Below, one piece after another: positions 1 through 64,000 of a stretch of 64,000 nt of DNA. Each line of letters starts with the position of its first letter. Within the stretch, counting starts at the first letter, position 1. The stretch spans positions 372,001-436,000 of the forward strand of contig NZ_AOCK01000001.1 of NCBI RefSeq assembly GCF_000348945.1, in the 5' to 3' direction. Both the position numbers and the translations under genes were made by a program. A model generated the notes under the pieces. That model was not told the origin of the DNA and did no database searches. It saw nothing but the letters and a program-made list of their open reading frames with translations. The DNA is from Paeniglutamicibacter gangotriensis Lz1y. Its GTDB lineage: Bacteria; Actinomycetota; Actinomycetes; Actinomycetales; Micrococcaceae.

Positions 1-392
1 TCGTGGACGCCGCATGGATCCTTGATCCCTTCCTCGTCCAGTCACTGGGTGATGGGGCACGGGTGGTCAGCAACAACTTCGTGGACTTCGACCCTGAACT
101 GGACATCGCCGGGTACTTCACCTCCGCCGAGAAGGTCAGCACGGAACCCGAACAGACAGCCAAGTTCCAGCGTGCCATGAACAAGTCGCTTGAATACGCG
201 CAGGAGCATCCTCAGGAGGTCCGCGACATCGTGGGCACCTACACCAAGATCGACGCGGACACCCGCGAGGAACTTGTGCTGCCGCGCTACCGCGTAGACA
301 TCAACACCGAGGCTGCACAGAAGCTCGGCGACGCCGCCCAGGAATTTGGTGCCATCACCAAGCCCGTTGACCTCGAAACCCTGTTGCCATGA
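1..392 (+). CDS. ABC transporter substrate-binding protein, NMT1/SsuA type (C-terminal part, cut by window edge)
   Basis: The reading frame is open from the first base, so the true start lies to the left; the GTG at position 3 is internal. The 129 visible residues are the C-terminal lobe of a periplasmic-binding-fold protein of the NMT1/SsuA/TauA family. They align by eye with the C-terminus of the lipoprotein encoded at 4730-5728 (shared YFTS, PE-T-AKF-RAM, MPRY/LPRYR, D-L-LLP), so the two are paralogues. The TGA stop overlaps the ATG of the next permease gene, placing it in an operon with two permeases and an ATPase. Solute unknown; the adjacent vanillate genes suggest an aromatic acid, which is inference. 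Confidence 0.85.
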   Translation, partial: VDAAWILDPFLVQSLGDGARVVSNNFVDFDPELDIAGYFTSAEKVSTEPEQTAKFQRAMNKSLEYAQEHPQEVRDIVGTYTKIDADTREELVLPRYRVDINTEAAQKLGDAAQEFGAITKPVDLETLLP

Positions 393-1228
393 CCCAAATG
401 ACTGAATCGTCGACGCGGGCCGCGGCGAAGGTGAAAGTCTCCCGTGCGCCCTCCAAGGGTTGGCCGAAGTGGGTGCTGGGTCTGATCGGCATCGTGGTGT
501 TCCTGGGTTTCTGGGAGCTGATGCCGATCCTGGGGGTGGTGCAGGCCAAGTACCTGCCCCCGGCCTCCGAGGTCATCGCGGCCCTCATCGCAGATCTGGG
601 CTTCACCGCGTTCTGGGTTGCCGTGGGCGACACCCTGCTGGCCTGGGCCATCGGCTTGGTCATCGCGGTGGTTGCCGCGTTGATACTGGGATTGGTCATT
701 GGGATGTCGCCGTTCCTGCGCCGTTTCAGCAACTCGAGCATTGAATTCCTGCGTCCGATCCCTTCGGTGGCATTGATTCCGTTGGCGGTGTTGCTCTTTG
801 GCATCAAGATCGAGTCCTCGCTGCTGCTGATCGTCTACGCGTGCTTCTGGCAGGTGCTGATCCAGGTGCTCTACGGGGTGGCTGATGTGGACAACGTGGC
901 CATGCAGACCGCGAAGTCCTACGGGTTCTCCTATGTGCAGCGGGTCCGGGACGTCGTGTTCCCCACGATGCTGCCGTACCTGATGACAGGTATCCGGTTG
1001 GCTGCCTCGGTGGCGCTGATCCTGGCGATCACCGCGGAGCTGCTGATCGGTTCCCCGGGGTTGGGTCGGGAAATTGCCCTGGCCCAGTCCGGTGGAGCGA
1101 TTTCCGGGATGTACGCGCTGATCCTGGCGACCGGATTCCTTGGGGTGGCGATCAACTCGGTGACGCGGATAGTTGAGAAGCGGGTCCTGTCCTGGCACCC
1201 GTCGGTTCGCGGGGAGGCAACGGTATGA
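389..1228 (+). CDS. ABC transporter permease (SsuC/TauC family), first of two
   Basis: 279-residue inner-membrane permease of the binding-protein-dependent (BPD_transp_1) family. About 35 hydrophilic residues precede the first membrane helix (WVLGLIGIVVFLGFWEL), and further helices follow at roughly 70-100, 130-160, 200-230 and 240-260. The cytoplasmic coupling loop is visible in the SYGFSYVQRVRDVVFPTMLPYLMTG region. The ATG overlaps the stop of the substrate-binding gene by 4 bp (ATGA), and its own stop overlaps the second permease in the same way. With its partner it would form a heterodimeric channel for small organic acids or sulfonate-like solutes. Confidence 0.9.
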   Translation: MTQMTESSTRAAAKVKVSRAPSKGWPKWVLGLIGIVVFLGFWELMPILGVVQAKYLPPASEVIAALIADLGFTAFWVAVGDTLLAWAIGLVIAVVAALILGLVIGMSPFLRRFSNSSIEFLRPIPSVALIPLAVLLFGIKIESSLLLIVYACFWQVLIQVLYGVADVDNVAMQTAKSYGFSYVQRVRDVVFPTMLPYLMTGIRLAASVALILAITAELLIGSPGLGREIALAQSGGAISGMYALILATGFLGVAINSVTRIVEKRVLSWHPSVRGEATV

Positions 1229-1998
1229 AAACCCTGAAATCTGTTGGCTACCTGCTCGGGTTGCCCGTCATTTTGCTGCTCTGGTGGTGGATCGGGACCT
1301 CTGGGGAAGCGAACTTCTTCGTCCCCACGCCCGCGAAGCTGGTGACCACGTTCATCGACACCTGGTTCGGGGAGCGGATGCTCACCGACGTTTTGCCGAG
1401 CATCATGCGCCTGGTGGTCGGGGTGTTGGCCGCGATCGTGCTGGGCATCGTGCTGGGACTCGCGGTGGGGTTGAACCGTACGATGCGTGCGGTGACCGAG
1501 CCGGTCTTCGAGTTCTTCCGTGCGCTGCCGCCACCGGTGTTGGTTCCGGTGTTGATGCTGTTGGTGGGCATCAACGACGGGATGAAAATCGCGGTGATCA
1601 TCTCCGGCTGTGTCTGGCCGGTACTGCTGAACACCATCGAGGGCGTGCGTTCCATCGATCCGGTGCAGAACGAAACCTCCAAGTCCTACGGGATCACCGG
1701 ATTCTCCCGGATCCGTTATCAGATTCTTCCCTCGGCAACCCCGACCATTATGGCCGGGGTCCGCCAGGCACTGTCCATCGGGTTGATCCTGATGGTCATC
1801 TCCGAAATGTTTGCCTCGTCCTCCGGGCTGGGATTCACCATCGTGCAGTTCCAGCGGTCCTTCGCGGTCCCGGAAATGTGGTCCGGCATCGTGGTGTTGG
1901 GGTTGATCGGTGTGGCCCTGTCCTTTATTTTCCAATGGGTTGAACGGCGCGTGCTGCGCTGGTACCACGGCCTGAAAGAGGTTGAAAATGCAGTCTGA
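1225..1998 (+). CDS. ABC transporter permease (SsuC/TauC family), second of two
   Basis: 257-residue permease related to the gene just upstream. A first membrane segment lies at about residues 7-26 (VGYLLGLPVILLLWWWIG), then five or so more, with the coupling loop at NETSKSYGITGFSRIRYQILPSATP. ATGA overlap with the preceding gene; the end overlaps the start region of the ATPase gene by about 10 bp. Having two different permeases rather than one used as a homodimer fits the SsuABC-like importers often found next to aromatic catabolic genes. Substrate not determinable from sequence. Confidence 0.9.
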   Translation: MKTLKSVGYLLGLPVILLLWWWIGTSGEANFFVPTPAKLVTTFIDTWFGERMLTDVLPSIMRLVVGVLAAIVLGIVLGLAVGLNRTMRAVTEPVFEFFRALPPPVLVPVLMLLVGINDGMKIAVIISGCVWPVLLNTIEGVRSIDPVQNETSKSYGITGFSRIRYQILPSATPTIMAGVRQALSIGLILMVISEMFASSSGLGFTIVQFQRSFAVPEMWSGIVVLGLIGVALSFIFQWVERRVLRWYHGLKEVENAV

Positions 1999-2851
1999 GA
2001 ATCCTACGTCCCACAAAGGCGGGCGTACCCTGCCCGAGGGTGAGGCACTGCTCTCGGTGCGGAACCTGAAGAAGGTTTATCACACCGATGCCGGGGACAT
2101 TGAAGCTGTCCGCAACCTGACCTTCGATTTGGGCCGTGGCGAGCTGGTCTGCCTGGTCGGCCCTTCGGGCTCGGGAAAAACGACGCTGCTCAAGTGCATT
2201 GCCGGGCTCATGGGTTCGACCGAGGGCGAGGTGCTTTTGGATGGGCAGAAGGTCACCGGTCCACCGAAGAAGATGGCGGTGGTGTTCCAGGAGTACGGGC
2301 GCTCCCTGTTCCCGTGGCTGCGGGTGGTGGAGAATGTCGAGCTGCCGTTGAAGAACGCTGGCGTTCCGAAGGAGGAGCGCAAGCGACTGGTTCAGGAAGC
2401 TTTGGAGGCGGTGGGCCTGGATCATGTGCCCAAGTCTTACCCGTGGCAGCTTTCCGGTGGTATGCAGCAGCGTGTGGCGATTGCCCGCGCCGTGGCGTAC
2501 CAGCCTGAGGTGTTGTTGATGGATGAGCCGTTTGCTGCTGTTGATGCGCAGACTCGTGCGGATTTGGAGGATTTGATTCGCAGTGTTTGGAAGAAGCTGG
2601 GCGTCACGGTCCTGTTTGTCACCCACGACATCGACGAGTCGATCTACCTGGGGGAGCGCGTCATCATCCTCTCATCCTCGCCAACGATCGTGCAGGAGGA
2701 TATCGTGATCGATCTTCCGGCCGAACGCGATCAGCTGGAGACTCGTTCTCTGCCGCGTTTCACCGAGTTGCGGCACCACGTTTACGGGGAGATCCAGAAG
2801 GCCAAGCAGGGGCATCGCCCCGAGGAAGCCATCACCATGGTCGTCAAGTAA
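1988..2851 (+). CDS. ABC transporter ATP-binding protein (SsuB/TauB type)
   Basis: Nucleotide-binding subunit that powers the importer encoded upstream. With the ATG at 1988 (287 aa) the Walker A motif GPSGSGKTT is at residues 58-66, the signature LSGGMQQR follows at about 154, Walker B is LLMDEPF and the switch histidine is in FVTHDIDE. An in-frame TTG lies 6 bp upstream, but the purine-rich AAAGAGG at 1975-1981 is spaced correctly for the ATG at 1988, so I chose that start. It is the last gene of the operon; a strong hairpin terminator follows. Confidence 0.92.
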   Translation: MQSENPTSHKGGRTLPEGEALLSVRNLKKVYHTDAGDIEAVRNLTFDLGRGELVCLVGPSGSGKTTLLKCIAGLMGSTEGEVLLDGQKVTGPPKKMAVVFQEYGRSLFPWLRVVENVELPLKNAGVPKEERKRLVQEALEAVGLDHVPKSYPWQLSGGMQQRVAIARAVAYQPEVLLMDEPFAAVDAQTRADLEDLIRSVWKKLGVTVLFVTHDIDESIYLGERVIILSSSPTIVQEDIVIDLPAERDQLETRSLPRFTELRHHVYGEIQKAKQGHRPEEAITMVVK

Positions 2852-2962
2852 CCAGAGTCGTCCCTCGAACCAGGACGCCGTTTGTCTGTTATCCCCTTAA
2901 CCCGGAGATAGCGGGCGGGCGGCGTCCTTTTTGTGCCCCTCGCTTCATTTATCGCACCACAG

Positions 2963-3007
2963 ACAAGTGGCCGCCGTTCCCCGGCGAGGGGAACGGCGGC
3001 CACTTGT
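2963..3007. terminator. Bidirectional hairpin terminator
   Basis: Perfect 20-bp inverted repeat (2963-2982 and 2988-3007) with a 5-nt loop, starting ACAAGTGGCCGCC. It lies between the convergent ABC ATPase and ligM-like genes and can serve both strands. Upstream of it, 2852-2962 holds no gene. Confidence 0.8.
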
Positions 3008-3022
3008 TGGCTGGCGGGGTTC

Positions 3023-4513
<1,491 letters not shown>

Positions 4514-4536
4514 CTACCCTGACCATAAGCCACCAA

Positions 4537-4558
4537 ACTCACTAAGTCGATAGTTACT
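4537..4558. promoter_or_regulatory. VanR/PadR-type operator copy 1 (upstream of ligM-like gene)
   Basis: Half-sites ACTCACTAA and ATAGTTACT separated by GTCG; 18 of 22 positions equal the site in front of vanA (7950-7971), including the GTCG centre. It lies about 108 bp upstream of the ligM-like ATG in the divergent promoter region. Confidence 0.7.
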
Positions 4559-4651
4559 TGAGAGGAACTTTTCCCGCCTTCCCCCCAGCTTCGAGCCCGA
4601 GGGAGGAATGTGGCTGGCTGGCCGAAATATTGGGTTCGGCACTTTCCCCCA

Positions 4652-4673
4652 AAGCACTATCAAAATAGGTAGT
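4652..4673. promoter_or_regulatory. VanR/PadR-type operator copy 2 (upstream of substrate-binding lipoprotein gene)
   Basis: The right half ATAGGTAGT is identical to the right half of the vanA site; the left half AAGCACTAT keeps the inner ACTAT. Spacing is again 4 bp (CAAA). It sits 56 bp upstream of the ATG at 4730. Confidence 0.65.
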
Positions 4674-4729
4674 ATGCGACGTACATCACTTTTCTTTCGG
4701 GGGTGTCCCCGAGAATCTTGGAGACCAGC

Positions 4730-5728
4730 ATGAAGAAGATCAAGGGTGCATTGGCCCTGCTTGCGGTACTGAGCTTGGCGGGGTGCGGGGCAGGATCTCC
4801 GTCGAGCGGAACGGCCGAATCGTCCCCGGAAGGGACGTCCGGCAGCGGCGCGGCCACTGCCCTGGAAAAAGTCGAGGTTGGGGTGATCCCCATCGTGGAC
4901 GTCGCGCCGATCTACCTGGGGGTCAAAGAAGGAATCTTTGAAAAGGAGGGCCTGGACGTCAAGCTGACGTTGGCTCAGGGTGGGGCGGCCATCGTTCCGG
5001 CCATCATGAGCGAGCAGATGGATTTCGGCTTCTCCAATGTCACCTCCATGATCGTGGCGCGTTCCAAGAGTCTGCCGCTGAAGATGGTGGCGCCCGGAGG
5101 AAGTTCCACCGGTGACACCAAAGCGGACTTTGCCTCGGTGATGACCAAGCCGGATAGCGGCATCAAGGAGATCAAGGATCTGGTCGGCAAGAAGGTCGCG
5201 GTGAACACCCTGAACAACATTTCAGACTCCACCATCAGCGAGGCCGTGAAGTTGGCCGGCGGGGACTACAAAAAGGTCCACTTCGTGGAGATGGGTTTCC
5301 CGGACATGACCGCCCAGTTGGCCGCCGGAAACGTCGATGCCATGGCGGCCGTCGAGCCATTCGTGACCATCTCCGAGGCGGATGGAAACGTTCCGATCTT
5401 CTCCAACTACGCCGAGCCGGTCGATGACCTGACGGTCGCGGTTTACTTCACCTCGGATGACTACATCAAGAAGAACCCCGAGACGGCCGCCAAATTTGCT
5501 CGGGCCATGACCGAATCACAGAAGTTCGCCGACGAAAACCCGGAAAAGGCCAAGGCTGTCCTGCCCGATTACACCTCGCTGGAGCCGGAGGTTATCGAAA
5601 AGCTGAAGATGCCGCGCTACTACACGGAAGTCAACGAGGCCTCCATCGAGAAGATCGCCGAGATCTCGCTGGACCGCGGACTGATCGAAAAGATCCCGGA
5701 CCTCACGGCGCTGCTGCCCTCCAAGTAG
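4730..5728 (+). CDS. ABC transporter substrate-binding lipoprotein, NMT1/SsuA type
   Basis: 332-residue secreted lipoprotein. The ATG at 4730 gives MKKIKG followed by a hydrophobic segment and the lipobox LAGC at about residue 19; the in-frame start 27 bp upstream would bury the signal peptide and was rejected. A Ser/Gly/Thr-rich linker follows, then the two-lobed NMT1/SsuA fold beginning VEVGVIPIVDVAPIYLGVKEGIF. It is a paralogue of the partial protein at the left window edge. It has no permease of its own and probably feeds the ABC complex encoded at 389-2851. A VanR-type operator lies in its promoter, suggesting induction with vanillate. Confidence 0.9.
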   Translation: MKKIKGALALLAVLSLAGCGAGSPSSGTAESSPEGTSGSGAATALEKVEVGVIPIVDVAPIYLGVKEGIFEKEGLDVKLTLAQGGAAIVPAIMSEQMDFGFSNVTSMIVARSKSLPLKMVAPGGSSTGDTKADFASVMTKPDSGIKEIKDLVGKKVAVNTLNNISDSTISEAVKLAGGDYKKVHFVEMGFPDMTAQLAAGNVDAMAAVEPFVTISEADGNVPIFSNYAEPVDDLTVAVYFTSDDYIKKNPETAAKFARAMTESQKFADENPEKAKAVLPDYTSLEPEVIEKLKMPRYYTEVNEASIEKIAEISLDRGLIEKIPDLTALLPSK

Positions 5729-5747
5729 CGGCATCGAGGCATGAAAG

Positions 5748-5786
5748 CGGCGGCCTGCCGGGGAAACTCTTCCCGGCAGGCCGCCG
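5748..5786. terminator. Hairpin terminator between lipoprotein gene and metF
   Basis: Perfect 15-bp stem (5748-5762 with 5772-5786; arm CGGCGGCCTGCCGGG), 9-nt loop, between two convergent genes. Confidence 0.75.
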
Positions 5787-5815
5787 TTGGTTCAACAGGT
5801 TTCTTGGTTTCCGCC

Positions 5816-6667
5816 TTAGCGGTGCGCCGCAACCCAGGTGGCGGTGGTCTCGATGCCGCCGAAGGTGTAAAAGTGCAATTTGATTTCTCCGTGGCGTTCG
5901 GGCTGGTAGTCCCGTGCCAGGTCTTCAATGAAGCGCTCGGGCCCGGCGGTTCCCAGCAGGTTTCCCAGGGAGAATCCGTAACGCTTGGCAATCCCGGCGG
6001 AGGATGCGACCCCGAACCTTCCGGCGTAGCCCAGCAGGCGTTTGATGCCAGCCGGACCGGGGACCCCGATCCGCACTGGCAGGCTGATACCGCGGTCACG
6101 CAACGTGGTTAGCCAGTCAAGTATCGGGACGGTATCGAACCCGAACTGGGTGATGATTTCGCCTTCCAAGCCCCGTTCCCGCAGGGCGGCGACCTTGGCT
6201 TCGAGGACCGACCAGAGTACGTCGACCTCGATGCCTGAATGGCCGTCGGGATAGCCGGCGATCGACACCTTGTTCACTCCGAAGGCTTCGAGACGACCGG
6301 AGGTGATCAGCGACAGGGAATCGGAGAAGGGACCCATGGGTTCGGCCGGGTCGCCGCCGACGGTGAAGACATGGTGTGCGGAACCGACCCGCTCCAGGGC
6401 CTCAAGGAAAGAGTCGAGCTCGCCCGTAGATGCCAGCCTGCGTGCCGAAATGTGTGGCACTGGATGCAGCCCGGCTCGTTTGACTGCTGCCGCCGCGGCC
6501 ACCCGCATCGAGAGATCCTCGTTGCCTAGGAAGGTGACGTTGACGGGGGTCCCGGGCGGCAAGGACGGGGCCGCTGCTTCGAGTGCAGGGATGTCCTTGC
6601 CCGTCATTTCCAGGGAAAAACCGTCCAACAAGCTGCCTGAAGTGGTGCCGGGATGATCCGTTGTCAT
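5816..6667 (-). CDS. metF: Methylenetetrahydrofolate reductase family protein
   Basis: 283 residues, typical MetF length (E. coli about 296), TIM-barrel flavoprotein. Visible family features include the ExTG start (SLEMTGKDIPALE), HISARRL, the GGDP motif (VFTVGGDPAEP), SIAGYPDGH and the ITQFGFD strand. It interconverts 5-methyl-THF and 5,10-methylene-THF. Beside a LigM-like demethylase it would be expected to run in the oxidative direction, regenerating folate and moving the methoxy carbon into the C1 pool; Sphingobium ligM has the same neighbour. The start ATG is preceded by GAAAGGGG. It is the last gene of a probable padR-VOC-metF transcript. Confidence 0.88.
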   Translation of the reverse strand: MTTDHPGTTSGSLLDGFSLEMTGKDIPALEAAAPSLPPGTPVNVTFLGNEDLSMRVAAAAAVKRAGLHPVPHISARRLASTGELDSFLEALERVGSAHHVFTVGGDPAEPMGPFSDSLSLITSGRLEAFGVNKVSIAGYPDGHSGIEVDVLWSVLEAKVAALRERGLEGEIITQFGFDTVPILDWLTTLRDRGISLPVRIGVPGPAGIKRLLGYAGRFGVASSAGIAKRYGFSLGNLLGTAGPERFIEDLARDYQPERHGEIKLHFYTFGGIETTATWVAAHR

Positions 6668-6772
6668 TGCTGCTGCCCCTTTCGTGCCCCGCGGGGCAGG
6701 TTGGCATCATTGCCTATGCCCATAGGTATATCCCGGATGCGTGATGGTGTCCATGGCCCCGGGGTGGATTGC

Positions 6773-7174
6773 TTACTTATGCACAATGAGCACTTCGCCC
6801 TCAAGCCCGTCCGGGTCCCGGAAGAACATGCTAAACGCTGCCCCGAAGTCGTTGACCTTCCCGTCACCTGCCCCGGACTCGATGAGCCGGTCACGGATGG
6901 TGTCGAAGGCGTCTTGGGAAGCAGCAGCAAGGCCGAGGTGGTCGATGCGTCCGCGGCCCCACATGGGGGTCTGTCGTTGGGCCTCGGCGTTCCCCTCGAT
7001 CACGAAGACATTGAGTTCCGTGCCTGGTCCGATCCTGATGTTCGTCATGGTTTCGCCCGGGCCGTGGTCACGCGTCGGCCCCACCTGCGCGTCGAAGACC
7101 TTTCGGTAGAAATCAGCCAAGGTGACGGCATCATTTGAGATAACAGCGATGTGATTGATCCCATTGAGCAGCAT
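6773..7174 (-). CDS. VOC/glyoxalase-superfamily small protein
   Basis: 133 residues forming the paired beta-alpha-beta-beta-beta units of the vicinal-oxygen-chelate fold: NHIAVISNDAVTLADFYRKVF at the start and HLGLAAASQDAFDTIRDRL then FFRDPDGLEGEVLIV in the second half. Candidate metal ligands are the early His of INHIAV, the central His of IDHLGL and the Glu of LEGEV. An excellent GGAGGATG ribosome site precedes the ATG at 7174. It lies between padR and metF. VOC members in aromatic loci can be ring-cleavage dioxygenases or lyases; this one is too short for a two-domain extradiol enzyme, and its reaction is unknown. Confidence 0.82.
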   Translation of the reverse strand: MLLNGINHIAVISNDAVTLADFYRKVFDAQVGPTRDHGPGETMTNIRIGPGTELNVFVIEGNAEAQRQTPMWGRGRIDHLGLAAASQDAFDTIRDRLIESGAGDGKVNDFGAAFSMFFRDPDGLEGEVLIVHK

Positions 7175-7302
7175 GTCCCCATCCTCCGGTGTTGTCGTGG
7201 CGCCCTCGAATGCCCTTCCTGCCATTGAGCTACAGGTTCCATGGGTTTTCAAGGGTCGCGCGGCCCTTCGGCGGGACCGAGGCGGGGGTGAAGGGGCGGG
7301 GG

Positions 7303-7884
7303 TCAGCCGTTGAGACGATCGATGAGCTTGAGTCCACGTCGAGCCCAGATGATTTCGGCTTCGGCCTGGGACATGAGCCCCTCGTAGGTATAGACCTTGT
7401 AGGCGTTGATTTTTTCGCGGTCGGCCTTCGGGCTGTTGGCCAGTCGACGGTTGAGCATGGCACTGGAGCCGTCCTCGATTTCCTTGACTTTTTCGCGCCA
7501 TTGGCCCAAGAGCCCCGTGTGGTGTTCGATGTGGGCGCGTAGTTGGGCCCGGGCCGCATCCGGATCCGCCCATTCCATGTAGGCGGCCTTGAGGTGCGCC
7601 GGGTCTCGGGTGCGCGCGTATTCCAGCGGGGTGTCCATCCAGTTCCTGAAGGCGGCCTTGCCCTCCTCGGTGACGTGATACTGGCGCTTCTTGCCGCGGG
7701 AGCCCCACGGGATTTCCTCCCCTTCGAGCAGCCCCTCGGACTCCATGCGCTTGAGCTCCGGGTAGATCTGCGAGTCAGGGGCGTGCCATACGTGGCCGAC
7801 CGAGGATACGAACTGCTTGTGCAGGTCGTACCCGGTCATCGGCTCGACAACGAGTAGGGCGAACAGTGCGTTTCTCAGACTCAT
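7303..7884 (-). CDS. vanR: PadR-family transcriptional regulator, probable vanillate repressor VanR
   Basis: 193 residues. The N-terminal winged helix (SLRNALFALLVVEPMTGYDLHKQF, then QIYPELKRMESEGLLE and the wing KKRQYHVTEEGKAAF) is classical PadR, followed by the C-terminal dimerisation helices found in the long PadR/VanR subgroup. Divergent from vanA. Corynebacterium glutamicum controls vanABK with a PadR-type VanR whose operator, as I remember it, has the same ACTAACTA-N4-TAGGTA layout found four times here. One site (7914-7935) is 30 bp from its own ATG, implying autorepression; vanillate would be the expected effector. Confidence 0.88.
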   Translation of the reverse strand: MSLRNALFALLVVEPMTGYDLHKQFVSSVGHVWHAPDSQIYPELKRMESEGLLEGEEIPWGSRGKKRQYHVTEEGKAAFRNWMDTPLEYARTRDPAHLKAAYMEWADPDAARAQLRAHIEHHTGLLGQWREKVKEIEDGSSAMLNRRLANSPKADREKINAYKVYTYEGLMSQAEAEIIWARRGLKLIDRLNG

Positions 7885-7913
7885 AGCAGCTTTCGTCGGT
7901 CAAGGGTGTTGCA

Positions 7914-7935
7914 AATCACTATATCCGCAGTTAGT
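7914..7935. promoter_or_regulatory. VanR/PadR-type operator copy 3 (in the vanR promoter)
   Basis: Half-sites AATCACTAT and GCAGTTAGT with 4-bp spacer ATCC; each half has 7 of 9 matches to the consensus ACTAACTAT / ATAGTTAGT. It starts 30 bp from the vanR start codon. Confidence 0.6.
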
Positions 7936-7949
7936 CTATGACTCACACC

Positions 7950-7971
7950 ACTAACTATGTCGATAGGTAGT
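7950..7971. promoter_or_regulatory. VanR/PadR-type operator copy 4 (in the vanA promoter)
   Basis: Near-perfect inverted repeat: ACTAACTAT, spacer GTCG, ATAGGTAGT (one mismatch between the arms). It lies 27 bp upstream of the vanA ATG and about 36 bp centre-to-centre from copy 3. The best of the four copies. Confidence 0.75.
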
Positions 7972-7998
7972 TTGCTGCCGTATCGAAAGGAAAACGCC

Positions 7999-9093
7999 AT
8001 GACCGTCGTCGCCCCGACCAGCTCCACCACCAACAAGGTCCTGCCCCACCCGCTGAACGCCTGGTATGTGGCGGCTTGGGACCACGAGGTCACCCGCAAG
8101 CCGATGTCCCGCCGCATCGCCAACCGCCCGGTGGCCCTCTACCGCACCGAGGACGGCAGGGCCGTCGCGCTGGCGGATGCCTGCTGGCACCGTTTGGCGC
8201 CGCTGTCGATGGGCAAGACCATGGAAAAGGACACCATCCAGTGCCCGTACCACGGCATCGTCTACAACTCGGCGGGCCGCTGCGTCTCCATGCCGGCGCA
8301 GGAGACCATCAACCCCTCTGCCACCGTCCCCTCCTTCCCGATTGTGGAGCGTTACCGTTACGTGTGGATCTGGATGGGCGACCCGACTCTGGCCGACCCG
8401 GAGCTGGTGCCGGACATGCACCAGATGACCTCCGATGAATGGGCCGGCGACGGCCAGACCATCCACGCCGCCTGCAACTTCCAGCTGGTGCTGGACAACC
8501 TCATGGACCTGACCCACGAGGAGTTCGTTCATTCCTCCTCGATCGGCCAAGAAGAACTCAGCGAATCAGACTTCGTCACCGTCCGTGAGGGCAACAAGGT
8601 CACTGTCACCCGCTGGATGCACAACATCGACGCCCCACCGTTCTGGCGCAAGAACATGCAAGACAAGTTCCCCGGATTCGAGGGCAAGGTGGACCGTTGG
8701 CAGATCATCAACTACGAAGCACCCTCCACCATCAGCATCGACGTGGGAGTGGCCAAGGCCGGCACCGGCGCACCGGAAGGCGACCGCAGCCAGGGCGTGA
8801 ACGGATTCGTCATGAATACCCTCACCCCGGAGACCGATCGGTCTTCGCACTACTTCTGGGCCTTCATGCGCAACTACGCCCTGGACAGCCAGTTGATCAC
8901 CACCCAGCTGCGCGACGGCGTGCACGGGGTCTTCGGCGAGGACGAGGAAATGCTCAAGGCCCAGCAGGCAGCCATCGATGCCAACCCCGACTACGAGTTC
9001 TACAACCTGAACATAGACTCCGGAGGCATGTGGGTGCGACGCATCATCGAATCGATGCTCGCCGCCGAGGGGCGTCTGGTCGCCTCCGCCTAG
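7999..9093 (+). CDS. vanA: Vanillate O-demethylase oxygenase subunit (Rieske)
   Basis: 364 residues. The N-terminal Rieske [2Fe-2S] domain has C62-x-H64 and C82-x2-H85 (ACWHRLAPLSMG ... CPYHG); the catalytic domain carries the mononuclear-iron segment LDNLMDLTHEEFVHSSSIGQ, which matches VanA proteins closely. It demethylates vanillate to protocatechuate with O2 and NADH, releasing formaldehyde. The start is the ATG at 7999 after AAAGGAAA; an upstream in-frame codon at 7957 lies inside the operator and was rejected. First gene of vanA-vanB-MFS, controlled by the VanR site immediately upstream. Confidence 0.95.
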   Translation: MTVVAPTSSTTNKVLPHPLNAWYVAAWDHEVTRKPMSRRIANRPVALYRTEDGRAVALADACWHRLAPLSMGKTMEKDTIQCPYHGIVYNSAGRCVSMPAQETINPSATVPSFPIVERYRYVWIWMGDPTLADPELVPDMHQMTSDEWAGDGQTIHAACNFQLVLDNLMDLTHEEFVHSSSIGQEELSESDFVTVREGNKVTVTRWMHNIDAPPFWRKNMQDKFPGFEGKVDRWQIINYEAPSTISIDVGVAKAGTGAPEGDRSQGVNGFVMNTLTPETDRSSHYFWAFMRNYALDSQLITTQLRDGVHGVFGEDEEMLKAQQAAIDANPDYEFYNLNIDSGGMWVRRIIESMLAAEGRLVASA

Positions 9094-9135
9094 CGGTTGG
9101 GCGTACCGGACACCGAAAGGAAACGGACAAGAACC

Positions 9136-10146
9136 ATGGCAGCAACAAACATTGAAACCTGGCAATCGGCCACCGTCATCGAGACCCTTCCGGTGGCCAC
9201 AGGCATCACCCGCATCGTGCTGGAGCCCTCTATGCCGGTGTCGGCCGAACCGGGAACCCACATCGACCTCATGGTTGAAATCGAGGGTGAGGCGGTCAAA
9301 CGCTCCTACTCGGTGGTCGAATCCACACACGGCGGCACCCGTCTGGTGATCAGCGTGATGAAGGCGCCGCTCTCACGGGGCGGATCGATCTTCATGCACT
9401 CCCTGATCCCCGGAGCACGGCTGGACATCACCCAACCGCTGCAGAACTTCCCGTTGCGCGTGGGCGCCCAGCGCTACATCCTGCTGGCCGGCGGCATCGG
9501 CGTGACGGCCATTGCCAACATGGCCGCGGTGCTCAAGCGGCTAAAGGCCGACTACACGCTGGTGTACGTGGGCCGCAGCCGCAACGCCATGGCCTACGTC
9601 GATGAGCTCTCGGAGCTGCACGGCGAACGCCTCGAAACCCACATCGATGACGAAGGGTCCTCGCTTAAGGTCCCCGAACTGGTGGGCCGCGCGGATGCGA
9701 GCACCGAGCTGTACATGTGCGGGCCCATCCGGCTCATGGATGCGGTGCGCCGCAGCTGGGTCGAGCGCGAGCTGGATCTACCGAACCTGCGCTACGAGAC
9801 CTTCGGAAATAGCGGCTGGTACGACCCCGAGGAATTCATCGTGCGCGTCCCCAAACTGGATCTCGAAGTGCGCGTCCCCCAGGGTCGCTCGATGCTTGAG
9901 GCACTGGAAGATGCGGGGGCGGAAATGATGTTCGACTGCCGCAAGGGCGAATGCGGGCTCTGCGAGGTGCGCATCACCGAACTGTCCGGAACCATCGATC
10001 ACCGCGACGTGTTCTATTCCAAGCGCCAGCAACGGCTGGCCACCAAGATGAACTGTTGCGTCTCGCGCGCTGTCACCTCGGCCACCGGGGCCCAGTCCGA
10101 CGCCGCCCATGCCGGGCCCGCCGTCATCACCATCGAACCGAACTAG
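9136..10146 (+). CDS. vanB: Vanillate O-demethylase reductase subunit (FNR-type with C-terminal ferredoxin domain)
   Basis: 336 residues. Domain order is FMN/ferredoxin-reductase barrel (KRSYSVVEST; HSLIPGARLDITQPLQNFPL), NAD-binding domain (LLAGGIGVTAIANM; LYMCGP) and C-terminal plant-type [2Fe-2S] ferredoxin (CRKGECGLCEVRI ... NCC), the class IA reductase layout of VanB. It passes electrons from NADH to VanA. The ATG at 9136 is preferred over a TTG 39 bp upstream; AAAGGAAA is somewhat far (about 14 nt). The 3' 159 bp of this gene recur as an isolated fragment at 11755-11913. Confidence 0.95.
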   Translation: MAATNIETWQSATVIETLPVATGITRIVLEPSMPVSAEPGTHIDLMVEIEGEAVKRSYSVVESTHGGTRLVISVMKAPLSRGGSIFMHSLIPGARLDITQPLQNFPLRVGAQRYILLAGGIGVTAIANMAAVLKRLKADYTLVYVGRSRNAMAYVDELSELHGERLETHIDDEGSSLKVPELVGRADASTELYMCGPIRLMDAVRRSWVERELDLPNLRYETFGNSGWYDPEEFIVRVPKLDLEVRVPQGRSMLEALEDAGAEMMFDCRKGECGLCEVRITELSGTIDHRDVFYSKRQQRLATKMNCCVSRAVTSATGAQSDAAHAGPAVITIEPN

Positions 10147-10235
10147 CCACCACCCACGCACGACGAGTCTCCTGAAGGTTCCGACAAGGGACCTTACGGG
10201 TGATTTGTTGCGCCCATAAACGGAAGACAACCCCC

Positions 10236-11612
10236 ATGAACATCAGAGATCGCATAGATGCCTCGCCCATGACCAGCTTCCAATGGGTTGTCATCGGCGT
10301 CTGTACCTTCCTCAACGCCCTCGACGGATTCGATGTGCTGGCCATGGCCTTCACCGCCAACCGCGTATCCGCCGAGTTCGGGCTCAGCGGTTCCCAGCTT
10401 GGCGTGCTGCTCAGCACAGGACTCTTTGGCATGGCTGCAGGGTCCCTGGGCCTGGCGCCCTTCTCCGATATCTTCGGGCGACGTCCGATGCTCTTGTTCG
10501 CGACGGGGCTTGCCGCGGTGGGAATGTTCCTGTCTTCCACCTCGGGCTCGGTGACGGAATTGGGGCTGTGGCGCTTGGTGACAGGTCTGGGCGTGGGCGG
10601 CATCCTTGCCTGCACCAACGTCATTACGAGCGAATATGCCAACAAACGCTGGCGAGGTATGGCAGTGAGTATCTATACCGCCCGCTACGGTGTGGGGGCC
10701 ACGCTCGGAGGAGTGGCCGCAGTTTCGCTCCAAGCCTCCTACGGTTGGCGTTCCGTTTTCGTCTTTGGGGGTGCTGTCACCGCCGCTGCGTTTGTTCTTC
10801 TGCTCGCTGTAGTGCCCGAATCGGTAGATTTCCTTGTCACCAAGCGACCGGCGCGCGCGCAGCAACGTCTCGCGGTTCTGGCATGCAAGCTTCGCCTCGA
10901 CCAAGACACCGTCCTGCTTCCCAATCTCCCGGCCAGCACAGGAGGCCGTGCTGTGACTGGCCAACAGCTGACGGCGCTGTTCTCCCCGGCGAACCGCAGG
11001 GTGACCACGTTGATCTGGGTTGCCTTCTTTGCGACCATGTTCGGCTTCTACTTCGTGAACAGCTGGACACCCAAATTGTTGGTGACTGCTGGCATGACCG
11101 AAAGCCAGGGTGTTGTTGGCGGGCTCATGCTGACCCTGGGCGGGACCTTTGGCGCGTTGCTCTTTGGTGCGCTGACCACCACGTGGCAAACGCGTAAGGT
11201 GCTGCTGGTTTTCACCGTGCTCTCCTCTATCACGATGGTGCTGTTCATCTCGGCCGTCGGTATCCTGACCTTGGCCTTTGGAATGGGCATCGTGGTGGGA
11301 ATGCTCATTAATGGCTGCATCGCCGGCCTGTATACGTTGGCACCTGCCTCATACGCCCCGCAAACCCGTGGCACGGGCGTCGGCTGGGCCATCGGCATCG
11401 GACGGTTCGGGGCAATCCTCGCCCCGCTGGCAGCCGGTGCGCTACTTGATGCTGCATGGAGTGCCGGACAGCTGTATCTGGGTGTTGGCCTCATGGTCTT
11501 GGTTGCGGCAGTTGCCATTGGTTTGATGCGCTCGCCGAAGGTCAACGATCCTGAAGTTGCGCCGGAGACAACGAGCGCAGCCGGAGCACTAGAGAGCCAA
11601 GGCAGCCGATAG
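10236..11612 (+). CDS. MFS aromatic-acid:H+ symporter (AAHS family), vanillate/protocatechuate transporter-like
   Basis: 458-residue, 12-helix major facilitator. The first helix carries the AAHS hallmark DGFDVLAMAF, the 2-3 loop is APFSDIFGRRPML and the 8-9 loop region is degenerate. It follows vanB by 89 bp in the position of vanK in Corynebacterium, so import of vanillate or protocatechuate is the likely job. The ATG at 10236 follows GGAAGA. A long hydrophilic stretch at about residues 205-255 separates helices 6 and 7, as in other AAHS members. Confidence 0.85.
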   Translation: MNIRDRIDASPMTSFQWVVIGVCTFLNALDGFDVLAMAFTANRVSAEFGLSGSQLGVLLSTGLFGMAAGSLGLAPFSDIFGRRPMLLFATGLAAVGMFLSSTSGSVTELGLWRLVTGLGVGGILACTNVITSEYANKRWRGMAVSIYTARYGVGATLGGVAAVSLQASYGWRSVFVFGGAVTAAAFVLLLAVVPESVDFLVTKRPARAQQRLAVLACKLRLDQDTVLLPNLPASTGGRAVTGQQLTALFSPANRRVTTLIWVAFFATMFGFYFVNSWTPKLLVTAGMTESQGVVGGLMLTLGGTFGALLFGALTTTWQTRKVLLVFTVLSSITMVLFISAVGILTLAFGMGIVVGMLINGCIAGLYTLAPASYAPQTRGTGVGWAIGIGRFGAILAPLAAGALLDAAWSAGQLYLGVGLMVLVAAVAIGLMRSPKVNDPEVAPETTSAAGALESQGSR

Positions 11613-11650
11613 AGGAAAGCCCTTGGAAAATTCGGATTCCTAGTGCACAA

Positions 11651-11754
11651 GAGATACTGTGCGCGGCCGTCTGCAGCGCCATCACTGCGGAAGGCAATAA
11701 CCCGGAATCACCACGGCTAAAACCGCCAGCGCGTAACCGCGGGAATCGAGGATA
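11651..11754 (-). pseudogene. Relic of an iclR 3' end
   Basis: About 103 bp closely match the 3' part of the IclR gene at 15542-16288 (its 15571-15685 stretch, same strand). One copy lacks about 11 bp relative to the other, which shifts the frame. It ends exactly where a vanB fragment begins. No open gene remains. Confidence 0.85.
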
Positions 11755-11913
11755 GGAACCATCGACCACCGCGACATGTTCTATTCCAAACGCCAGCAAC
11801 GGCTGGCCACCAAGATGAACTGTTGCGTCTCGCGCGCCGTCCCCTCGGCCACCGAGGCTCAGGCCGACGCCGTCCGCACCGGGTCCGCCGTCATCACCAT
11901 CAAACCCAACTAA
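11755..11913 (+). pseudogene. Relic of a second vanB (last 53 codons)
   Basis: 159 bp align without gaps to the last 159 bp of vanB (9988-10146), roughly 90% identical by eye, including the final ferredoxin cysteines (MNCC) and a stop codon. There is no start, no reductase domain, and it begins abruptly at the iclR relic. This shows that a second vanAB copy once existed or that this segment was duplicated here. Confidence 0.9.
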
Positions 11914-11954
11914 CGGCAAATAGGATGAGTGAAATCTTTGTGGAAGGAACAAGA

Positions 11955-12422
11955 ATGACTCCGATTCCGCCGGCACTGGATTACGTGGCAACCATTGAGG
12001 TTGAGGTCAGCCCCACGATCGAGATTGGCACCACGGCCCAAGGAATCCGCCGGGTCGCGCCCATCCGTGGCGGCAGGGTGGTTGGTCCGGGGATTTCCGG
12101 CAAGGTGCTCGACGCCGGGGCAGACTTCCAGCGCTACCCGACTTCCGACCTGGCATACCTCGAAGCCAACTACGTCCTCGAGCTGGACGACGGCCACCGG
12201 ATCCTGGTGGAAAACCAGGCGATCCGCTCGGCAGATCCCGCGGACCTCAACCGCATGATGGCCGGGGAAACCGTAGACCACTCCCGCGTCTACTTCCGCT
12301 GCGTGCCGAGCCTCTCGGCCGATGACTCGGGACCTCACGCGTGGATGAACCGCACGATGTTCCTGGGCACCGGTGAACGTCTGACCGGCGGCGTGCGCAT
12401 CGAGGTGTTTCGCGTGCGCTAG
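11955..12422 (+). CDS. DUF3237 family protein
   Basis: 155 residues, beta-rich DUF3237 domain: an N-terminal strand (ALDYVATIEVEVSPTIEIG), G-R-V-GPGISGKVLDAGADFQ in the middle, YVLELDDGHRILVENQ, then MNRTMFLGTGER and the C-terminal VRIEVFRV. These are the recurrent segments of the family. Biochemical function of the family is not established; members are common in aromatic and lignin-related catabolic loci. The ATG at 11955 is preceded by GGAAGGAAC at good spacing; an in-frame ATG at 11925 lacks one. It follows directly after the vanB relic. Confidence 0.82.
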   Translation: MTPIPPALDYVATIEVEVSPTIEIGTTAQGIRRVAPIRGGRVVGPGISGKVLDAGADFQRYPTSDLAYLEANYVLELDDGHRILVENQAIRSADPADLNRMMAGETVDHSRVYFRCVPSLSADDSGPHAWMNRTMFLGTGERLTGGVRIEVFRVR

Positions 12423-12490
12423 CCAAAGCGTTCGCGCTGACGTGCCTCCGCTACTCTTGAGGAAAGCCTGAAAGTCCGAGGAGAAATTCA

Positions 12491-13456
12491 TTGCCCTGCT
12501 GCCACCCGGCCGAACGCGCACACCCTTCCGGCACGGATGTCCCGGCCTCCGCTCCGGAGAAAGTTGTAGCTTCCGGCGCTCCCTCCGCTGACCATCGGCC
12601 GGCGGAGCAGCTTGAGCTGGCCGGTGGTGACTTTGCCATGGGGGATCCTTTTGCCGAGGGCTACGTTGATGACGGGGAACTCCCGGTCCATGCGGTAAAC
12701 CTTTCCCCCTTCGCGATCGACGCGACCACCGTGACCAACACGGAGTTCGCCCGGTTCGTGGAGGCCACAGGGTATCGAACCGAGTCCGAGCTCTACGGGT
12801 ACTCCGCGGTCTTCCACCTGCTGGCCCAAGCGAAGACGCAGGACATCCTGGGCACCGCCGAGGGCGCAAGGTGGTGGCTCACGGTGCGCGGGGCGGACTG
12901 GGCCCACCCGCACGGACCCGAATCCACCTGGCAAGATATCTCCGAGCACCCCGTGGTGCAGGTGTCCTGGAACGACGCGCAAGCCTATTGCGCCTGGGCC
13001 GGACGCGCCCTACCCACCGAAGCCCAATGGGAATATGCCGCCCGCGGCAGCCTCGTAGCCAAGCGCTACCCATGGGGAGACGAGCTGCACGGACCTGACG
13101 GGGAGCACCTGTGCAACATCTGGCAAGGCGAGTTTCCAACGCGCAACACCCTCGACGACGGATTCCTGGGCACCGCGCCGGTCAGATCCTTCCCACCCAA
13201 CGGGTACGGGCTCTATGAGACCAGTGGCAACGTCTGGGAATGGTGCGCCGACTGGTTCCTGCCGAAATACTACAGAAACTCTCCTGACGCAGACCCCGCC
13301 GGACCAAGCATCGGCCGCGGCAGAGTCATGCGCGGCGGATCCTTCCTCTGCCACGATTCCTATTGCAACCGTTACCGGCTTGCCGCCAGGTCCTCCAATA
13401 CCGCGGACTCGGCCAGCAGCAACACCGGGTTCCGCACCGTCGCCGGCACAGCCTGA
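12491..13456 (+). CDS. Formylglycine-generating enzyme (sulfatase-modifying factor, SUMF1/FGE family)
   Basis: 321 residues, FGE-sulfatase domain from about residue 40 (LELAGGDFAMGDPFAEG) to the end. Both copper-binding/active cysteines are present as CHDSYC (C287 and C292) in the motif GGSFLCHDSYCNRYR, which separates true FGEs from EgtB/PvdO relatives; NVWEWCADWF and SNTADSASSNTGFR are further hallmarks. It converts a sulfatase cysteine to C-alpha-formylglycine using O2. TTG start after GAGGAG (12479-12484); no ATG gives a full domain. The neighbouring sulfatase is only a relic, so any client must be encoded elsewhere. Confidence 0.88.
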   Translation: MPCCHPAERAHPSGTDVPASAPEKVVASGAPSADHRPAEQLELAGGDFAMGDPFAEGYVDDGELPVHAVNLSPFAIDATTVTNTEFARFVEATGYRTESELYGYSAVFHLLAQAKTQDILGTAEGARWWLTVRGADWAHPHGPESTWQDISEHPVVQVSWNDAQAYCAWAGRALPTEAQWEYAARGSLVAKRYPWGDELHGPDGEHLCNIWQGEFPTRNTLDDGFLGTAPVRSFPPNGYGLYETSGNVWEWCADWFLPKYYRNSPDADPAGPSIGRGRVMRGGSFLCHDSYCNRYRLAARSSNTADSASSNTGFRTVAGTA

Positions 13457-13485
13457 CCCCCGGGTCTCCCCAGGAACGCGTAGGC

Positions 13486-13930
13486 CTATTCGTAGATCCT
13501 AGCTATTTCCCGGTCCAGGGCAATGATCTGCTCCGGGTTGTAGGCGCTCTTTTCTCTGGGGGTGTAGCGGACCCGGTGCAGGGTCCCGGTGTAATGGAAG
13601 CAGCCGTGGCGTAGCGACAGCTCCCAGTCCACGGGCCCGCCGCGGTCCAATCCGATGCTGATCCCGGCGAACGGAGATACCCCGGTCAGCTGCAGCAGGT
13701 GCTGCAGGACCATCACATCTTCACGCTGATGAACACATCCCAGGTGATCCCGGGCAGCACGATGAAATCGACCGTGACCAGATGACTGCCAGCGGTCAAC
13801 GGCTCACTGGTCCGCAGCATCTTCCCGTATTGGTTGTAGCTGAAGTGCAGCTGCCCGTTCTCTGCGAAAAGTACGTAGCCGCCACCCTGGTCGCCATGGG
13901 CCAGCCGAATCGTTGGCAGGGAGGGCCAAG
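13486..13930 (-). pseudogene. Arylsulfatase pseudogene (C-terminal remnant, frameshifted)
   Basis: Two adjoining frames together give the C-terminal domain of an arylsulfatase: AHGDQGGGYVLFAENGQLHFSYN and GSHLVTVDF in one frame, then SPFAGISIGLDRGGPVDWELS and GTLHRVRYTPRE in the next. The frame changes near 13715-13720. The catalytic N-terminal alkaline-phosphatase-like domain with its C-x-P-S-R motif is missing, and upstream sequence to 14195 is not recognisable. It is convergent with and next to the FGE gene. Confidence 0.78.
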
Positions 13931-14195
13931 CGGTGCGGCGATGCAAACGCTTTTTCTCACTCGAAAGAGCACCGTCAATAACGCTTTTCCGGTCCAAATT
14001 CCAGAGTTGACGCGGCCTGCGGGAAATAAGTCGGTGAGCACTGGACAAAAAACTTGATACCGGAGGGTAACGACCTGTTTTGTCTGTACTACGGAACTTT
14101 CAGTGCCTTCCTTGCGGCACCCGGTTAGGCTCACTGACGGATGATCATCCCCTGTCAGTTCATGCAAGCGCACGTTCATCAAAGGAGATTTCCAC

Positions 14196-15362
14196 GTGTC
14201 AAAAAATGTCAATGGGAGAAAGCTCGCGACCTCAGTCATGGCTGGCCTCTTCGCTCTCAGCCTTCCGTTCGCAGGTATTGCCCCGGCTGTTGCCGACGCA
14301 AACTTCCCGAGTGTTGAGGGCAACACCAACACTTCCAGCATCCTGTCGTATGCGGATGTGGTTTCCGAGATGCTCAAGCTCGAGAAGAACTCCCGCTTCA
14401 ACGTCGACGTCTTCACGTTGGCCGAAGCTGGAATGGCGGTGAACACGTCCGAGCAGGGGCGTGACCTGTATGTTGCTACCGTCGGTACCGGTTCGAAGCA
14501 TGTTTGGCTCCAGGGTCGTATCCACGGAAACGAGCCTTACGGCGCCGAGGCGCTGCTTCAGGTCCTCAAGGACGTGGGCACGAACGGTTCGCACGACTAC
14601 AAGATGCTTCGCGACGAGTTCACGCTGCATTTCATCCCCAACTACAACCCCGACGGCTCCGAGGCGAACATCCGCCACACCATCCTTTGGGACCAGATCG
14701 CCAACAAGCCGCTGATGGGGGACAACGGTCGCGAGCGACTAGTCGACCTCAACCGCGATTGGACCCCAACAGGATTCGTCGCCAAGGAATCACTGGCGTT
14801 CTACGAGTACTGGACCACCGTCAAGCCTGACTACGGAATCGATATCCACCACCAGGGTCTGAAAAAGCAATGGGGGACCGGCGACGATGTAACTTTATCG
14901 CTGGGTATTTCCTTAGCGCCAAACGGCCCGACGCTTCCATCGATTAAGGACGGGCTCTACAACGACCTAACCCGCCAGATGAACGTTCACGTATACGACT
15001 CGTTGAAGAAGTACGGGTTCGTCAACACCGACCGTTACCAGGTGGGTAATGGCATGGAGATCGATATCAAGGGCGGTGTCGTTTCGGCGATGATGCTCGG
15101 GCTGAACTACCAGGGCATGAACCCCAGCGAGCACTCCAACCCGGTGGTCTTCTTCGAGACCTCCGGGAACACCTCCGATGGCAGCCTGGGGCAAAAGGCA
15201 CGAGGCAAGTCCATCAAGCAAAATGCTCTGGCCGTGAAGGAGCTACTCACGGGCCTGGCCAGCGGCGCAGTCGACCAGGTGGATCCCGATCGCTGGGAAG
15301 AGATCCCGCACCAGCCGGTGACCGGATACAACACCGACTACGCGGGGAACATCCCGAAGTAG
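14196..15362 (+). CDS. Secreted M14-family zinc carboxypeptidase
   Basis: 388 residues with a Sec signal peptide (KLATSVMAGLFALSLPFAGIAPAVADA, cleavage near residue 34). The peptidase_M14 domain shows the zinc motif H-G-N-E (GRIHGNEPYGAEAL) and downstream DLNRDW and DIHHQG, the latter supplying the third zinc ligand. A C-terminal Glu for catalysis is probably in NPVVFFETSGN. GTG start with AAAGGAG 8 nt upstream. It cleaves C-terminal residues or peptidoglycan-type peptides outside the cell; the substrate cannot be told. A 12-bp perfect palindrome (GGATGATCATCC, 14139-14150) sits in its leader. Confidence 0.85.
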   Translation: MSKNVNGRKLATSVMAGLFALSLPFAGIAPAVADANFPSVEGNTNTSSILSYADVVSEMLKLEKNSRFNVDVFTLAEAGMAVNTSEQGRDLYVATVGTGSKHVWLQGRIHGNEPYGAEALLQVLKDVGTNGSHDYKMLRDEFTLHFIPNYNPDGSEANIRHTILWDQIANKPLMGDNGRERLVDLNRDWTPTGFVAKESLAFYEYWTTVKPDYGIDIHHQGLKKQWGTGDDVTLSLGISLAPNGPTLPSIKDGLYNDLTRQMNVHVYDSLKKYGFVNTDRYQVGNGMEIDIKGGVVSAMMLGLNYQGMNPSEHSNPVVFFETSGNTSDGSLGQKARGKSIKQNALAVKELLTGLASGAVDQVDPDRWEEIPHQPVTGYNTDYAGNIPK

Positions 15363-15423
15363 ATCCTCCGATGGCGGCATCGTAGAGCGCTGAATCACCC
15401 AACACGTCCGTTTGTCGGATGGG

Positions 15424-15467
15424 GACACTGCTCCCGGATGTTCATGTGAACATCCGGGAGCAGTGTC
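15424..15467. terminator. Bidirectional hairpin terminator
   Basis: Inverted repeat with 21-bp perfect arms (15424-15444 and 15447-15467; arm begins GACACTGCTCCCGG) and a 2-nt centre, between the convergent carboxypeptidase and iclR genes. No T-run. Confidence 0.7.
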
Positions 15468-15541
15468 GATCCCCCGTATCCTGCGCAGTTTCCGGGGTTC
15501 GCCTCAGGGAATCACGGATGAGTTCCCGTCCTACCGGTTGT

Positions 15542-16288
15542 TCAATCTGCTGCTGGACCAAGCGCGCGGGAGATACCACGCGCGGCTGTCTGCAATGCCA
15601 TCACCGCGGAAGGCAATAATCCGGAATCACGCGGAACCACCACGGCCAAAACCGCCAGCGCGTAACCGCGGGAATCGAGGATCGGTGCGGCTGCCCCCGT
15701 GGACTCGGGATCGATGAATCCGTCGAAGGTCGCATACCCGGTACGGCGGATCTCGGCCAGCTCGTGGCGCAGCTTCGGATGCTGACCAAGCATCCTCTCC
15801 CCATGACGTTGGAGATAGCCCTCCAACACTCCGGCAGGGGAGTAAGCCAACAAGGCCATACCCATGGAGGTCAGGTGCACCGGCATCCGCCCGGCGACGT
15901 TGGCCTGGTTGACGACCGAACCCGGGCGAGAGAGGCGTTCGATGACCAGCACATCGTCCTCGTGCAGCACCGCCAATTGGGTGTTTTGCCCCACCAGCTG
16001 GTTTATGTCCTCCATGAACGGAAGGGCTGCCTGGCGCAGATCCAGGGTGGACGCGCTGCGATTGGCCAGCTCCCACAAACGTAGGCCCAGACGCACCTGG
16101 CCATCTGCATCACGCGCAAGCAAGCCGTGGCCCACCATGTTCTCCAACAATCGGTAGGTCGTGGCACGGGGAACGTCGGCACGCCGGGACAGCGCGTTGA
16201 CGGTCAGGGTGGGATTTTGGGCATCAAAGGCGTCCAGGATCCGCACGAGGCGGTCGAGCATCGAGTCCCCGCTCGGTGAATTGGCCAT
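15542..16288 (-). CDS. IclR-family transcriptional regulator
   Basis: 248 residues: N-terminal winged helix-turn-helix at about 8-70 (LTVNALSRRADVPRATTYRLLENMVGHGLL) and an effector-binding IclR domain (GMALLAYSPAGVLEGYL, RRTGYATFDGFIDPESTGAAAPI). It is divergent from the BCCT transporter gene (248-bp gap) and could regulate it; a relic of its 3' end lies at 11651-11754 beside a vanB relic, suggesting a former link to van genes. Effector unknown. Confidence 0.85.
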   Translation of the reverse strand: MANSPSGDSMLDRLVRILDAFDAQNPTLTVNALSRRADVPRATTYRLLENMVGHGLLARDADGQVRLGLRLWELANRSASTLDLRQAALPFMEDINQLVGQNTQLAVLHEDDVLVIERLSRPGSVVNQANVAGRMPVHLTSMGMALLAYSPAGVLEGYLQRHGERMLGQHPKLRHELAEIRRTGYATFDGFIDPESTGAAAPILDSRGYALAVLAVVVPRDSGLLPSAVMALQTAARGISRALGPAAD

Positions 16289-16536
16289 GGATCCACTCTA
16301 GAACAGTCGCCGCCGGCCCGATGCCGGGCCGTGGCCGCCTGGCCACGAGGATCGGAGAATAAAGTAACCACGTCAAATTCGGTGGATGTCGGCGAAATAC
16401 GCCTAACATGAGGAATCACAGACAACTAGGTTCGCCGGTCCATCTGACCCAGATTTGCAGGGTTTGACAAGCGGTTCTTGATTTTACGAACGGGTGTCCG
16501 GCACCCCTGGTCCACCGAGGGTTTAAGGAGAACCGC
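16289..16536. other. Divergent promoter region between iclR and BCCT transporter
   Basis: 248 bp without a gene. TTGACA at 16464-16469 is a candidate -35 for the transporter, but no good -10 follows at standard spacing. No clear palindrome was found. Confidence 0.4.
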
Positions 16537-18801
16537 GTGGCCGAGTCAGAAGACACCCACGGGATGGAGAACGAAAACCGTCAACCGATGGTGGAGCGCA
16601 GCCGCTTCGGCGTTTCCGAACGGCGCAAGGATCCGATGATCGAAGGCAACCGCGCCCCGATCACCAGTACGGAACTGAGCAAGGGGCCGGCCGAGCTCAC
16701 CAAGCACCTTGAGCCCAGGGTCAACTGGCGCGTGTTCATCACCGCCGCGGCAATCATCCTGGCGTTCTCGGCCTGGGCCATCATCAACCCGGACAACGCC
16801 GCAGCGATGATGCAGACGGCGGTCTCCTGGATTTCCACCAACCTCGGCTGGTACTACGTTGTCACCGTCACGCTGGTGGTGCTCTTCGTGCTCTGGGTGG
16901 CCTTCTCCAAGGAGGGCAGCGTCCGGTTGGGCCCGGACCATTCGCGGCCGCAGTACAACCTCTTCACCTGGGTGGCCATGCTCTTTGCCGCCGGCGTGGG
17001 TATCGACATGCTTTTCTACTCGGTGACCGGTCCCATTACCCAATTCATCACGCCTTCGGCGGCTGATCCCCAGTCCGCCGCCGCCGCGCAGGACGCGGTG
17101 GTGTGGACGATGTTCCACTACGGAATTGCCGGCTGGTCGATGTATGCGCTGTTGGGCATGGCCATGGGCTACTTTGCCTACCGCTGGGGCATGCCGCTGT
17201 CGATCCGCGCCGCACTCTACCCGCTGCTGGGCAAGCGTGTGCGTGGGGTGACCGGCGATGTCATCGACATCTTCGCGCTGGTCGGCACGGTGTTCGGCGT
17301 GGCAACGTCGATGGGCATCGGCGTGGTGCTGCTAAACGTCGGGTTCTCCTGGCTTTTCGGCATACCCGAGGGGCTGGCCCTGCAGATCGCCCTGGTGCTG
17401 GTGGCGGTCATCATGACCATCGCCGCCTGCACCTCCGGGGTGGACAAGGGCATCCGGCTGGTCTCCGAGCTGAACCTCTGGTCGGCTGCGGCCATGATGC
17501 TCTACATCCTGATCACCGGCAAGACCTCCTTCCTGCTCACCGCGCTGGTGGAGAACATCGGCCGCTTCGTCTTCACCCTGCCCGAGCGCACGTTGCAGAC
17601 CTTCGCCTACGAGGAAGGCGGCTCGGAGTGGATGGCCGGCTGGACGCTCTTCTTCTGGGCGTTCTGGTTGGCCTGGGGCCCGTTTGTCGGGCTGTTTCTG
17701 GCCCGTATCTCGCGTGGGCGCACGCTGCGCGAATTTGTCATCGCCGCGATCACCGCACCGGTGCTGTGCGACTTCTTCATCGTCTCGATCTTCGGAAACA
17801 GCGCCATGTACGAGGTCCTGAACGGAAACACCGAGTTTGCCGAGAAGGCCATCAACAGTCCCGAACACGGGTGGTATGCGCTGTTGGAGATGTTCCCCGG
17901 CGCGCCGTTCCTGATTGGCCTGGCCACGCTCTCGGGCTTGCTCTTCTACCTGACCAGCGCCAATTCCGGCGCGATGGTCATGTCCAACTTCTCCTCCTCG
18001 ATCCCGGACCCGTCCGTGGACGGTGCCAAGTGGCTGCGCATCTTCTGGGCGCTGCTCACCGCGGTGCTGACCGTAGCGATGCTGGTGGCCGGCGGGGTGA
18101 CCACCATGGAACACGCCACGCTGATCTTCGCGCTGCCGGTGACCGTCATCGCGTACCTGGTCATGGCGTCCTTCTCCAAGGTCCTGCGCATGGAGCGAGC
18201 CGAACGCGAGGGCACCGTCATGCGCCGCCGCTCGGTGGCCGCGCACGGCGGAAACGCGCCTGAAAAGACCTGGCGCCAGCGGATGGCGCAGCTGCGTTCC
18301 TACCCGTCCAACAAGGCCGTGGCCCAATTCGTGGAGCGGACCATCCATCCGGCACTGGAAGCGGTCGTGGGGGAGTTCAACGAGCTGGGCTACGAGGCCG
18401 AGCTGACCATCACCCCGAATGCGACGACCGGCATCGACGAGCACACGTTGCTGGTCCACATGCACGACCACCGCAACTTCCACTACCAGGTGGCGGCCAT
18501 GGAGGCTCCAGTCCCGGCGTTCGGTGCCCGCACCGTCTCCCGCGAGGTCGACGTGTACTACCGCCTCGAGGTCTTTACCCAGACCGGTACCGAGGGCTAC
18601 GACCTGATGGGCCTGAGCAAGCAACAAGTCATCAACGACGTGCTGGACCGCTACGAGGCGCACCTCTCGTTCCTGCAGTACTCCTCCGAGCGCGACTATG
18701 CCTCGTTCGTCACCCCGCCGCGTCCGGCCACGGGCATGGTCCCGCAGGTTGATACCTCGGAACCTGACGAGGCCGAGGAGGAAGGCAAGGGGCGGGAATA
18801 G
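16537..18801 (+). CDS. BCCT-family betaine/choline transporter with long C-terminal cytoplasmic domain
   Basis: 754 residues, BetT/OpuD-like secondary transporter with 12 membrane helices between about 65 and 555 and a 200-residue cytoplasmic tail as in the longer BetT-type osmoregulated carriers. Family motifs include GVGIDMLFYSVTGP, the WTMFHYGIAGWSMYALLGMAMGYFAYR segment and TLFFWAFWLAWGPFVGLFLARISRGRT, whose Trp residues form the quaternary-amine site. GTG start with AAGGAG 6 nt upstream. It would bring in choline or glycine betaine for the demethylation genes that follow. About 60 hydrophilic residues precede the first helix. Confidence 0.9.
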   Translation: MAESEDTHGMENENRQPMVERSRFGVSERRKDPMIEGNRAPITSTELSKGPAELTKHLEPRVNWRVFITAAAIILAFSAWAIINPDNAAAMMQTAVSWISTNLGWYYVVTVTLVVLFVLWVAFSKEGSVRLGPDHSRPQYNLFTWVAMLFAAGVGIDMLFYSVTGPITQFITPSAADPQSAAAAQDAVVWTMFHYGIAGWSMYALLGMAMGYFAYRWGMPLSIRAALYPLLGKRVRGVTGDVIDIFALVGTVFGVATSMGIGVVLLNVGFSWLFGIPEGLALQIALVLVAVIMTIAACTSGVDKGIRLVSELNLWSAAAMMLYILITGKTSFLLTALVENIGRFVFTLPERTLQTFAYEEGGSEWMAGWTLFFWAFWLAWGPFVGLFLARISRGRTLREFVIAAITAPVLCDFFIVSIFGNSAMYEVLNGNTEFAEKAINSPEHGWYALLEMFPGAPFLIGLATLSGLLFYLTSANSGAMVMSNFSSSIPDPSVDGAKWLRIFWALLTAVLTVAMLVAGGVTTMEHATLIFALPVTVIAYLVMASFSKVLRMERAEREGTVMRRRSVAAHGGNAPEKTWRQRMAQLRSYPSNKAVAQFVERTIHPALEAVVGEFNELGYEAELTITPNATTGIDEHTLLVHMHDHRNFHYQVAAMEAPVPAFGARTVSREVDVYYRLEVFTQTGTEGYDLMGLSKQQVINDVLDRYEAHLSFLQYSSERDYASFVTPPRPATGMVPQVDTSEPDEAEEEGKGRE

Positions 18802-18909
18802 CGGAAGCACCAACCCGGAATCCTTGAAACAAGGCTCTTCCAGGGGGCGATCCAGTCGGGAGGTCGGGGCATTTGCGCGCTGGGTGTGCCGCCGATCTGA
18901 CCCGCCGTT

Positions 18910-18945
18910 TTGTCTTGTCCCCAGTCATGCCCGGGGACAGGACAA
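18910..18945. terminator. Candidate terminator after BCCT gene
   Basis: 13-bp stem with one G-T pair (18910-18922 with 18933-18945; arm TTGTCTTGTCCCC), 10-nt loop, 108 bp after the transporter stop. No T-run on the plus strand. Confidence 0.45.
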
Positions 18946-19043
18946 TGGTCGTTGTGTCGCCCGGTGATGTTTGCCGCCGAGGTGAAAACGGGCCGACCAG
19001 TTTTCTGCCGGCCCACCCACGAAATCCCGTTTCACAAAAACCA

Positions 19044-19073
19044 TTGACTCCTGTGGCTCAGGTCACTTAGAGT
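19044..19073 (+). promoter_or_regulatory. Candidate sigma-70 type promoter for purU-dimethylglycine oxidase operon
   Basis: TTGACT (19044-19049), 18-bp spacer, TAGAGT (19068-19073). It predicts transcription starting near 19080. Confidence 0.55.
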
Positions 19074-19075
19074 CT

Positions 19076-19092
19076 GTTGTATATCAGTTGTA
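19076..19092. promoter_or_regulatory. Candidate GntR operator at the purU transcription start
   Basis: TTGTATATCAGTTGTAT covers the predicted start site. The 8-mer CTGATATA (reverse strand here) also occurs upstream of the gntR gene near 23630, so the GntR protein may bind both. Similarity is short. Confidence 0.35.
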
Positions 19093-19349
19093 TGCCTGAC
19101 GGGGCAGGGTTGGAGCGACACCATTTAGGGGGTTCTGTTGAGAGAAATGCTCGGCGAGTCAGTGGGCGGGTTGAGCCACGAAATCTGGAGACCGATCGCT
19201 TCGCCCGGTGGCGAGATAATCGCCAGCGTGTTGCCCATGGTGGCGAGCTGCTCGCAAGGTCCGCGGTATGAAAACGCGGCAGCCCGGGCCACTGCGTTCA
19301 GCACCGGTGCCGATCCCCAACTGATTCGATAAGCCAAGGAGCATCAGCC

Positions 19350-22860
<3,511 letters not shown>

Positions 22861-22884
22861 TTCCTCGGGCCAGACGCCCCAGAC

Positions 22885-22910
22885 GACCGCCGGGTGGGTC
22901 CCCGGCGGTC
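22885..22910 (+). terminator. Terminator of purU-dmg operon
   Basis: 10-bp GC-rich stem GACCGCCGGG (22885-22894) with 22901-22910, 6-nt loop, followed by TTCTGGTTTA. Also usable by the convergent gntR gene. Confidence 0.75.
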
Positions 22911-22924
22911 TTCTGGTTTAACCC

Positions 22925-23572
22925 CTACAGGGCCTCGCGCACGCGGTTTTCGAAGTGGGTGATGTGCTCCTCGGCCAGGCGTGCAGCCAACTCCGGATCC
23001 CCATCGATGATGGCGCGCAATAGCGCGGTGTGCTCATTAACATGGCTTTGGATGGGTTCGAGCCCGGAAAGTACGAAGTTCCACATGCGCTGGGAAAGGT
23101 AGAAGTACTGGATCAGCGTGGATTCCACGTAACTGTTGCGCATTACCGCATACACGGCGCGGTGCATCTGCCCGTCTAGGTCCACCGAGACCCGGTTCGA
23201 GGCAAAGGACTGGGCCTCGATGTCCGCCAGGCAGGCCCGCAGCATGTCACGGTCCTCATCGGTGGCCTGCTCGGCTGCCCGTCGGGCGGCGAAGGCCTCG
23301 AGCACGCGGCGAGCATCGGAGATGTCTTTGAGATCGCGGATATTAACATCGGCAATGATGGTCCCGCGGCGGGGGAAAACCTTGAGCATCCGGTCCGATT
23401 CCAGGCGTTTGACCGCTTCACGCATCGGGGTCCGGCCGACGGCCAGATCGCGCATCAGCGCCTCCTCATCGAGCGCGCTCCCGGGTGGCAGTCGCATATC
23501 GATGATGCGCTCGCGCAATTCCAGGTAGGCGTGTTCCGCCTGCGTCGTACCCATGGGGACGGTATTTGCCAC
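22925..23572 (-). CDS. GntR-family regulator with FCD domain
   Basis: 215 residues. N-terminal wHTH (AYLELRERIIDMRLPPGSALDEEALMRDLAVGRTPMREAVKRLESDRMLKVFPRRGTIIADV) and C-terminal all-helical FCD effector domain (RVLEAFAARRAAE; DGQMHRAVYAVMRNSYVESTLIQYF; DPELAARLAEEHITHFENRV). GTG start after AAAGGG; an in-frame ATG 18 bp later is possible. Convergent with dmg and followed on the same strand by nothing related, so it probably controls the betaine genes; CTGATATA is shared by its own promoter and that of purU. Confidence 0.88.
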   Translation of the reverse strand: MANTVPMGTTQAEHAYLELRERIIDMRLPPGSALDEEALMRDLAVGRTPMREAVKRLESDRMLKVFPRRGTIIADVNIRDLKDISDARRVLEAFAARRAAEQATDEDRDMLRACLADIEAQSFASNRVSVDLDGQMHRAVYAVMRNSYVESTLIQYFYLSQRMWNFVLSGLEPIQSHVNEHTALLRAIIDGDPELAARLAEEHITHFENRVREAL

Positions 23573-23727
23573 GGTGCCTGGCCCTTTCGCCGAACGTGCG
23601 ATCCGGATATTTATCCGTTCCTAGATATATCAGAGAGTACGGCAAACGAGCGCCGGGCCTTGCCAGCGTGGTGCCGGGGGCCAGGGGGACTTCCACCGGT
23701 CGGCGGCTTCTGCGTTAAAAGGCAACA

Positions 23728-23770
23728 CGGTCGTTGCAGCGCCCCAACGATCTGGGTGCCGCAACGACCG
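23728..23770 (-). terminator. Terminator of fdhA
   Basis: Perfect 10-bp outer stem CGGTCGTTGC (23728-23737) with 23761-23770, plus inner GC pairs; on the minus strand it is followed by a T-rich CCTTTTAA stretch, about 50 nt after the fdhA stop. The rest of 23573-23822 holds no gene. Confidence 0.7.
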
Positions 23771-23822
23771 CACTCACCGGTCTGCTTCATGAATTGCGGA
23801 AAATTCGGCCCCGTGGCCCGGA

Positions 23823-25043
23823 CTAGTTGCTCAGGTAGCCGTTGGGGTCCAGTACATACTTGGTGGCGGCGCCGGCATCGAACTCCGCGTAGCCGCGCGG
23901 GGCCTCTGCCAGGGAGATCGCCTGCGCGTTGACCGCCTTGGCGATGTGGATCCGATCGTGCAGGATGGCCATCATCAGCTGGCGGTTGTACTTCATCACC
24001 GGGCACTGGCCGGTGGTGAAGGACAGGGACTTGGCCCAACCGGTGCCCAGGGACAAGGACAGGTTGCCCTTCTTCGCCGCGTCGTCCGCGGCCCCGGGAT
24101 CCCCGGTGACATACAAGCCCGGGATGCCCAGCGAACCACCGGCGGCGGTGAGATCCATCAGGGAGTTCAGTACCGTCGCCGGGGCTTCTTGAGCTCCGGC
24201 CCCGCCTCCGTGGCCGCGGGCTTCGAAGCCGACCGCGTCGATGCCGCAGTCCACTTCGCGTACGCCCAGGATCTGTTCGATTTGGTCGGCCGGATCTCCG
24301 GCGCCGACGTTGATGGCCTCGCATCCGAAGGAGCGTGCCTGGGCGAGGCGGTCCTCGTTCATATCCCCGACGATGACTACCGCGGCTCCGAGTAGCTGGG
24401 AGGCTGCGGCTGCTGCGAGTCCTACGGGTCCGGCTCCTGCCACATAGACGGTGGAGCCGACGGTGACTCCGGCGCTGACGGCTCCGTGGAATCCGGTGGG
24501 CAGGATGTCCGAGAGCATGGTCAGGTCCATGATTTTTTCGAGTGCTTGGTCCCGGTCGGGGAACTTGAGCAGGTTCCAGTCGGCGTAGGGGACTAGTACG
24601 TATTCGGCTTGTCCGCCGACCCAGCCGCCCATGTCCACGTAGCCGTAGGCGGAGCCTGGTCGGTCGGGGTTTACGTTGAGGCAGATTCCGGTTTTGGCTT
24701 CCTTGCAGTTGCGGCAGCGTCCGCAGGAGATGTTGAAGGGGACCGAGACGATGTCTCCGACCTTGATGAATTCGACGTCGGGTCCGGTTTCGATGACTTC
24801 GCCGGTGATTTCGTGTCCGAGGACTAGGTCGGCCGGGGCGGTGGTGCGGCCGCGGACCATATGTTGGTCTGAGCCGCAGATGTTGGTGGTGACGGTGCGC
24901 AGGATGACTCCGTGCGGGACCTTTCGGCCCACGTTGGCCGGGTTCACCCCCGGCCCGTCTTTGAGTTCGAAGGTGGGATACGGGGTATCAATGACCTCGA
25001 CGACTCCCGGGGACTTGTACGCGACGGCTTTGTTACCTGACAT
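23823..25043 (-). CDS. fdhA: Glutathione-independent formaldehyde dehydrogenase
   Basis: 406 residues, zinc-type medium-chain dehydrogenase close in length to Pseudomonas FdhA (about 399). Catalytic zinc site NICGSDQH with GHEITGEV; structural zinc cysteines in ISCGRCRNCKEAKTGICL; Rossmann motif VAGAGPVGLAAAAASQLLGA; the long FdhA-specific segment after IDAVGFEARGHG. It oxidises formaldehyde to formate with NAD. Formaldehyde is released by GbcAB and sarcosine oxidation, so the location fits detoxification. Same strand as gbcAB, 220 bp downstream. Confidence 0.93.
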   Translation of the reverse strand: MSGNKAVAYKSPGVVEVIDTPYPTFELKDGPGVNPANVGRKVPHGVILRTVTTNICGSDQHMVRGRTTAPADLVLGHEITGEVIETGPDVEFIKVGDIVSVPFNISCGRCRNCKEAKTGICLNVNPDRPGSAYGYVDMGGWVGGQAEYVLVPYADWNLLKFPDRDQALEKIMDLTMLSDILPTGFHGAVSAGVTVGSTVYVAGAGPVGLAAAAASQLLGAAVVIVGDMNEDRLAQARSFGCEAINVGAGDPADQIEQILGVREVDCGIDAVGFEARGHGGGAGAQEAPATVLNSLMDLTAAGGSLGIPGLYVTGDPGAADDAAKKGNLSLSLGTGWAKSLSFTTGQCPVMKYNRQLMMAILHDRIHIAKAVNAQAISLAEAPRGYAEFDAGAATKYVLDPNGYLSN

Positions 25044-25263
25044 TGAATGGCTCCTTTGCGTTGGTGATCAAGCGTTTACGGTGGCCCTGGCTGTGCCAGA
25101 GTGCCGTTGAAGGTAGTGGTTGTCGGTTTCCGTGAAGACATTTGCGTCAGTTGCTGCGCGTTGCGCATTCATCCTGTGATCGCCGCCAAGGGCCTGAGAC
25201 CAAACAATGGAGCCAGATACATGCGGCGGCTGATCTCGGCCAACCCCGAGCGACAGGAAGGGG

Positions 25264-26682
25264 CTAGGCATCGATCACCAGATCGGTTTGCGCCGTCGAG
25301 CAGCACGGGAGGAACTTGCCGGCGTCGATTTCCCTGGCCCGGATCCCTCCCTGGTGGTTCATGTCAACGTCGCCGTACAGCTTGACGACCTTGCAGGAGC
25401 CGCACATGCCTTCTTGGCAATTGGCCCCGATCCTGACACCGGCTTGTTGGGCAATGCCCAGGATCTTTTCTTCGGGATTGATCAGGACGTTGAGGCCGGT
25501 GCGCACAAAGGACATGGTGAGGCTTCCGGTTCCGACGGTCTCGAACGCCGAAATATCGGGGCCGTCGGTGTCCAGTGTTTCTTCCGCTTCGGCTTCGGGG
25601 GCTTCGGGTTCGGACATGGCGGGGTCGGCCGCTTCCAGTGGCAGGCCCTCGGACTCCAGCGGTCCCTCGGCATCGTAGCCCGGTTCGTAGATTCCGAAGG
25701 CAGCGGGCTGGTTGTCGTAGTAGTCCTCCGCGGAGTCGGCGATTTCCTCGGCGATTTCTTCCGCAATGTCCCCGGCCAGCGCGACCTCTGCCTGGTATTC
25801 CATTCTCGTCTGGCGGTCGCCGGAGAAGTACTCCATGTGGATGGAGGTATCGTCGACGCCGACCGCTGCCAGCAGCTCGGAGACGTTGTTCAGGTACCCC
25901 TCGGGGCCGCAGGCATAGACCTGGCGTCCGTTTGCATCTGGTGCCACCTCGTCGAGCATGGCGGTGGTCATCCGCCCGGTCAGGCCTTCCCACCCCTCGT
26001 ACGTGCCGCGGTCGCCTAGGGAGTAAAAGACCTTGACGCGCGAATCTACGGTGGCGATGTAGGCCAACTCCTGATGGAAGGCGAAGGCGCCTGGCGCGGC
26101 ACCGTGGTAGAGCACCACGACATCGGCCTGGCCGGGCAAGGAATGGATGGTCCGCAGCATGGACATGATGGGGGTGATGCCGGCGCCGGCGGCCAGTAAG
26201 AGGTAACGTGCCCGCCGGTCGACGTCGGGCAGGTGGAATGCCCCGACCGGTCCGAGCATCTCGAGTACCGTGCCGGGGCCGACGTTTTCGTGCACCCACT
26301 GCGAGACCAGGCCCTTGGGGTCGCGTTTGATCGTGACGTCGAAGGTCCACGGTTTGGTGGGCGAACTGGATAACGAGTAGCTGCGGTCCGCCGGGTCCTG
26401 GTCTTCGCCGTTCACGGGAAAAGAAATGTTCAGGTATTGGCCCGGTCGAAACGCCAGGGGCGCTCCGTCGACGCGGCGGAACAGGAAGGTCAGCATTCCG
26501 CCGGCCTCCGGAACGATCTCGACGCACTCGGCCAGAAACTCCTGCGGATGCCAGGGGCCCAGAGCGCGGGCGGCACTGGCCGGGCCCTCGGTGCTGCCCA
26601 GCACCCGGTTCCACGGCATTTCCAGGCCACGGATGCGCTGAGGTTGCTGAGGTGGCGCGGTGATGGTGGTGCTCTCGCTCAT
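25264..26682 (-). CDS. gbcB: Glycine betaine demethylase reductase subunit, with acidic interdomain insert
   Basis: 472 residues. FAD-binding barrel (FRPGQYLNISFPV, RSYSLSSSP), NAD domain (LLLAAGAGITPIMSM; VYACGPEGYLNNV) and a C-terminal [2Fe-2S] ferredoxin domain with C422, C427, C430 and C460 (NCQEGMCGSCKVV ... PCC). Between reductase and ferredoxin, residues about 305-378 are an Asp/Glu-rich insert (AEEIAEEIADSAEDYYD, then Pro/Glu runs) longer than I expect for GbcB. Start at ATG 26682, overlapping the gbcA stop as ATGA. It delivers NADH electrons to GbcA. Confidence 0.88.
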   Translation of the reverse strand: MSESTTITAPPQQPQRIRGLEMPWNRVLGSTEGPASAARALGPWHPQEFLAECVEIVPEAGGMLTFLFRRVDGAPLAFRPGQYLNISFPVNGEDQDPADRSYSLSSSPTKPWTFDVTIKRDPKGLVSQWVHENVGPGTVLEMLGPVGAFHLPDVDRRARYLLLAAGAGITPIMSMLRTIHSLPGQADVVVLYHGAAPGAFAFHQELAYIATVDSRVKVFYSLGDRGTYEGWEGLTGRMTTAMLDEVAPDANGRQVYACGPEGYLNNVSELLAAVGVDDTSIHMEYFSGDRQTRMEYQAEVALAGDIAEEIAEEIADSAEDYYDNQPAAFGIYEPGYDAEGPLESEGLPLEAADPAMSEPEAPEAEAEETLDTDGPDISAFETVGTGSLTMSFVRTGLNVLINPEEKILGIAQQAGVRIGANCQEGMCGSCKVVKLYGDVDMNHQGGIRAREIDAGKFLPCCSTAQTDLVIDA

Positions 26683-27983
26683 GCCAGGTGCTCCTGCACC
26701 CGCTGCACGTACCAATTGATGAAGGCCTCGACCTGGTATTCGCTCTTCATGTACGGGCCCGGCTCATAGACCGGGCTGTTGGCGCCGGCTTGGCAGAGTT
26801 CGACAAACGCCTTGTCCTGCAGGTTGGTCTGCTTCCACGTGTGGGTGAGCTTCTCGAGGTCGTAGTCATCGCCTTCGACGGCGTCATCTGCCACCAGCCA
26901 GGTGGTGCGCACCAGGGTTTGGTGCTCATTGATGGGGAACACGGCGAAGGTGACGACGTGGTCACTGAGGAAGTGAAACCAGCTGTTGGGCTGCAGGTGC
27001 ATCGAGCAGCGACCGAGTCGGAAATCGCGCAGGTCCCCGAGCAGCTTCTTGGAGAGCCGGTGCCCATCGGGTGAAAACGATTCGCCGTCGCCATCGAGGG
27101 ACTCGCGGGAGATGCGGATTCCCGCCACTCGGGTATCGAGTTCCTCGAAGACTTCGTAGGGAATGCCATAGCGTTGGCAGCGCTTTTCAAGCGCTGCTTG
27201 GGCTTGGGTGTTGCGATCCCAAACTTCTTCCAGATGCGCCGGGACGAGGCCCTCGGTCAGGCCCCAGGTGGGGAAGAGGGAGCAAGCCAACTCCGGGTGG
27301 CCATCGCAGTGGTAGCACTCCCGGTTGTTCTCCATGACCAGCTTCCAGTTGGCCTCTTCGATGATGTTTTGCTGATAGGCCACCTTGGTCTTGGGCAAGT
27401 CGTGGGGCGCGAGGTAGGGCTCGAAGATCTTTGCTGTTTCCTCGAAGTCCGCCGGCGGCTCGTCCGCCATGCAGACGAAGATGAGTCCGGCGTACTCACG
27501 GCCGTGGGCCCGCTTGAGACCGAAGCAGCTCTTGTCGAACTTGGTTTCCCCGGGGGCCGATGCGTGGATCAAGTTGCCCTCGGGGGAGTAGGTCCAGGAA
27601 TGGTAGCCGCACACCAGATTTCCGGTGCTTCCGGTGGATTCGGTCAAGACCCGCGCGCCGCGGTGGCGGCACACGTTGTGCAAGACATTCACGCCGCCCT
27701 CGTCATTTCGCAAGACGATCAAAGAATACGGGCCATAGTCGACGGTGACGTAGTCCCCTGGTTCTGGGAGTTCGGCAACACTTGCGGCAAAAATCCAGTG
27801 TTGGCCAAAAATGGCGTGCATGTCGATCTTGAAGATCGCTGGATCGGTGTAGAAGGGGGCATCGAGGGAATGGCCTTCGAGCCGGTTCTCAAAGAGTTCG
27901 GTGATTTCCGCCAGTTGCTCGGCCGGCAAGGACGAAGCGAGCTTGCCGCGTGAATTGAGCGGCAGGTTCACTGATACAGACAT
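26679..27983 (-). CDS. gbcA: Glycine betaine demethylase oxygenase subunit (Rieske)
   Basis: 434 residues. Rieske cluster C105-x-H107 and C125-x2-H128 (NVCRHRGARVL ... CGYHSW); mononuclear iron site in MENNRECYHCDGHPEL, the pattern of GbcA and stachydrine/carnitine oxygenases. It removes one methyl of glycine betaine as formaldehyde, giving dimethylglycine, the substrate of the nearby oxidase. The ATG at 27983 follows GAGGAG; a 42-residue in-frame extension has no homology. Divergent from a LysR gene that probably regulates it. Confidence 0.9.
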   Translation of the reverse strand: MSVSVNLPLNSRGKLASSLPAEQLAEITELFENRLEGHSLDAPFYTDPAIFKIDMHAIFGQHWIFAASVAELPEPGDYVTVDYGPYSLIVLRNDEGGVNVLHNVCRHRGARVLTESTGSTGNLVCGYHSWTYSPEGNLIHASAPGETKFDKSCFGLKRAHGREYAGLIFVCMADEPPADFEETAKIFEPYLAPHDLPKTKVAYQQNIIEEANWKLVMENNRECYHCDGHPELACSLFPTWGLTEGLVPAHLEEVWDRNTQAQAALEKRCQRYGIPYEVFEELDTRVAGIRISRESLDGDGESFSPDGHRLSKKLLGDLRDFRLGRCSMHLQPNSWFHFLSDHVVTFAVFPINEHQTLVRTTWLVADDAVEGDDYDLEKLTHTWKQTNLQDKAFVELCQAGANSPVYEPGPYMKSEYQVEAFINWYVQRVQEHLA

Positions 27984-28140
27984 TCTTGACTCCTCGGAGG
28001 GCTGGGTCGGCGTCTGATGCGCGGAACTACAAGCGAATTGCTGCGCCGGTGCTACTGAAAGCGTTGCAATCATGAGGTTAGTCACAATTGGGCTGCGGCA
28101 AAAGCGCAAGATTTAGGCGGGAATAGTGCACAATGAGTGC

Positions 28141-29073
28141 ATGATCGATTCACGGCTGACCACGCTCAGGGTGTTTGCCCGGAGCGGGACCGTCGCAGCC
28201 ACCGCGGAGCTCACCGGTTACTCTCCTTCCGCGGTCTCCGCGCAGTTGCGGGAACTGCAACGCGGGCTCGGAATGCAGCTGCTGACGAAGGACGGGCGGG
28301 GCCTGCGTTTGACCGCCACCGGCCGATTTCTGGTGACGGGCTCGGATGCGATGATTGCCGAATGGGAGCGCCTGCGGGCCGCGGCACTGGACGCCGGGGG
28401 ACAGGTGCAATCGAATTTTGGGTTGGCTGGCTTCTCTAGCGCCGCCGCCCAATTGTTGGCGCCGCTTGCCGCCACGCTCCGGTTGGGGCACCCCATGGTC
28501 GAAGTCCAGGTGCTCGAGGCGAATCCGGCGCGATGCTTCGACCTGCTGGTGGCCGAGCGAGTCGATTTGGCCGTCATTGTGGCCATGCAGTCCGACACGC
28601 ACGCCGACGAAGACCACCGCTTCGAGCAGACCACCCTGCTGAACGATCCCCTCGACGTGATCCTTCCCTCCGACCATCGGCTGGCCACACGGAAAACGGT
28701 GACACTCGAAGAGCTCGCAACGGACCCATGGATCACCGAAGCCCCTGGATCCGCCTATCATGCCCTGTTCGTTGCGGCGTTCACGGCAGTCGGGGTGACG
28801 CCGAGAATCGCCCATGAGGCAGTCGAGTGGGAAACCCAGATTGCCTTTGTTGGCGCCGGGTTGGGGGTCGGCCTGCTGCCGCGACTGGCCACCTTGCGCA
28901 GTGCGGAGAATGTCGTTCGACTGCCCCTCTCGGGCCGCGGGAATCCCTCGCGGCGAATTGTCGCTGCGGTCCGCAAGGGGAGCCTCGACTCGCCGCTGAT
29001 CAAGGATTCCCTGGCGATCCTGCAGGCCCGGGCAAAGCGAATCCTCACCGAGCGACTGGAAGACGAGCTGTGA
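28141..29073 (+). CDS. LysR-family transcriptional regulator
   Basis: 310 residues. The N-terminal HTH (RLTTLRVFARSGTVAATAELTGYSPSAVSAQLRELQRGLGMQLL) is complete; the substrate-binding domain follows (VEVQVLEANPARCFDLLVAERVDLAVIV; ALFVAAFTAVGVTPRIAHEAVEWETQIAFVGAGLGVGLLPRLA). Start uncertain: ATG 28141 fits the family, while GTG 28126 and ATG 28132-region codons lie just upstream and no strong ribosome site separates them. Divergent from gbcA (157-bp gap), hence a likely regulator of gbcAB. Confidence 0.85.
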   Translation: MIDSRLTTLRVFARSGTVAATAELTGYSPSAVSAQLRELQRGLGMQLLTKDGRGLRLTATGRFLVTGSDAMIAEWERLRAAALDAGGQVQSNFGLAGFSSAAAQLLAPLAATLRLGHPMVEVQVLEANPARCFDLLVAERVDLAVIVAMQSDTHADEDHRFEQTTLLNDPLDVILPSDHRLATRKTVTLEELATDPWITEAPGSAYHALFVAAFTAVGVTPRIAHEAVEWETQIAFVGAGLGVGLLPRLATLRSAENVVRLPLSGRGNPSRRIVAAVRKGSLDSPLIKDSLAILQARAKRILTERLEDEL

Positions 29074-29329
29074 CGCCGCGGGGCCATGGCCCCGTTGCGT
29101 TTGTGGCAAATACTGGCCCTTTCGCGACGCCGTCGGCACGGGGAGTTCATTACTTTCGTGTGGTTGTGGAAGACCAAGAAGCCAGGGCTGACCTCTCTCT
29201 TTAGACGGGTAGGCATGTCCGCCTCCCGTAGCCCCCTGCGCTTCTCTTGCGTGTTGGAAGGCAGAAGCTGAGAGCCGGGTAGTAGGAAGCGGTTCATCCC
29301 CGGCCGGGCGCCATTCTTATGCAGGCCTC
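29074..29329. other. Intergenic region after lysR
   Basis: No gene seen. A 16-bp perfect palindrome CGGGGCCATGGCCCCG lies at 29079-29094, a few bases after the lysR stop, and may terminate it. The rest has no clear signal. Confidence 0.4.
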
Positions 29330-29358
29330 TTGTGAGGCCACCGGCAAGCTGATAAAGT
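29330..29358 (+). promoter_or_regulatory. Candidate promoter of pcaFIJ
   Basis: TTGTGA (29330-29335), 17-bp spacer, TAAAGT (29353-29358). The predicted start near 29365 lies inside the first operator palindrome. Confidence 0.5.
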
Positions 29359-29371
29359 TCATTTAGTGAAC
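29357..29371. promoter_or_regulatory. PcaR/IclR-type operator, proximal copy
   Basis: Palindrome GTTCA, 5-bp centre, TGAAC; overlaps the -10 and start of the candidate pcaF promoter. Confidence 0.5.
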
Positions 29372-29375
29372 AAGC

Positions 29376-29390
29376 GTTCGCGATGCGAAC
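29376..29390. promoter_or_regulatory. PcaR/IclR-type operator, distal copy
   Basis: Perfect palindrome GTTCGC, GAT, GCGAAC, typical of IclR/PcaR sites; 19 bp centre-to-centre from the proximal copy and 30 bp upstream of the pcaF ATG. Confidence 0.6.
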
Positions 29391-29420
29391 ATATTGAACA
29401 GGAAGCCAGGTCCCCACATC

Positions 29421-30632
29421 ATGCAGCAGGCGTACCTCTACGACGCGATCCGTACCCCCTTCGGCAAGATCGGCGGCAGCCTTTCCTCCCACCGCCCCGA
29501 TGATCTGGCCGCACATGTGGTCCGCGAGCTCGTGGCCCGCGCCCCGCAGCTGGATGTGAACAGCATCGACGAATCGATCTTCGGCAACGCCAACGGCGCC
29601 GGCGAAGAGAACCGCAACGTCGCCCGCATGGCCACCCTGCTCGCCGGCCTGCCCACCTCGCTGCCCGGCACCACCATGAACCGTCTCTGCGGCTCCTCGC
29701 TTGACGCGGCGATTGCCGCCTCCCGCCAGATCAATACCGACGATGCAGATTTGGTGCTTGTCGGCGGCGTCGAATCCATGAGCCGTGCCCCATGGGTGCT
29801 GCCCAAGACCGAGCGCCCCTTCCCGATGGCCAACCTTGAACTGGCCAACACCACCTTGGGCTGGCGCCTGGTGAACCCCGCCATGAACAAGGAATGGACC
29901 GTCTCCCTGGGCGAGGCCACCGAGCAGCTGCGCGAAAAGTACGAGATCACCCGCGAAGACCAGGACGTATTCGCCGCCCGCTCGCACCAACAGGCTGCAG
30001 CGGCCTGGGAGAACGGGAAGTACAACAACCTCGTGGTCTCCGTGCCGCCGGCCAATAAGCGCGGCACCGAGGTGGTCATGGACGAGACGGTCCGCGCCGA
30101 CTCCACCGCACAAACCCTCGGCGCACTGCGCACCGTCTTCCGCGACGCCGCTACCGGCACCGTCACCGCCGGCAACGCCTCGCCGATGTCCGATGGCGCC
30201 TCGGCGGCCTTCATCGGCTCCGAACGCGGCGGCGAATTACTCGGTGCTGCCCCGCTGGCCCGCATCGCGGGCCGTGCGTCTTCGGCGTTGGACCCGCAAT
30301 ACTTCGGTTTCGCGCCGGTCGAGGCGGCCAACAAGGCGCTGGCCAAGGCCGGCATCTCCTGGTCGGACGTGGCCGCGGTGGAACTCAACGAGGCCTTCGC
30401 CGCCCAGTCGTTGGCCTGCATCCGGGCCTGGGACATCGATGAGGCCATCGTCAACGCCTGGGGCGGTGCGCTGTCCATCGGCCACCCGCTGGGCGCCTCC
30501 GGCCTGCGCATCCTGGGCACCCTGGCCCGCCGCCTGCAGGAAAGCAATCAGCGCTGGGGCGTTGCAGCGATCTGCATCGGCGTCGGTCAGGGTCTGGCCG
30601 TCGTACTTGAAAACCCGAACGCCACCGCCTAA
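29421..30632 (+). CDS. pcaF: 3-oxoadipyl-CoA/acetyl-CoA thiolase
   Basis: 403 residues, thiolase superfamily. Nucleophile cysteine in MNRLCGSSLDA (about residue 90), His in NEAFAAQ and GGALSIGHPLGASG, and the second cysteine in CIGVGQG. It cleaves beta-ketoadipyl-CoA to succinyl-CoA and acetyl-CoA. Assignment as PcaF rather than a generic thiolase rests on the pcaIJ and pcaR genes that follow. ATG 29421 chosen; the in-frame codon at 29394 overlaps the operator zone. Confidence 0.88.
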   Translation: MQQAYLYDAIRTPFGKIGGSLSSHRPDDLAAHVVRELVARAPQLDVNSIDESIFGNANGAGEENRNVARMATLLAGLPTSLPGTTMNRLCGSSLDAAIAASRQINTDDADLVLVGGVESMSRAPWVLPKTERPFPMANLELANTTLGWRLVNPAMNKEWTVSLGEATEQLREKYEITREDQDVFAARSHQQAAAAWENGKYNNLVVSVPPANKRGTEVVMDETVRADSTAQTLGALRTVFRDAATGTVTAGNASPMSDGASAAFIGSERGGELLGAAPLARIAGRASSALDPQYFGFAPVEAANKALAKAGISWSDVAAVELNEAFAAQSLACIRAWDIDEAIVNAWGGALSIGHPLGASGLRILGTLARRLQESNQRWGVAAICIGVGQGLAVVLENPNATA

Positions 30633-30708
30633 ACACCCCCCCCGAGGGGATACTGTCCCCCCAAAAAAACTTCGCCCCACCCCTAAGATTTCAAGGAGAG
30701 AACAACTT

Positions 30709-31380
30709 ATGGCACCACGCATAGCCACCTCCGCCGCGGAAGCCGTCTCCGGCATCCATGACGGCTCCACCGTGCTCATCGGGGGGTTCGGCAACGCCGG
30801 CCAGCCGATGGAACTCATCGACGCGCTCATGGATTGCGGCGCCACTGACCTGACCGTGGTGAACAACAACGCCGGCCAGGCCGACGCCGGACTGGCCCTG
30901 CTGATCAAGGAACGCCGCGTCAAGAAGGTCATCTGCTCCTTCCCGCGCCAGTCCGACTCCTGGCACTTCGATGAGGCCTACCGCGCCGGGGAGATCGAAC
31001 TTGAACTGGTCCCGCAGGGCAACCTGGCCGAGCGCATCCGCGCCGCGGGTGCGGGCATCGGCGGGTTTTTCACCCCCACCGGCTACGGCACCATGCTGGC
31101 CGAGGGCAAGGAAACCCGCGTGATCGATGGGAAGGGCTACGTGCTCGAGACCCCGATCAGCGCCGACTTCGCCATTATCAAGGCACAGCGCGCCGATACC
31201 CTCGGCAACCTCGTCTACCGCAAGACCGCCCGCAACTTCGGACCGATTATGGCCACCGCCGCGAAGAAGTCCATCGTGCAGGTCTCCGAGATCGTCGCAG
31301 CCGGCGAGCTGGATCCGGAAAACGTCATCACCCCCGGCATCTTCGTCGACACTCTGGTCACCATTGGAGGCACCAAATAA
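30709..31380 (+). CDS. pcaI: 3-oxoadipate CoA-transferase subunit A
   Basis: 223 residues, CoA-transferase family I alpha subunit (DGSTVLIGGFGNAGQPMELIDAL; NNNAGQADAGLALLI; GGFFTPTGYGTMLAEGKETR). With PcaJ it transfers CoA from succinyl-CoA to beta-ketoadipate. AAGGAGAG precedes the ATG; the stop overlaps the pcaJ start (TAATG). Confidence 0.9.
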   Translation: MAPRIATSAAEAVSGIHDGSTVLIGGFGNAGQPMELIDALMDCGATDLTVVNNNAGQADAGLALLIKERRVKKVICSFPRQSDSWHFDEAYRAGEIELELVPQGNLAERIRAAGAGIGGFFTPTGYGTMLAEGKETRVIDGKGYVLETPISADFAIIKAQRADTLGNLVYRKTARNFGPIMATAAKKSIVQVSEIVAAGELDPENVITPGIFVDTLVTIGGTK

Positions 31381-32039
31381 TGAGCGAATACACCTCCACC
31401 GACGCGGCACTGAGCCGCGACGAGATGGCCAAGCTGGTCGCCGCGGACATTCCGGCCGGCGCCTTCGTGAACCTGGGCATCGGACAGCCGACCAACGTCT
31501 CGAACTTCCTCACCACCGAGCAGGGCGTCACCCTGCACACCGAGAACGGCATGCTGGGCATGGGCCCGGTGGCCACCGGGGAGGACATCGACGGGGAACT
31601 GATCAACGCTGGCAAGATTCCGGTCACCGAGCTGCCCGGCGCCAGCTACTTCCACCACGCCGACTCGTTTGCGATGATGCGCGGCGGACACCTGGACGTC
31701 TGCGTCCTGGGCGCCTTCCAGGTGTCGCAGGAAGGCGACCTGGCCAACTGGCACACCGGGGCGCCGGGTGCGATCCCTGCCGTGGGCGGGGCCATGGACC
31801 TGGCCATCGGCGCCAAGCAGACCTGGGTCATGATGGGTCTGTTCACCAAGGCCGGTGAGTCCAAGCTGGTCGAGGAACTTTCCTACCCGGTCACCGGGTT
31901 GGGTTGCGTCTCGCGCATCTACACCGAGTCCGCGATCTTCGTCATTGATCAGAGTGGGGTGACGGTGCGCTCCACACACGGGATCACCTTCGAGGAACTT
32001 GCCGAGCGCCTGCCGATCGAACTGATCCGCGGAGCCTAA
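31380..32039 (+). CDS. pcaJ: 3-oxoadipate CoA-transferase subunit B
   Basis: 219 residues, family I beta subunit with the catalytic glutamate in HTENGMLGMGP and the glycine-rich VNLGIGQPTNVSNFL. Overlaps pcaI by one base, so translation is probably coupled. Distinct in sequence from the scoB gene at 44980-45630. Confidence 0.9.
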   Translation: MSEYTSTDAALSRDEMAKLVAADIPAGAFVNLGIGQPTNVSNFLTTEQGVTLHTENGMLGMGPVATGEDIDGELINAGKIPVTELPGASYFHHADSFAMMRGGHLDVCVLGAFQVSQEGDLANWHTGAPGAIPAVGGAMDLAIGAKQTWVMMGLFTKAGESKLVEELSYPVTGLGCVSRIYTESAIFVIDQSGVTVRSTHGITFEELAERLPIELIRGA

Positions 32040-32104
32040 AAAACTCACGTAGATTGGTGGGTGCGATCTCCGGGGCCTTGGCCCCAGGGACCGCACCCAT
32101 CGCA

Positions 32105-32138
32105 GCCCGCGCACCGAGATGCGCGGGCCTTCTTATTT
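32105..32138 (+). terminator. Terminator after pcaJ
   Basis: GCCCGCGCA (32105-32113) with TGCGCGGGC (32120-32128), 6-nt loop, then CTTCTTATTT. It lies 32 bp before pcaR, so pcaR may be partly uncoupled. A second nested hairpin (GGGGCC/GGCCCC with GGGTGCG/CGCACCC) is just upstream. Confidence 0.8.
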
Positions 32139-32170
32139 CCGAAGATAGAAACTTTCAGGAGCCACAGCAG

Positions 32171-32968
32171 ATGAGACAGGAAACCGGTACCCCGGCACCG
32201 AGCGCTTCGACCTCGGTGCAGTCCCTGGCCCGCGGCCTGGATGTCATCTGTGCCTTCGGCGCCGAGCACCCCTCGATGACGCTCAGCGAGGTGGCCAAGC
32301 GCGTGAACCTCTCCCGTGCCACGGCCCGTCGCTTCCTGCTGACCTTGCAGGAACTGGGCTACGTGCGCTCGGACGGGAAGTTCTTCGAGCTCACCTCCAA
32401 GGTCCTGCAGCTGGGCTACTCGTACCTTTCCAGTGCCACGCTGCCTCAGCTGATGGAGCCGGTGCTCGAGGAGCTTTCCTCCACGGTGAATGAATCGGCC
32501 TCGGCCTCGGTCCTCGAAGGCCACGACATCCTCTACATCGCCCGGGTGCACACCCGCTCGATCATGCGCGTGGGGATTTCGGTTGGCACCCGGTTCCCGG
32601 CGGCCAACACCTCCATGGGCAGGGTGCTGCTGGCCTACCAGGCGCCTGGCGTGCTGGAAAAACTGCTGTCCGAGGGCATCAGCGCCCCGACCGGACACGG
32701 CATCGGCACGTTGGCGGAACTGCGCACCGAACTAGCCAAGGTCCGTGAGCAGGGCTATGCGATCGTGGACCAGGAACTGGAAATCGGGTTGCGTTCGGTC
32801 GCCGCACCGGTGTTCGCCCCCGACGGGTCGGTGGTTGCCGCGATGAACGTGTCCATGAGCGTGGGACCGCAGTCGCACACCAGCGCGCAGGATGCCGCCG
32901 ATACGGTGTTGCCGGCGCTGAAGCAGGCAGCGGCCCAGGTCCAGGAAGCGCTGGCCGCAAGCCGCTAA
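32171..32968 (+). CDS. pcaR: IclR-family regulator of the beta-ketoadipate pathway
   Basis: 265 residues. HTH (MTLSEVAKRVNLSRATARRFLLTLQELGYV) and IclR effector domain (MRVGISVGTRFPAANTSMGRVLLAY; VREQGYAIVDQELEIGLRSVAAPVF), the PcaR/PobR/CatR subgroup in which LEIGLRSVAAP is typical. Located after pcaIJ. The tandem IclR-type palindromes before pcaF are the likely target; beta-ketoadipate is the usual effector in the family. AGGAG precedes the ATG. Its 3' end overlaps the convergent oxidase gene by 4 bp. Confidence 0.87.
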   Translation: MRQETGTPAPSASTSVQSLARGLDVICAFGAEHPSMTLSEVAKRVNLSRATARRFLLTLQELGYVRSDGKFFELTSKVLQLGYSYLSSATLPQLMEPVLEELSSTVNESASASVLEGHDILYIARVHTRSIMRVGISVGTRFPAANTSMGRVLLAYQAPGVLEKLLSEGISAPTGHGIGTLAELRTELAKVREQGYAIVDQELEIGLRSVAAPVFAPDGSVVAAMNVSMSVGPQSHTSAQDAADTVLPALKQAAAQVQEALAASR

Positions 32969-34146
32969 AAAGTATTCTCCGGGTTCCTGATGAACGCGGG
33001 CGATGACACCGAACCGGTGATGGTGCGCCCGGCAGCAAATTTGGTTGGCGCCGGCCCACTGCCATCGGCCAGATCCGCAAGGATCCGCCCGATCGCCGGG
33101 GTGAACTTAAACCCGTGACCGGAGAACCCCGCTCCAACGACGATCGGTCCCATGCGATCAAGGATAAAGTCCTCATCCGGGGTGTTCGTGTAGGTGCAGC
33201 TGATTTCGGTATAGGCATCCGCGTCGACACCGGGCAGCCATACCCGTGCGTAGTCCTGCAGGGCGCGCAGCTGCTTCGGTTCGGAGGTGAAACTTCGTTG
33301 ATCGGGGTGCGTCAGGGCGCCGGTCCCGTGCCAGCCTGCCTTGATTCCTTCGCCGGGTGTGAGCATTCCGTAGACCGGAGCGTAGGCGTTTTCAAAACCT
33401 ACAGAGCCCGGAACCAGGGTGTGGTTGAAGCCCGGCCATGCGCTGGACTCATCCCGCCGGGCGAAGTGCAGTGGTTGTTCCTGGGTGACGCGCATAGCAG
33501 GTAAGCGCACCGAACCGGGCAGCAGTTCTCCGGTCCAGGCGCCGGCGGTGAGCACGACGGTGCGTGCCTCCACGGTTTCTGTCCCAATCGCCGATTCCAG
33601 CACCAGGCGCACTTGGTTGTCCCCGAGAATCTTCAGCTCTACCACCCGCACCCCGTGACGGATATTGGCACCGTGTTCGGCGGCCACACGCTGGAAGCTC
33701 GGCAAGGCTAGGTCAGGGTTCAGTTGGCCGCCATCGGGCATGTGTAGCGCGGATGTGGCGAAATGAATGCCATTCCAGCGCTCGGTAGCCTCGGCCGCGG
33801 ACACTTCTTCGGCGCGGATGCCGGCGGCCGAAAGCGCGGCGAGCACCCGCCCCTGTTCTTCCGGGGCTCCGTGGTTCACGATGCCGGTGCGCGTCACTTG
33901 GGCTTGCCCGCTTTGGGAACCGAGCCTTTCCCAAAGTTCGAGGGATTCGGCGAGCATGGCCACGTACACGGGATCGAAGTACCCGAGGTTCAGATTCCTG
34001 GTGCTTCCGTGGGATGCGCCAAAGGTGTGGGCTGGCGCGAATTGTTCAAGTAGCGTGACCTCACGACCTCGCGTGGCCAGCGCCCACGCGGTGGCCGAGC
34101 CCATGGCCCCGCCACCGACAACCACCGTATCCAACAGCGCAACCAT
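32965..34146 (-). CDS. Monomeric sarcosine oxidase / N-methyl-amino-acid oxidase (SolA/MSOX family)
   Basis: 393 residues, typical MSOX/MTOX length. FAD motif VVGGGAMGSATAWAL; ASHGSTRNLNLGY at the flavin; Cys317 in the ISCTYTNTPDEDFILDR segment matches the cysteine carrying covalent FAD in monomeric sarcosine oxidase; AGFSGHGFKFTPAIGRILADL near the end. It oxidises a secondary amine such as sarcosine to glycine, formaldehyde and H2O2, which would finish betaine degradation begun at 20-28 kb. N-methyltryptophan or other N-methyl substrates are alternatives. Confidence 0.82.
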   Translation of the reverse strand: MVALLDTVVVGGGAMGSATAWALATRGREVTLLEQFAPAHTFGASHGSTRNLNLGYFDPVYVAMLAESLELWERLGSQSGQAQVTRTGIVNHGAPEEQGRVLAALSAAGIRAEEVSAAEATERWNGIHFATSALHMPDGGQLNPDLALPSFQRVAAEHGANIRHGVRVVELKILGDNQVRLVLESAIGTETVEARTVVLTAGAWTGELLPGSVRLPAMRVTQEQPLHFARRDESSAWPGFNHTLVPGSVGFENAYAPVYGMLTPGEGIKAGWHGTGALTHPDQRSFTSEPKQLRALQDYARVWLPGVDADAYTEISCTYTNTPDEDFILDRMGPIVVGAGFSGHGFKFTPAIGRILADLADGSGPAPTKFAAGRTITGSVSSPAFIRNPENTF

Positions 34147-34400
34147 GTCCCCGTCCTTTCACTAAACCGGTCCAATCCTATGCAGCGAGACGCCGGAAGA
34201 CTGACCCAGATAACGGATGTGACATGGTTTTGGTCCCTGAGCATCCGGCGCTGGGCAGTGGCCCGTTCCGCGTGCGTGCGTGGACTCTCACCGAGGGAGG
34301 AGACGATCTTAACGCGCGGTTCACTTCGCCGTGACCGCAGCGATGTTCGGGAAGGGCAGCGTGGTGGGTGCCCGTCCCCGACACTGAAGGACCCCCCACC

Positions 34401-35609
34401 ATGAAGTTTCGTACCGCCGCCCTTGGAACCCTGACCGTCTGCCTATTTGCGGGATTGAGCGCACCTGCCGTCGCGGCACCCGTTGCCAGCACCGAGAATG
34501 ATGCACCGATCCTGATCGGCCACCGCGGTGCCGGAGGCATCGCACCGGAAAACACCCTGGCCGCCTTCAAGGCGGGCAGCCAGTCGGGCGCCGATTTTGT
34601 CGAGATCGATGTCCAGCTGTCCAGCGACGGCGTTCCGTTTATCTTCCACGATGACACTCCCGCACGCACCACCAACGTCGAAGAGGTGTTTCCGGAGCGG
34701 GCCAATGCCCCGATCACCTCGTTCAGCTGGAACGAACTGCAGCAGCTCGATGCCGGCTCCTACTTCTCGAGCAACTTCGCCGGTCAAAAGATCCCGCACT
34801 TTGACGATATCCCCGAGGTGCTGACCGGAAACACCGGGGTGTTTATCGAAATCAAGTCCCCGGCACAGTCCCCGGGCGTTGAACAGGTTGTTGCCGATGC
34901 CCTGGCCAACGATCCACAGTGGAAATCACTTAAGGACGCCGGCAAGATCGAGGTACTGGGCTTTGACGCGGCTTCGAACAAGAAATTTGCCGCACTGGCA
35001 CCCGAGGTCCCGCTGCAGCAGCTAACCGGCTCCGTCCCCAGTGCCGCGGTCCTTGCCGACTATGCAAGCTATGCCGACTCCTTTGGCACCAGCTACCGGA
35101 ACCTCGACGCGGCAGGTGCCGACCGGGTCAAGGAGGCTGGGCTTGGTCTGGGCGTGTACACGGTGAATTCCACCAAGGCAGCGGATGCGGCCCTCGATTT
35201 GGGCGTCGAGCGCCTCACCGGCGACTTCCCTCAGCAGCTCGACCGCCACCTGGACGGCCAAAAGGTCTTCCCGTCCAACAACGGGGTGGTTATCGCGGAC
35301 TCGGTCAACGATGTTTCGGGCAACGATCTGCAGCCCGAAACCGGCGAACACGTCGTGCTGGCCAACACTTCAAACCGCACCATCGACGTCAGCGGCTACG
35401 TGCTGCGCGACGCGGCCAACAACATCATGCGCATCGGACAGGGCTTCAAGCTGACCCCCGGTGCCGAACTGCGCGTGTATTCGGGCCCGGGAACCAACCG
35501 CGCCGAAGCGTTCTACCTGGGTGGGAGCACTGCGGTGCTAAACAACAGCGGCGACTCCCTGGGGCTCTGGGATGCTAAAGGCAAGCTGACTGACACCTTC
35601 GCCAACTGA
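34401..35609 (+). CDS. Secreted glycerophosphodiester phosphodiesterase with C-terminal lamin-tail domain
   Basis: 402 residues. Signal peptide to about residue 29 (AVAAP). GDPD catalytic barrel with the metal/catalytic motifs GHRGAGGIAPENTLAAF, DFVEIDVQLSSDGVPFIFHD and FIEIKSPA, ending GVERLTGDFPQQL. The last about 100 residues (DSVNDVSGNDLQPETGEHVVLANTSNRTIDVSGYVLRDAANN ... GDSLGLWDAKGKLTDTF) match the lamin-tail/LTD beta-sandwich, probably for surface or substrate attachment. It releases glycerol-3-phosphate from deacylated lipids or teichoic acids outside the cell. ATG 34401 preferred. Confidence 0.85.
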   Translation: MKFRTAALGTLTVCLFAGLSAPAVAAPVASTENDAPILIGHRGAGGIAPENTLAAFKAGSQSGADFVEIDVQLSSDGVPFIFHDDTPARTTNVEEVFPERANAPITSFSWNELQQLDAGSYFSSNFAGQKIPHFDDIPEVLTGNTGVFIEIKSPAQSPGVEQVVADALANDPQWKSLKDAGKIEVLGFDAASNKKFAALAPEVPLQQLTGSVPSAAVLADYASYADSFGTSYRNLDAAGADRVKEAGLGLGVYTVNSTKAADAALDLGVERLTGDFPQQLDRHLDGQKVFPSNNGVVIADSVNDVSGNDLQPETGEHVVLANTSNRTIDVSGYVLRDAANNIMRIGQGFKLTPGAELRVYSGPGTNRAEAFYLGGSTAVLNNSGDSLGLWDAKGKLTDTFAN

Positions 35610-35633
35610 CCCGGACGCTCCACACCATCTCCC

Positions 35634-35683
35634 GAACCAGCCGTGCCCACCCAAATTGCTTGATGGGTGGGCACGGCTGGTTC
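35634..35683. terminator. Bidirectional hairpin terminator
   Basis: Perfect 20-bp stem (35634-35653 with 35664-35683; arm begins GAACCAGCCGTGCCC), 10-nt loop, between the convergent phosphodiesterase and dsdA genes. Confidence 0.8.
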
Positions 35684-35704
35684 AAGAGGATTAGGATTCC
35701 CGGA

Positions 35705-37060
35705 TTAGCCCCAGATAACTTCGCCAGCCAGTCTCTGGCCCTCGGCCACGTAACCGGCCATCTCCTCGGCCGGGACCATGGACCCTCCGGTGGACCAGAT
35801 GATGTGTGTGGCACTGGCCAGGGCGGCATCATCGAATCCGAATGTCGATAGGTAGGTTTTATTGGCAAGGACCTGCCACGGGCCGGGGACACCGGCAGCG
35901 GCGGAAGGTTCCACATCGATTCCCTCGAGCGTGTGAAGCAACCCGACGCACGCCTTCATACGCTCATCGGTGATGGTCACGTAGCCGTCGATCAGCTGTT
36001 GCAGGTGTTCGCCGACCAGGCGGGAGGGACGGCCCACGGCCAGACCATCCGCCGCGGTGAGCCCGTCCAATCCGATGTCCGCCACGGAAATGGCATCGTG
36101 CAGGGACGTGCGCACACCCAGTGACATGCACGGGGAGCTGACCGGTTCGACGAAGATGCAGTGCACCGCATCCCCAAAGGTCTGCTTTAACCCGAAAGCC
36201 ACACCGCCCGGACCGCCGCCGACACCACAAGGCAGGTAGACAAAGAGTGGATGCTGCGCATCGACGGTGACCTCCAGCGAAGCTAGTTGGCCGGCCAACC
36301 GTTCCCCGGCGACCGAGTAACCGGCGAACAGGCTTAACGAGGATTCATCGTCGACGAACCAGACGCTGGGATCCTCCTGTGCGGTGCGGCGTCCGGCAGC
36401 AACTGCATCAGAGAAATTCCCCGCATGCTCCACGACGGTGACCCCGCGCGAACGCAGCAGCTCCTTCTTCCATGCTCGTGCGTCCATGGACATGTGCACG
36501 GTGGTGTTGAAGCCGAGTTCCGAGGCAACGATGCCGATCGATAAGCCCAGGTTTCCGGTGGAACCCACGGCAATGCCGTGAGCCGAGAGCAGTTCTTGCA
36601 CCTCGGGGGTCATCAGCACCCGGGCGTCATCGGTGGGTTCCATGAGGCCCGCCTCGAGGGCAATCCGCTCGGCCACCTGGAGCACCTCATGGATGCCACC
36701 GCGTGCCTTGATCGATCCGCTGACTGGTAGTAAATCGTCGCGCTTGATCCAGAGCTTGCCCGGCAGCGCCTTCCCGTAGCGGTTGCCGAGTTCTGTTTGC
36801 AGATCGGGGACGCCGACCAGCGGGGATTCCAGGATGCCGTGAGTGTGGCGGGTGTCGGGGAAGCGTTCGGCGAACCATGGGGCAAAGCGGCGGAAGCGTG
36901 CCCGGGCATCCTCGGTGATCGCCGGGTCGATGCCCGAAGCCTTGATCCCGTCAATCGTTGGGGTGGGCCGATCTCTGAACCATGCGGTCTCCTCGGAGCG
37001 GGAGAGTGCAGCAACCACCGGGTCAGCGAGCAACTGCTCGAGGTCGGGAAGCTGGGTCAT
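35705..37060 (-). CDS. dsdA: D-serine dehydratase
   Basis: 451 residues, fold-type II PLP enzyme of DsdA size. The PLP lysine is K118 in SGSIKARGGIHEVL; the phosphate loop is GSTGNLGLSIG; DARAWKKELLRSRGVTVVEH and CGVGGGPGGVAFGL are family segments. It deaminates D-serine to pyruvate and ammonia. Start ambiguous between ATG 37060 (GAAGAGAG at correct spacing) and ATG 37078. No dsdC-like regulator or D-serine transporter lies next to it. Confidence 0.9.
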   Translation of the reverse strand: MTQLPDLEQLLADPVVAALSRSEETAWFRDRPTPTIDGIKASGIDPAITEDARARFRRFAPWFAERFPDTRHTHGILESPLVGVPDLQTELGNRYGKALPGKLWIKRDDLLPVSGSIKARGGIHEVLQVAERIALEAGLMEPTDDARVLMTPEVQELLSAHGIAVGSTGNLGLSIGIVASELGFNTTVHMSMDARAWKKELLRSRGVTVVEHAGNFSDAVAAGRRTAQEDPSVWFVDDESSLSLFAGYSVAGERLAGQLASLEVTVDAQHPLFVYLPCGVGGGPGGVAFGLKQTFGDAVHCIFVEPVSSPCMSLGVRTSLHDAISVADIGLDGLTAADGLAVGRPSRLVGEHLQQLIDGYVTITDERMKACVGLLHTLEGIDVEPSAAAGVPGPWQVLANKTYLSTFGFDDAALASATHIIWSTGGSMVPAEEMAGYVAEGQRLAGEVIWG

Positions 37061-37169
37061 CGATGCGGCTCTCTTCATAGGGGCGGTGTCTTGAGGTACC
37101 CAATGTAGGGCACCGCGATGTTACGGGCGAGTCGGTACCACGAGTATCGACCGCAGCCGAAGCCTGAGA

Positions 37170-37562
37170 CTACAGATCGCGCTGGTCGCGGCGGATCGGG
37201 TGATCCTCGGGGACCTGGACCAGCACGATCCGGGTGCCGTCCGGATCCTTGATCCAGCCCTCGATCAGCCCCCACGGTTCGGTGCGAGCCTCCCGAAGAA
37301 CCTCCACCCCGTGCTGCGCCAACCGCTGCACTTCGGTGTGGACGTCGCGGACCTGCAACCAGAGCATCAGCGTGGACGGGGTGTCGGCCTCGCGGCTGCC
37401 GGCAACTTCCAATTGTCCATTGCCCAGGAAGAACACGACACCGCTGTGCTGCCCGGTGCCGAACTCGCGGGCCACGGCCAGCTTTAGGACATCTCGGTAG
37501 AACGCCTGGGTCCCGGCCAGATCAACCGGCCGCAACAGCACGCGGCTTGAAAGAATCTCCAC
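37170..37562 (-). CDS. VOC/glyoxalase-superfamily protein
   Basis: 130 residues: SSRVLLRPVDLAGTQAFYRDVLKLAV at the start and LWLQVRDVHTEVQRLAQHGVEVL, WGLIEGWIKDPDGTRIVLVQVPEDHP at the end, the two-half VOC fold. GTG start with AAAGGAAAA upstream. It lies 35 bp after the CitE-type lyase gene on the same strand, at the end of the leucine-type operon. Function unknown; some actinobacterial acyl-CoA operons carry such a gene (methylmalonyl-CoA-epimerase-like fold), but it is not a clear epimerase. Confidence 0.8.
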   Translation of the reverse strand: MEILSSRVLLRPVDLAGTQAFYRDVLKLAVAREFGTGQHSGVVFFLGNGQLEVAGSREADTPSTLMLWLQVRDVHTEVQRLAQHGVEVLREARTEPWGLIEGWIKDPDGTRIVLVQVPEDHPIRRDQRDL

Positions 37563-37597
37563 GATCGTTTTCCTTTCGGTACGAGCGATCCCGAGGG

Positions 37598-38416
37598 TCA
37601 GGCTCCGGTCCTTGCGCTGCGTTCGAGAATGGCACGGGCATGGCGCAGCAACGGCTCGTCGGCCATCTGCCCCTCGAACGTGAAGACGCCGCTGGCATTT
37701 TTGGCGGCCTCCAGCAGCCGGTGGGCCCGGGCGACTTCCTCGGTGTCTGGGGTGAAGGCTTGGCGGATGATGGGCATTTGGCCGGGGTGGATCGAGGCCT
37801 TGGCTCCGAAGCCCGAGGCCTGTGCATCCACCGATTCGCCGAGCAGGCCGGCGTGGTCGGCGATGTCGATGTAGACCGAATCGATGGCCACCTTCGAGTA
37901 GGCGCCGGATGCCAGCAATACGTGGGACCGGGCATGGCGGGAGATGTCCCGGTAGGTGCCCGAGGCCTTGCGGGAGGATGATCCGCCCAAGGAAGCGACG
38001 AGGTCCTCGGCTCCCCACATCAGCGCCACGACGTTACCAGCTGCGGCAATCTGTTGGGCGTTGAGGATGCCCAGAGCGGTTTCGCACAGGGCCACCACCT
38101 TGAAGTCGGCAACGGCTGCCAACTGGTCAAGGGTTTCGGTCTTGGCGAGCATGATGGTGCGGTACTTGGTTTGCTGCAGGGTGGTCAGATCCTTGGCGAA
38201 GTCCGGGGTGCTGACCGGGTTCACTCGCACGATGGTGCGTTCGGGATCCAGCGGGTTCGCCACCAACGCTTGGCGCGCGGCCTGCTTGTTTTCCGGGGCC
38301 ACCGCATCTTCAAGGTCCAGGATCACCGCATCGGCGCGTTCCATGGCCTTGGTGTAACGGTCGGGACGGTCGGCGGGACAAAACAGGATGGCTGGTCCCA
38401 TGGTGAAGATGCTCAT
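37598..38416 (-). CDS. CitE-type acyl-CoA lyase (HpcH/HpaI aldolase family)
   Basis: 272 residues, CitE/malyl-CoA-lyase-like TIM barrel: GPAILFCPADRPDRYTKAMERADAVILDLEDAV, then RVNPVSTPDFAKDL, LCETALGILNAQQIA, LMWGAEDLVASLGG and ASIHPGQMPIIRQAF. Catalytic Arg and metal-binding Glu/Asp positions are present. The gene overlaps the carboxylase alpha gene by ATGA. Mycobacterium tuberculosis has the same accD1-accA1-citE arrangement, where the CitE protein acts on beta-hydroxyacyl-CoA such as HMG-CoA; a role as the lyase of leucine breakdown is therefore likely but inferred. Confidence 0.85.
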   Translation of the reverse strand: MSIFTMGPAILFCPADRPDRYTKAMERADAVILDLEDAVAPENKQAARQALVANPLDPERTIVRVNPVSTPDFAKDLTTLQQTKYRTIMLAKTETLDQLAAVADFKVVALCETALGILNAQQIAAAGNVVALMWGAEDLVASLGGSSSRKASGTYRDISRHARSHVLLASGAYSKVAIDSVYIDIADHAGLLGESVDAQASGFGAKASIHPGQMPIIRQAFTPDTEEVARAHRLLEAAKNASGVFTFEGQMADEPLLRHARAILERSARTGA

Positions 38417-40449
38417 GGTTGTTCCTCCACGGAGTCGTAAATCAGGGTGGCTACGATTTGGTTGGCCTTGACCAGATCGCCGACGTGCAGGCGCCCCATC
38501 TGGATGGTCCCTGCTGCGGGAGCCCGCATGGGGTGTTCCATCTTCATGGCCTCGATGGTCACCAAGATTTCTCCGGCCTCGACCCACTGCCCATCGGAGA
38601 CTGCCACGGCAATGACGGTGCCTGGCATGGGGGAGCGGACCTCGGGGATTGCCTCCCCGGGGATGTGGGCACGGTCGGCCAGCTCGCGTTGCAGCAATTC
38701 GTTGCGGTCCAGGACACGGATGGCGGTGACTGCTCCCTCGCGGCTGAGCCACAGCGTGTCATCGTCCCCGAACGCGGTGGCGGGGCGTTGTTGCACCCCG
38801 TTGATGGCCACGATGCCGCCGGGCAGGGAGGCAACCTCGAAGTCGTTGCCTCCCAGCGTGTAGGTGCGCCCGGTGGGGGTAGGCATCGAGGTCAGGACGG
38901 AGAGCTTGTCATTGACCTCGAGGGTGGTGGTCACCGTGGCGGGTGTGCCCAACCGCCATGAGTCCTTAGCATGCCAGGTCCCGCCGTGCCCCGGGTGCCG
39001 TGCGGCAGCCAGGGCTGCCGCCAGCACCAGCTCGGTGTCGGTGATCGGGCGGAATGCCATGTCCGGCATCTTGCGTTCGATCAGCGTGGTGTCGAGGTTC
39101 CCGGCTTGGACCTCTGGGTCGGCCAGTAATAGACGCAGGTATTCGACGTTGGTCAGCACCCCTAGGATCACTGTCCGTGCCAGGGCCGCATCCAGTCGGC
39201 CGAGTGCGCCGGCCCGGTCCGGTGCCCAGGCAATGACCTTGGCGAGCATTGGATCGTAATGCGGGGAGACGGTGAGGCCTTCGGCCAGCGAAGAGTCCAC
39301 CCGAATATGCGGCCCCATCGGTTCCTTGATTTCCAGCAGCCGTCCGGTGGACGGCATGAAGTCGTGGGAGGGATCTTCTGCGTATACGCGGGCCTCGATG
39401 GCATGCCCGTGCAGGGACACCTCATCCTGGGTGAAGCCCAGCGGCAGTCCTGCCGCGATGCGCACCTGCGCCTCGACCAGGTCCAAGCGCTCGCCGGCCA
39501 CCCGTGCCACTTCCTCGGTGACCGGGTGCTCGACCTGCAGGCGGGTGTTCATTTCCATGAAGAAGAACTCGCCCGGCGCCTCATCGGAGATGAGGAACTC
39601 GACCGTTCCGGCACCCACGTAGTTCACCGAGGCCGCGGCGGCCACGGCTGCAGCACCGATTTCGGCTCGGAGGCGCTCGCCGTCGGGGTGGTTCTCCAGC
39701 AGCGGGCTGGGGGCTTCCTCGATGACCTTTTGGTGGCGACGTTGCAGCGAGCATTCGCGTTCGCCCAGGTGCACGGTGTTCCCCTGGGTGTCGGCCAGGA
39801 TCTGCACCTCGATGTGCCTCGGTGCGCGCACCAGACGTTCGAGGAAGAGCGTGTCATCGCCGAAAGAGTTCAGGGCCGTGCGCCGGGCACTGAGAAGGGC
39901 CTCGGGTAACGCTTCGGCGGTGTCGACGGCTACCATGCCCTTGCCGCCGCCGCCCGCCGAGGGTTTGATCAGTACCGGAAAACCGATCTGGGATGCCGCA
40001 TCGATGAGTTCCTCGTCGCTGAGCTCGGGTTCGGCAATGCCCGGGGTGACCGGAACATCATGGGCGGAGACGTGGTTCTTGGAGCGGATCTTGTCGCCCA
40101 TGAGCAGCAGCGCGTCCACGTTTGGGCCGATGAAGGTAATTCCCGCATCCTGTAGCGCCCGGGCGAACTCGACGTTCTCGGATAGGAATCCGTATCCGGG
40201 GTGCACGGCCTGGGCGCCGGTGGCCCGGCAGGCGGCCAGGACATGGTCAATGTCCAGGTAGCTTTCGGAAGCCGGGGAGGCCCCGACACGGATTGCCTCA
40301 TCTGCCTCGCTCACGTGGAGGGCTCCGGCGTCCGCGTCGGAGTAGATGGCCACGGACCTGATGCCCATGGTGCGTAGTGTGCGAATCACCCGAACCGCGA
40401 TTTCCCCGCGGTTGGCAACCAGGACTGTGTCAAAGAGTTTGGGGGTCAT
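38413..40449 (-). CDS. mccA: 3-methylcrotonyl-CoA carboxylase alpha subunit (biotin carboxylase plus biotin carrier)
   Basis: 678 residues. Biotin carboxylase N-domain (VLVANRGEIAVRVIRTLRTMGI), ATP-grasp (KPSAGGGGKGM, EMNTRLQVEHPVTE), C-domain (ARVYAEDP), a linker and a C-terminal biotinyl domain with EAMKMEHPM, the biotin lysine at about residue 636. The MCC-type pairing with the beta subunit 6 bp upstream supports 3-methylcrotonyl-CoA over propionyl-CoA. It performs ATP-dependent carboxylation of biotin. Confidence 0.9.
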   Translation of the reverse strand: MTPKLFDTVLVANRGEIAVRVIRTLRTMGIRSVAIYSDADAGALHVSEADEAIRVGASPASESYLDIDHVLAACRATGAQAVHPGYGFLSENVEFARALQDAGITFIGPNVDALLLMGDKIRSKNHVSAHDVPVTPGIAEPELSDEELIDAASQIGFPVLIKPSAGGGGKGMVAVDTAEALPEALLSARRTALNSFGDDTLFLERLVRAPRHIEVQILADTQGNTVHLGERECSLQRRHQKVIEEAPSPLLENHPDGERLRAEIGAAAVAAAASVNYVGAGTVEFLISDEAPGEFFFMEMNTRLQVEHPVTEEVARVAGERLDLVEAQVRIAAGLPLGFTQDEVSLHGHAIEARVYAEDPSHDFMPSTGRLLEIKEPMGPHIRVDSSLAEGLTVSPHYDPMLAKVIAWAPDRAGALGRLDAALARTVILGVLTNVEYLRLLLADPEVQAGNLDTTLIERKMPDMAFRPITDTELVLAAALAAARHPGHGGTWHAKDSWRLGTPATVTTTLEVNDKLSVLTSMPTPTGRTYTLGGNDFEVASLPGGIVAINGVQQRPATAFGDDDTLWLSREGAVTAIRVLDRNELLQRELADRAHIPGEAIPEVRSPMPGTVIAVAVSDGQWVEAGEILVTIEAMKMEHPMRAPAAGTIQMGRLHVGDLVKANQIVATLIYDSVEEQP

Positions 40450-40455
40450 GAAGCA

Positions 40456-42066
40456 TCACATCCTGAAGAGGCCGAAGGAGGTTTCCGGCAGAGGTTGGGT
40501 AGAGCAGACATCCAGGGCCATACCCAGCACCCGGCGGGTGTCCAGCGGATCGATGATCCCGTCGTCCCAGAGACGGGCGGTGGAGTAGTAGGGGTTTCCC
40601 TGGTCCTCGTATTGTTGTTTGATCGGTTCCTTGAAGGAATCTTCTGCTTCGGTGCTCCAGTGCGAGCCTGCTGCTTCGATGCCGTCGCGTTTGACGGTGG
40701 CCAGCACGGACGAGGCTTGGTTGCCGCCCATCACCGAGATCCTGGCCGCGGGCCACATCCACAGGAAGCGCGGGGAGTAGGCTCGTCCGCACATCGAGTA
40801 GTTACCGGCCCCGAAGGAACCGCCGATGATGACGGTCAGTTTGGGGACCCGGGCCGTTGCCACGGCGGTGACCATTTTGGCGCCGTGTTTGGCGATGCCG
40901 CCGGCCTCATAGTCCCGGCCCACCATGAATCCGGAGAGGTTCTGCAGGAACACCAGGGGGATGCCGCGCTGGTCGCAGAGTTCGATGAAGTGGGCACCTT
41001 TAAGTGCGGATTCGGAGAAGAGCACACCGTTGTTGGCAATGATGCCGACCTGGTGCCCATGGATGCGGGCGAATCCGGTGACCAGCGTGGTGCCGTAGTT
41101 GGCTTTGAATTCATGGAATTTGCTGCCGTCCACGGTCCTGGCGATGACCTCGCGGACATCGTAGGTGGCGTTCACGTCGGTGGGCACCGCCCCATAGATC
41201 TCTTCGGGGTTTTCAAGAGGTGCGCTGACCTCCTCGATTCGGTCCCAGACGGGTGCGGGGGTCGGTGGCAGGGTTTCGATGATGTCCCGGACGATGGAGA
41301 TGGCGTGGGCATCATTCTCGGCCAGGTGGTCCACGACGCCAGAGGTCTTGGCATGTAAGTCGCCGCCGCCGAGTTCTTCCGCGGTGACAACCTCGCCGAT
41401 GGCGGCCTTCACCAACGGGGGGCCACCCAAAAAGATGGTGCCCTGATTGCGGACGATGACCGTCTCGTCGCTCATGGCCGGGACATAGGCGCCGCCCGCA
41501 GTGCAGGAGCCCAGGACCGCGGCAATCTGCGGGATCTTGCGTGCCGAGAGGTTGGCCTGGTTGAAGAAGATCCGTCCGAAGTGGTCGCGGTCGGGGAAGA
41601 CCTCGTCCTGCATGGGCAGGAAGGCACCGCCGGAATCGACCAGGTAGACGCAGGGCAATGCGTTTTCCATAGCGATTTCCTGGGCGCGCAGGTGCTTCTT
41701 GACCGTCAGGGGGAAGTAGGTGCCGCCCTTGACCGTGGCATCGTTGCACACGATCATCACGTGGCGGCCGTGGACCATGCCGATTCCGGTGATCAGCCCG
41801 GCACCCGGGCAGCCGCCGTCGTACATGTCCTCGGCTGCCAGAGGCGCGATCTCAAGGAACGGCGACCCTGCATCGAGCAGTGCCTCCACCCGGTCCCGGG
41901 GCAGCAGTTTGCCGCGGTCCACGTGGCGTTGCCGGGACTTTTCGGAACCGCCCCGGGCCGCGGTGGCAAGGCGCTTGCGCAGCTCGGTGACCAATTCGGT
42001 TTGCTCGGCGGCGTTCTTCAGGTAGCCCGGGCTGGTGGTGTCGATCGTGCTGGGTAGGGCGTCCAT
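40456..42066 (-). CDS. mccB: 3-methylcrotonyl-CoA carboxylase beta subunit (carboxyltransferase)
   Basis: 536 residues, MCC-beta length. Carboxyltransferase crotonase-fold halves with [38 protein letters not shown], the oxyanion glycines in [25 protein letters not shown] and the C-terminal [19 protein letters not shown] that is characteristic of MccB/LiuB. It transfers CO2 from biotin to 3-methylcrotonyl-CoA in leucine catabolism. ATG after GAGGAAA. Second gene of a tetR-mccB-mccA-citE-VOC transcript. Confidence 0.92.
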
Positions 42067-42108
42067 GATTTCCTCTTTCGAAGCTGAAAACGTTGCGCAG
42101 GTGTCGGG

Positions 42109-42759
42109 TCAGTGGGCTACTGCGGCCGGCATGTCCGGCGGTTCGCTAGACAAGCGCACCGGAGGGCGGATGAATTCGATCCCCTCGAGCATGGATTGGT
42201 CCGCGGAGAGGATCTTGCAGGCCATCGCGACGAAGTTGTGTTGCACCTCGGTGAGCCCCAGGCGCCCGTCGGGCCGATACCAGTGGGCCACACCGGTGCC
42301 CATTTCCATCAGGGCAAGGCGCGCCATGGTGGCGTCGTCGGTGGTGAATTCCCCGACGCGGATTCCTCGCTCGACGATCTGGGCGAAAAGCGATTCGTAG
42401 TCATCGCGTAGCTTCTGCATGGCCGGCTGGTTCTCGGGGGACAGGGCACGCATTTCGTATTCCGCTACCCGTGCCGTCAGGGGATTGGTGGCGGTGAATC
42501 CGACATGGGAGGAAACCAAGGCGGCCAGTTGGAGGGTCGGCTCGGCGCTGATGCGTAGCGCGGCCGAGCCGGAAGCAATCATTTCGTCGAGGCAACCGCG
42601 CATCACCTGCACCAGCAGCTCTTCTTTGCTTCCCGCGTAGTGGTAGATGGTGGCCGAGTTGATTCCGGCACCCGCTCCCAGCTCGCGGATTCCGGTTGCG
42701 GCGAATCCCTGCCGGGCAAAAAGCAGCACGGCCGCCTGCTGGACCTTTTCTATGTTCAC
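42109..42759 (-). CDS. TetR-family regulator of the leucine-type operon
   Basis: 216 residues from the GTG at 42759 (GGAG 9 nt upstream). HTH at about 4-50 (KVQQAAVLLFARQGFAATGIRELGAGAGINSATIYHYAGSKEELL), followed by a helical effector domain ending in an IRP-rich tail. It is the first gene of the operon with mccB 42 bp downstream. Perfect palindrome at 42789-42810 just upstream is its probable autoregulatory operator. The effector is probably an acyl-CoA, by analogy. Confidence 0.86.
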   Translation of the reverse strand: MNIEKVQQAAVLLFARQGFAATGIRELGAGAGINSATIYHYAGSKEELLVQVMRGCLDEMIASGSAALRISAEPTLQLAALVSSHVGFTATNPLTARVAEYEMRALSPENQPAMQKLRDDYESLFAQIVERGIRVGEFTTDDATMARLALMEMGTGVAHWYRPDGRLGLTEVQHNFVAMACKILSADQSMLEGIEFIRPPVRLSSEPPDMPAAVAH

Positions 42760-42788
42760 CGTGGGCTCCGTTGCCGTGAGTAGGACCC

Positions 42789-42810
42789 AGACCAATCAGT
42801 TGATTGGTCT
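42789..42810. promoter_or_regulatory. TetR operator, perfect palindrome
   Basis: 10-bp arm AGACCAATCA, 2-bp centre, exact inverted repeat; starts 30 bp upstream of the tetR GTG. Confidence 0.7.
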
Positions 42811-42847
42811 GCTCACCTCTAGCAAACACCGTGATGCAGGCCACTGT

Positions 42848-42862
42848 CAATCATTCGATTGG
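42848..42862. promoter_or_regulatory. Second TetR operator candidate
   Basis: CAATCATTCGATTGG matches the core of the perfect site at 13 of 15 positions; 55 bp centre-to-centre away. Confidence 0.45.
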
Positions 42863-43111
42863 GAATCGGGTGGACGTGGGTGACTTTGGGCTGACTCTAG
42901 GTGTCGGGACTAGGGGGCTGCCCCTGCTTGCGGACGGTTGGGTCGAGCAACCGTTGGCTCTGAGTCAATGCTTTGGTAGTCACGCTTTGGAGGTGAGGCG
43001 TGAAGTTCGGGAGCGTCGTGCGTCGAGGAATCTGGGCGTCGATTCTTGGGTAGATCTACCGCAAGCCGGGAGATTTTGCCATGAGGCAAAAGCGAAGTCC
43101 CAAAATATCTT

Positions 43112-43128
43112 GTATCGTGAGTCGATAC
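43112..43128. promoter_or_regulatory. higBA operator candidate
   Basis: GTATCG, 5-bp spacer, CGATAC, with a further CGATAC two bases on; ends 16 bp before the higB start. Typical place for HigA autorepression. Confidence 0.55.
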
Positions 43129-43144
43129 GCGATACGTTGAACCT

Positions 43145-43423
43145 GTGATCATCAGTTTCCGGCATACGGGGTTGGAAGCGCTCTATCGTGACAATTCCAA
43201 AAAGGGCGTGCAGCCCGCGCACGCAGCCAAGCTCATCCGCATCTTAGGTTTGCTCGATATAGCTCAGACGCCAGCGGACCTCGCAATACCGGCGTTCCGC
43301 ACGCATGAGCTCAGGGGCAACCTTGCCGGATACTTCTCGATCTGGGTTAACGGCAACTGGCGTGTGACGTTCCGCTTCGTTGGGCAAGACGTCGAGCTCG
43401 TTGACTACCAGGACTACCACTGA
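43145..43423 (+). CDS. higB: HigB-type toxin (RelE superfamily)
   Basis: 92 residues, toxin-first gene order as usual for hig loci. The family pattern is clear: FRHTGLEALYRDNSKKGVQPAHAAKLIRIL, LAIPAFRTHELRGNLAGYFSIWVNGNWRVTFRF, VDYQDYH at the C-terminus. Such proteins cleave mRNA on the ribosome. GTG start. Twelve bp separate it from the antitoxin gene. Confidence 0.92.
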   Translation: MIISFRHTGLEALYRDNSKKGVQPAHAAKLIRILGLLDIAQTPADLAIPAFRTHELRGNLAGYFSIWVNGNWRVTFRFVGQDVELVDYQDYH

Positions 43424-43435
43424 AGGAACCACATT

Positions 43436-43717
43436 ATGATGAAAAACCCACCGCACCCGGGTGAGATCATTCGTGAAGACGTGCTCGCCGAACTCGGCCT
43501 CACCGTTGCGGAAGCTGCGCTGCGGTTGGGCGTCGCCCGCGTGACCCTGAGCCGAGTCGTCAACGGCCGAGCCGGCATCAGCCCGAATCTCGCCGTGAGG
43601 CTGGAGCTAGCAGGAACCGGAACCGCCCGGGGTTGGCTCGCCATGCAGGTGAACTACGATCTCGCCCGGGAGTTGGACGGCAAGGAGCACGATGTGAAGC
43701 CGCTCGACGCTGCATAG
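43436..43717 (+). CDS. higA: HigA-type antitoxin (XRE family)
   Basis: 93 residues, XRE helix-turn-helix: NPPHPGEIIREDVLAELGLTVAEAALRLGVARVTLSRVVNGRAGISPNLAVRLELAGTGTARGWLAMQ, ending in a charged tail. It neutralises HigB and represses the operon. AAGGA precedes the ATG at 43436; the next codon is also ATG. Confidence 0.92.
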   Translation: MMKNPPHPGEIIREDVLAELGLTVAEAALRLGVARVTLSRVVNGRAGISPNLAVRLELAGTGTARGWLAMQVNYDLARELDGKEHDVKPLDAA

Positions 43718-43726
43718 ATTACGCGA

Positions 43727-43778
43727 AAACGCGGGCATTCTCCACACCTCGCAAGAGGTGTGGAGAATGCCCGCGTTT
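43727..43778. terminator. Very strong bidirectional terminator hairpin
   Basis: Perfect 24-bp stem (43727-43750 with 43755-43778) and a GCAA tetraloop, between convergent higA and thiolase genes. A-run on one side and T-run on the other (AAAACGCGGG / CCCGCGTTT). Confidence 0.85.
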
Positions 43779-43813
43779 GAGGATGGCCGTAGTGATACCC
43801 GAGGCCGTTGGCC

Positions 43814-44983
43814 CTACAGAGCCCGCAAGATAACGGCGCTGCCCTGACCGCCGCCGCCGCAGATGCCGGTGGCCCCCACTGACCCGGTACCGATTTCGGC
43901 CAGCTGGCGGGCGAGAGTACCAATGATTCGGGCGCCGGAGGCACCGATGGGGTGGCCCAAGGCAATGGCGCCGCCCTTGGTGTTCACAATTTCCGGGTCG
44001 ATCCCGAGCTTCGCGGTGGAGCGTACGCCCACTGCGGCAAACGCTTCGTTGATTTCCACTGCCAACAGGTCCGCCGGGGTAATGCCGGTTCCCTCGAGTG
44101 CTGCCAGGATGGCGTTGGCTGGCTGGTCGTGCAGCGTCACGTCCGGACCTGCCACCAATGCGTGGGAAACGATCTCGGCAATCGGGGTGATTCCCAGACG
44201 TTCCGCGGCGGCCTGGCTGACCAGCACCAGGGCGGCGGCGCCGTCGGTGATTTGCGAGGCGTTGCCGGCGGTGATGGTGCCTTCCTTGGAAAAGGCCGGG
44301 CGCAGCTTGCCCAGTGACTCTACGGTGGTGTCTGCGCGAATCCCGTCATCGGCCGAGACCACGGTGTCCCCGCGCCGGCTCGTGACAGTGAACGGTGCAA
44401 TCTCTCCGGCATGGAAGTCGGCGGCCGCGGCTGCCAGCCGGTGCGAACGGGCAGAGAGCTCGTCCTGCTCGGCACGAGTGATGCCCAAAGTGGTGTTGCC
44501 GTCCTCCGTGGAGGAGCCCATGGAACGGGCCTCGAAGGCGTCGGTGAGTCCGTCGAATTCGAGGGTGTCGATCATTTCGATGGCACCGTACTTGGTCCCG
44601 GCGCGGGCGCGCTGCACGTGGGGTGCCAGCGACATGGATTCCTGGCCGATGGCCACCACGATATCCGCCTCTCCGGCGTCGATCATCCGCGCGCCCGCCA
44701 CCGCGGCCTCGGTGCCTGAGAGACACACGGCGTTCAGCGTCAGGGCCGGGACGTTGAAGCCGATCCCGGCGCCCACGGCTGACTGGCGTGCCGGGTTCTG
44801 TCCGGCGCCCGCCTGCAGCACCTGCCCGGCGAAGACCCGCTGGACCTCCTCGGCGGAGATCCCGGCGCGCTCGAGGGCCGCGGCAGCCGCGTGGGCTCCC
44901 AGTGCCGTGCCGGAAACCGTGGCGAAGGCTCCGTTGAATCGGGCGAAGGGGGTGCGGGCGTACCCGGCGATTAATGCGCTCAT
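43814..44983 (-). CDS. Acetyl-CoA C-acetyltransferase (thiolase)
   Basis: 389 residues. Nucleophile cysteine in [40 protein letters not shown] and the second active cysteine in [12 protein letters not shown]. It cleaves acetoacetyl-CoA into two acetyl-CoA. Start overlaps the scoB stop (ATGA), so thiolysis is coupled with CoA transfer to acetoacetate. Not closely similar to the PcaF thiolase in this window. Confidence 0.92.
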
Positions 44984-45630
44984 GCTGCAATATCTTCCTG
45001 TAGTTCTACGGTAAAGGGGGCACCGGTGACTTCGGTGAGGGCTTCGACGGTGATGCCCGGGGCCATGGCACGCAGCACCAGGGCGGAATCCACCACGTCG
45101 AAGACCGCGCGGTCGGTGATGATTCGATCCACCACACCCACGCCGGTCAGTGGCAGGTCGCAGGTCTGCACGATCTTGGGGGTGCCGTCCTTGGCCACAT
45201 GGTCGGTGATGATGATGACCCGTGGGGCCCCGGCGACCAGATCCATGGCACCGCCCATGCCCTTGACGAGCTTGCCGGGGATGGTCCAGTTGGCCAGGTC
45301 GCCGTTGGCGGCGACCTGCAAGGCACCGAGGATTGCGGTGGCGACGTGTCCGCCGCGGATCATCCCGAAGGAGGTGGCCGAATCGAAGAAGCTGCCGCCG
45401 GGCAGCAGCGTGACGGTCTGCTTGCCGGCATTGATCAGGTCCGCGTCCTCCTCGCCCTCATAGGGGAAGGGGCCCATGCCCAACAGCCCGTTCTCGGACT
45501 GCAGGGTGACGTTGACGCCCTCGGGCAGGTTGTTGGCCACCAGGGTGGGGATGCCGATGCCCAGGTTGACGTATTGGCCGTCGCGTAGCTCGCTCGCGGC
45601 AATGGCCGCCATTTGATCACGTGTCCACAT
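44980..45630 (-). CDS. scoB: Succinyl-CoA:3-ketoacid CoA-transferase subunit B
   Basis: 216 residues, family I beta subunit; catalytic glutamate in [13 protein letters not shown], glycine loop [15 protein letters not shown], and [21 protein letters not shown]. It activates acetoacetate with succinyl-CoA. AGGAGG precedes the ATG. Five bp after scoA. In leucine breakdown acetoacetate comes from HMG-CoA; it is also the product of acetone carboxylation, relevant to the 50-58 kb operon. Confidence 0.92.
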
Positions 45631-45635
45631 GGTGC

Positions 45636-46340
45636 TTATGCCTCCTGGCGGACGCGCACGGTCCGCTGTTCGATGTCCTTGGTGCCGTCCGTTGCGACGA
45701 GGTGCTGCACGTAGATGCCCGGGGTGTCCACCCGGGTCGGATCCAGGTAATCCTCGTGGATGTTCTCCGCTTCGGCGAAAGTGACGCGGCCAGCGGTCGC
45801 CACCAGCGGGTTGAAGTTCCGCGAGGTCATCCGGTAGCGCAGGTTGCCTTCAGTGTCCGCGTCATAGGCGCGGACCAGAGCGATGTCGGCGACGATGCCG
45901 CGTTCCAGGATCGCGGCCCGGCCGTTGAATTCCATGGTTTCCTTGCCCTCGGCCACCGGGGTGCCCACACCGGTGGGGGTGTAGAACGCGGGGATGCCTG
46001 CGCCGCCGGCCCGCAGCCGCTCGGCGAGTGTGCCCTGGGGGACGAACTCGACCTCGAGTTCACCGCTGAGGAACTGCTGGGCGAAAAGCTTGTTCTCACC
46101 CACGTAGGAGGCCAAAACCTTGGCGACCTGCTTGTTTTCCAGCAGCAGGCCCAACCCCTTGCCGTCCACGCCCATGTTGTTCGAGACGATGGTCAGCCCG
46201 GTGGCGCCCGAGTCGCGCAGGGCGGTGATCAGCCGGCTGGGGATTCCGCTGAGGCCGAAGCCGCCCACCGCGATGGTCATGCCGTCGCGCACCTGGGCAG
46301 CCAAGGCCTGCGCTGCGTCGGCTACTACTTTCGTTGCCAT
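45636..46340 (-). CDS. scoA: Succinyl-CoA:3-ketoacid CoA-transferase subunit A
   Basis: 234 residues, family I alpha subunit ([76 protein letters not shown]). ATG 46340 after AAGGAGAATC; seven extra in-frame codons upstream rejected. First gene of scoA-scoB-thiolase, divergent from an IclR gene. Confidence 0.92.
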
Positions 46341-46356
46341 GATTCTCCTTGAAGTG

Positions 46357-46369
46357 TCCACGATGTGGA
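46357..46369. promoter_or_regulatory. Candidate IclR operator before scoA
   Basis: Palindrome TCCAC, GAT, GTGGA, 17 bp from the scoA start and inside the scoA/iclR divergent region; same layout and centre as the GTTCGC-GAT-GCGAAC site before pcaF. Confidence 0.4.
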
Positions 46370-46485
46370 TTACGGCTGGTTCCTACTTCGACCGTAGCCA
46401 AGGGGCGGGATCGCCGTCAACGAAAGAGATTCTATGACGCACGATTGCTCAGCTGGTGACACAGCTCTCGGCGATCGTCCATACT

Positions 46486-47268
46486 ATGGACATGCATACT
46501 TCGTTTCCTGGAGCCCAGGTAGTGGGCAGGATGGCAGCGGTGTTGCGCGCCGTGAGCACCGCGATGCCCCGCGGCATCACTACCGCGGAGGTCGCACGGA
46601 GCACCTCGTTGGCCCGCCCGACCGTGCACCGACTGCTTGCCGCACTGACCGCCGAAGGTTTCTGCGATCACGACCACAAAGCGGGGTTGTGGATGCTGGG
46701 CCCGGAAATGTATTTGATGGGCATGGTGGCAGCCGAGCGCTATGACATCACCGAAACCGCCCGCGACCATGTGACGGCGTTGGCCGACGCCACGGGTGAG
46801 AGTGCATTTCTCTCAGTGCGCCGCGGCGAGGAGACAGTGTGTCTGTTGCGGCAAGACGGGGCCTTCCCAATCCGATCCTTTGTACTTCATGAGGGCAAGC
46901 GATTCCCGCTGGGTGTGGCATCGGCGGGGCTGGCGATCCTGTCCTTCTTGCCGGAGAAGGCGATCGAACGCTACATGGAAAGCCATGACCTGGCTTCGGG
47001 ACATGGCAGTGAGCATGGGCAGGATCTCTTGAGGCAGCGCATAGCCGAGACGCGCGAACGCGGGTGGGCTGTCAACCCGGGGCTGATCGTTGAGGGTAGT
47101 TGGGGAGTGGGAGCGGCGGTGTTCGATACGGCAGGCCAGCCGGCGTGGGCGCTGAGCCTGACCGGTATCGAATCGAGGTTCGCTCCCGAACGCCGTGAGG
47201 AAATGGGTCGGTTGCTGATGCACCACGCACACGAGTTGACCAAGAAGCTGCGCGGTGAGCGATTGTAG
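46486..47268 (+). CDS. IclR-family transcriptional regulator
   Basis: 260 residues. HTH (ITTAEVARSTSLARPTVHRLLAALTAEGFC) and IclR effector domain (FPLGVASAGLAILSFLPEKAIERYM; TRERGWAVNPGLIVEGSWGVGAAVFD). Start uncertain: ATG 46486, ATG 46492 or GTG 46456; no ribosome site is visible, and GTGACA (46456) plus CATACT (46480) could drive a leaderless message from 46492. Divergent from scoAB-thiolase, its likely target. A truncated copy lies at 58.5-59.0 kb. Confidence 0.85.
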   Translation: MDMHTSFPGAQVVGRMAAVLRAVSTAMPRGITTAEVARSTSLARPTVHRLLAALTAEGFCDHDHKAGLWMLGPEMYLMGMVAAERYDITETARDHVTALADATGESAFLSVRRGEETVCLLRQDGAFPIRSFVLHEGKRFPLGVASAGLAILSFLPEKAIERYMESHDLASGHGSEHGQDLLRQRIAETRERGWAVNPGLIVEGSWGVGAAVFDTAGQPAWALSLTGIESRFAPERREEMGRLLMHHAHELTKKLRGERL

Positions 47269-47392
47269 TCTTTCCGCCTCATTTCTCGGGATTTAGAAGA
47301 CAGCATGGTCGCTGAGTATCGCTCAGGAAAATCCCCCTGCAGTGGTTAGACAATGTCCTGTCGGCTGCGCACGTCAACGGACTTCGGAGTGC

Positions 47393-50143
47393 CTACTGAT
47401 CCAGGAGCTGGAGTTCGCGGGCTGCATCAACGCATTGCTGGCGATTGGACACGCCAAAAGTGACAAAAAGGCTCTTGAGATACCATTTGACTGTGTTGAT
47501 GCCGATATACAGCGACTGGGCGATTTCCCGGTTCGAAAGGCCACGATCAACCATGATCAGGATCTCCCGTTCCCTTTCGGAGAGCATTGGTGCATCTCGC
47601 CGGCCCGGTACAAGTGCGGTAGTTGCCGGTTCCATGGATTCCTTGGCCCACGTAATGGCGCCGCTACTATCCTGTCCGAACAGTTTTCCAAGATCCAGGA
47701 TCCGCCCGATAAAGGCATGGATCGCTGCTGCGTTCCTGGGAACCCACGCTCCCGATTCCACGGCGCCGGATAGTGAGCGGAGCAGTTCGCGGCAATTCTG
47801 CCTGCGTTCCACCAGCACCATAGGCAGATCCAAGCCGTGGCAAATGGTCAAGACGTCCTTGAATTCCGCCTCGGCCTCTTCTTGATGCCCCGCTGCCTGC
47901 AACGCTTCTGCCAGTGCCAACCGGGCATGCAGAATCTCGTCCTTGTTTCCATGCTCCCGGCGTTGTGCCAACAACTTCGCGGCAAGAGCCGCCGTGGTTG
48001 ACGCGTTGCCGGGCTGGCCGGAGAGCAACATGGACGCAAGGGTTGCAAGTTCCCGGGAGTCATCCACTGCATCCGTGATGTGTGGGTAGGAAAATGCTGT
48101 TCGGCCGTCATCTTGCCACGGGAGGCCCAGATTGGCCCGATCCGCCATGAGCCGCGTGGACAGCCGCGGAAGATCTAGGGCCGCTGCAATTTGTTCGCCG
48201 GCTTCGATGGTCTGGGTGGAGCCCTCCACGTCACCTCGCAAGGCCTGCAGCCTGGCAAGCGTGCTGTAGGTGGCCATCATAAAGTCAGCCACACCTGCGT
48301 GGGCACCCAATTCCTGAGCTTCGACAAGCAATTTTTCCGCTTCTCCAAAGGCGCCGCGCAAATACAACAGTTGCCCAAGCAGTCCACCGGCCAACTTGGC
48401 GGCGTGCGACTGCCGGCCGGCAGAACGGCGTCCCAACTCCAGGGCAGCTTCCAGGTGCCGCTGGGCGGTGTCGATATCCAATTGGGCGAATGCGGCAAGA
48501 CCGGCAAAACAGTGGCCGTAAACCTCGCTGAAGGGACCCGAAGTTTGGTCGTGGGCCACACGGGCCGCATCCTGCGTGGCCATAGCTGCAGCGAAGCTCC
48601 CCTTTTGGAGTTCTGCGTAGGTGGCAATGTTGGCCGCAACCGAAACGATCCAGGGCCGCAATGGTTTTGTCGACTCGAGTACCAACACTCTCAAATCATT
48701 GGTGAGTACTATCTGGTCGGCGTACATTTCAAGGCAACGGCGGACCACCAGGGCCTCCAGCCTCAGTTCTTCCTGATCCTCGGTCCCCAGCGCGCTATCT
48801 GGCCCCAACAAGATCTCAGCCTGCTCGAGGGCGGTACGGGATTCTATCGGGAAGTGCAACAGGCAATTGGCCCAAGCAATTGCCATCTGGAGTCTTGGCC
48901 GTGGTCCGACGCGGGCGGGCGGCAGCTTCTCCACCATGGCCAGCAGCGTCGACATTTGGGAGTGCTCGACCTTGAGCATGGCGTCGGATTCAACGACGTC
49001 AACAGCAAACTCGATGTCTCCGGCGGCCAGGGCATGGTCGACTGCCTCGCTGGTGTGGTTGTGCTCCGCATACCAATGTGCCGCTTTCCGGTGGAGCTCG
49101 GCAACCCGATCGGGTTCGTCACGCTCTAGTCTCTTCCTCAGATACTCCACGAAAAGGTGGTGGTAACGATACCAGGATCCGTCCACGTCCAAGGGCTGCA
49201 GAAAAAGGTCGCGGGCTTGGACCTTCTCGAGCATGGCCTGGCCGCGCCGGACGCCGGAAAGGGTGGAGGCAAGATCGGCGCAGGTCCGTTCCGTGACGGA
49301 GGTGCTGAGCAGGAAATCCAGGACCTCGGGTTCCAAGGTGTCTAGGACGTTCTCCGCAAGGTACTCGCCGATGGCCTGGTGCCTGCCGGAAATCTTCTGC
49401 ACGATCCCGGAAACGTCGCTTTGCCCGCGTAACGACAGCGAGGTCAATTGCAGAGCGGCGGCCCACCCGTCCGTTGATTCAAGGAGCGAGTCGATGTCAT
49501 CGTTGGTGAGCTCAAGTCGGTTGATTCCCACGAGCAGTTGCCAGCTCTCGCGGTGGTCGAAGCGCAGAGACGTTGCATCTACCTCAACCAACTGGTCGCG
49601 GACACGCAGGCGCCCCAAGGGGAGCCCGTTGCGGGTGCGACTGGTGATCACAAAACGGAGGCTCTCCGGTCCCTCGTCCAGCAATCGTTCCAGTACGGCG
49701 CGGGCGCGCGGGTCGAGGATGCGGTGCCAGTCGTCGAGTGCAATGACGGTGGGACGCCGGCTTTCGGCCAGCGCGTTGATGATCGAGGGAACCACATACT
49801 TCTCCGCATCATCGGGGCGCTCCTGGAGAAGTTGGAGTAGCTGTGGATCCAGTTCCGTTCCGGCCTTGAGCAGGGACTCGATCAAATGCGACATGAACCA
49901 AATGGTGTTGTTGTCGTCCTTGTCTAAGGAAAACCATGCAATGACGAAGTTGTCGTCGGCGAGTTCGGCCACCCACTGGGCGGCAAGAGTCGATTTGCCG
50001 TATCCGGCAGGGCCATGCAGGAGAGCCAGACGTTTGTTGCCGCCCGCAGCCAGAACAGCGGTGAGGCGCTTGCGCTCCACCCAACTCATCACCGGGGTAG
50101 GTGGCTGGAATTTCGTAGCCGCAGTTGGCGGACCCAGAGGCAT
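47393..50143 (-). CDS. LuxR-family LAL/MalT-type STAND ATPase regulator
   Basis: 916 residues. N-terminal P-loop STAND ATPase with Walker A GPAGYGKST (44-52) and Walker B-like VIALDDW, MalT-like winged-helix region, a long helical TPR-like sensor domain in the middle (about 400-780, alanine/leucine repeats such as AQRHLEAALELGRRS), and a C-terminal LuxR HTH (LSEREREILIMVDRGLSNREIAQSLYIGINTVKWYLKSLF). Such proteins activate promoters after binding an inducer and ATP. ATG 50143 after GAGGAGAG. It follows the five-gene carboxylase operon on the same strand, and a CCACCC/GGGTGG hairpin precedes it, so it is the likely activator of that operon. Confidence 0.9.
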   Translation of the reverse strand: MPLGPPTAATKFQPPTPVMSWVERKRLTAVLAAGGNKRLALLHGPAGYGKSTLAAQWVAELADDNFVIAWFSLDKDDNNTIWFMSHLIESLLKAGTELDPQLLQLLQERPDDAEKYVVPSIINALAESRRPTVIALDDWHRILDPRARAVLERLLDEGPESLRFVITSRTRNGLPLGRLRVRDQLVEVDATSLRFDHRESWQLLVGINRLELTNDDIDSLLESTDGWAAALQLTSLSLRGQSDVSGIVQKISGRHQAIGEYLAENVLDTLEPEVLDFLLSTSVTERTCADLASTLSGVRRGQAMLEKVQARDLFLQPLDVDGSWYRYHHLFVEYLRKRLERDEPDRVAELHRKAAHWYAEHNHTSEAVDHALAAGDIEFAVDVVESDAMLKVEHSQMSTLLAMVEKLPPARVGPRPRLQMAIAWANCLLHFPIESRTALEQAEILLGPDSALGTEDQEELRLEALVVRRCLEMYADQIVLTNDLRVLVLESTKPLRPWIVSVAANIATYAELQKGSFAAAMATQDAARVAHDQTSGPFSEVYGHCFAGLAAFAQLDIDTAQRHLEAALELGRRSAGRQSHAAKLAGGLLGQLLYLRGAFGEAEKLLVEAQELGAHAGVADFMMATYSTLARLQALRGDVEGSTQTIEAGEQIAAALDLPRLSTRLMADRANLGLPWQDDGRTAFSYPHITDAVDDSRELATLASMLLSGQPGNASTTAALAAKLLAQRREHGNKDEILHARLALAEALQAAGHQEEAEAEFKDVLTICHGLDLPMVLVERRQNCRELLRSLSGAVESGAWVPRNAAAIHAFIGRILDLGKLFGQDSSGAITWAKESMEPATTALVPGRRDAPMLSEREREILIMVDRGLSNREIAQSLYIGINTVKWYLKSLFVTFGVSNRQQCVDAARELQLLDQ

Positions 50144-50378
50144 TTGCTGGCTCTCCTCGATGCACGCCGTCCACCCAACCCGCGTTTGCGGGTTGGGTGG
50201 ACGGACAATAAACACATGTCATGTGACTTTGGTCATGCTATCAGTTCGCGGCTGGGCGCATCCGGAATGGACCTTACCCATGGGGGCTTTGCCTTGCTTG
50301 TGCCACCGAGCAAAGCAAAACCGGGCGTTCCCACGAGTGCCACACCGGCCAAAAACCCGGCAGACCGCGGCGAAGGCC
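50144..50378. other. Intergenic region between carboxylase operon end and LAL regulator
   Basis: 235 bp without a gene. It contains the LAL leader hairpin (50167-50204) and a palindrome CACATG-T-CATGTG (50213-50225). A weak GCTTTGC/GCAAAGC pairing near 50285-50320 could end the carboxylase operon. Confidence 0.5.
50167..50204. promoter_or_regulatory. Perfect 17-bp hairpin in the LAL regulator leader
   Basis: Arms 50167-50183 and 50188-50204, loop GTTT, ending 24 bp before the ATG. The arms contain CCACCCAACCC / GGGTTGGGTGG, resembling the GGGTGGGT repeats before the carboxylase operon. It could be an operator, an attenuator or both. Confidence 0.6.
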
Positions 50379-51182
50379 TTACTTGAAACCCGCCATGAGG
50401 GTGATGACATCTTCCGGCACCGCAGCGGCAGGCAGCTGGGAAAAATAGAAACCGGAGTCGGGAAGCGGCGAGGTGCTCGTGCCCCAGAATCCGCCACTCA
50501 ACACCTGGCCTTCGATCTCCGGCTCCCTGAACGCAACGGAATCTTCCGACCTGATCCCCAAGGTCCAGCGGTAGTTTTGGGCCACGTTGATGATGGGGGT
50601 GTAGACCTCGAGCCCCACCGCTGGGAGCTGTGCGGACCCCGCTGGTGTCCGGTCATCGAGCAAGACTCCGGCAATCGGAAGCGCGGAGAAATTCCGCAAC
50701 CAATCGGCGACGTACATCGAGGCGTTCTCCGCATCATCGGCGTCCAGGTCCGCGGCGTCGTCCTTTCCGGAGAAGGCATGGGTGGCGACCAGCCATGCCA
50801 TGGGAGATGGGACATGCAACACCACGGCTTCCCGTTGTGTCTGCGAAAACGTCTTGGCGATACCCATGACAAGTTCAAGGGTCTGTGCATCGGCCAGCAT
50901 GGTTCGCAGGGCAAAGCCCGTCCGGCTTCTGGCGGACATATCCTCGTGCAGGGATTGGCCGGTCGCCATCCGGTGTGCATAAAACCGGTCGAGATGAAGC
51001 AAAGCGGCATCCGGCTTGAGCAGCCCCTGTGCCTGGCCAATGAAATTGGCGTAGGCCATGGGATCTTCCCACGGGATGGGACGGTTTTGCAGTATCACCG
51101 CCTGGGAGTAATCGAGGTGGTCAAGAATCACTGCATGCTTCCGGCCGGATTGCGGCTCGGCGATGACATTTGCCAGATTCAC
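50379..51182 (-). CDS. Fifth protein of the ketone-carboxylase operon (unassigned; possible epsilon-subunit equivalent)
   Basis: 267 residues, soluble, no signal peptide or membrane helix. I do not recognise a domain; notable segments are RKHAVILDHLDYSQAVILQNRPIPWEDPMAYANFIGQAQGLL and WTLGIRSEDSVAF, with an acidic stretch KDDAADLDADDAEN in the middle. GTG start at 51182 after AGGAAAGGAG at ideal spacing; the frame is open further upstream without support. It is the last gene of a five-gene operon whose other members match acetophenone-carboxylase subunits, and acetophenone carboxylase has a fifth, about 34-kDa subunit. Equivalence is inference from position and size. Confidence 0.7.
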   Translation of the reverse strand: MNLANVIAEPQSGRKHAVILDHLDYSQAVILQNRPIPWEDPMAYANFIGQAQGLLKPDAALLHLDRFYAHRMATGQSLHEDMSARSRTGFALRTMLADAQTLELVMGIAKTFSQTQREAVVLHVPSPMAWLVATHAFSGKDDAADLDADDAENASMYVADWLRNFSALPIAGVLLDDRTPAGSAQLPAVGLEVYTPIINVAQNYRWTLGIRSEDSVAFREPEIEGQVLSGGFWGTSTSPLPDSGFYFSQLPAAAVPEDVITLMAGFK

Positions 51183-51300
51183 TGTATTTGCTCCTTTCCT
51201 TGCACGGACCTTGCTGGATGATTGGTGACGGTGAAGCGGTGCCTCCCGCCATGGCCGGGGCCAGGGACGGAAAGGCACCACTTCACCGATGATGCGCGGC

Positions 51301-53616
51301 TCAGGACTTGTGGAGCACGGTTTCCCCGTACTTCGCCTCAAGCTCGCGGATCCTCTTGTCTTGGGCCTCGATCTTTAGCACACGGCGATCCGGGATCATG
51401 ACCAATGGGATCTCGCTGAGCTTCCCCTTCACCCGCTGTGGTTCCTGCCCGCCCCAGTGGGTGGCGAAGACCTCTTCATCGTTGTCCTGGCCCCAGGAAC
51501 CGTAGTAGAGCAGATCCGCCGGTGGCTCCTCCGTGACAAAGTCCTTGATGAACTCCCTGAACGGCGTGCCACGGGCGATGCGGCGCTTGCGTGCCTCGGC
51601 CCGCGCGTCCTTCGTGCCCTGGACATCGACAACGAAGGTCTCCGGATTCCAGACCACTGCGTACAGGTCGGTGGCAACCTGGGCGGAAATCCTATCGAGC
51701 TGCAGGTCGGTCGCCACCATCTCCGGGTCGCGTTCCAGGACGTCGCCGTAGCCTCCACCGGAACCCTGGGAGATCATGTACAGCTCGCCCTCCTTGGCCA
51801 CATCGAACTGGAGCCCCATGTGGGCGCTCTGGTAGGAGCCGCCCTCGTAGGGCTGCTCGTTCATGATGCGCTCGATCGACAGGTCGAACTGCGAGGGATC
51901 CTTGCGGATGATGTCGTAGATGTTGATCCCCTTGACGATCGACAGCGGGTACGTCGGGCAGCCATAGCCACCAAACATTCCGGTGATCGAGGAGAACTTT
52001 GAGCCGGAGGTCACCGTCATGAATCCCCAGTTGGGCGTTCCTCGGGAGGCGACGATCATCTCGTATCCCATGCCGCCGCGGTACTTGCCGAAGCCCTGGT
52101 TGTCACGCACCAGCCGCTTGGACACCAGCTGCAGGAACGGGACCTCCTCCTCCATGACCTCCTGTTCGGCAATGTCGGCCATGGCGCAGAACAACGGGGC
52201 CACCGCGTCTTCGCCGTCCCTGAAGGCCTTGGCCCCGCCGCCCATCCCGTTCAGGTCGGCACACAGGTTGCCCACCTGCTCACCGTGCTGGGTGGTGCCG
52301 CCCCACAGGAAATCGTTGATCTGGTTGAACCACGGGGCGATCACGTTGGAGTATTTCTTGGGGGTGGAGAACTGCAGCTTGGCATATGCGGTCTGCAGCG
52401 CCGAGAAACCCCTGAAGGAGCCCTGCAGCGACTGGCCCACCGGTGCGTCGTAGCCGGCGTCGGCCCACGAATGCTCCTCGGAAATCACCTCGATGGGGGA
52501 CAACGCGCCCGTGCTTCGTGGCAGGTCGGGCCACCAATAGGAGAGGATCGCCTGGGTCATGAAGGCCTTGGTGGACCCCAGGGGCGAGTTGATGGCACGA
52601 TTGAGGATTTCCGGTCCGGTGCCGGTCAGATCGACGATCAGCCGGTCACCCTTGACCGTGATCTTGCAGGCGAACTTGATGAGGATGTTTTCCTTCAACG
52701 TGGAATCCATGAACTGATTGAACGTCACGGTGCCATCGGGCAGTTCCTTGATGCGCCGGCGCACCTCGACCTCGACATTTTCCACGGTGACGCGCAGGGC
52801 CGCCACGAATGACTCTTGGCCGACCTCCTCGATAATGCGGTCCACGGACTCGATGACCCGGCGCACCGCGCCCATTTTCACCTTGATGTCCGCAAGCATC
52901 AGCTTCGGATCACGGGTGGAGTGCTGGAGGAAGGTCAACAGGTCGCGGCGGAGGTGGCCGCGCTCCACGATCTTGATCGGGGAAGCCCGCAATCCGTCAT
53001 CGAAGGGGGTCTCCGAACCCGAGGGCATGCCCCCGGGTTCGCAGGCGCCGTTCTCGCCCTCGTGGATGGTGGCCCCGACCCAGGCAATGATCTGGCCATC
53101 GCGCATCACGGGCACGAGCATTGACTGGTCGGTGTTGTGCACCATGCCGTAACGCGAGTCGTTGTGGAAGAATCCGTCGCCGGGGTGGATGCCCACGGTC
53201 GGCTCGTCTTTCCAGTTCTTCATGATGTAGCGGATTGGGTGGTGCAGGACCGCGGAGAAGGCGATCACGCCGCGGTTGGACAGGTAGGTCACATCCCCTT
53301 CCGCTGTGTACACGGCCACCGAAAGATCGGCCCACTTGGCGCCAGGGGCCGCGCCCATGCTCTCGCACATTTCGAAGGCCTCGTCCAGGGACCCTGCCAG
53401 GCGCTTGCGGATCCGGTCCATCTCCAAGGGGCTGATGCCCTTGGAAATGCACTCGTCCTCGTAGGCGGTGCGCGCGTGGATCTGGTGGTTGCGCATGATC
53501 TCCGGGTCGGGGCCCAGGAACAGCGTGGTCTCGTCCATGAATTTGTCGACCCACTGCTGTTCCTGTGCGCTCAGGATTTCTTGCGGGTTTCCGGTGTCAT
53601 TGGTTGTCAGCGTCAT
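51301..53616 (-). CDS. HyuB-like subunit of acetone/acetophenone-type carboxylase
   Basis: 771 residues (about 86 kDa), hydantoinase B/oxoprolinase fold, matching in size acetone carboxylase alpha (about 776) and the large subunit of acetophenone carboxylase. Recognisable segments are VGIHPGDGFFHNDSRYGMVHNTDQ, GRIVDLTGTGPEI-type core (RLIVDLTGTGPEILNRAINSP), the KYRGGMGYEMIVASRG region and QGSGGGYGDVLERDPEMV. These proteins host the carboxylation site. ATG 53616 after AAGGAG; the upstream TTG at 53625 is less likely. The HyuA-like gene ends 6 bp upstream of it. Confidence 0.85.
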   Translation of the reverse strand: MTLTTNDTGNPQEILSAQEQQWVDKFMDETTLFLGPDPEIMRNHQIHARTAYEDECISKGISPLEMDRIRKRLAGSLDEAFEMCESMGAAPGAKWADLSVAVYTAEGDVTYLSNRGVIAFSAVLHHPIRYIMKNWKDEPTVGIHPGDGFFHNDSRYGMVHNTDQSMLVPVMRDGQIIAWVGATIHEGENGACEPGGMPSGSETPFDDGLRASPIKIVERGHLRRDLLTFLQHSTRDPKLMLADIKVKMGAVRRVIESVDRIIEEVGQESFVAALRVTVENVEVEVRRRIKELPDGTVTFNQFMDSTLKENILIKFACKITVKGDRLIVDLTGTGPEILNRAINSPLGSTKAFMTQAILSYWWPDLPRSTGALSPIEVISEEHSWADAGYDAPVGQSLQGSFRGFSALQTAYAKLQFSTPKKYSNVIAPWFNQINDFLWGGTTQHGEQVGNLCADLNGMGGGAKAFRDGEDAVAPLFCAMADIAEQEVMEEEVPFLQLVSKRLVRDNQGFGKYRGGMGYEMIVASRGTPNWGFMTVTSGSKFSSITGMFGGYGCPTYPLSIVKGINIYDIIRKDPSQFDLSIERIMNEQPYEGGSYQSAHMGLQFDVAKEGELYMISQGSGGGYGDVLERDPEMVATDLQLDRISAQVATDLYAVVWNPETFVVDVQGTKDARAEARKRRIARGTPFREFIKDFVTEEPPADLLYYGSWGQDNDEEVFATHWGGQEPQRVKGKLSEIPLVMIPDRRVLKIEAQDKRIRELEAKYGETVLHKS

Positions 53617-53621
53617 TGCTC

Positions 53622-55799
53622 TCAAGCTCCTTGGAATTGAAGTTTGGTGGTCACATCGGTCGTATTGGTGGGGTCTTTGAGCAGCCAGACTGCGCCCTGC
53701 GGGGTTGGCTCAAGGCGCCATCCCGGTTCCACGAGGTAGGTGGTGCTCTCGGTGGTGACCAGCGCAGGGCCGTTGATCACGTAGTGGCTCTTCAGCGACA
53801 TCGTGTCGTAGATCGGCGTATTTACCGGATCCTCCTCATCGGTGAAGTGGATGGTGCGTTCGGCGACGGCCACCGGTTCGATGCGACGGGTTCCGCTGGA
53901 GTCCAGTGACTCGAATTGGACCACGTCCCCGTCGATGTAGGAGGCGACCCGGACCGTTTGCACGCGCACCCCGGCCTCGGGGGCTTGGGTGCCTTCGCCG
54001 TAGCGGTCGCCGAAGATGTCGGAGAATGTCTTGATTAGGTGCAACACGGCCCCGGTTCCCTTGACGCGGTTGATGTCGAAGGCGACTGCGGTGGTCACCA
54101 GCTGGTTGCCATAGCGCATGTCCATCTCCAGGCGGTACTTGACCGAATCGCGGTCGTACCCCTGGCGGACCAAGTCCTCGGCGCCCTTCTGCTCGAGCTC
54201 CTCGATGTAGTTGTTGATTGCGTCGTAGTCGTTGTAAAGACTGCGTTCCAGGGCGTCGTAGAGCACGATGTAGGCACTGCGTTCGTGGATGTGCAGCGGC
54301 TTCATGTTCCCCGCGCCGAGCGCGGAGAACACCGAGGCAAAGGGTGGGAAGAGGATCTTGCTGATGCCGGCACGGGACGCGATGCCGCAGGCGTGCAGCG
54401 GGCCGTTGCCGCCGTAGGCCAGCATGGTGTAGTCCTCGACCAAGCCGCCGCGGGTGCGCAGTTCCTTCTCGATGCCGATAGCCATTTCCTCGTCGACCGT
54501 GCGCTTGATGATCTTGGCGACCTGGATTGCTTCCAGATCCAGTTCGTCGGAGAAGGCCTCCTCGATCGCGTAGGCTGCTCGCTTCTTGTTCAGCGGGATG
54601 TAACCGTTGGCGTAGTTCTCCGGGTCCAGGTATCCCAGCACCAGATCGGCGTCGGTCACGGTGGGCCGCAGGCCGCCGCGGTCGTAGCAGGCCGGTCCCG
54701 GGTCGGAACCAGCGGATTCGGGACCGATCTTGATGGCACCGTGGATGCGGTCATAGGAAGCGATGGAGCCGCCGCCGGCGCCCAGGGTGTTCAGGTGGAT
54801 CATGGGTGCTGAGACCATCCAGCGACCAATGGTCGGCTGGAAATCGTAGTGCTTGATGCCGCCCTCGGGAACCAGCCCGATGTCGAAGGAAGTCCCGCCC
54901 ATGTCCATGGAGACCACGTTGCCCAGCCCCGTGGTTTCCGAGAGGTGCTGCGCGCCGCCGACACCGGCGATGGGACCCGAGTGGATGGTCTGCAGTGCAT
55001 CGGTGGAGTTTGGCTGGGCCATTCCGCCGGAGTTGTGGATCACCAGCATGGGCTTGTCGTAGCCCGATTCGCGCAGGTTGCTGGAGAGCTGGTTCAACGC
55101 GTGGAACATGGTTTGGTGAAGGAATGCGTCCACCACCGTCGACATGGCTCGGATGTATTCGCCCTTGCGCCCGGAAACCTGGCTGCTGAGCAACACCGGG
55201 ATCGCTCCAAGCTCATGGGCCGGGTATTCCTCGAGGATGATCTCCAGGATTCTTTCCTCGTGGTCGGCGTTCTCGGTGGCATTGGTCAGTGCCACGACGA
55301 TGGCTTCGGCCCCGTTGTCGACTAGTTCGCGGACCTGTTGGCGCACGTCTTCGTACATCAAGGGGACCAACACGGTGCCGATGGAATCGATGCGTTCCTT
55401 GACGGAACGCACAAGGTGGCGCGGGACAAGGGGCTCGGGGCGTTGTGCGTCGGCCATGTCGCCCTGCTTCAGGGGGTCGAGGCCTTCACCGTAACCGCGT
55501 CCGCGGGAAAGGTGGATGGTGTCCTCGAAACCGTGGGTGACCAAAACCCCGACGCGGGGTCCAACACCCTCGATCAATGCGTTGGTTCCCAACGTGGTCG
55601 CGTAGCGTACGGAGTCGACTTCCTTCAGCGCCTGCTGGCGGCTGACTCCGGCTCGATCGCACGCCAGGTCCAAGGCTTCATTGAAGCCCAAGGCCAGGTT
55701 GTGGTGGGTGGTCAGGGCCTTTGACTCTACATAGATGTCGTCCCAGACGAAAAAGCAGTCACTGAACGTACCACCGATGTCAACAGAAATGCGTTTCAT
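53622..55799 (-). CDS. HyuA-like subunit of acetone/acetophenone-type carboxylase (larger)
   Basis: 725 residues (about 79 kDa), hydantoinase A/oxoprolinase ASKHA-type ATPase. N-terminal phosphate motif SVDIGGTFSDCFFVW; central VSMDMGGTSFDIGLVPEGG and AYGGNGPLHACGIASRAGI; C-terminal beta-rich part ending LEPTPQGAVWLL. Size matches acetone carboxylase beta (about 717). It activates the ketone and/or bicarbonate by phosphorylation. ATG after AGGAG. Confidence 0.87.
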   Translation of the reverse strand: MKRISVDIGGTFSDCFFVWDDIYVESKALTTHHNLALGFNEALDLACDRAGVSRQQALKEVDSVRYATTLGTNALIEGVGPRVGVLVTHGFEDTIHLSRGRGYGEGLDPLKQGDMADAQRPEPLVPRHLVRSVKERIDSIGTVLVPLMYEDVRQQVRELVDNGAEAIVVALTNATENADHEERILEIILEEYPAHELGAIPVLLSSQVSGRKGEYIRAMSTVVDAFLHQTMFHALNQLSSNLRESGYDKPMLVIHNSGGMAQPNSTDALQTIHSGPIAGVGGAQHLSETTGLGNVVSMDMGGTSFDIGLVPEGGIKHYDFQPTIGRWMVSAPMIHLNTLGAGGGSIASYDRIHGAIKIGPESAGSDPGPACYDRGGLRPTVTDADLVLGYLDPENYANGYIPLNKKRAAYAIEEAFSDELDLEAIQVAKIIKRTVDEEMAIGIEKELRTRGGLVEDYTMLAYGGNGPLHACGIASRAGISKILFPPFASVFSALGAGNMKPLHIHERSAYIVLYDALERSLYNDYDAINNYIEELEQKGAEDLVRQGYDRDSVKYRLEMDMRYGNQLVTTAVAFDINRVKGTGAVLHLIKTFSDIFGDRYGEGTQAPEAGVRVQTVRVASYIDGDVVQFESLDSSGTRRIEPVAVAERTIHFTDEEDPVNTPIYDTMSLKSHYVINGPALVTTESTTYLVEPGWRLEPTPQGAVWLLKDPTNTTDVTTKLQFQGA

Positions 55800-55828
55800 G
55801 TCCTGTTTGCTCCTTTTGGAATTCTGGC

Positions 55829-56266
55829 TTAGCGATGCGAATGGTTGTGGTGGCCCTCGTGCGTCGAGCGCATGTCGGTGACGGCGTTTTCGCCCGGACC
55901 GTAGTCGACAACGAGTTCGGGGTCTTCCCCTCGTTCCTCCCATTGCGTACGCAGCGCATCGATGTCCCAGATCATGTCGATTGTCGGCGGGTGGCCCGGC
56001 GGAAGGTACTCGGTCTCCATCTGCGTGCCGCACTTCGGGCAGCAGTATTCGAGGATGCGGCAGTAGGCGGGGTCCGGTGAGAACGTGAACTCATACTTCT
56101 CCGGGTCAATGATCGGGGGGTGGATCTCGCGGGGGTCGCGGTCGTAGACAAGGGTGCCTTCCTTGTAGCTGCCGCGGGCGTCACCGAGGTTGTGGCCGCA
56201 TGGGCGGCACACCCACTGTTCGGTGGAAAGGTCGATGTAGAGGTATTCCGTCATGGGGACGCGCAT
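55829..56266 (-). CDS. Small zinc-ribbon subunit of acetone/acetophenone-type carboxylase
   Basis: 145 residues (about 16 kDa). Two cysteine pairs, WVCRPCGHNLGDA and YCCPKCGTQMETEY, form a zinc site; the spacing and the following LPPGHPP region resemble the gamma/15-kDa subunit of acetone and acetophenone carboxylases (which carry CECGH ... YFCPECGT). His-rich C-terminus (EGHHNHSHR). Start ambiguous between ATG 56266 and ATG 56254; neither has a strong ribosome site. Placed between the two HyuA-like genes. Confidence 0.83.
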   Translation of the reverse strand: MRVPMTEYLYIDLSTEQWVCRPCGHNLGDARGSYKEGTLVYDRDPREIHPPIIDPEKYEFTFSPDPAYCRILEYCCPKCGTQMETEYLPPGHPPTIDMIWDIDALRTQWEERGEDPELVVDYGPGENAVTDMRSTHEGHHNHSHR

Positions 56267-56328
56267 GGTCGGTGCCTGGCTTTCTGTCTTGGTGGTTCAA
56301 AAGGCGGAGCGAAGGAAAAGAGCAGTGG

Positions 56329-58251
56329 CTACTGCGAGTCGGAAAGCAGCAGGTCGCCTGCGGCGGAAATATCGAGGACCCAGCCGGCAGGGACCCGGGT
56401 CGTGAAGAACGGTCCCTCCACGATGGCCGGTCCCGCGGCTGTGGCTCCGGGTGCTTGCTCCTCGAGCTGATACACCGGGATCTGGTCCACCAAGTCGGCT
56501 GAGGAACGGACCGAGCGGGTTCCCGCGGCCACCGCCTTGCTCTTTGACTGTTCGTGGTTGCCCGGCAGTGTCGGGTGGGGGAGGGCATAAGTGCACTTCA
56601 GTGAAAGCAGTGCCAACTGGCCGTCAGTTATTTGCGGGGTTGTGGTTTCGTCGAATAGTGATTCCCTGGCCAAGGAGCCATCTGCGTTTTCAATGACAAG
56701 CGTCCAGTCAAGGTCGCATTCATTGATTGTGTGTCCCTCCTGGAACATGTCACGAGCCGCGCGCCCTTCCATCTCCACCCTTGCCTCATCGATCTGTGCG
56801 GCCGATGCCCCGGTGATGTCGATTTCATAGGTTTGTGAGATATCCGAGAAACTGATCCCGAAAGCCGAGAACACCGCGGCGAGACGCGGGATCAGCACGT
56901 GGCGCACTCCCGCGATCCGGGCCGCGAGGCATGCGCTCATCGGACCGCCTCCACCGAACGCGGCAAGCGTCGTCGTGTCCGCGTCCTGGATCGTACCGGA
57001 GAAAGCCGAGGCCATCTGCTCGGCGTAGGTCCGCTCCATGAGGATCAGTGCCTCGTCGAGGCTGATGCCCAGGGGCTCGGCAACGGTCGAGGTGATGACC
57101 GCCCTGGCGCGCTCGGCATCCAGCTTCAGTTCCCCGTTGAGGTAGGTGGCAGGATCGAGCACGCCCAGCAGCAGGTTGACGTCGGTGATGGTTGCCTGGC
57201 GGCCGCCAAACCCGAAGCAGGCCGGCCCGGGTGCCGCGCCGACGCTGTCGGGGCCAACGGTGATCTCGCCGTTCTGCACGGCGATAACAGAACTTCCGCC
57301 GATGCCCTTGGAATGGACGTTGCTCATCTCGTAGGAAATGGGCACGCCCTTGACGCTTCCGCGGCGATCCGTGGAGATCTCCGAGTTCAGTACCGAGCCG
57401 ACGTCCGTGGTGGTCCCACCCACGTCGATCATCAGCACGTGCTTGAGCCCGTAGGCATCTGCCAGTGCCCGGGTTCCCTCTAACCCGCCGCGCGGGCCCG
57501 AGGAATAGGTCTTCAAGGCCACCGACTTGGCCACACGGGAGGACGCCCCGTCGTTGCGGTAGATCAGAAGCGGGTTCTTGACCTTGTAGGAACGCAGCCG
57601 GTGCTCGGCGCTGTACAGGAAACGCTCGACGGTGGGGTGGAGGAAGGAGTTGATGATTCCCGACCAGATCCGGCGGCTGCGCAAGGTGTCGGAGGTGAAA
57701 TCCCAGGAGAAGAGCACCGGCACAGAGCCGAGCAAATGCCGGGGGAAGTTCTTCAGCATCGCACGCTTGTAGAGCTTTTCGCGGTCGAGGTCCACTGCGG
57801 CAACGACCAGGCGTTCGGCGCCGGCCGTGGTGAGGCGGTTGATCTCGGTGACCAGCAGCCGAGCGCGGGAATCCTCGTCGCCGTCCACCGGAAGCAGGCT
57901 CACCCGTTCCCCGATCAGGTCGTCAAAAAGCCTGGATGCCTCGGGATCCTTGCGCAACTCCGCCACGAGATTCGGGTCGTCGGTGATCAGGCCGATGCCA
58001 GGACCTTTTCCCTGGACCAATGCGTTCGTGCCTTGGGTCGAGGAATAGCGGATATGACGTGTGGAGTGGAGCAAGGACGGAAGGTCTTCCTGCCCGTAGA
58101 TGGTGGTCGAGGCCTTGGCCAGGCCATCGAAGAGACACTGGGACAGGTCGGCCGGGGTTGTCAGCGTCTTCGTGAAGGTGAAATCGGTGCCGCTTCCGAC
58201 GACGATGTCGGTCAGGGTGCCACCGTTGTCGATGTTGATCAAACGTTCCAT
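56329..58251 (-). CDS. HyuA-like subunit of acetophenone-type carboxylase (smaller, first gene of operon)
   Basis: 640 residues (about 69 kDa). Phosphate motif INIDNGGTLTDIVVGSG at the N-terminus, LMIDVGGTTTDVGSVLNSE and AFGGGGPMSACLAARIAGV in the middle. A second HyuA-like subunit is what separates five-subunit acetophenone carboxylase (70, 15, about 87, 75 and 34 kDa) from three-subunit acetone carboxylase. ATG 58251 with GGGAG 5 nt upstream; 130 extra open codons upstream cover the repeat-rich promoter and were rejected. Confidence 0.86.
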   Translation of the reverse strand: MERLINIDNGGTLTDIVVGSGTDFTFTKTLTTPADLSQCLFDGLAKASTTIYGQEDLPSLLHSTRHIRYSSTQGTNALVQGKGPGIGLITDDPNLVAELRKDPEASRLFDDLIGERVSLLPVDGDEDSRARLLVTEINRLTTAGAERLVVAAVDLDREKLYKRAMLKNFPRHLLGSVPVLFSWDFTSDTLRSRRIWSGIINSFLHPTVERFLYSAEHRLRSYKVKNPLLIYRNDGASSRVAKSVALKTYSSGPRGGLEGTRALADAYGLKHVLMIDVGGTTTDVGSVLNSEISTDRRGSVKGVPISYEMSNVHSKGIGGSSVIAVQNGEITVGPDSVGAAPGPACFGFGGRQATITDVNLLLGVLDPATYLNGELKLDAERARAVITSTVAEPLGISLDEALILMERTYAEQMASAFSGTIQDADTTTLAAFGGGGPMSACLAARIAGVRHVLIPRLAAVFSAFGISFSDISQTYEIDITGASAAQIDEARVEMEGRAARDMFQEGHTINECDLDWTLVIENADGSLARESLFDETTTPQITDGQLALLSLKCTYALPHPTLPGNHEQSKSKAVAAGTRSVRSSADLVDQIPVYQLEEQAPGATAAGPAIVEGPFFTTRVPAGWVLDISAAGDLLLSDSQ

Positions 58252-58360
58252 GGAATCTCCCAAAGCCTGGCATGTGAGCTGAGTCATATGCGGTTGTGTT
58301 TGATTAGTCTGCACCGCGGGCCCGGGTGGAGCGCTACTACCCGCAGGGGTGGTCCGCCGA

Positions 58361-58424
58361 GGGTGGGTCACGGCTCCGGGTGGGTGGACAGAGCTACCCA
58401 CCCGGGTGGCCATCCCGGGTGGGT
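58361..58424. promoter_or_regulatory. Cluster of GGGTGGGT/ACCCACCC repeats before the carboxylase operon
   Basis: GGGTGGGT at 58361-58368, 58378-58385 and 58417-58424, with inverted ACCCACCC at 58396-58403 followed by GGGTGG. The nearest copy is about 110 bp from the first ATG. Resembles direct/inverted LAL activator sites, and the arms of the hairpin before the LAL gene (50167-50204). Confidence 0.6.
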
Positions 58425-58504
58425 GAGGCAGTGAACGCGTTGCGCCTGACGATTTTTGCGGTGTGTAGGGAATGGTCTTTCTGACGCTTGGGCGTGGTTG
58501 ATCA

Positions 58505-59000
58505 GCCCGGCCTGTGGATGCTGGACCCGGAGTTGTACCGGATGGGCATCGTGGTGGTCGGCTGCTACGACATCGCCTGCCCCTATGTTTCGGTGCTGGC
58601 CGAAGCCACGGGCGCGAGCACGTTCCCGCTGGGCGTGGCATCGGCGGGGCTGACGATTCTGTCGTTCTTGCCGGAGAAGCCGATCGAACGCTACATGGAA
58701 AGCCATGACCTGGCCTCGGGTCATGGCAGCGAGCATGGGCGGGAGCTGTTGATGCAGCGCATAGCAGAGACGCGCGAGCGCGGGTGGGCTGTCAACCCGG
58801 GTCTGATCGTTGAGGGTAGCTGGGGAATGGGAGCGGCGGTCTTCGATACGGCAGGCCAGCCGGCATGGGCGCTGAGCCTCACCGGCATCGAGTCGAGGTT
58901 TGCTCCCGAACGGCGCGATGAGATGGGCCGGTTGCTGATGCATCACGCGCACGAGTTGACCAAGAAGCTGCGCGGGGAGCAAGCGCTGCCCGCCCGATGA
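58505..59000 (+). pseudogene. Truncated copy of the iclR gene at 46486-47268
   Basis: Open frame of 170 codons matching the IclR protein from GLWMLGPEMY onward, about 90% identical at DNA level by eye over its last 350 bp. The whole N-terminal HTH is missing, and about 33 codons between the ALADATGES and FPLGVAS regions are deleted. It cannot bind DNA as IclR. Same orientation as the parent. Confidence 0.85.
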
Positions 59001-59165
59001 CGTCCGGCTGTTGCAATGACGTCGTCACACGGAGTCGAAGCTGCGGTGAGGGGCTTTACCTGTTTTGATGGGGCTCCTGGAGATGGATAAAGCGTTCTTT
59101 TGACGGCAACTCTGCTTTGTCCCGAGGAATGCGTGCTACAGATTTCCCGGGCTGACATCCGCTAA

Positions 59166-59453
59166 TCAATTGCGGTTGAAATGGACCTGCCGATGGAAAA
59201 TCCATGGCCTGGATTCACCGTTCCGACGCCGCAGCCCGCCGCGCAGCCGGAACATCAACCTGCGCGTGCCCCAATTGGCCACGTAAAGGTGGACATCGTA
59301 GTAGCGCTCCATCGGTGTGACCGGTTCTGCGCCAAAATTGCCCCACTGGTACTCGTTTATGAACCCGGTGCCGGTGATCCGGGCCCAGGCGGACGGCGAC
59401 TTGACCTCATCATCCTGCTTGTCACGAGTCGGAGGTCGGTCAGGGGCCAGGAA
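59166..59453 (-). pseudogene. Fragment of a conserved hypothetical gene
   Basis: The minus strand is open without an N-terminal start codon and encodes SAWARITGTGFINEYQWGNFG, PVTPMERYYDVHLYVANWGTRRLMFRLRGG. I recognise this as the N-terminal signature (FVNEY-WG-F, FDAxLYxANWGT) of a widespread conserved hypothetical family of 200 or more residues. Here it breaks off after MFRL and runs into unrelated codons, and a TAA lies directly upstream. Confidence 0.65.
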
Positions 59454-59473
59454 TTAGTCATACTGGTTCTCGC

Positions 59474-59848
59474 TCAACGCGCGTCCCCCTGGCCTACGTT
59501 CCCGAAGGGCTTGGCCACGAAGGCCGAGTCCATGCCCAGGTGGAAGAAGATGTGCCCCTCGACGGTTTCGTCGTCCACCAATGCCGCCCATCCCCGTCCG
59601 CTGGTTTCGCGGCCATCGTCATCACCAGTCCAAGAAAATCCGATGCCGGGTTCTCCGTTCCGTTCAAGCGGGCGGCAGTCCATCCGGCCGCGCACGACGA
59701 TGAAACTGAACTCTCCGTGTCGGTCCTCGGAAATTTCGATAAATCCCGGTTGGACCAGGTCGATGGCATCGGAGTCCCATTCGTCCATCTCGGTGATGCG
59801 CCATCGGCCGGTCAACTGCGAAGCGGACCGCGAAAGATTTTGATTCAT
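59474..59848 (-). CDS. Conserved hypothetical protein
   Basis: 124 residues, acidic, soluble, beginning MNQNLSRSASQLTGRWRITEMDEWDSDAIDLVQPGFIEI, then a beta-rich stretch (GEFSFIVVRGRMDCRP) and GWAALVDDETVEGHIFFHLGMDSAFVAKPF. The GRWRI-EMD-WD pattern occurs in small uncharacterised bacterial proteins with a likely single beta-barrel or calycin-like fold. No function can be given. It follows the gene fragment at 59166-59453 on the same strand. Confidence 0.72.
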   Translation of the reverse strand: MNQNLSRSASQLTGRWRITEMDEWDSDAIDLVQPGFIEISEDRHGEFSFIVVRGRMDCRPLERNGEPGIGFSWTGDDDGRETSGRGWAALVDDETVEGHIFFHLGMDSAFVAKPFGNVGQGDAR

Positions 59849-60359
59849 GCCAACCGGCGTATCGATTATGGCGAGCTGGATGGATACGCAGCCCAGTCGT
59901 GTTTCGGCACGAGAAGCTTGGCCTTCATATCACGAAGAGGAGCATCCCATCCATTGGTGGAGCTTTGCGCTGTTCGGATCGGGGATGGTCGTGATCCGCG
60001 CCGGTGTTGCGGACGAAAAGTTGGCTGCGTACGGGCAACGAATCACGATCCTGATTCGGATGAGAGGTAAATGGATTCGGCTACATCGATCATGGCGCCG
60101 GGCGCCGCTCTCGTACCCTCGCACCTTCGCGATGGTGCGGCGGGAGCCACTTGACGTCCACTGGGCCGGTGCGTCGAAACTGAAATTTACGCCCAAACCA
60201 ACTAGTGGTGGGGACGGATCTGAAGCTGGTCTCAGCAAGGCCGGCGAAAGCTCAAGAACGCCTCAAGTATCTCGCCTTTCAGGGTTCGGGAACCTTGCAG
60301 AAGAGTTGTGTCGACGTTTCACCAAAACGCGACCGCATCTTGAGCCTGCCCCGAGATAG
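59847..60359 (+). CDS. Doubtful ORF, possibly a decayed gene
   Basis: 170 open codons starting at the divergent end of the hypothetical gene. The middle (HPIHWWSFALFGSGMVVIRAGV) looks protein-like, distantly resembling the N-terminus of some GNAT proteins, but the C-terminal half is low-complexity and rich in Ser/Thr/Arg as in non-coding frames, and no ribosome site is seen. I list it only because the region is otherwise empty. Confidence 0.25.
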   Translation: MPTGVSIMASWMDTQPSRVSAREAWPSYHEEEHPIHWWSFALFGSGMVVIRAGVADEKLAAYGQRITILIRMRGKWIRLHRSWRRAPLSYPRTFAMVRREPLDVHWAGASKLKFTPKPTSGGDGSEAGLSKAGESSRTPQVSRLSGFGNLAEELCRRFTKTRPHLEPAPR

Positions 60360-60415
60360 TTGTTTCAGCGCAGGCCGCTGGGGCGATGCGCAACAAAACC
60401 ACAGGGAAACACACC

Positions 60416-60931
60416 ATGAATAAGATGACCAAAGGCGCACTGGCAACCGGCGTAGGCGTAGCACTCTTGCTCGGCGGCGGAGGAACCCTGGCCGTGTGGA
60501 ACACCGCGGCCGAGGCAAACGCAGGCACCATGGCCAATGGCGACCTGAAGATGGAAGCGGGCGCGGGCACCTGGACCAACGCCGCCGGCACCGTCGTGAA
60601 CCTCGCCACCTACCGTGCCGTCCCGGGCGACACGCTGACTTTCCGCCAGCCGGTCACCGTGGAGCTGGACGGTGACTTGATGGTCGCCAACTTGACGGTC
60701 ACCGACAAGCTCGCCTCCACCGCAAGCTACCTCAGCGTCGGAGAAGCCGCCCTCACTGACGCAGCAAACAAACCTGTTATCAAGGAACTGACCAAGGACT
60801 CGGATGGCGCCTACACCGCCGCGGTGACGGTCAAGTTCCTGGAGACCACCGGCGGAACCGTCGGCACCAAGGCAACAAACGACTTGGGCAAGATCGGTTT
60901 CAAGCTTGAGCAGGTCGCGCCGAGCACGTAA
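60416..60931 (+). CDS. TasA-like exported protein with SipW-type signal peptide
   Basis: 171 residues. Basic start, hydrophobic segment GALATGVGVALLLGGGGTLAVWNTAAEA at 6-33: the L-A-x-W-N-T motif directly after the hydrophobic core is the mark of SipW-dependent (alternate-type) signal peptides, as in TasA/CotN-like proteins. The mature part is beta-rich (TVVNLATYRAVPGDTLTFRQPVTVELDGDLMVANLTVTDKL). Probably a fibre or matrix component outside the cell. First of a four-gene operon with the signal peptidase. ATG 60416 after AGGGA. Confidence 0.82.
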   Translation: MNKMTKGALATGVGVALLLGGGGTLAVWNTAAEANAGTMANGDLKMEAGAGTWTNAAGTVVNLATYRAVPGDTLTFRQPVTVELDGDLMVANLTVTDKLASTASYLSVGEAALTDAANKPVIKELTKDSDGAYTAAVTVKFLETTGGTVGTKATNDLGKIGFKLEQVAPST

Positions 60932-60976
60932 CAACACCGCGGGGACGGCCCCGAAAATCCATGACCAGGAGTCCCC

Positions 60977-61510
60977 ATGAAGCGCATGCTCAAAGTGACC
61001 GGGTTGGTCTTGGCCGCCGTGGTCCTGGGGCTGCTGAGCGTCCAAGGCTCCCTGGCCCTGTGGAATACCACAGCCAATTCCAAGGCCCAGAATATGAGTA
61101 CCGCCGATTTCTCGGTATCAGTGAAGTCGGATAGCGGCCCCACCGCGTATCTTGCCGAAGGAACCACCGCCGTGGATCTGGCAAGCCAGAACCCTCTGAA
61201 ACCAGGTGAAAGCAATACCCTGGCCATCCGGGTGGGAAACGCAACCAATGCCAGTAGCGGGACATTCCGGACTCGTCTTGCACCGGGTACCCCGGTGGTC
61301 GGCGGAGCGCTGAAGAACCACCTGACATTGAGCCTCACCAAGGCCCAAGGCAGCGACTGCTCCAAGACCGTGAGCGTGACCAGCATCGACCTGGCCCAGG
61401 ATGAATCTGCATTGTTCTGCCTACAAACCACGCTGGCCCCTGCTGCCCCGGCCACGCTCTCCGGAGCGAAAGGAACCATCAGCTTGCCGCTGAGCGCCAC
61501 ACAGCTCTAA
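60977..61510 (+). CDS. Second TasA-like exported protein with SipW-type signal peptide
   Basis: 177 residues; signal KVTGLVLAAVVLGLLSVQGSLALWNTTANS with the same ALWNT motif, then a beta-rich domain with one cysteine pair (GSDCSKTVS, ALFCLQTT). Weakly related to the preceding protein. 45 bp downstream of it and 38 bp before the signal peptidase gene. AGGAG precedes the ATG. Confidence 0.82.
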   Translation: MKRMLKVTGLVLAAVVLGLLSVQGSLALWNTTANSKAQNMSTADFSVSVKSDSGPTAYLAEGTTAVDLASQNPLKPGESNTLAIRVGNATNASSGTFRTRLAPGTPVVGGALKNHLTLSLTKAQGSDCSKTVSVTSIDLAQDESALFCLQTTLAPAAPATLSGAKGTISLPLSATQL

Positions 61511-61548
61511 GACACCACATCATCTCTTCTTGAAAAGGAACGGCCACC

Positions 61549-62154
61549 ATGGCACGGCACCAAGCACCACGCGCCACCCGTAAGAACGCCTCGGCATGCC
61601 GCCTCGCCGGCCAATTGCTGAGCTTCACCGCGCTTATCATCACGGCATTGGCCGCGATGGTGCTGATCGTTGTTCCGCTGCTGACCGGTTCGCAGACCTA
61701 CTCGGTGCTGACCAGCTCCATGAAGCCGAACTACGCCCCCGGCACCCTCCTGGTGGTCAAACCGGCAAGCTTCAGCGAGCTGAACGTCGGGGACGTCGTC
61801 ACCTATCAGATCGAATCGGGCCGCCCCGAGGTCATCACCCACCGGATTCTCTCCGTGGGCGCCGACCAGGAAGGCAACCGCACGCTGATCACCAAGGGGG
61901 ACAACAACGCGCTGGCCGATGAGAGCCCGGTGTCTGAGGTCCAGGTACGCGGCAAGCTGATGTATGCCGTGCCCTACATTGGATTTGTCGCCAACTGGCT
62001 CGGGAACCAAGACCGGGGCATGTTCAGCCAGCTGGCCGCCGGCGGTTTTATCCTCTACGGCTTTGGCACAATCGCCAACGCCGTCAACACTCGACGCAAG
62101 CGCTCCCAGCAGACAAGAGAAACGGAATCGACCTCGATGGAGCTCGCGGCATGA
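61549..62154 (+). CDS. sipW: Type I signal peptidase, SipW/ER type
   Basis: 201 residues. Membrane helix at about 24-47, catalytic Ser57 in VLTSSMKPNYAPGTLL, and His98 in VITHRIL in place of the bacterial lysine, the Ser/His dyad of ER-type (SipW) signal peptidases; GDVVTYQI and TKGDNNALAD are family boxes. A second membrane helix is near 165-185. It would process the ALWNT-type precursors encoded around it. ATGA overlap with the next gene. Confidence 0.9.
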   Translation: MARHQAPRATRKNASACRLAGQLLSFTALIITALAAMVLIVVPLLTGSQTYSVLTSSMKPNYAPGTLLVVKPASFSELNVGDVVTYQIESGRPEVITHRILSVGADQEGNRTLITKGDNNALADESPVSEVQVRGKLMYAVPYIGFVANWLGNQDRGMFSQLAAGGFILYGFGTIANAVNTRRKRSQQTRETESTSMELAA

Positions 62155-62642
62155 GCACTCCCAGGGCGACGAAATCGATGGCTGGACTGCGCCTGGCAGC
62201 TATCGTCTACGTGGCGGTACTGATGCTTGGCCTGGGTGGAGCAGGCGCGCACGCGTTGTGGAAAATGTCAGGTTCGGCAGTTGGCACCGTGGTCGCTGGA
62301 TCGTGGGCACCGAAGAAGATTGCTGCCACCTCGGTGACGTGTGAACGCAGTGACAGCTGGGACCACGCGAATGTAACCGTGACCTGGCAGGCGGTGGACG
62401 CTGATGCCTACTCGCTCGAATTCACTGGCAACAACGTGGACTTGGCCCGGAAAACAACTACGCTTTCTGAGACTTTCAAAGTCAACAAACCTGGACTACT
62501 CGGCTTCGTCGACTACAAACTGTCCATCACGCCTACGGTGGGAAGCGGCTCGGAAGTCGTTCTTGGAAACCCAACCAATTTCAACGTCACCGTCAAGAAC
62601 GCCACGGGAGTATTTGGCAGCGTGAAATGCTCGGCGCTCTAG
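62151..62642 (+). CDS. Exported protein of the SipW cluster
   Basis: 163 residues; hydrophobic segment LRLAAIVYVAVLMLGLGGAGAHALWKMSG at 13-41 ending in ALWK, a variant of the SipW-type motif, followed by a fibronectin-like beta-sandwich region (ANVTVTWQAVDADAYSLEFTG) and one cysteine pair (TCER, KCSAL). Possibly an anchoring or minor fibre protein, by analogy with TapA. Last gene of the cluster. Confidence 0.8.
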   Translation: MSTPRATKSMAGLRLAAIVYVAVLMLGLGGAGAHALWKMSGSAVGTVVAGSWAPKKIAATSVTCERSDSWDHANVTVTWQAVDADAYSLEFTGNNVDLARKTTTLSETFKVNKPGLLGFVDYKLSITPTVGSGSEVVLGNPTNFNVTVKNATGVFGSVKCSAL

Positions 62643-64000
62643 CAGCTCTCCCTGCGCAGAAGCATCGGCAGCGTGATTTCGCGGCTTCAGTCCGACACCA
62701 CCACCGAGGGATTTAGCCGCTGGTCGCTGTGAATCCGTCCCTCGCCGCCGAGTGTGCGTGGAATCTTCGATAAGCGCCCCGAGGGTCTTGGGTACGTGCT
62801 TAGGACAGAAGAGCTGGGTTGCTGGCACATCCGTGCACGTGAAAATCGTGGCGCTGCCACGTACATCGGCATACAAAACGTGTCACTTCTTGAATACCTA
62901 ATATCTCAGGCGGCTGCCAAAGTGCGGTGTCGGGCCGAGATCACCTGCTGATTGCCGCGGCCCTACACCGTGAGTGTGCGGCCCAGTGGAATTTGGGTGC
63001 AGTTCATTCGGTTGAGGGGTCCCTCAACGGTTCTCTAGAGCATCGGGAAACAACTGAACGACTGCATTTCCCTACGAAGGCCATATGCTTGCCAGCTTCA
63101 TTCCGTGGTGTGTTCTTTTAGCCGTTGGCTCTGTGGCCTTCGTTGTGCTGGCGGTCATGGGAAAGTGTCCTATGGAGGCCACCAAGAAGCCACCGGATCA
63201 GCCCTGCATAATCATGTGGACTGGCCGCAGGCGGTCAGTTCAAACGCACGAAACCCCTGCTGCCAACGAGCGATTTTTCGCCGATGCGCGGCCTTTCCCT
63301 GTCGGCTGGCAGTCCAGCCCTGAAGCGACGCTGCCGGGACGCACTGCTGCACTCGATCTTCCCCGGAGCGGCAACGAATCCCGGCGCTGCCAGCATTCAC
63401 TGTCCCTGCCTTCGGTGACGACGATTCGTCTCCGTGCGCAGGATTCCTTCTCCAGACTCTTGACTGCTCCGCTGCGGCGACGTGGATTCCCTCGGACTGC
63501 CAAGACCTAGCCCGCATATGGCCATGGGCAAGCGATAACCGTAGGCATTGATTCATAGCCACTAACCGGCCCTGGTGACCGTTGTGGCGTCCGCCGCCTG
63601 TACTCGGGCATTCCCGGCCCGCTCCCAATACGGATTGTCGACCGCCCGACTGCGAGGCAAACAAGTACTTCGACCGTTTTCGTGCTGATGTCGGCGTGTT
63701 TCAAAAAACGCCTGGGACCTTGCCTGGGTTTCCTGACACTCAGCGTCGCAGGAGGAGCCCTGCGTCCTTTTCTGGACAGAGTCGCCAAGCCATGGCACCA
63801 CCCCATTGCCCGCCTCACGCCGGAGAAGCTGCCGGGCGATACAACAAATGCTGTCCTTCCAGTTGTGATCGTACTGTGCGGGTCCCCGGGTCAGCCACGT
63901 CTGCTGGAACGGCGGGCATCGGCAGATACAAGGTATGAACCCCGTCTGGGTGGGCTTAGCAGGTTTTTGAGTGCCGACAGTTTCCGTTGCTGGGAAGCCA
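62643..64000. other. 1.36-kb stretch without a supportable gene
   Basis: Short open frames exist (for example 62754-62951, 62927-63121, 63085-63510, 63582-63938), but none shows family motifs, a ribosome site with a good start, or the GC3 pattern of neighbours. An imperfect hairpin CGAGGGATT/AATCC-CCCTCG (62705-62744) may terminate the SipW operon. Confidence 0.55.

Follow-up and report, generated by a model that had tools for sequence, protein, structure and literature searches.

Which ketone does a five-gene cluster of the soil actinobacterium Paeniglutamicibacter gangotriensis Lz1y act on, if it encodes a carboxylase related to the acetophenone carboxylase (Apc) of Aromatoleum aromaticum? 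The cluster lies in a 64,000-nucleotide stretch of DNA (the window), in which five open genes run on the same strand from 58251 to 50379:

56329..58251, minus strand: gene A, subunit alpha', an ApcA-type second ASKHA kinase and predicted bicarbonate kinase, 640 aa
55829..56266, minus strand: gene B, subunit gamma, an ApcB/AcxC-type Zn ribbon protein, 145 aa
53622..55799, minus strand: gene C, subunit alpha, an ApcC-type kinase and predicted ketone kinase, 725 aa
51301..53616, minus strand: gene D, subunit beta, of the ApcD/HyuB type, 771 aa
50379..51182, minus strand: gene E, subunit epsilon, with a GTG start, 267 aa

Successive genes are separated by 62, 29, 5, and 118 bases, and the sizes, order, and coordinates of the original prediction were all reproduced. 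Pfam places A and C in Hydantoinase_A (PF01968; E 1.7e-57 and 9.6e-75), B in Acetone_carb_G (PF08882; E 1.1e-37), and D in Hydantoinase_B (PF02538; E 2.9e-85). The order alpha'-gamma-alpha-beta(-epsilon) is the one described for the Apc branch (PMC5214803). Of the 80 loci that one scan found, most carry the gene set in this order, with the relatives' genes delimited by codon-usage calls (longest-ORF calls are noisy in GC-rich DNA); because the order recurs in this way, the five-gene set is far beyond chance.

Among solved structures, A to D each matched Apc (5L9W) better than any other: A matched ApcA at E 1.3e-77, B the gamma-type chain at 3e-33 (3.5e-7 for the gamma of acetone carboxylase, Acx), C ApcC at 1.6e-148 (7.1e-83 for Acx), and D ApcD at 1.8e-82. 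The ATP motifs are intact in both kinases (DNGGTLTD, DVGGTTTD, and GAAPGP in A; DIGGTFSD, DMGGTSFD, and GSDPGP in C), B carries two CxxC pairs, and the metal-site residues of D (D97/H160/D163/H185) are identical in 25 of 25 aligned rows from the clade of loci around the window. The fingerprint [R/K]ERIDSxG, which separates alpha from alpha', reads KERIDSIG in the window's C; among clade C proteins, 5 of 26 carry the exact pattern and 13 of 26 a looser one, which was found in none of 25 A proteins.

Trees gave the same placement. In a quick C tree of 61 rows, made without bootstrap, the window formed its own deep clade in the Apc branch, outside both Acx and the hydantoinases, with SH-aLRT support of 99 for the Apc superclade, 100 for the Acx clade, and 99 for the hydantoinases. 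A D tree, equally quick and built without a hydantoinase outgroup, contains a branch of support 100 that splits Acx from the window plus 5L9W; its L219 row is a bad extraction with a branch of 7.6. Besides the window, 25 (C) or 13 (D) chosen clade loci out of 76 were included; L216, with a misread D, was omitted, as were, for size, 12 of 21 non-Helicobacter and 13 of 15 Helicobacter Acx loci. These trees also bear on whether the operon encodes a hydantoinase or 5-oxoprolinase-type amidohydrolase with no carboxylase activity, as the Hydantoinase_A/B families could suggest. We regard this as highly improbable: hydantoinases have two subunits and lack gamma, as described in PMC5214803, whereas the window has gamma, alpha', and epsilon, and the C tree sets the source genome's own two hydantoinase loci apart from the operon. 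A grouping of the subunits with hydantoinases or oxoprolinases, the outcome named beforehand as damaging to the carboxylase prediction, was thus not what phylogeny returned. Nor does the operon belong to the Acx class of three genes and one kinase, having five genes and a position outside the Acx clade. Together, the C tree, the D tree, and the gene set uphold a putative five-gene, ATP-dependent ketone carboxylase of Apc architecture.

The window's proteins nevertheless score far below the curated NCBIfam cut-offs for acetophenone carboxylase proper, none of which was reached by A to D: in bits against cut-off, 330/1250 for A, 129/250 for B, 537/1500 for C, and 302/1500 for D (20-51%). At the seven published positions of the alpha pocket, 26 of 26 clade rows read T,I,H,P,I,H,L where Apc has L,F,N,P,I,Q,T; five of the seven residues differ, and an aromatic side chain is lost (F281I). 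In the bicarbonate pocket of alpha', E248 and K281 of Apc are replaced by S and D in 25 of 25 clade rows, a change that counts against the carboxylase reading proposed below. Beta is expected to be about 50 aa shorter in the Apc branch than in Acx; the window's beta, at 771 aa, is not. Apart from over-long readings, which account for the remaining rows, beta spans 767-819 aa in the clade (23 of 25 rows), 683-710 in other Apc-type loci (7 of 10), and 737-771 in Acx (7 of 11).

Epsilon belongs, as far as profile searches indicate, to no named family: gene E matched nothing in Pfam or NCBIfam at E 0.001, nor any PDB entry at E 10. It was found in 59 of the 65 clade loci outside Helicobacter; in the other six, the retrieved sequence ends less than 200 bases after D (four) or before D (two). 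Across 34 Helicobacter genomes, E occurs in exactly the 16 with an Apc-like gamma, and is unlinked in 11. This co-inheritance argues that epsilon is a real subunit. We compared clade epsilon with the epsilon-position genes of a near relative (L241) and of three other Apc-type loci (L210, L216, and L217). It matched the epsilon of L241 with an HHalign probability of 99%, whereas kinship with the epsilon-position genes of L210, L216, and L217 was not detected: HHalign gave probabilities of 0.6% and 2.0% (E 0.091 and 0.024) and BLASTP of the L210 gene against L241 gave E 0.095. At such values, homology to the epsilon-position genes of other Apc-type loci was dropped.

To what substrate might this enzyme be devoted? 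The window itself contains genes of acetoacetate chemistry beyond two regulators:

47393..50215, minus strand: MalT/LuxR-type STAND regulator, 940 aa, a possible operon regulator, with a relative in 16 of 80 loci
46456..47268, plus strand: IclR-family regulator, divergent from scoAB, with a relative in 14 of 80 loci
45636..46361, minus strand: ScoA, 3-oxoacid CoA-transferase subunit A (TIGR02429, 234.9 bits against a cut-off of 128.5)
44980..45630, minus strand: ScoB, 3-oxoacid CoA-transferase subunit B (TIGR02428, 322.2 bits against 243.55)
43814..44983, minus strand: acetyl-CoA C-acyltransferase, a thiolase (TIGR01930, 361.5 bits against 240.55)

This scoAB pair is separated from the operon by 4 kb that include a regulator gene, and beyond it comes a pair of genes for a biotin-dependent acyl-CoA carboxylase, so scoAB may serve another role there than ketone carboxylation. 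The relatives are more informative. ScoAB was present at 36 of 76 clade loci, always within 6 kb and in four orientation classes (11 of 11 Helicobacter loci and 25 of 65 others). When the count was restricted to loci with 4.5 kb of sequence on either side, it was found at 24 of 59 clade loci, made up of 10 of 10 from Helicobacter and 14 of the 49 others, and at none of 28 controls, of which 5 were near relatives, 6 were other Apc-type loci, and 17 were Acx loci outside Helicobacter. Fisher's p is 0.0013 for the non-Helicobacter clade loci against the controls, uncorrected for kinship; control flanks are shorter than clade flanks, and just 3 control loci extend far enough for a verdict at 6 kb. 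The tree of the sco genes has one distant outgroup and hence a weak root. Near relatives carry similar signals: an acetoacetate-CoA ligase (TIGR01217, above cut-off) lies close to epsilon in two of eight (L200 and L238), and a CoA-transferase A/B pair adjoins epsilon in a Neorhizobium operon whose beta is 54% identical. Acx loci outside Helicobacter are presumed to be acetone enzymes, and since 0 of 21 have scoAB nearby, the pair is not a general sign of acetone carboxylation. SCOT can also serve other 3-oxoacids.

The Helicobacter genus offers a comparison within one setting. By gamma type, its 34 genomes divide into 15 with Acx, 16 with an Apc-like cluster, 3 with neither, and none with both intact, a split between lineages and not 31 independent events; one of the 16 Apc-like clusters (G828) looks decayed. 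All 31 clusters, of either type, are preceded on their own strand by scoAB and a thiolase. The H. pylori cluster has been proposed to convert acetone to acetyl-CoA (PMC2244623), and that of H. bizzozeronii, near scoAB-fadB, was annotated as acetophenone carboxylase (PMC3234257).

That annotation, shared by Rhodococcus ruber (PMC6498646), agrees with the five-subunit architecture and the Apc branch in suggesting an enzyme for acetophenone or another aromatic ketone, as in Aromatoleum, whose aroyl-acetate product would pass to a CoA ligase and thiolase; Apc is reported to work aerobically there too (PMC4729919). Consistent with this, neither scoAB nor acetoacetate-CoA ligase occurs in the retrieved flanks of 40 of 76 clade loci, including 16 of 17 from Cryobacterium. 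The ligase itself tells otherwise. A PaaK-like ligase, the kind expected for benzoylacetate, flanks three of three loci that group with 5L9W and none of 76 clade loci, 8 near relatives, or 21 Acx loci, as judged with the ligase of L210, in place of Bal itself, as probe (30% identity, half coverage); the source genome has one 33%-identical relative, away from the operon, and AMP-forming acyl-CoA ligases of another kind occur at 7 of 76 clade loci. Together with the changed pocket, the low Apc profile scores, and the SCOT linkage, kept in the gastric Helicobacter cluster, this leaves an aromatic substrate unlikely and not favoured. A carboxylase for butanone or for longer methyl ketones, aliphatic or alicyclic, that takes acetone as a minor substrate seems to us quite unlikely as well: it could account for Zn alcohol dehydrogenases at 12 of 76 clade loci, which also favour the acetone reading, for Thiolase_C_1 thiolases at 13 of 76, and, on one Rhodococcus plasmid, for an alkane 1-monooxygenase some 8.5 kb past the operon, but the repeated SCOT link and the acetoacetate-CoA ligase in two near relatives argue that acetoacetate is the product.

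The original prediction had leaned towards acetovanillone or hydroxyacetophenone while holding that the sequence does not decide the substrate. The relatives' neighbours point instead to acetoacetate chemistry, so that the sequence record, although no biochemical proof, goes further towards a substrate than was supposed. Hpe proteins, suggested for the phylogeny, proved a misplaced comparison: HpeCBA, the acetovanillone/4-hydroxyacetophenone carboxylase, depends on biotin and accepts the ketone only in phosphorylated form, and its authors call the Apc enzyme non-homologous (PMC9618137); for its biotin dependence and this lack of homology, Hpe was kept out of the trees. The same paper reports no growth of R. 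jostii RHA1 on acetovanillone or 4-hydroxyacetophenone and names acpAB as its acetophenone genes (PMC9618137); this strain has a five-gene operon of the same kind (RHA1_RS41475-RS41495, plasmid pRHL2), with a beta 75% identical.

We consider it probable that the operon encodes an Apc-type ketone carboxylase of five subunits that uses ATP and does not depend on biotin, with acetone, and possibly butanone too, as the most likely substrate; acetone is otherwise usually carboxylated by the three-subunit Acx. What was observed is the set of genes and its order, the preserved kinase and metal motifs, the place in the Apc branch, the linkage of relatives to genes that handle acetoacetate, and the co-inheritance of epsilon; it is the neighbour genes that point to acetone. 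By analogy with Apc, alpha would phosphorylate the ketone enol and alpha' bicarbonate, beta and gamma would form a scaffold with the D-H-D-H metal site and zinc ribbon, and epsilon would bind transiently and be required to finish the cycle. We infer the substrate, the assignment of kinases to substrates, and a stoichiometry of 2 ATP to 2 ADP. The acetoacetate released would be converted to acetoacetyl-CoA by SCOT (scoAB) and cleaved to acetyl-CoA by thiolase.

More broadly, we lean modestly towards a second biological route to acetone carboxylation, with Apc architecture, separate acetone and bicarbonate kinases, and a new epsilon family, which would extend across Actinobacteria and would have been acquired from an actinobacterial relative by gastric Helicobacter of the heilmannii/suis kind, into the same thiolase-scoAB surroundings that AcxABC has in H. 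pylori. We found no description of a five-subunit acetone carboxylase in titles and abstract openings of the open-licence literature. Weidenweber et al. (PMC5214803) count a single characterised enzyme in the Apc branch and suggest that the differing mechanisms of Acx and Apc may correlate with aliphatic and aromatic ketones, respectively. If our reading is true, that difference is not set by the substrate class; a five-subunit acetone enzyme would part architecture from substrate and open the question to a direct test. Annotations in actinobacteria and gastric Helicobacter would then need correcting, and the clade supplies epsilon proteins whose co-inheritance argues for subunit status.

Compared with known systems, the operon shares with Apc (5L9W) the order apcABCDE, two kinase subunits, the gamma Zn ribbon, the D-H-D-H site, and an extra gene in the epsilon position; it differs in its separate deep clade, its longer beta (684 aa in Apc), its changed alpha and alpha' pockets, and the lack of a PaaK-like ligase nearby. 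With Acx (Xanthobacter 5SVB; H. pylori acxABC) it shares a predicted conversion of acetone to acetoacetate, scoAB-thiolase neighbours in Helicobacter, and a long beta (776 aa in Acx); unlike this enzyme, Acx has three subunits and one kinase (PMC5543143) and Glu89 where the metal site here has Asp97, and the best segments are 23-35% identical to Acx subunits. The H. bizzozeronii (PMC3234257) and R. ruber (PMC6498646) clusters, published as acetophenone carboxylase subunits 1-4, are by inference of the same kind, although their authors name either acetophenone or 'an alternative pathway' as the function. HpeCBA, like the predicted enzyme, uses ATP and bicarbonate to carboxylate a methyl ketone, but HpeCBA and XccBCA depend on biotin, and HpeCBA requires its substrate to be phosphorylated (PMC9618137).

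The five carboxylase genes lie closely spaced on the minus strand of the window, and the locus comprises the following features:

58251-50379, minus strand: the operon, genes A-E
Gene A (alpha'), minus strand: 640 aa, kinase-like HyuA protein
Gene B (gamma), minus strand: 145 aa, zinc ribbon, acetone carboxylase gamma family
Gene C (alpha), minus strand: 725 aa, HyuA protein
Gene D (beta), minus strand: 771 aa, HyuB protein
Gene E (epsilon), minus strand: 267 aa, without a known family
Downstream of the operon: MalT/LuxR-type regulator, 940 aa
Downstream of the operon: divergent IclR regulator, ScoA, ScoB, thiolase
58488-59000, plus strand, upstream of the operon: truncated IclR-like C-terminal fragment, read by eye
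43140-43700, plus strand, with the thiolase on one side and a TetR-like gene on the other: small pair, by eye, which we take to be a HigB/HigA-like toxin-antitoxin
38413-42066, minus strand, beyond scoAB-thiolase: biotin-dependent acyl-CoA carboxylase pair (biotin carboxylase and carboxyltransferase)
30676-31955, plus strand: second CoA-transferase pair, perhaps PcaIJ

The IclR-like fragment had no Pfam match at 1e-15; the DNA of relatives was 74-79% alike at both this site and the downstream IclR gene, indicating partial IclR copies on both sides of the operon.

The gene order is that defined for the acetophenone carboxylase (Apc) branch in PMC5214803, and the best solved-structure match of each of genes A-D was a subunit of Apc (5L9W). 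Three ATP motifs were kept in both kinases (A and C). In beta, D97, H160, D163 and H185 were kept in 25/25 aligned rows of the clade of window-like five-gene loci; the equivalent residues bound mercury in Apc, and those of the three-subunit acetone carboxylase (Acx) metal site are given as Glu89, His150, Asp153 and His175 (PMC5543143). A C-subunit tree (61 rows, SH-aLRT support only) placed the window within the Apc branch, in a distinct clade with the 25 other five-gene rows sampled and beside eight near relatives, while 5L9W grouped elsewhere in that branch with L210, L221 and L225. As the original prediction had proposed to check by phylogeny, alpha was set apart from the Acx clade and from the hydantoinase group, which includes both hydantoinase loci of the same genome. 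At one of the genome's loci (L002, G000:C1:498898-500481), a branch of just 0.086 separates the HyuA-like part from the N-methylhydantoinase of structure 7HK5. The same groups as in the C tree were recovered in a tree of D (45 rows, hydantoinase outgroup omitted). The NCBIfam Apc models matched the window proteins far below their cut-offs, and in length beta resembles its Acx counterpart, not that of Apc. Tree position, scores and beta length together indicate an Apc-branch enzyme that is not an acetophenone carboxylase by the curated test; the five-gene, Apc-type part of the original prediction is supported, but the acetophenone label is probably wrong. We are almost certain that the operon encodes a five-subunit ketone carboxylase of Apc architecture.

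Gene E was present at 59 of the 65 non-Helicobacter clade loci, the clade being drawn here from the best 80 of 96 loci in one scan (76 counted as clade, 4 as near relatives); the other six end just after D or before its end. A profile built from 47 E proteins matched exactly the 16 Helicobacter genomes with an Apc-like gamma and none of the other 18. E was linked to the operon in 5 of the 16; in the remaining 11 it was on a different contig or at a distance above 50 kb. Retention after separation argues that E works as a subunit, as ApcE does for Apc. E had no match by sequence comparison to the epsilon-position genes of three Apc-branch loci (L210, L216, L217); high divergence is reported for the epsilon subunit of Apc (PMC5214803).

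Within the same best 80 of 96, the 3-oxoacid CoA-transferase genes scoAB occurred at 36 of the 76 clade loci (Helicobacter 11/11, others 25/65), always within 6 kb: downstream on the same strand at 15, upstream on the same strand at 11, upstream opposite at 6 and downstream opposite at 4. They were absent from the flanks, shorter than those of the clade, of near relatives (0/8), other Apc-type loci (0/11) and Acx loci outside Helicobacter (0/21). Because of these shorter flanks we recounted with at least 4.5 kb on both sides, which gave 24/59 clade loci (Helicobacter 10/10, others 14/49) versus 0/28 controls; with Helicobacter removed, Fisher p was 0.0013, kinship ignored. At 6 kb just 3 controls could be judged. 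Nine in-clade genome regions showed scoAB in three; six repeat or may repeat counted loci, and four of these are shorter and miss scoAB present in the longer loci.

We searched for gamma in 34 genomes of the Helicobacter genus to which the H. heilmannii locus belongs, and found a strong Acx-type match in 15, an Apc-like one in 16 and none in 3. One Acx-type genome carried an additional weak gamma fragment with stops; in G828, one of the 16 Apc-like genomes, no clear C gene was seen and the block looks decayed. We take the 15 to be the H. pylori group from their gene order. In all 31 genomes with gamma, scoA, scoB and thiolase lay upstream on the same strand. In both trees, genes C and D from Helicobacter nested in the actinobacterial clade beside a Psychrobacter. 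The sco genes of Apc-like genomes resembled sco of the 15 Acx genomes more closely (mean 58.8%) than they did actinobacterial sco (52.8%); carboxylase and sco thus apparently did not travel together. Since the split between Acx-type and Apc-like genomes runs between lineages, it represents a single event or very few. The H. pylori cluster has been proposed to turn acetone into acetyl-CoA, and inactivation of one of its genes reduced mouse colonisation (PMC2244623). The H. bizzozeronii cluster is described near scoAB-fadB, its authors considering an alternative pathway because of low identity to acxABC (PMC3234257).

The original prediction had left acetone and aromatic ketones undecided; we consider acetone the probable substrate. 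The seven residues proposed to line the alpha pocket, which in Apc are L,F,N,P,I,Q,T, read T,I,H,P,I,H,L across 26/26 clade rows, and this invariance suggests that all clade members share a single substrate. Loss of Phe281 fits a non-aromatic substrate, since L, I or M also stands there in 10/11 Acx rows. In alpha', the positions of Apc E248, D274 and K281 were S, D and D in 25/25 clade rows; the source itself words its pocket assignments tentatively (PMC5214803).

Presumably PaaK-like ligases, so named from their AMP-binding and AMP-binding_C_2 domains, stood at 3/3 loci grouping with true Apc, compared with 0/76 clade loci (from the best 80 of 96), 0/8 near relatives and 0/21 Acx loci. An acetoacetate-CoA ligase above its curated cut-off lay near epsilon in 2/8 near relatives, and a CoA-transferase A/B pair adjoins epsilon in a related Neorhizobium plasmid operon. 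Against acetone, in the same set from the best 80 of 96, 40/76 clade loci, 16 of the 17 Cryobacterium loci among them, had neither scoAB nor acetoacetate-CoA ligase in the flanking DNA covered, and other AMP-forming ligases occurred at 7/76. The window scoAB could also serve the pathway of the biotin-dependent acyl-CoA carboxylase pair; the genome (4.32 Mb, 20 contigs) holds eight CoA_trans matches as four neighbouring pairs. Elsewhere, a haloarchaeal five-gene cluster on a Halorientalis marina plasmid (L257; beta 39% identical) lies beside AMP-binding proteins and a thiolase-domain protein, and weak Acetone_carb_G matches within 643-801-aa open frames at eight loci (L104, L105, L110, L111, L123, L124, L125, L162) may represent gamma fused to a large subunit.

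Rhodococcus jostii RHA1 carries a like five-gene operon on pRHL2 (beta 75% identical, the remaining genes judged by annotation and order), and is reported not to grow on acetovanillone or 4-hydroxyacetophenone (PMC9618137), although this could stem from another missing step. The same source names acpAB as its acetophenone genes and describes the aromatic-ketone carboxylase HpeCBA as biotin-dependent and requiring a phosphorylated ketone (PMC9618137).
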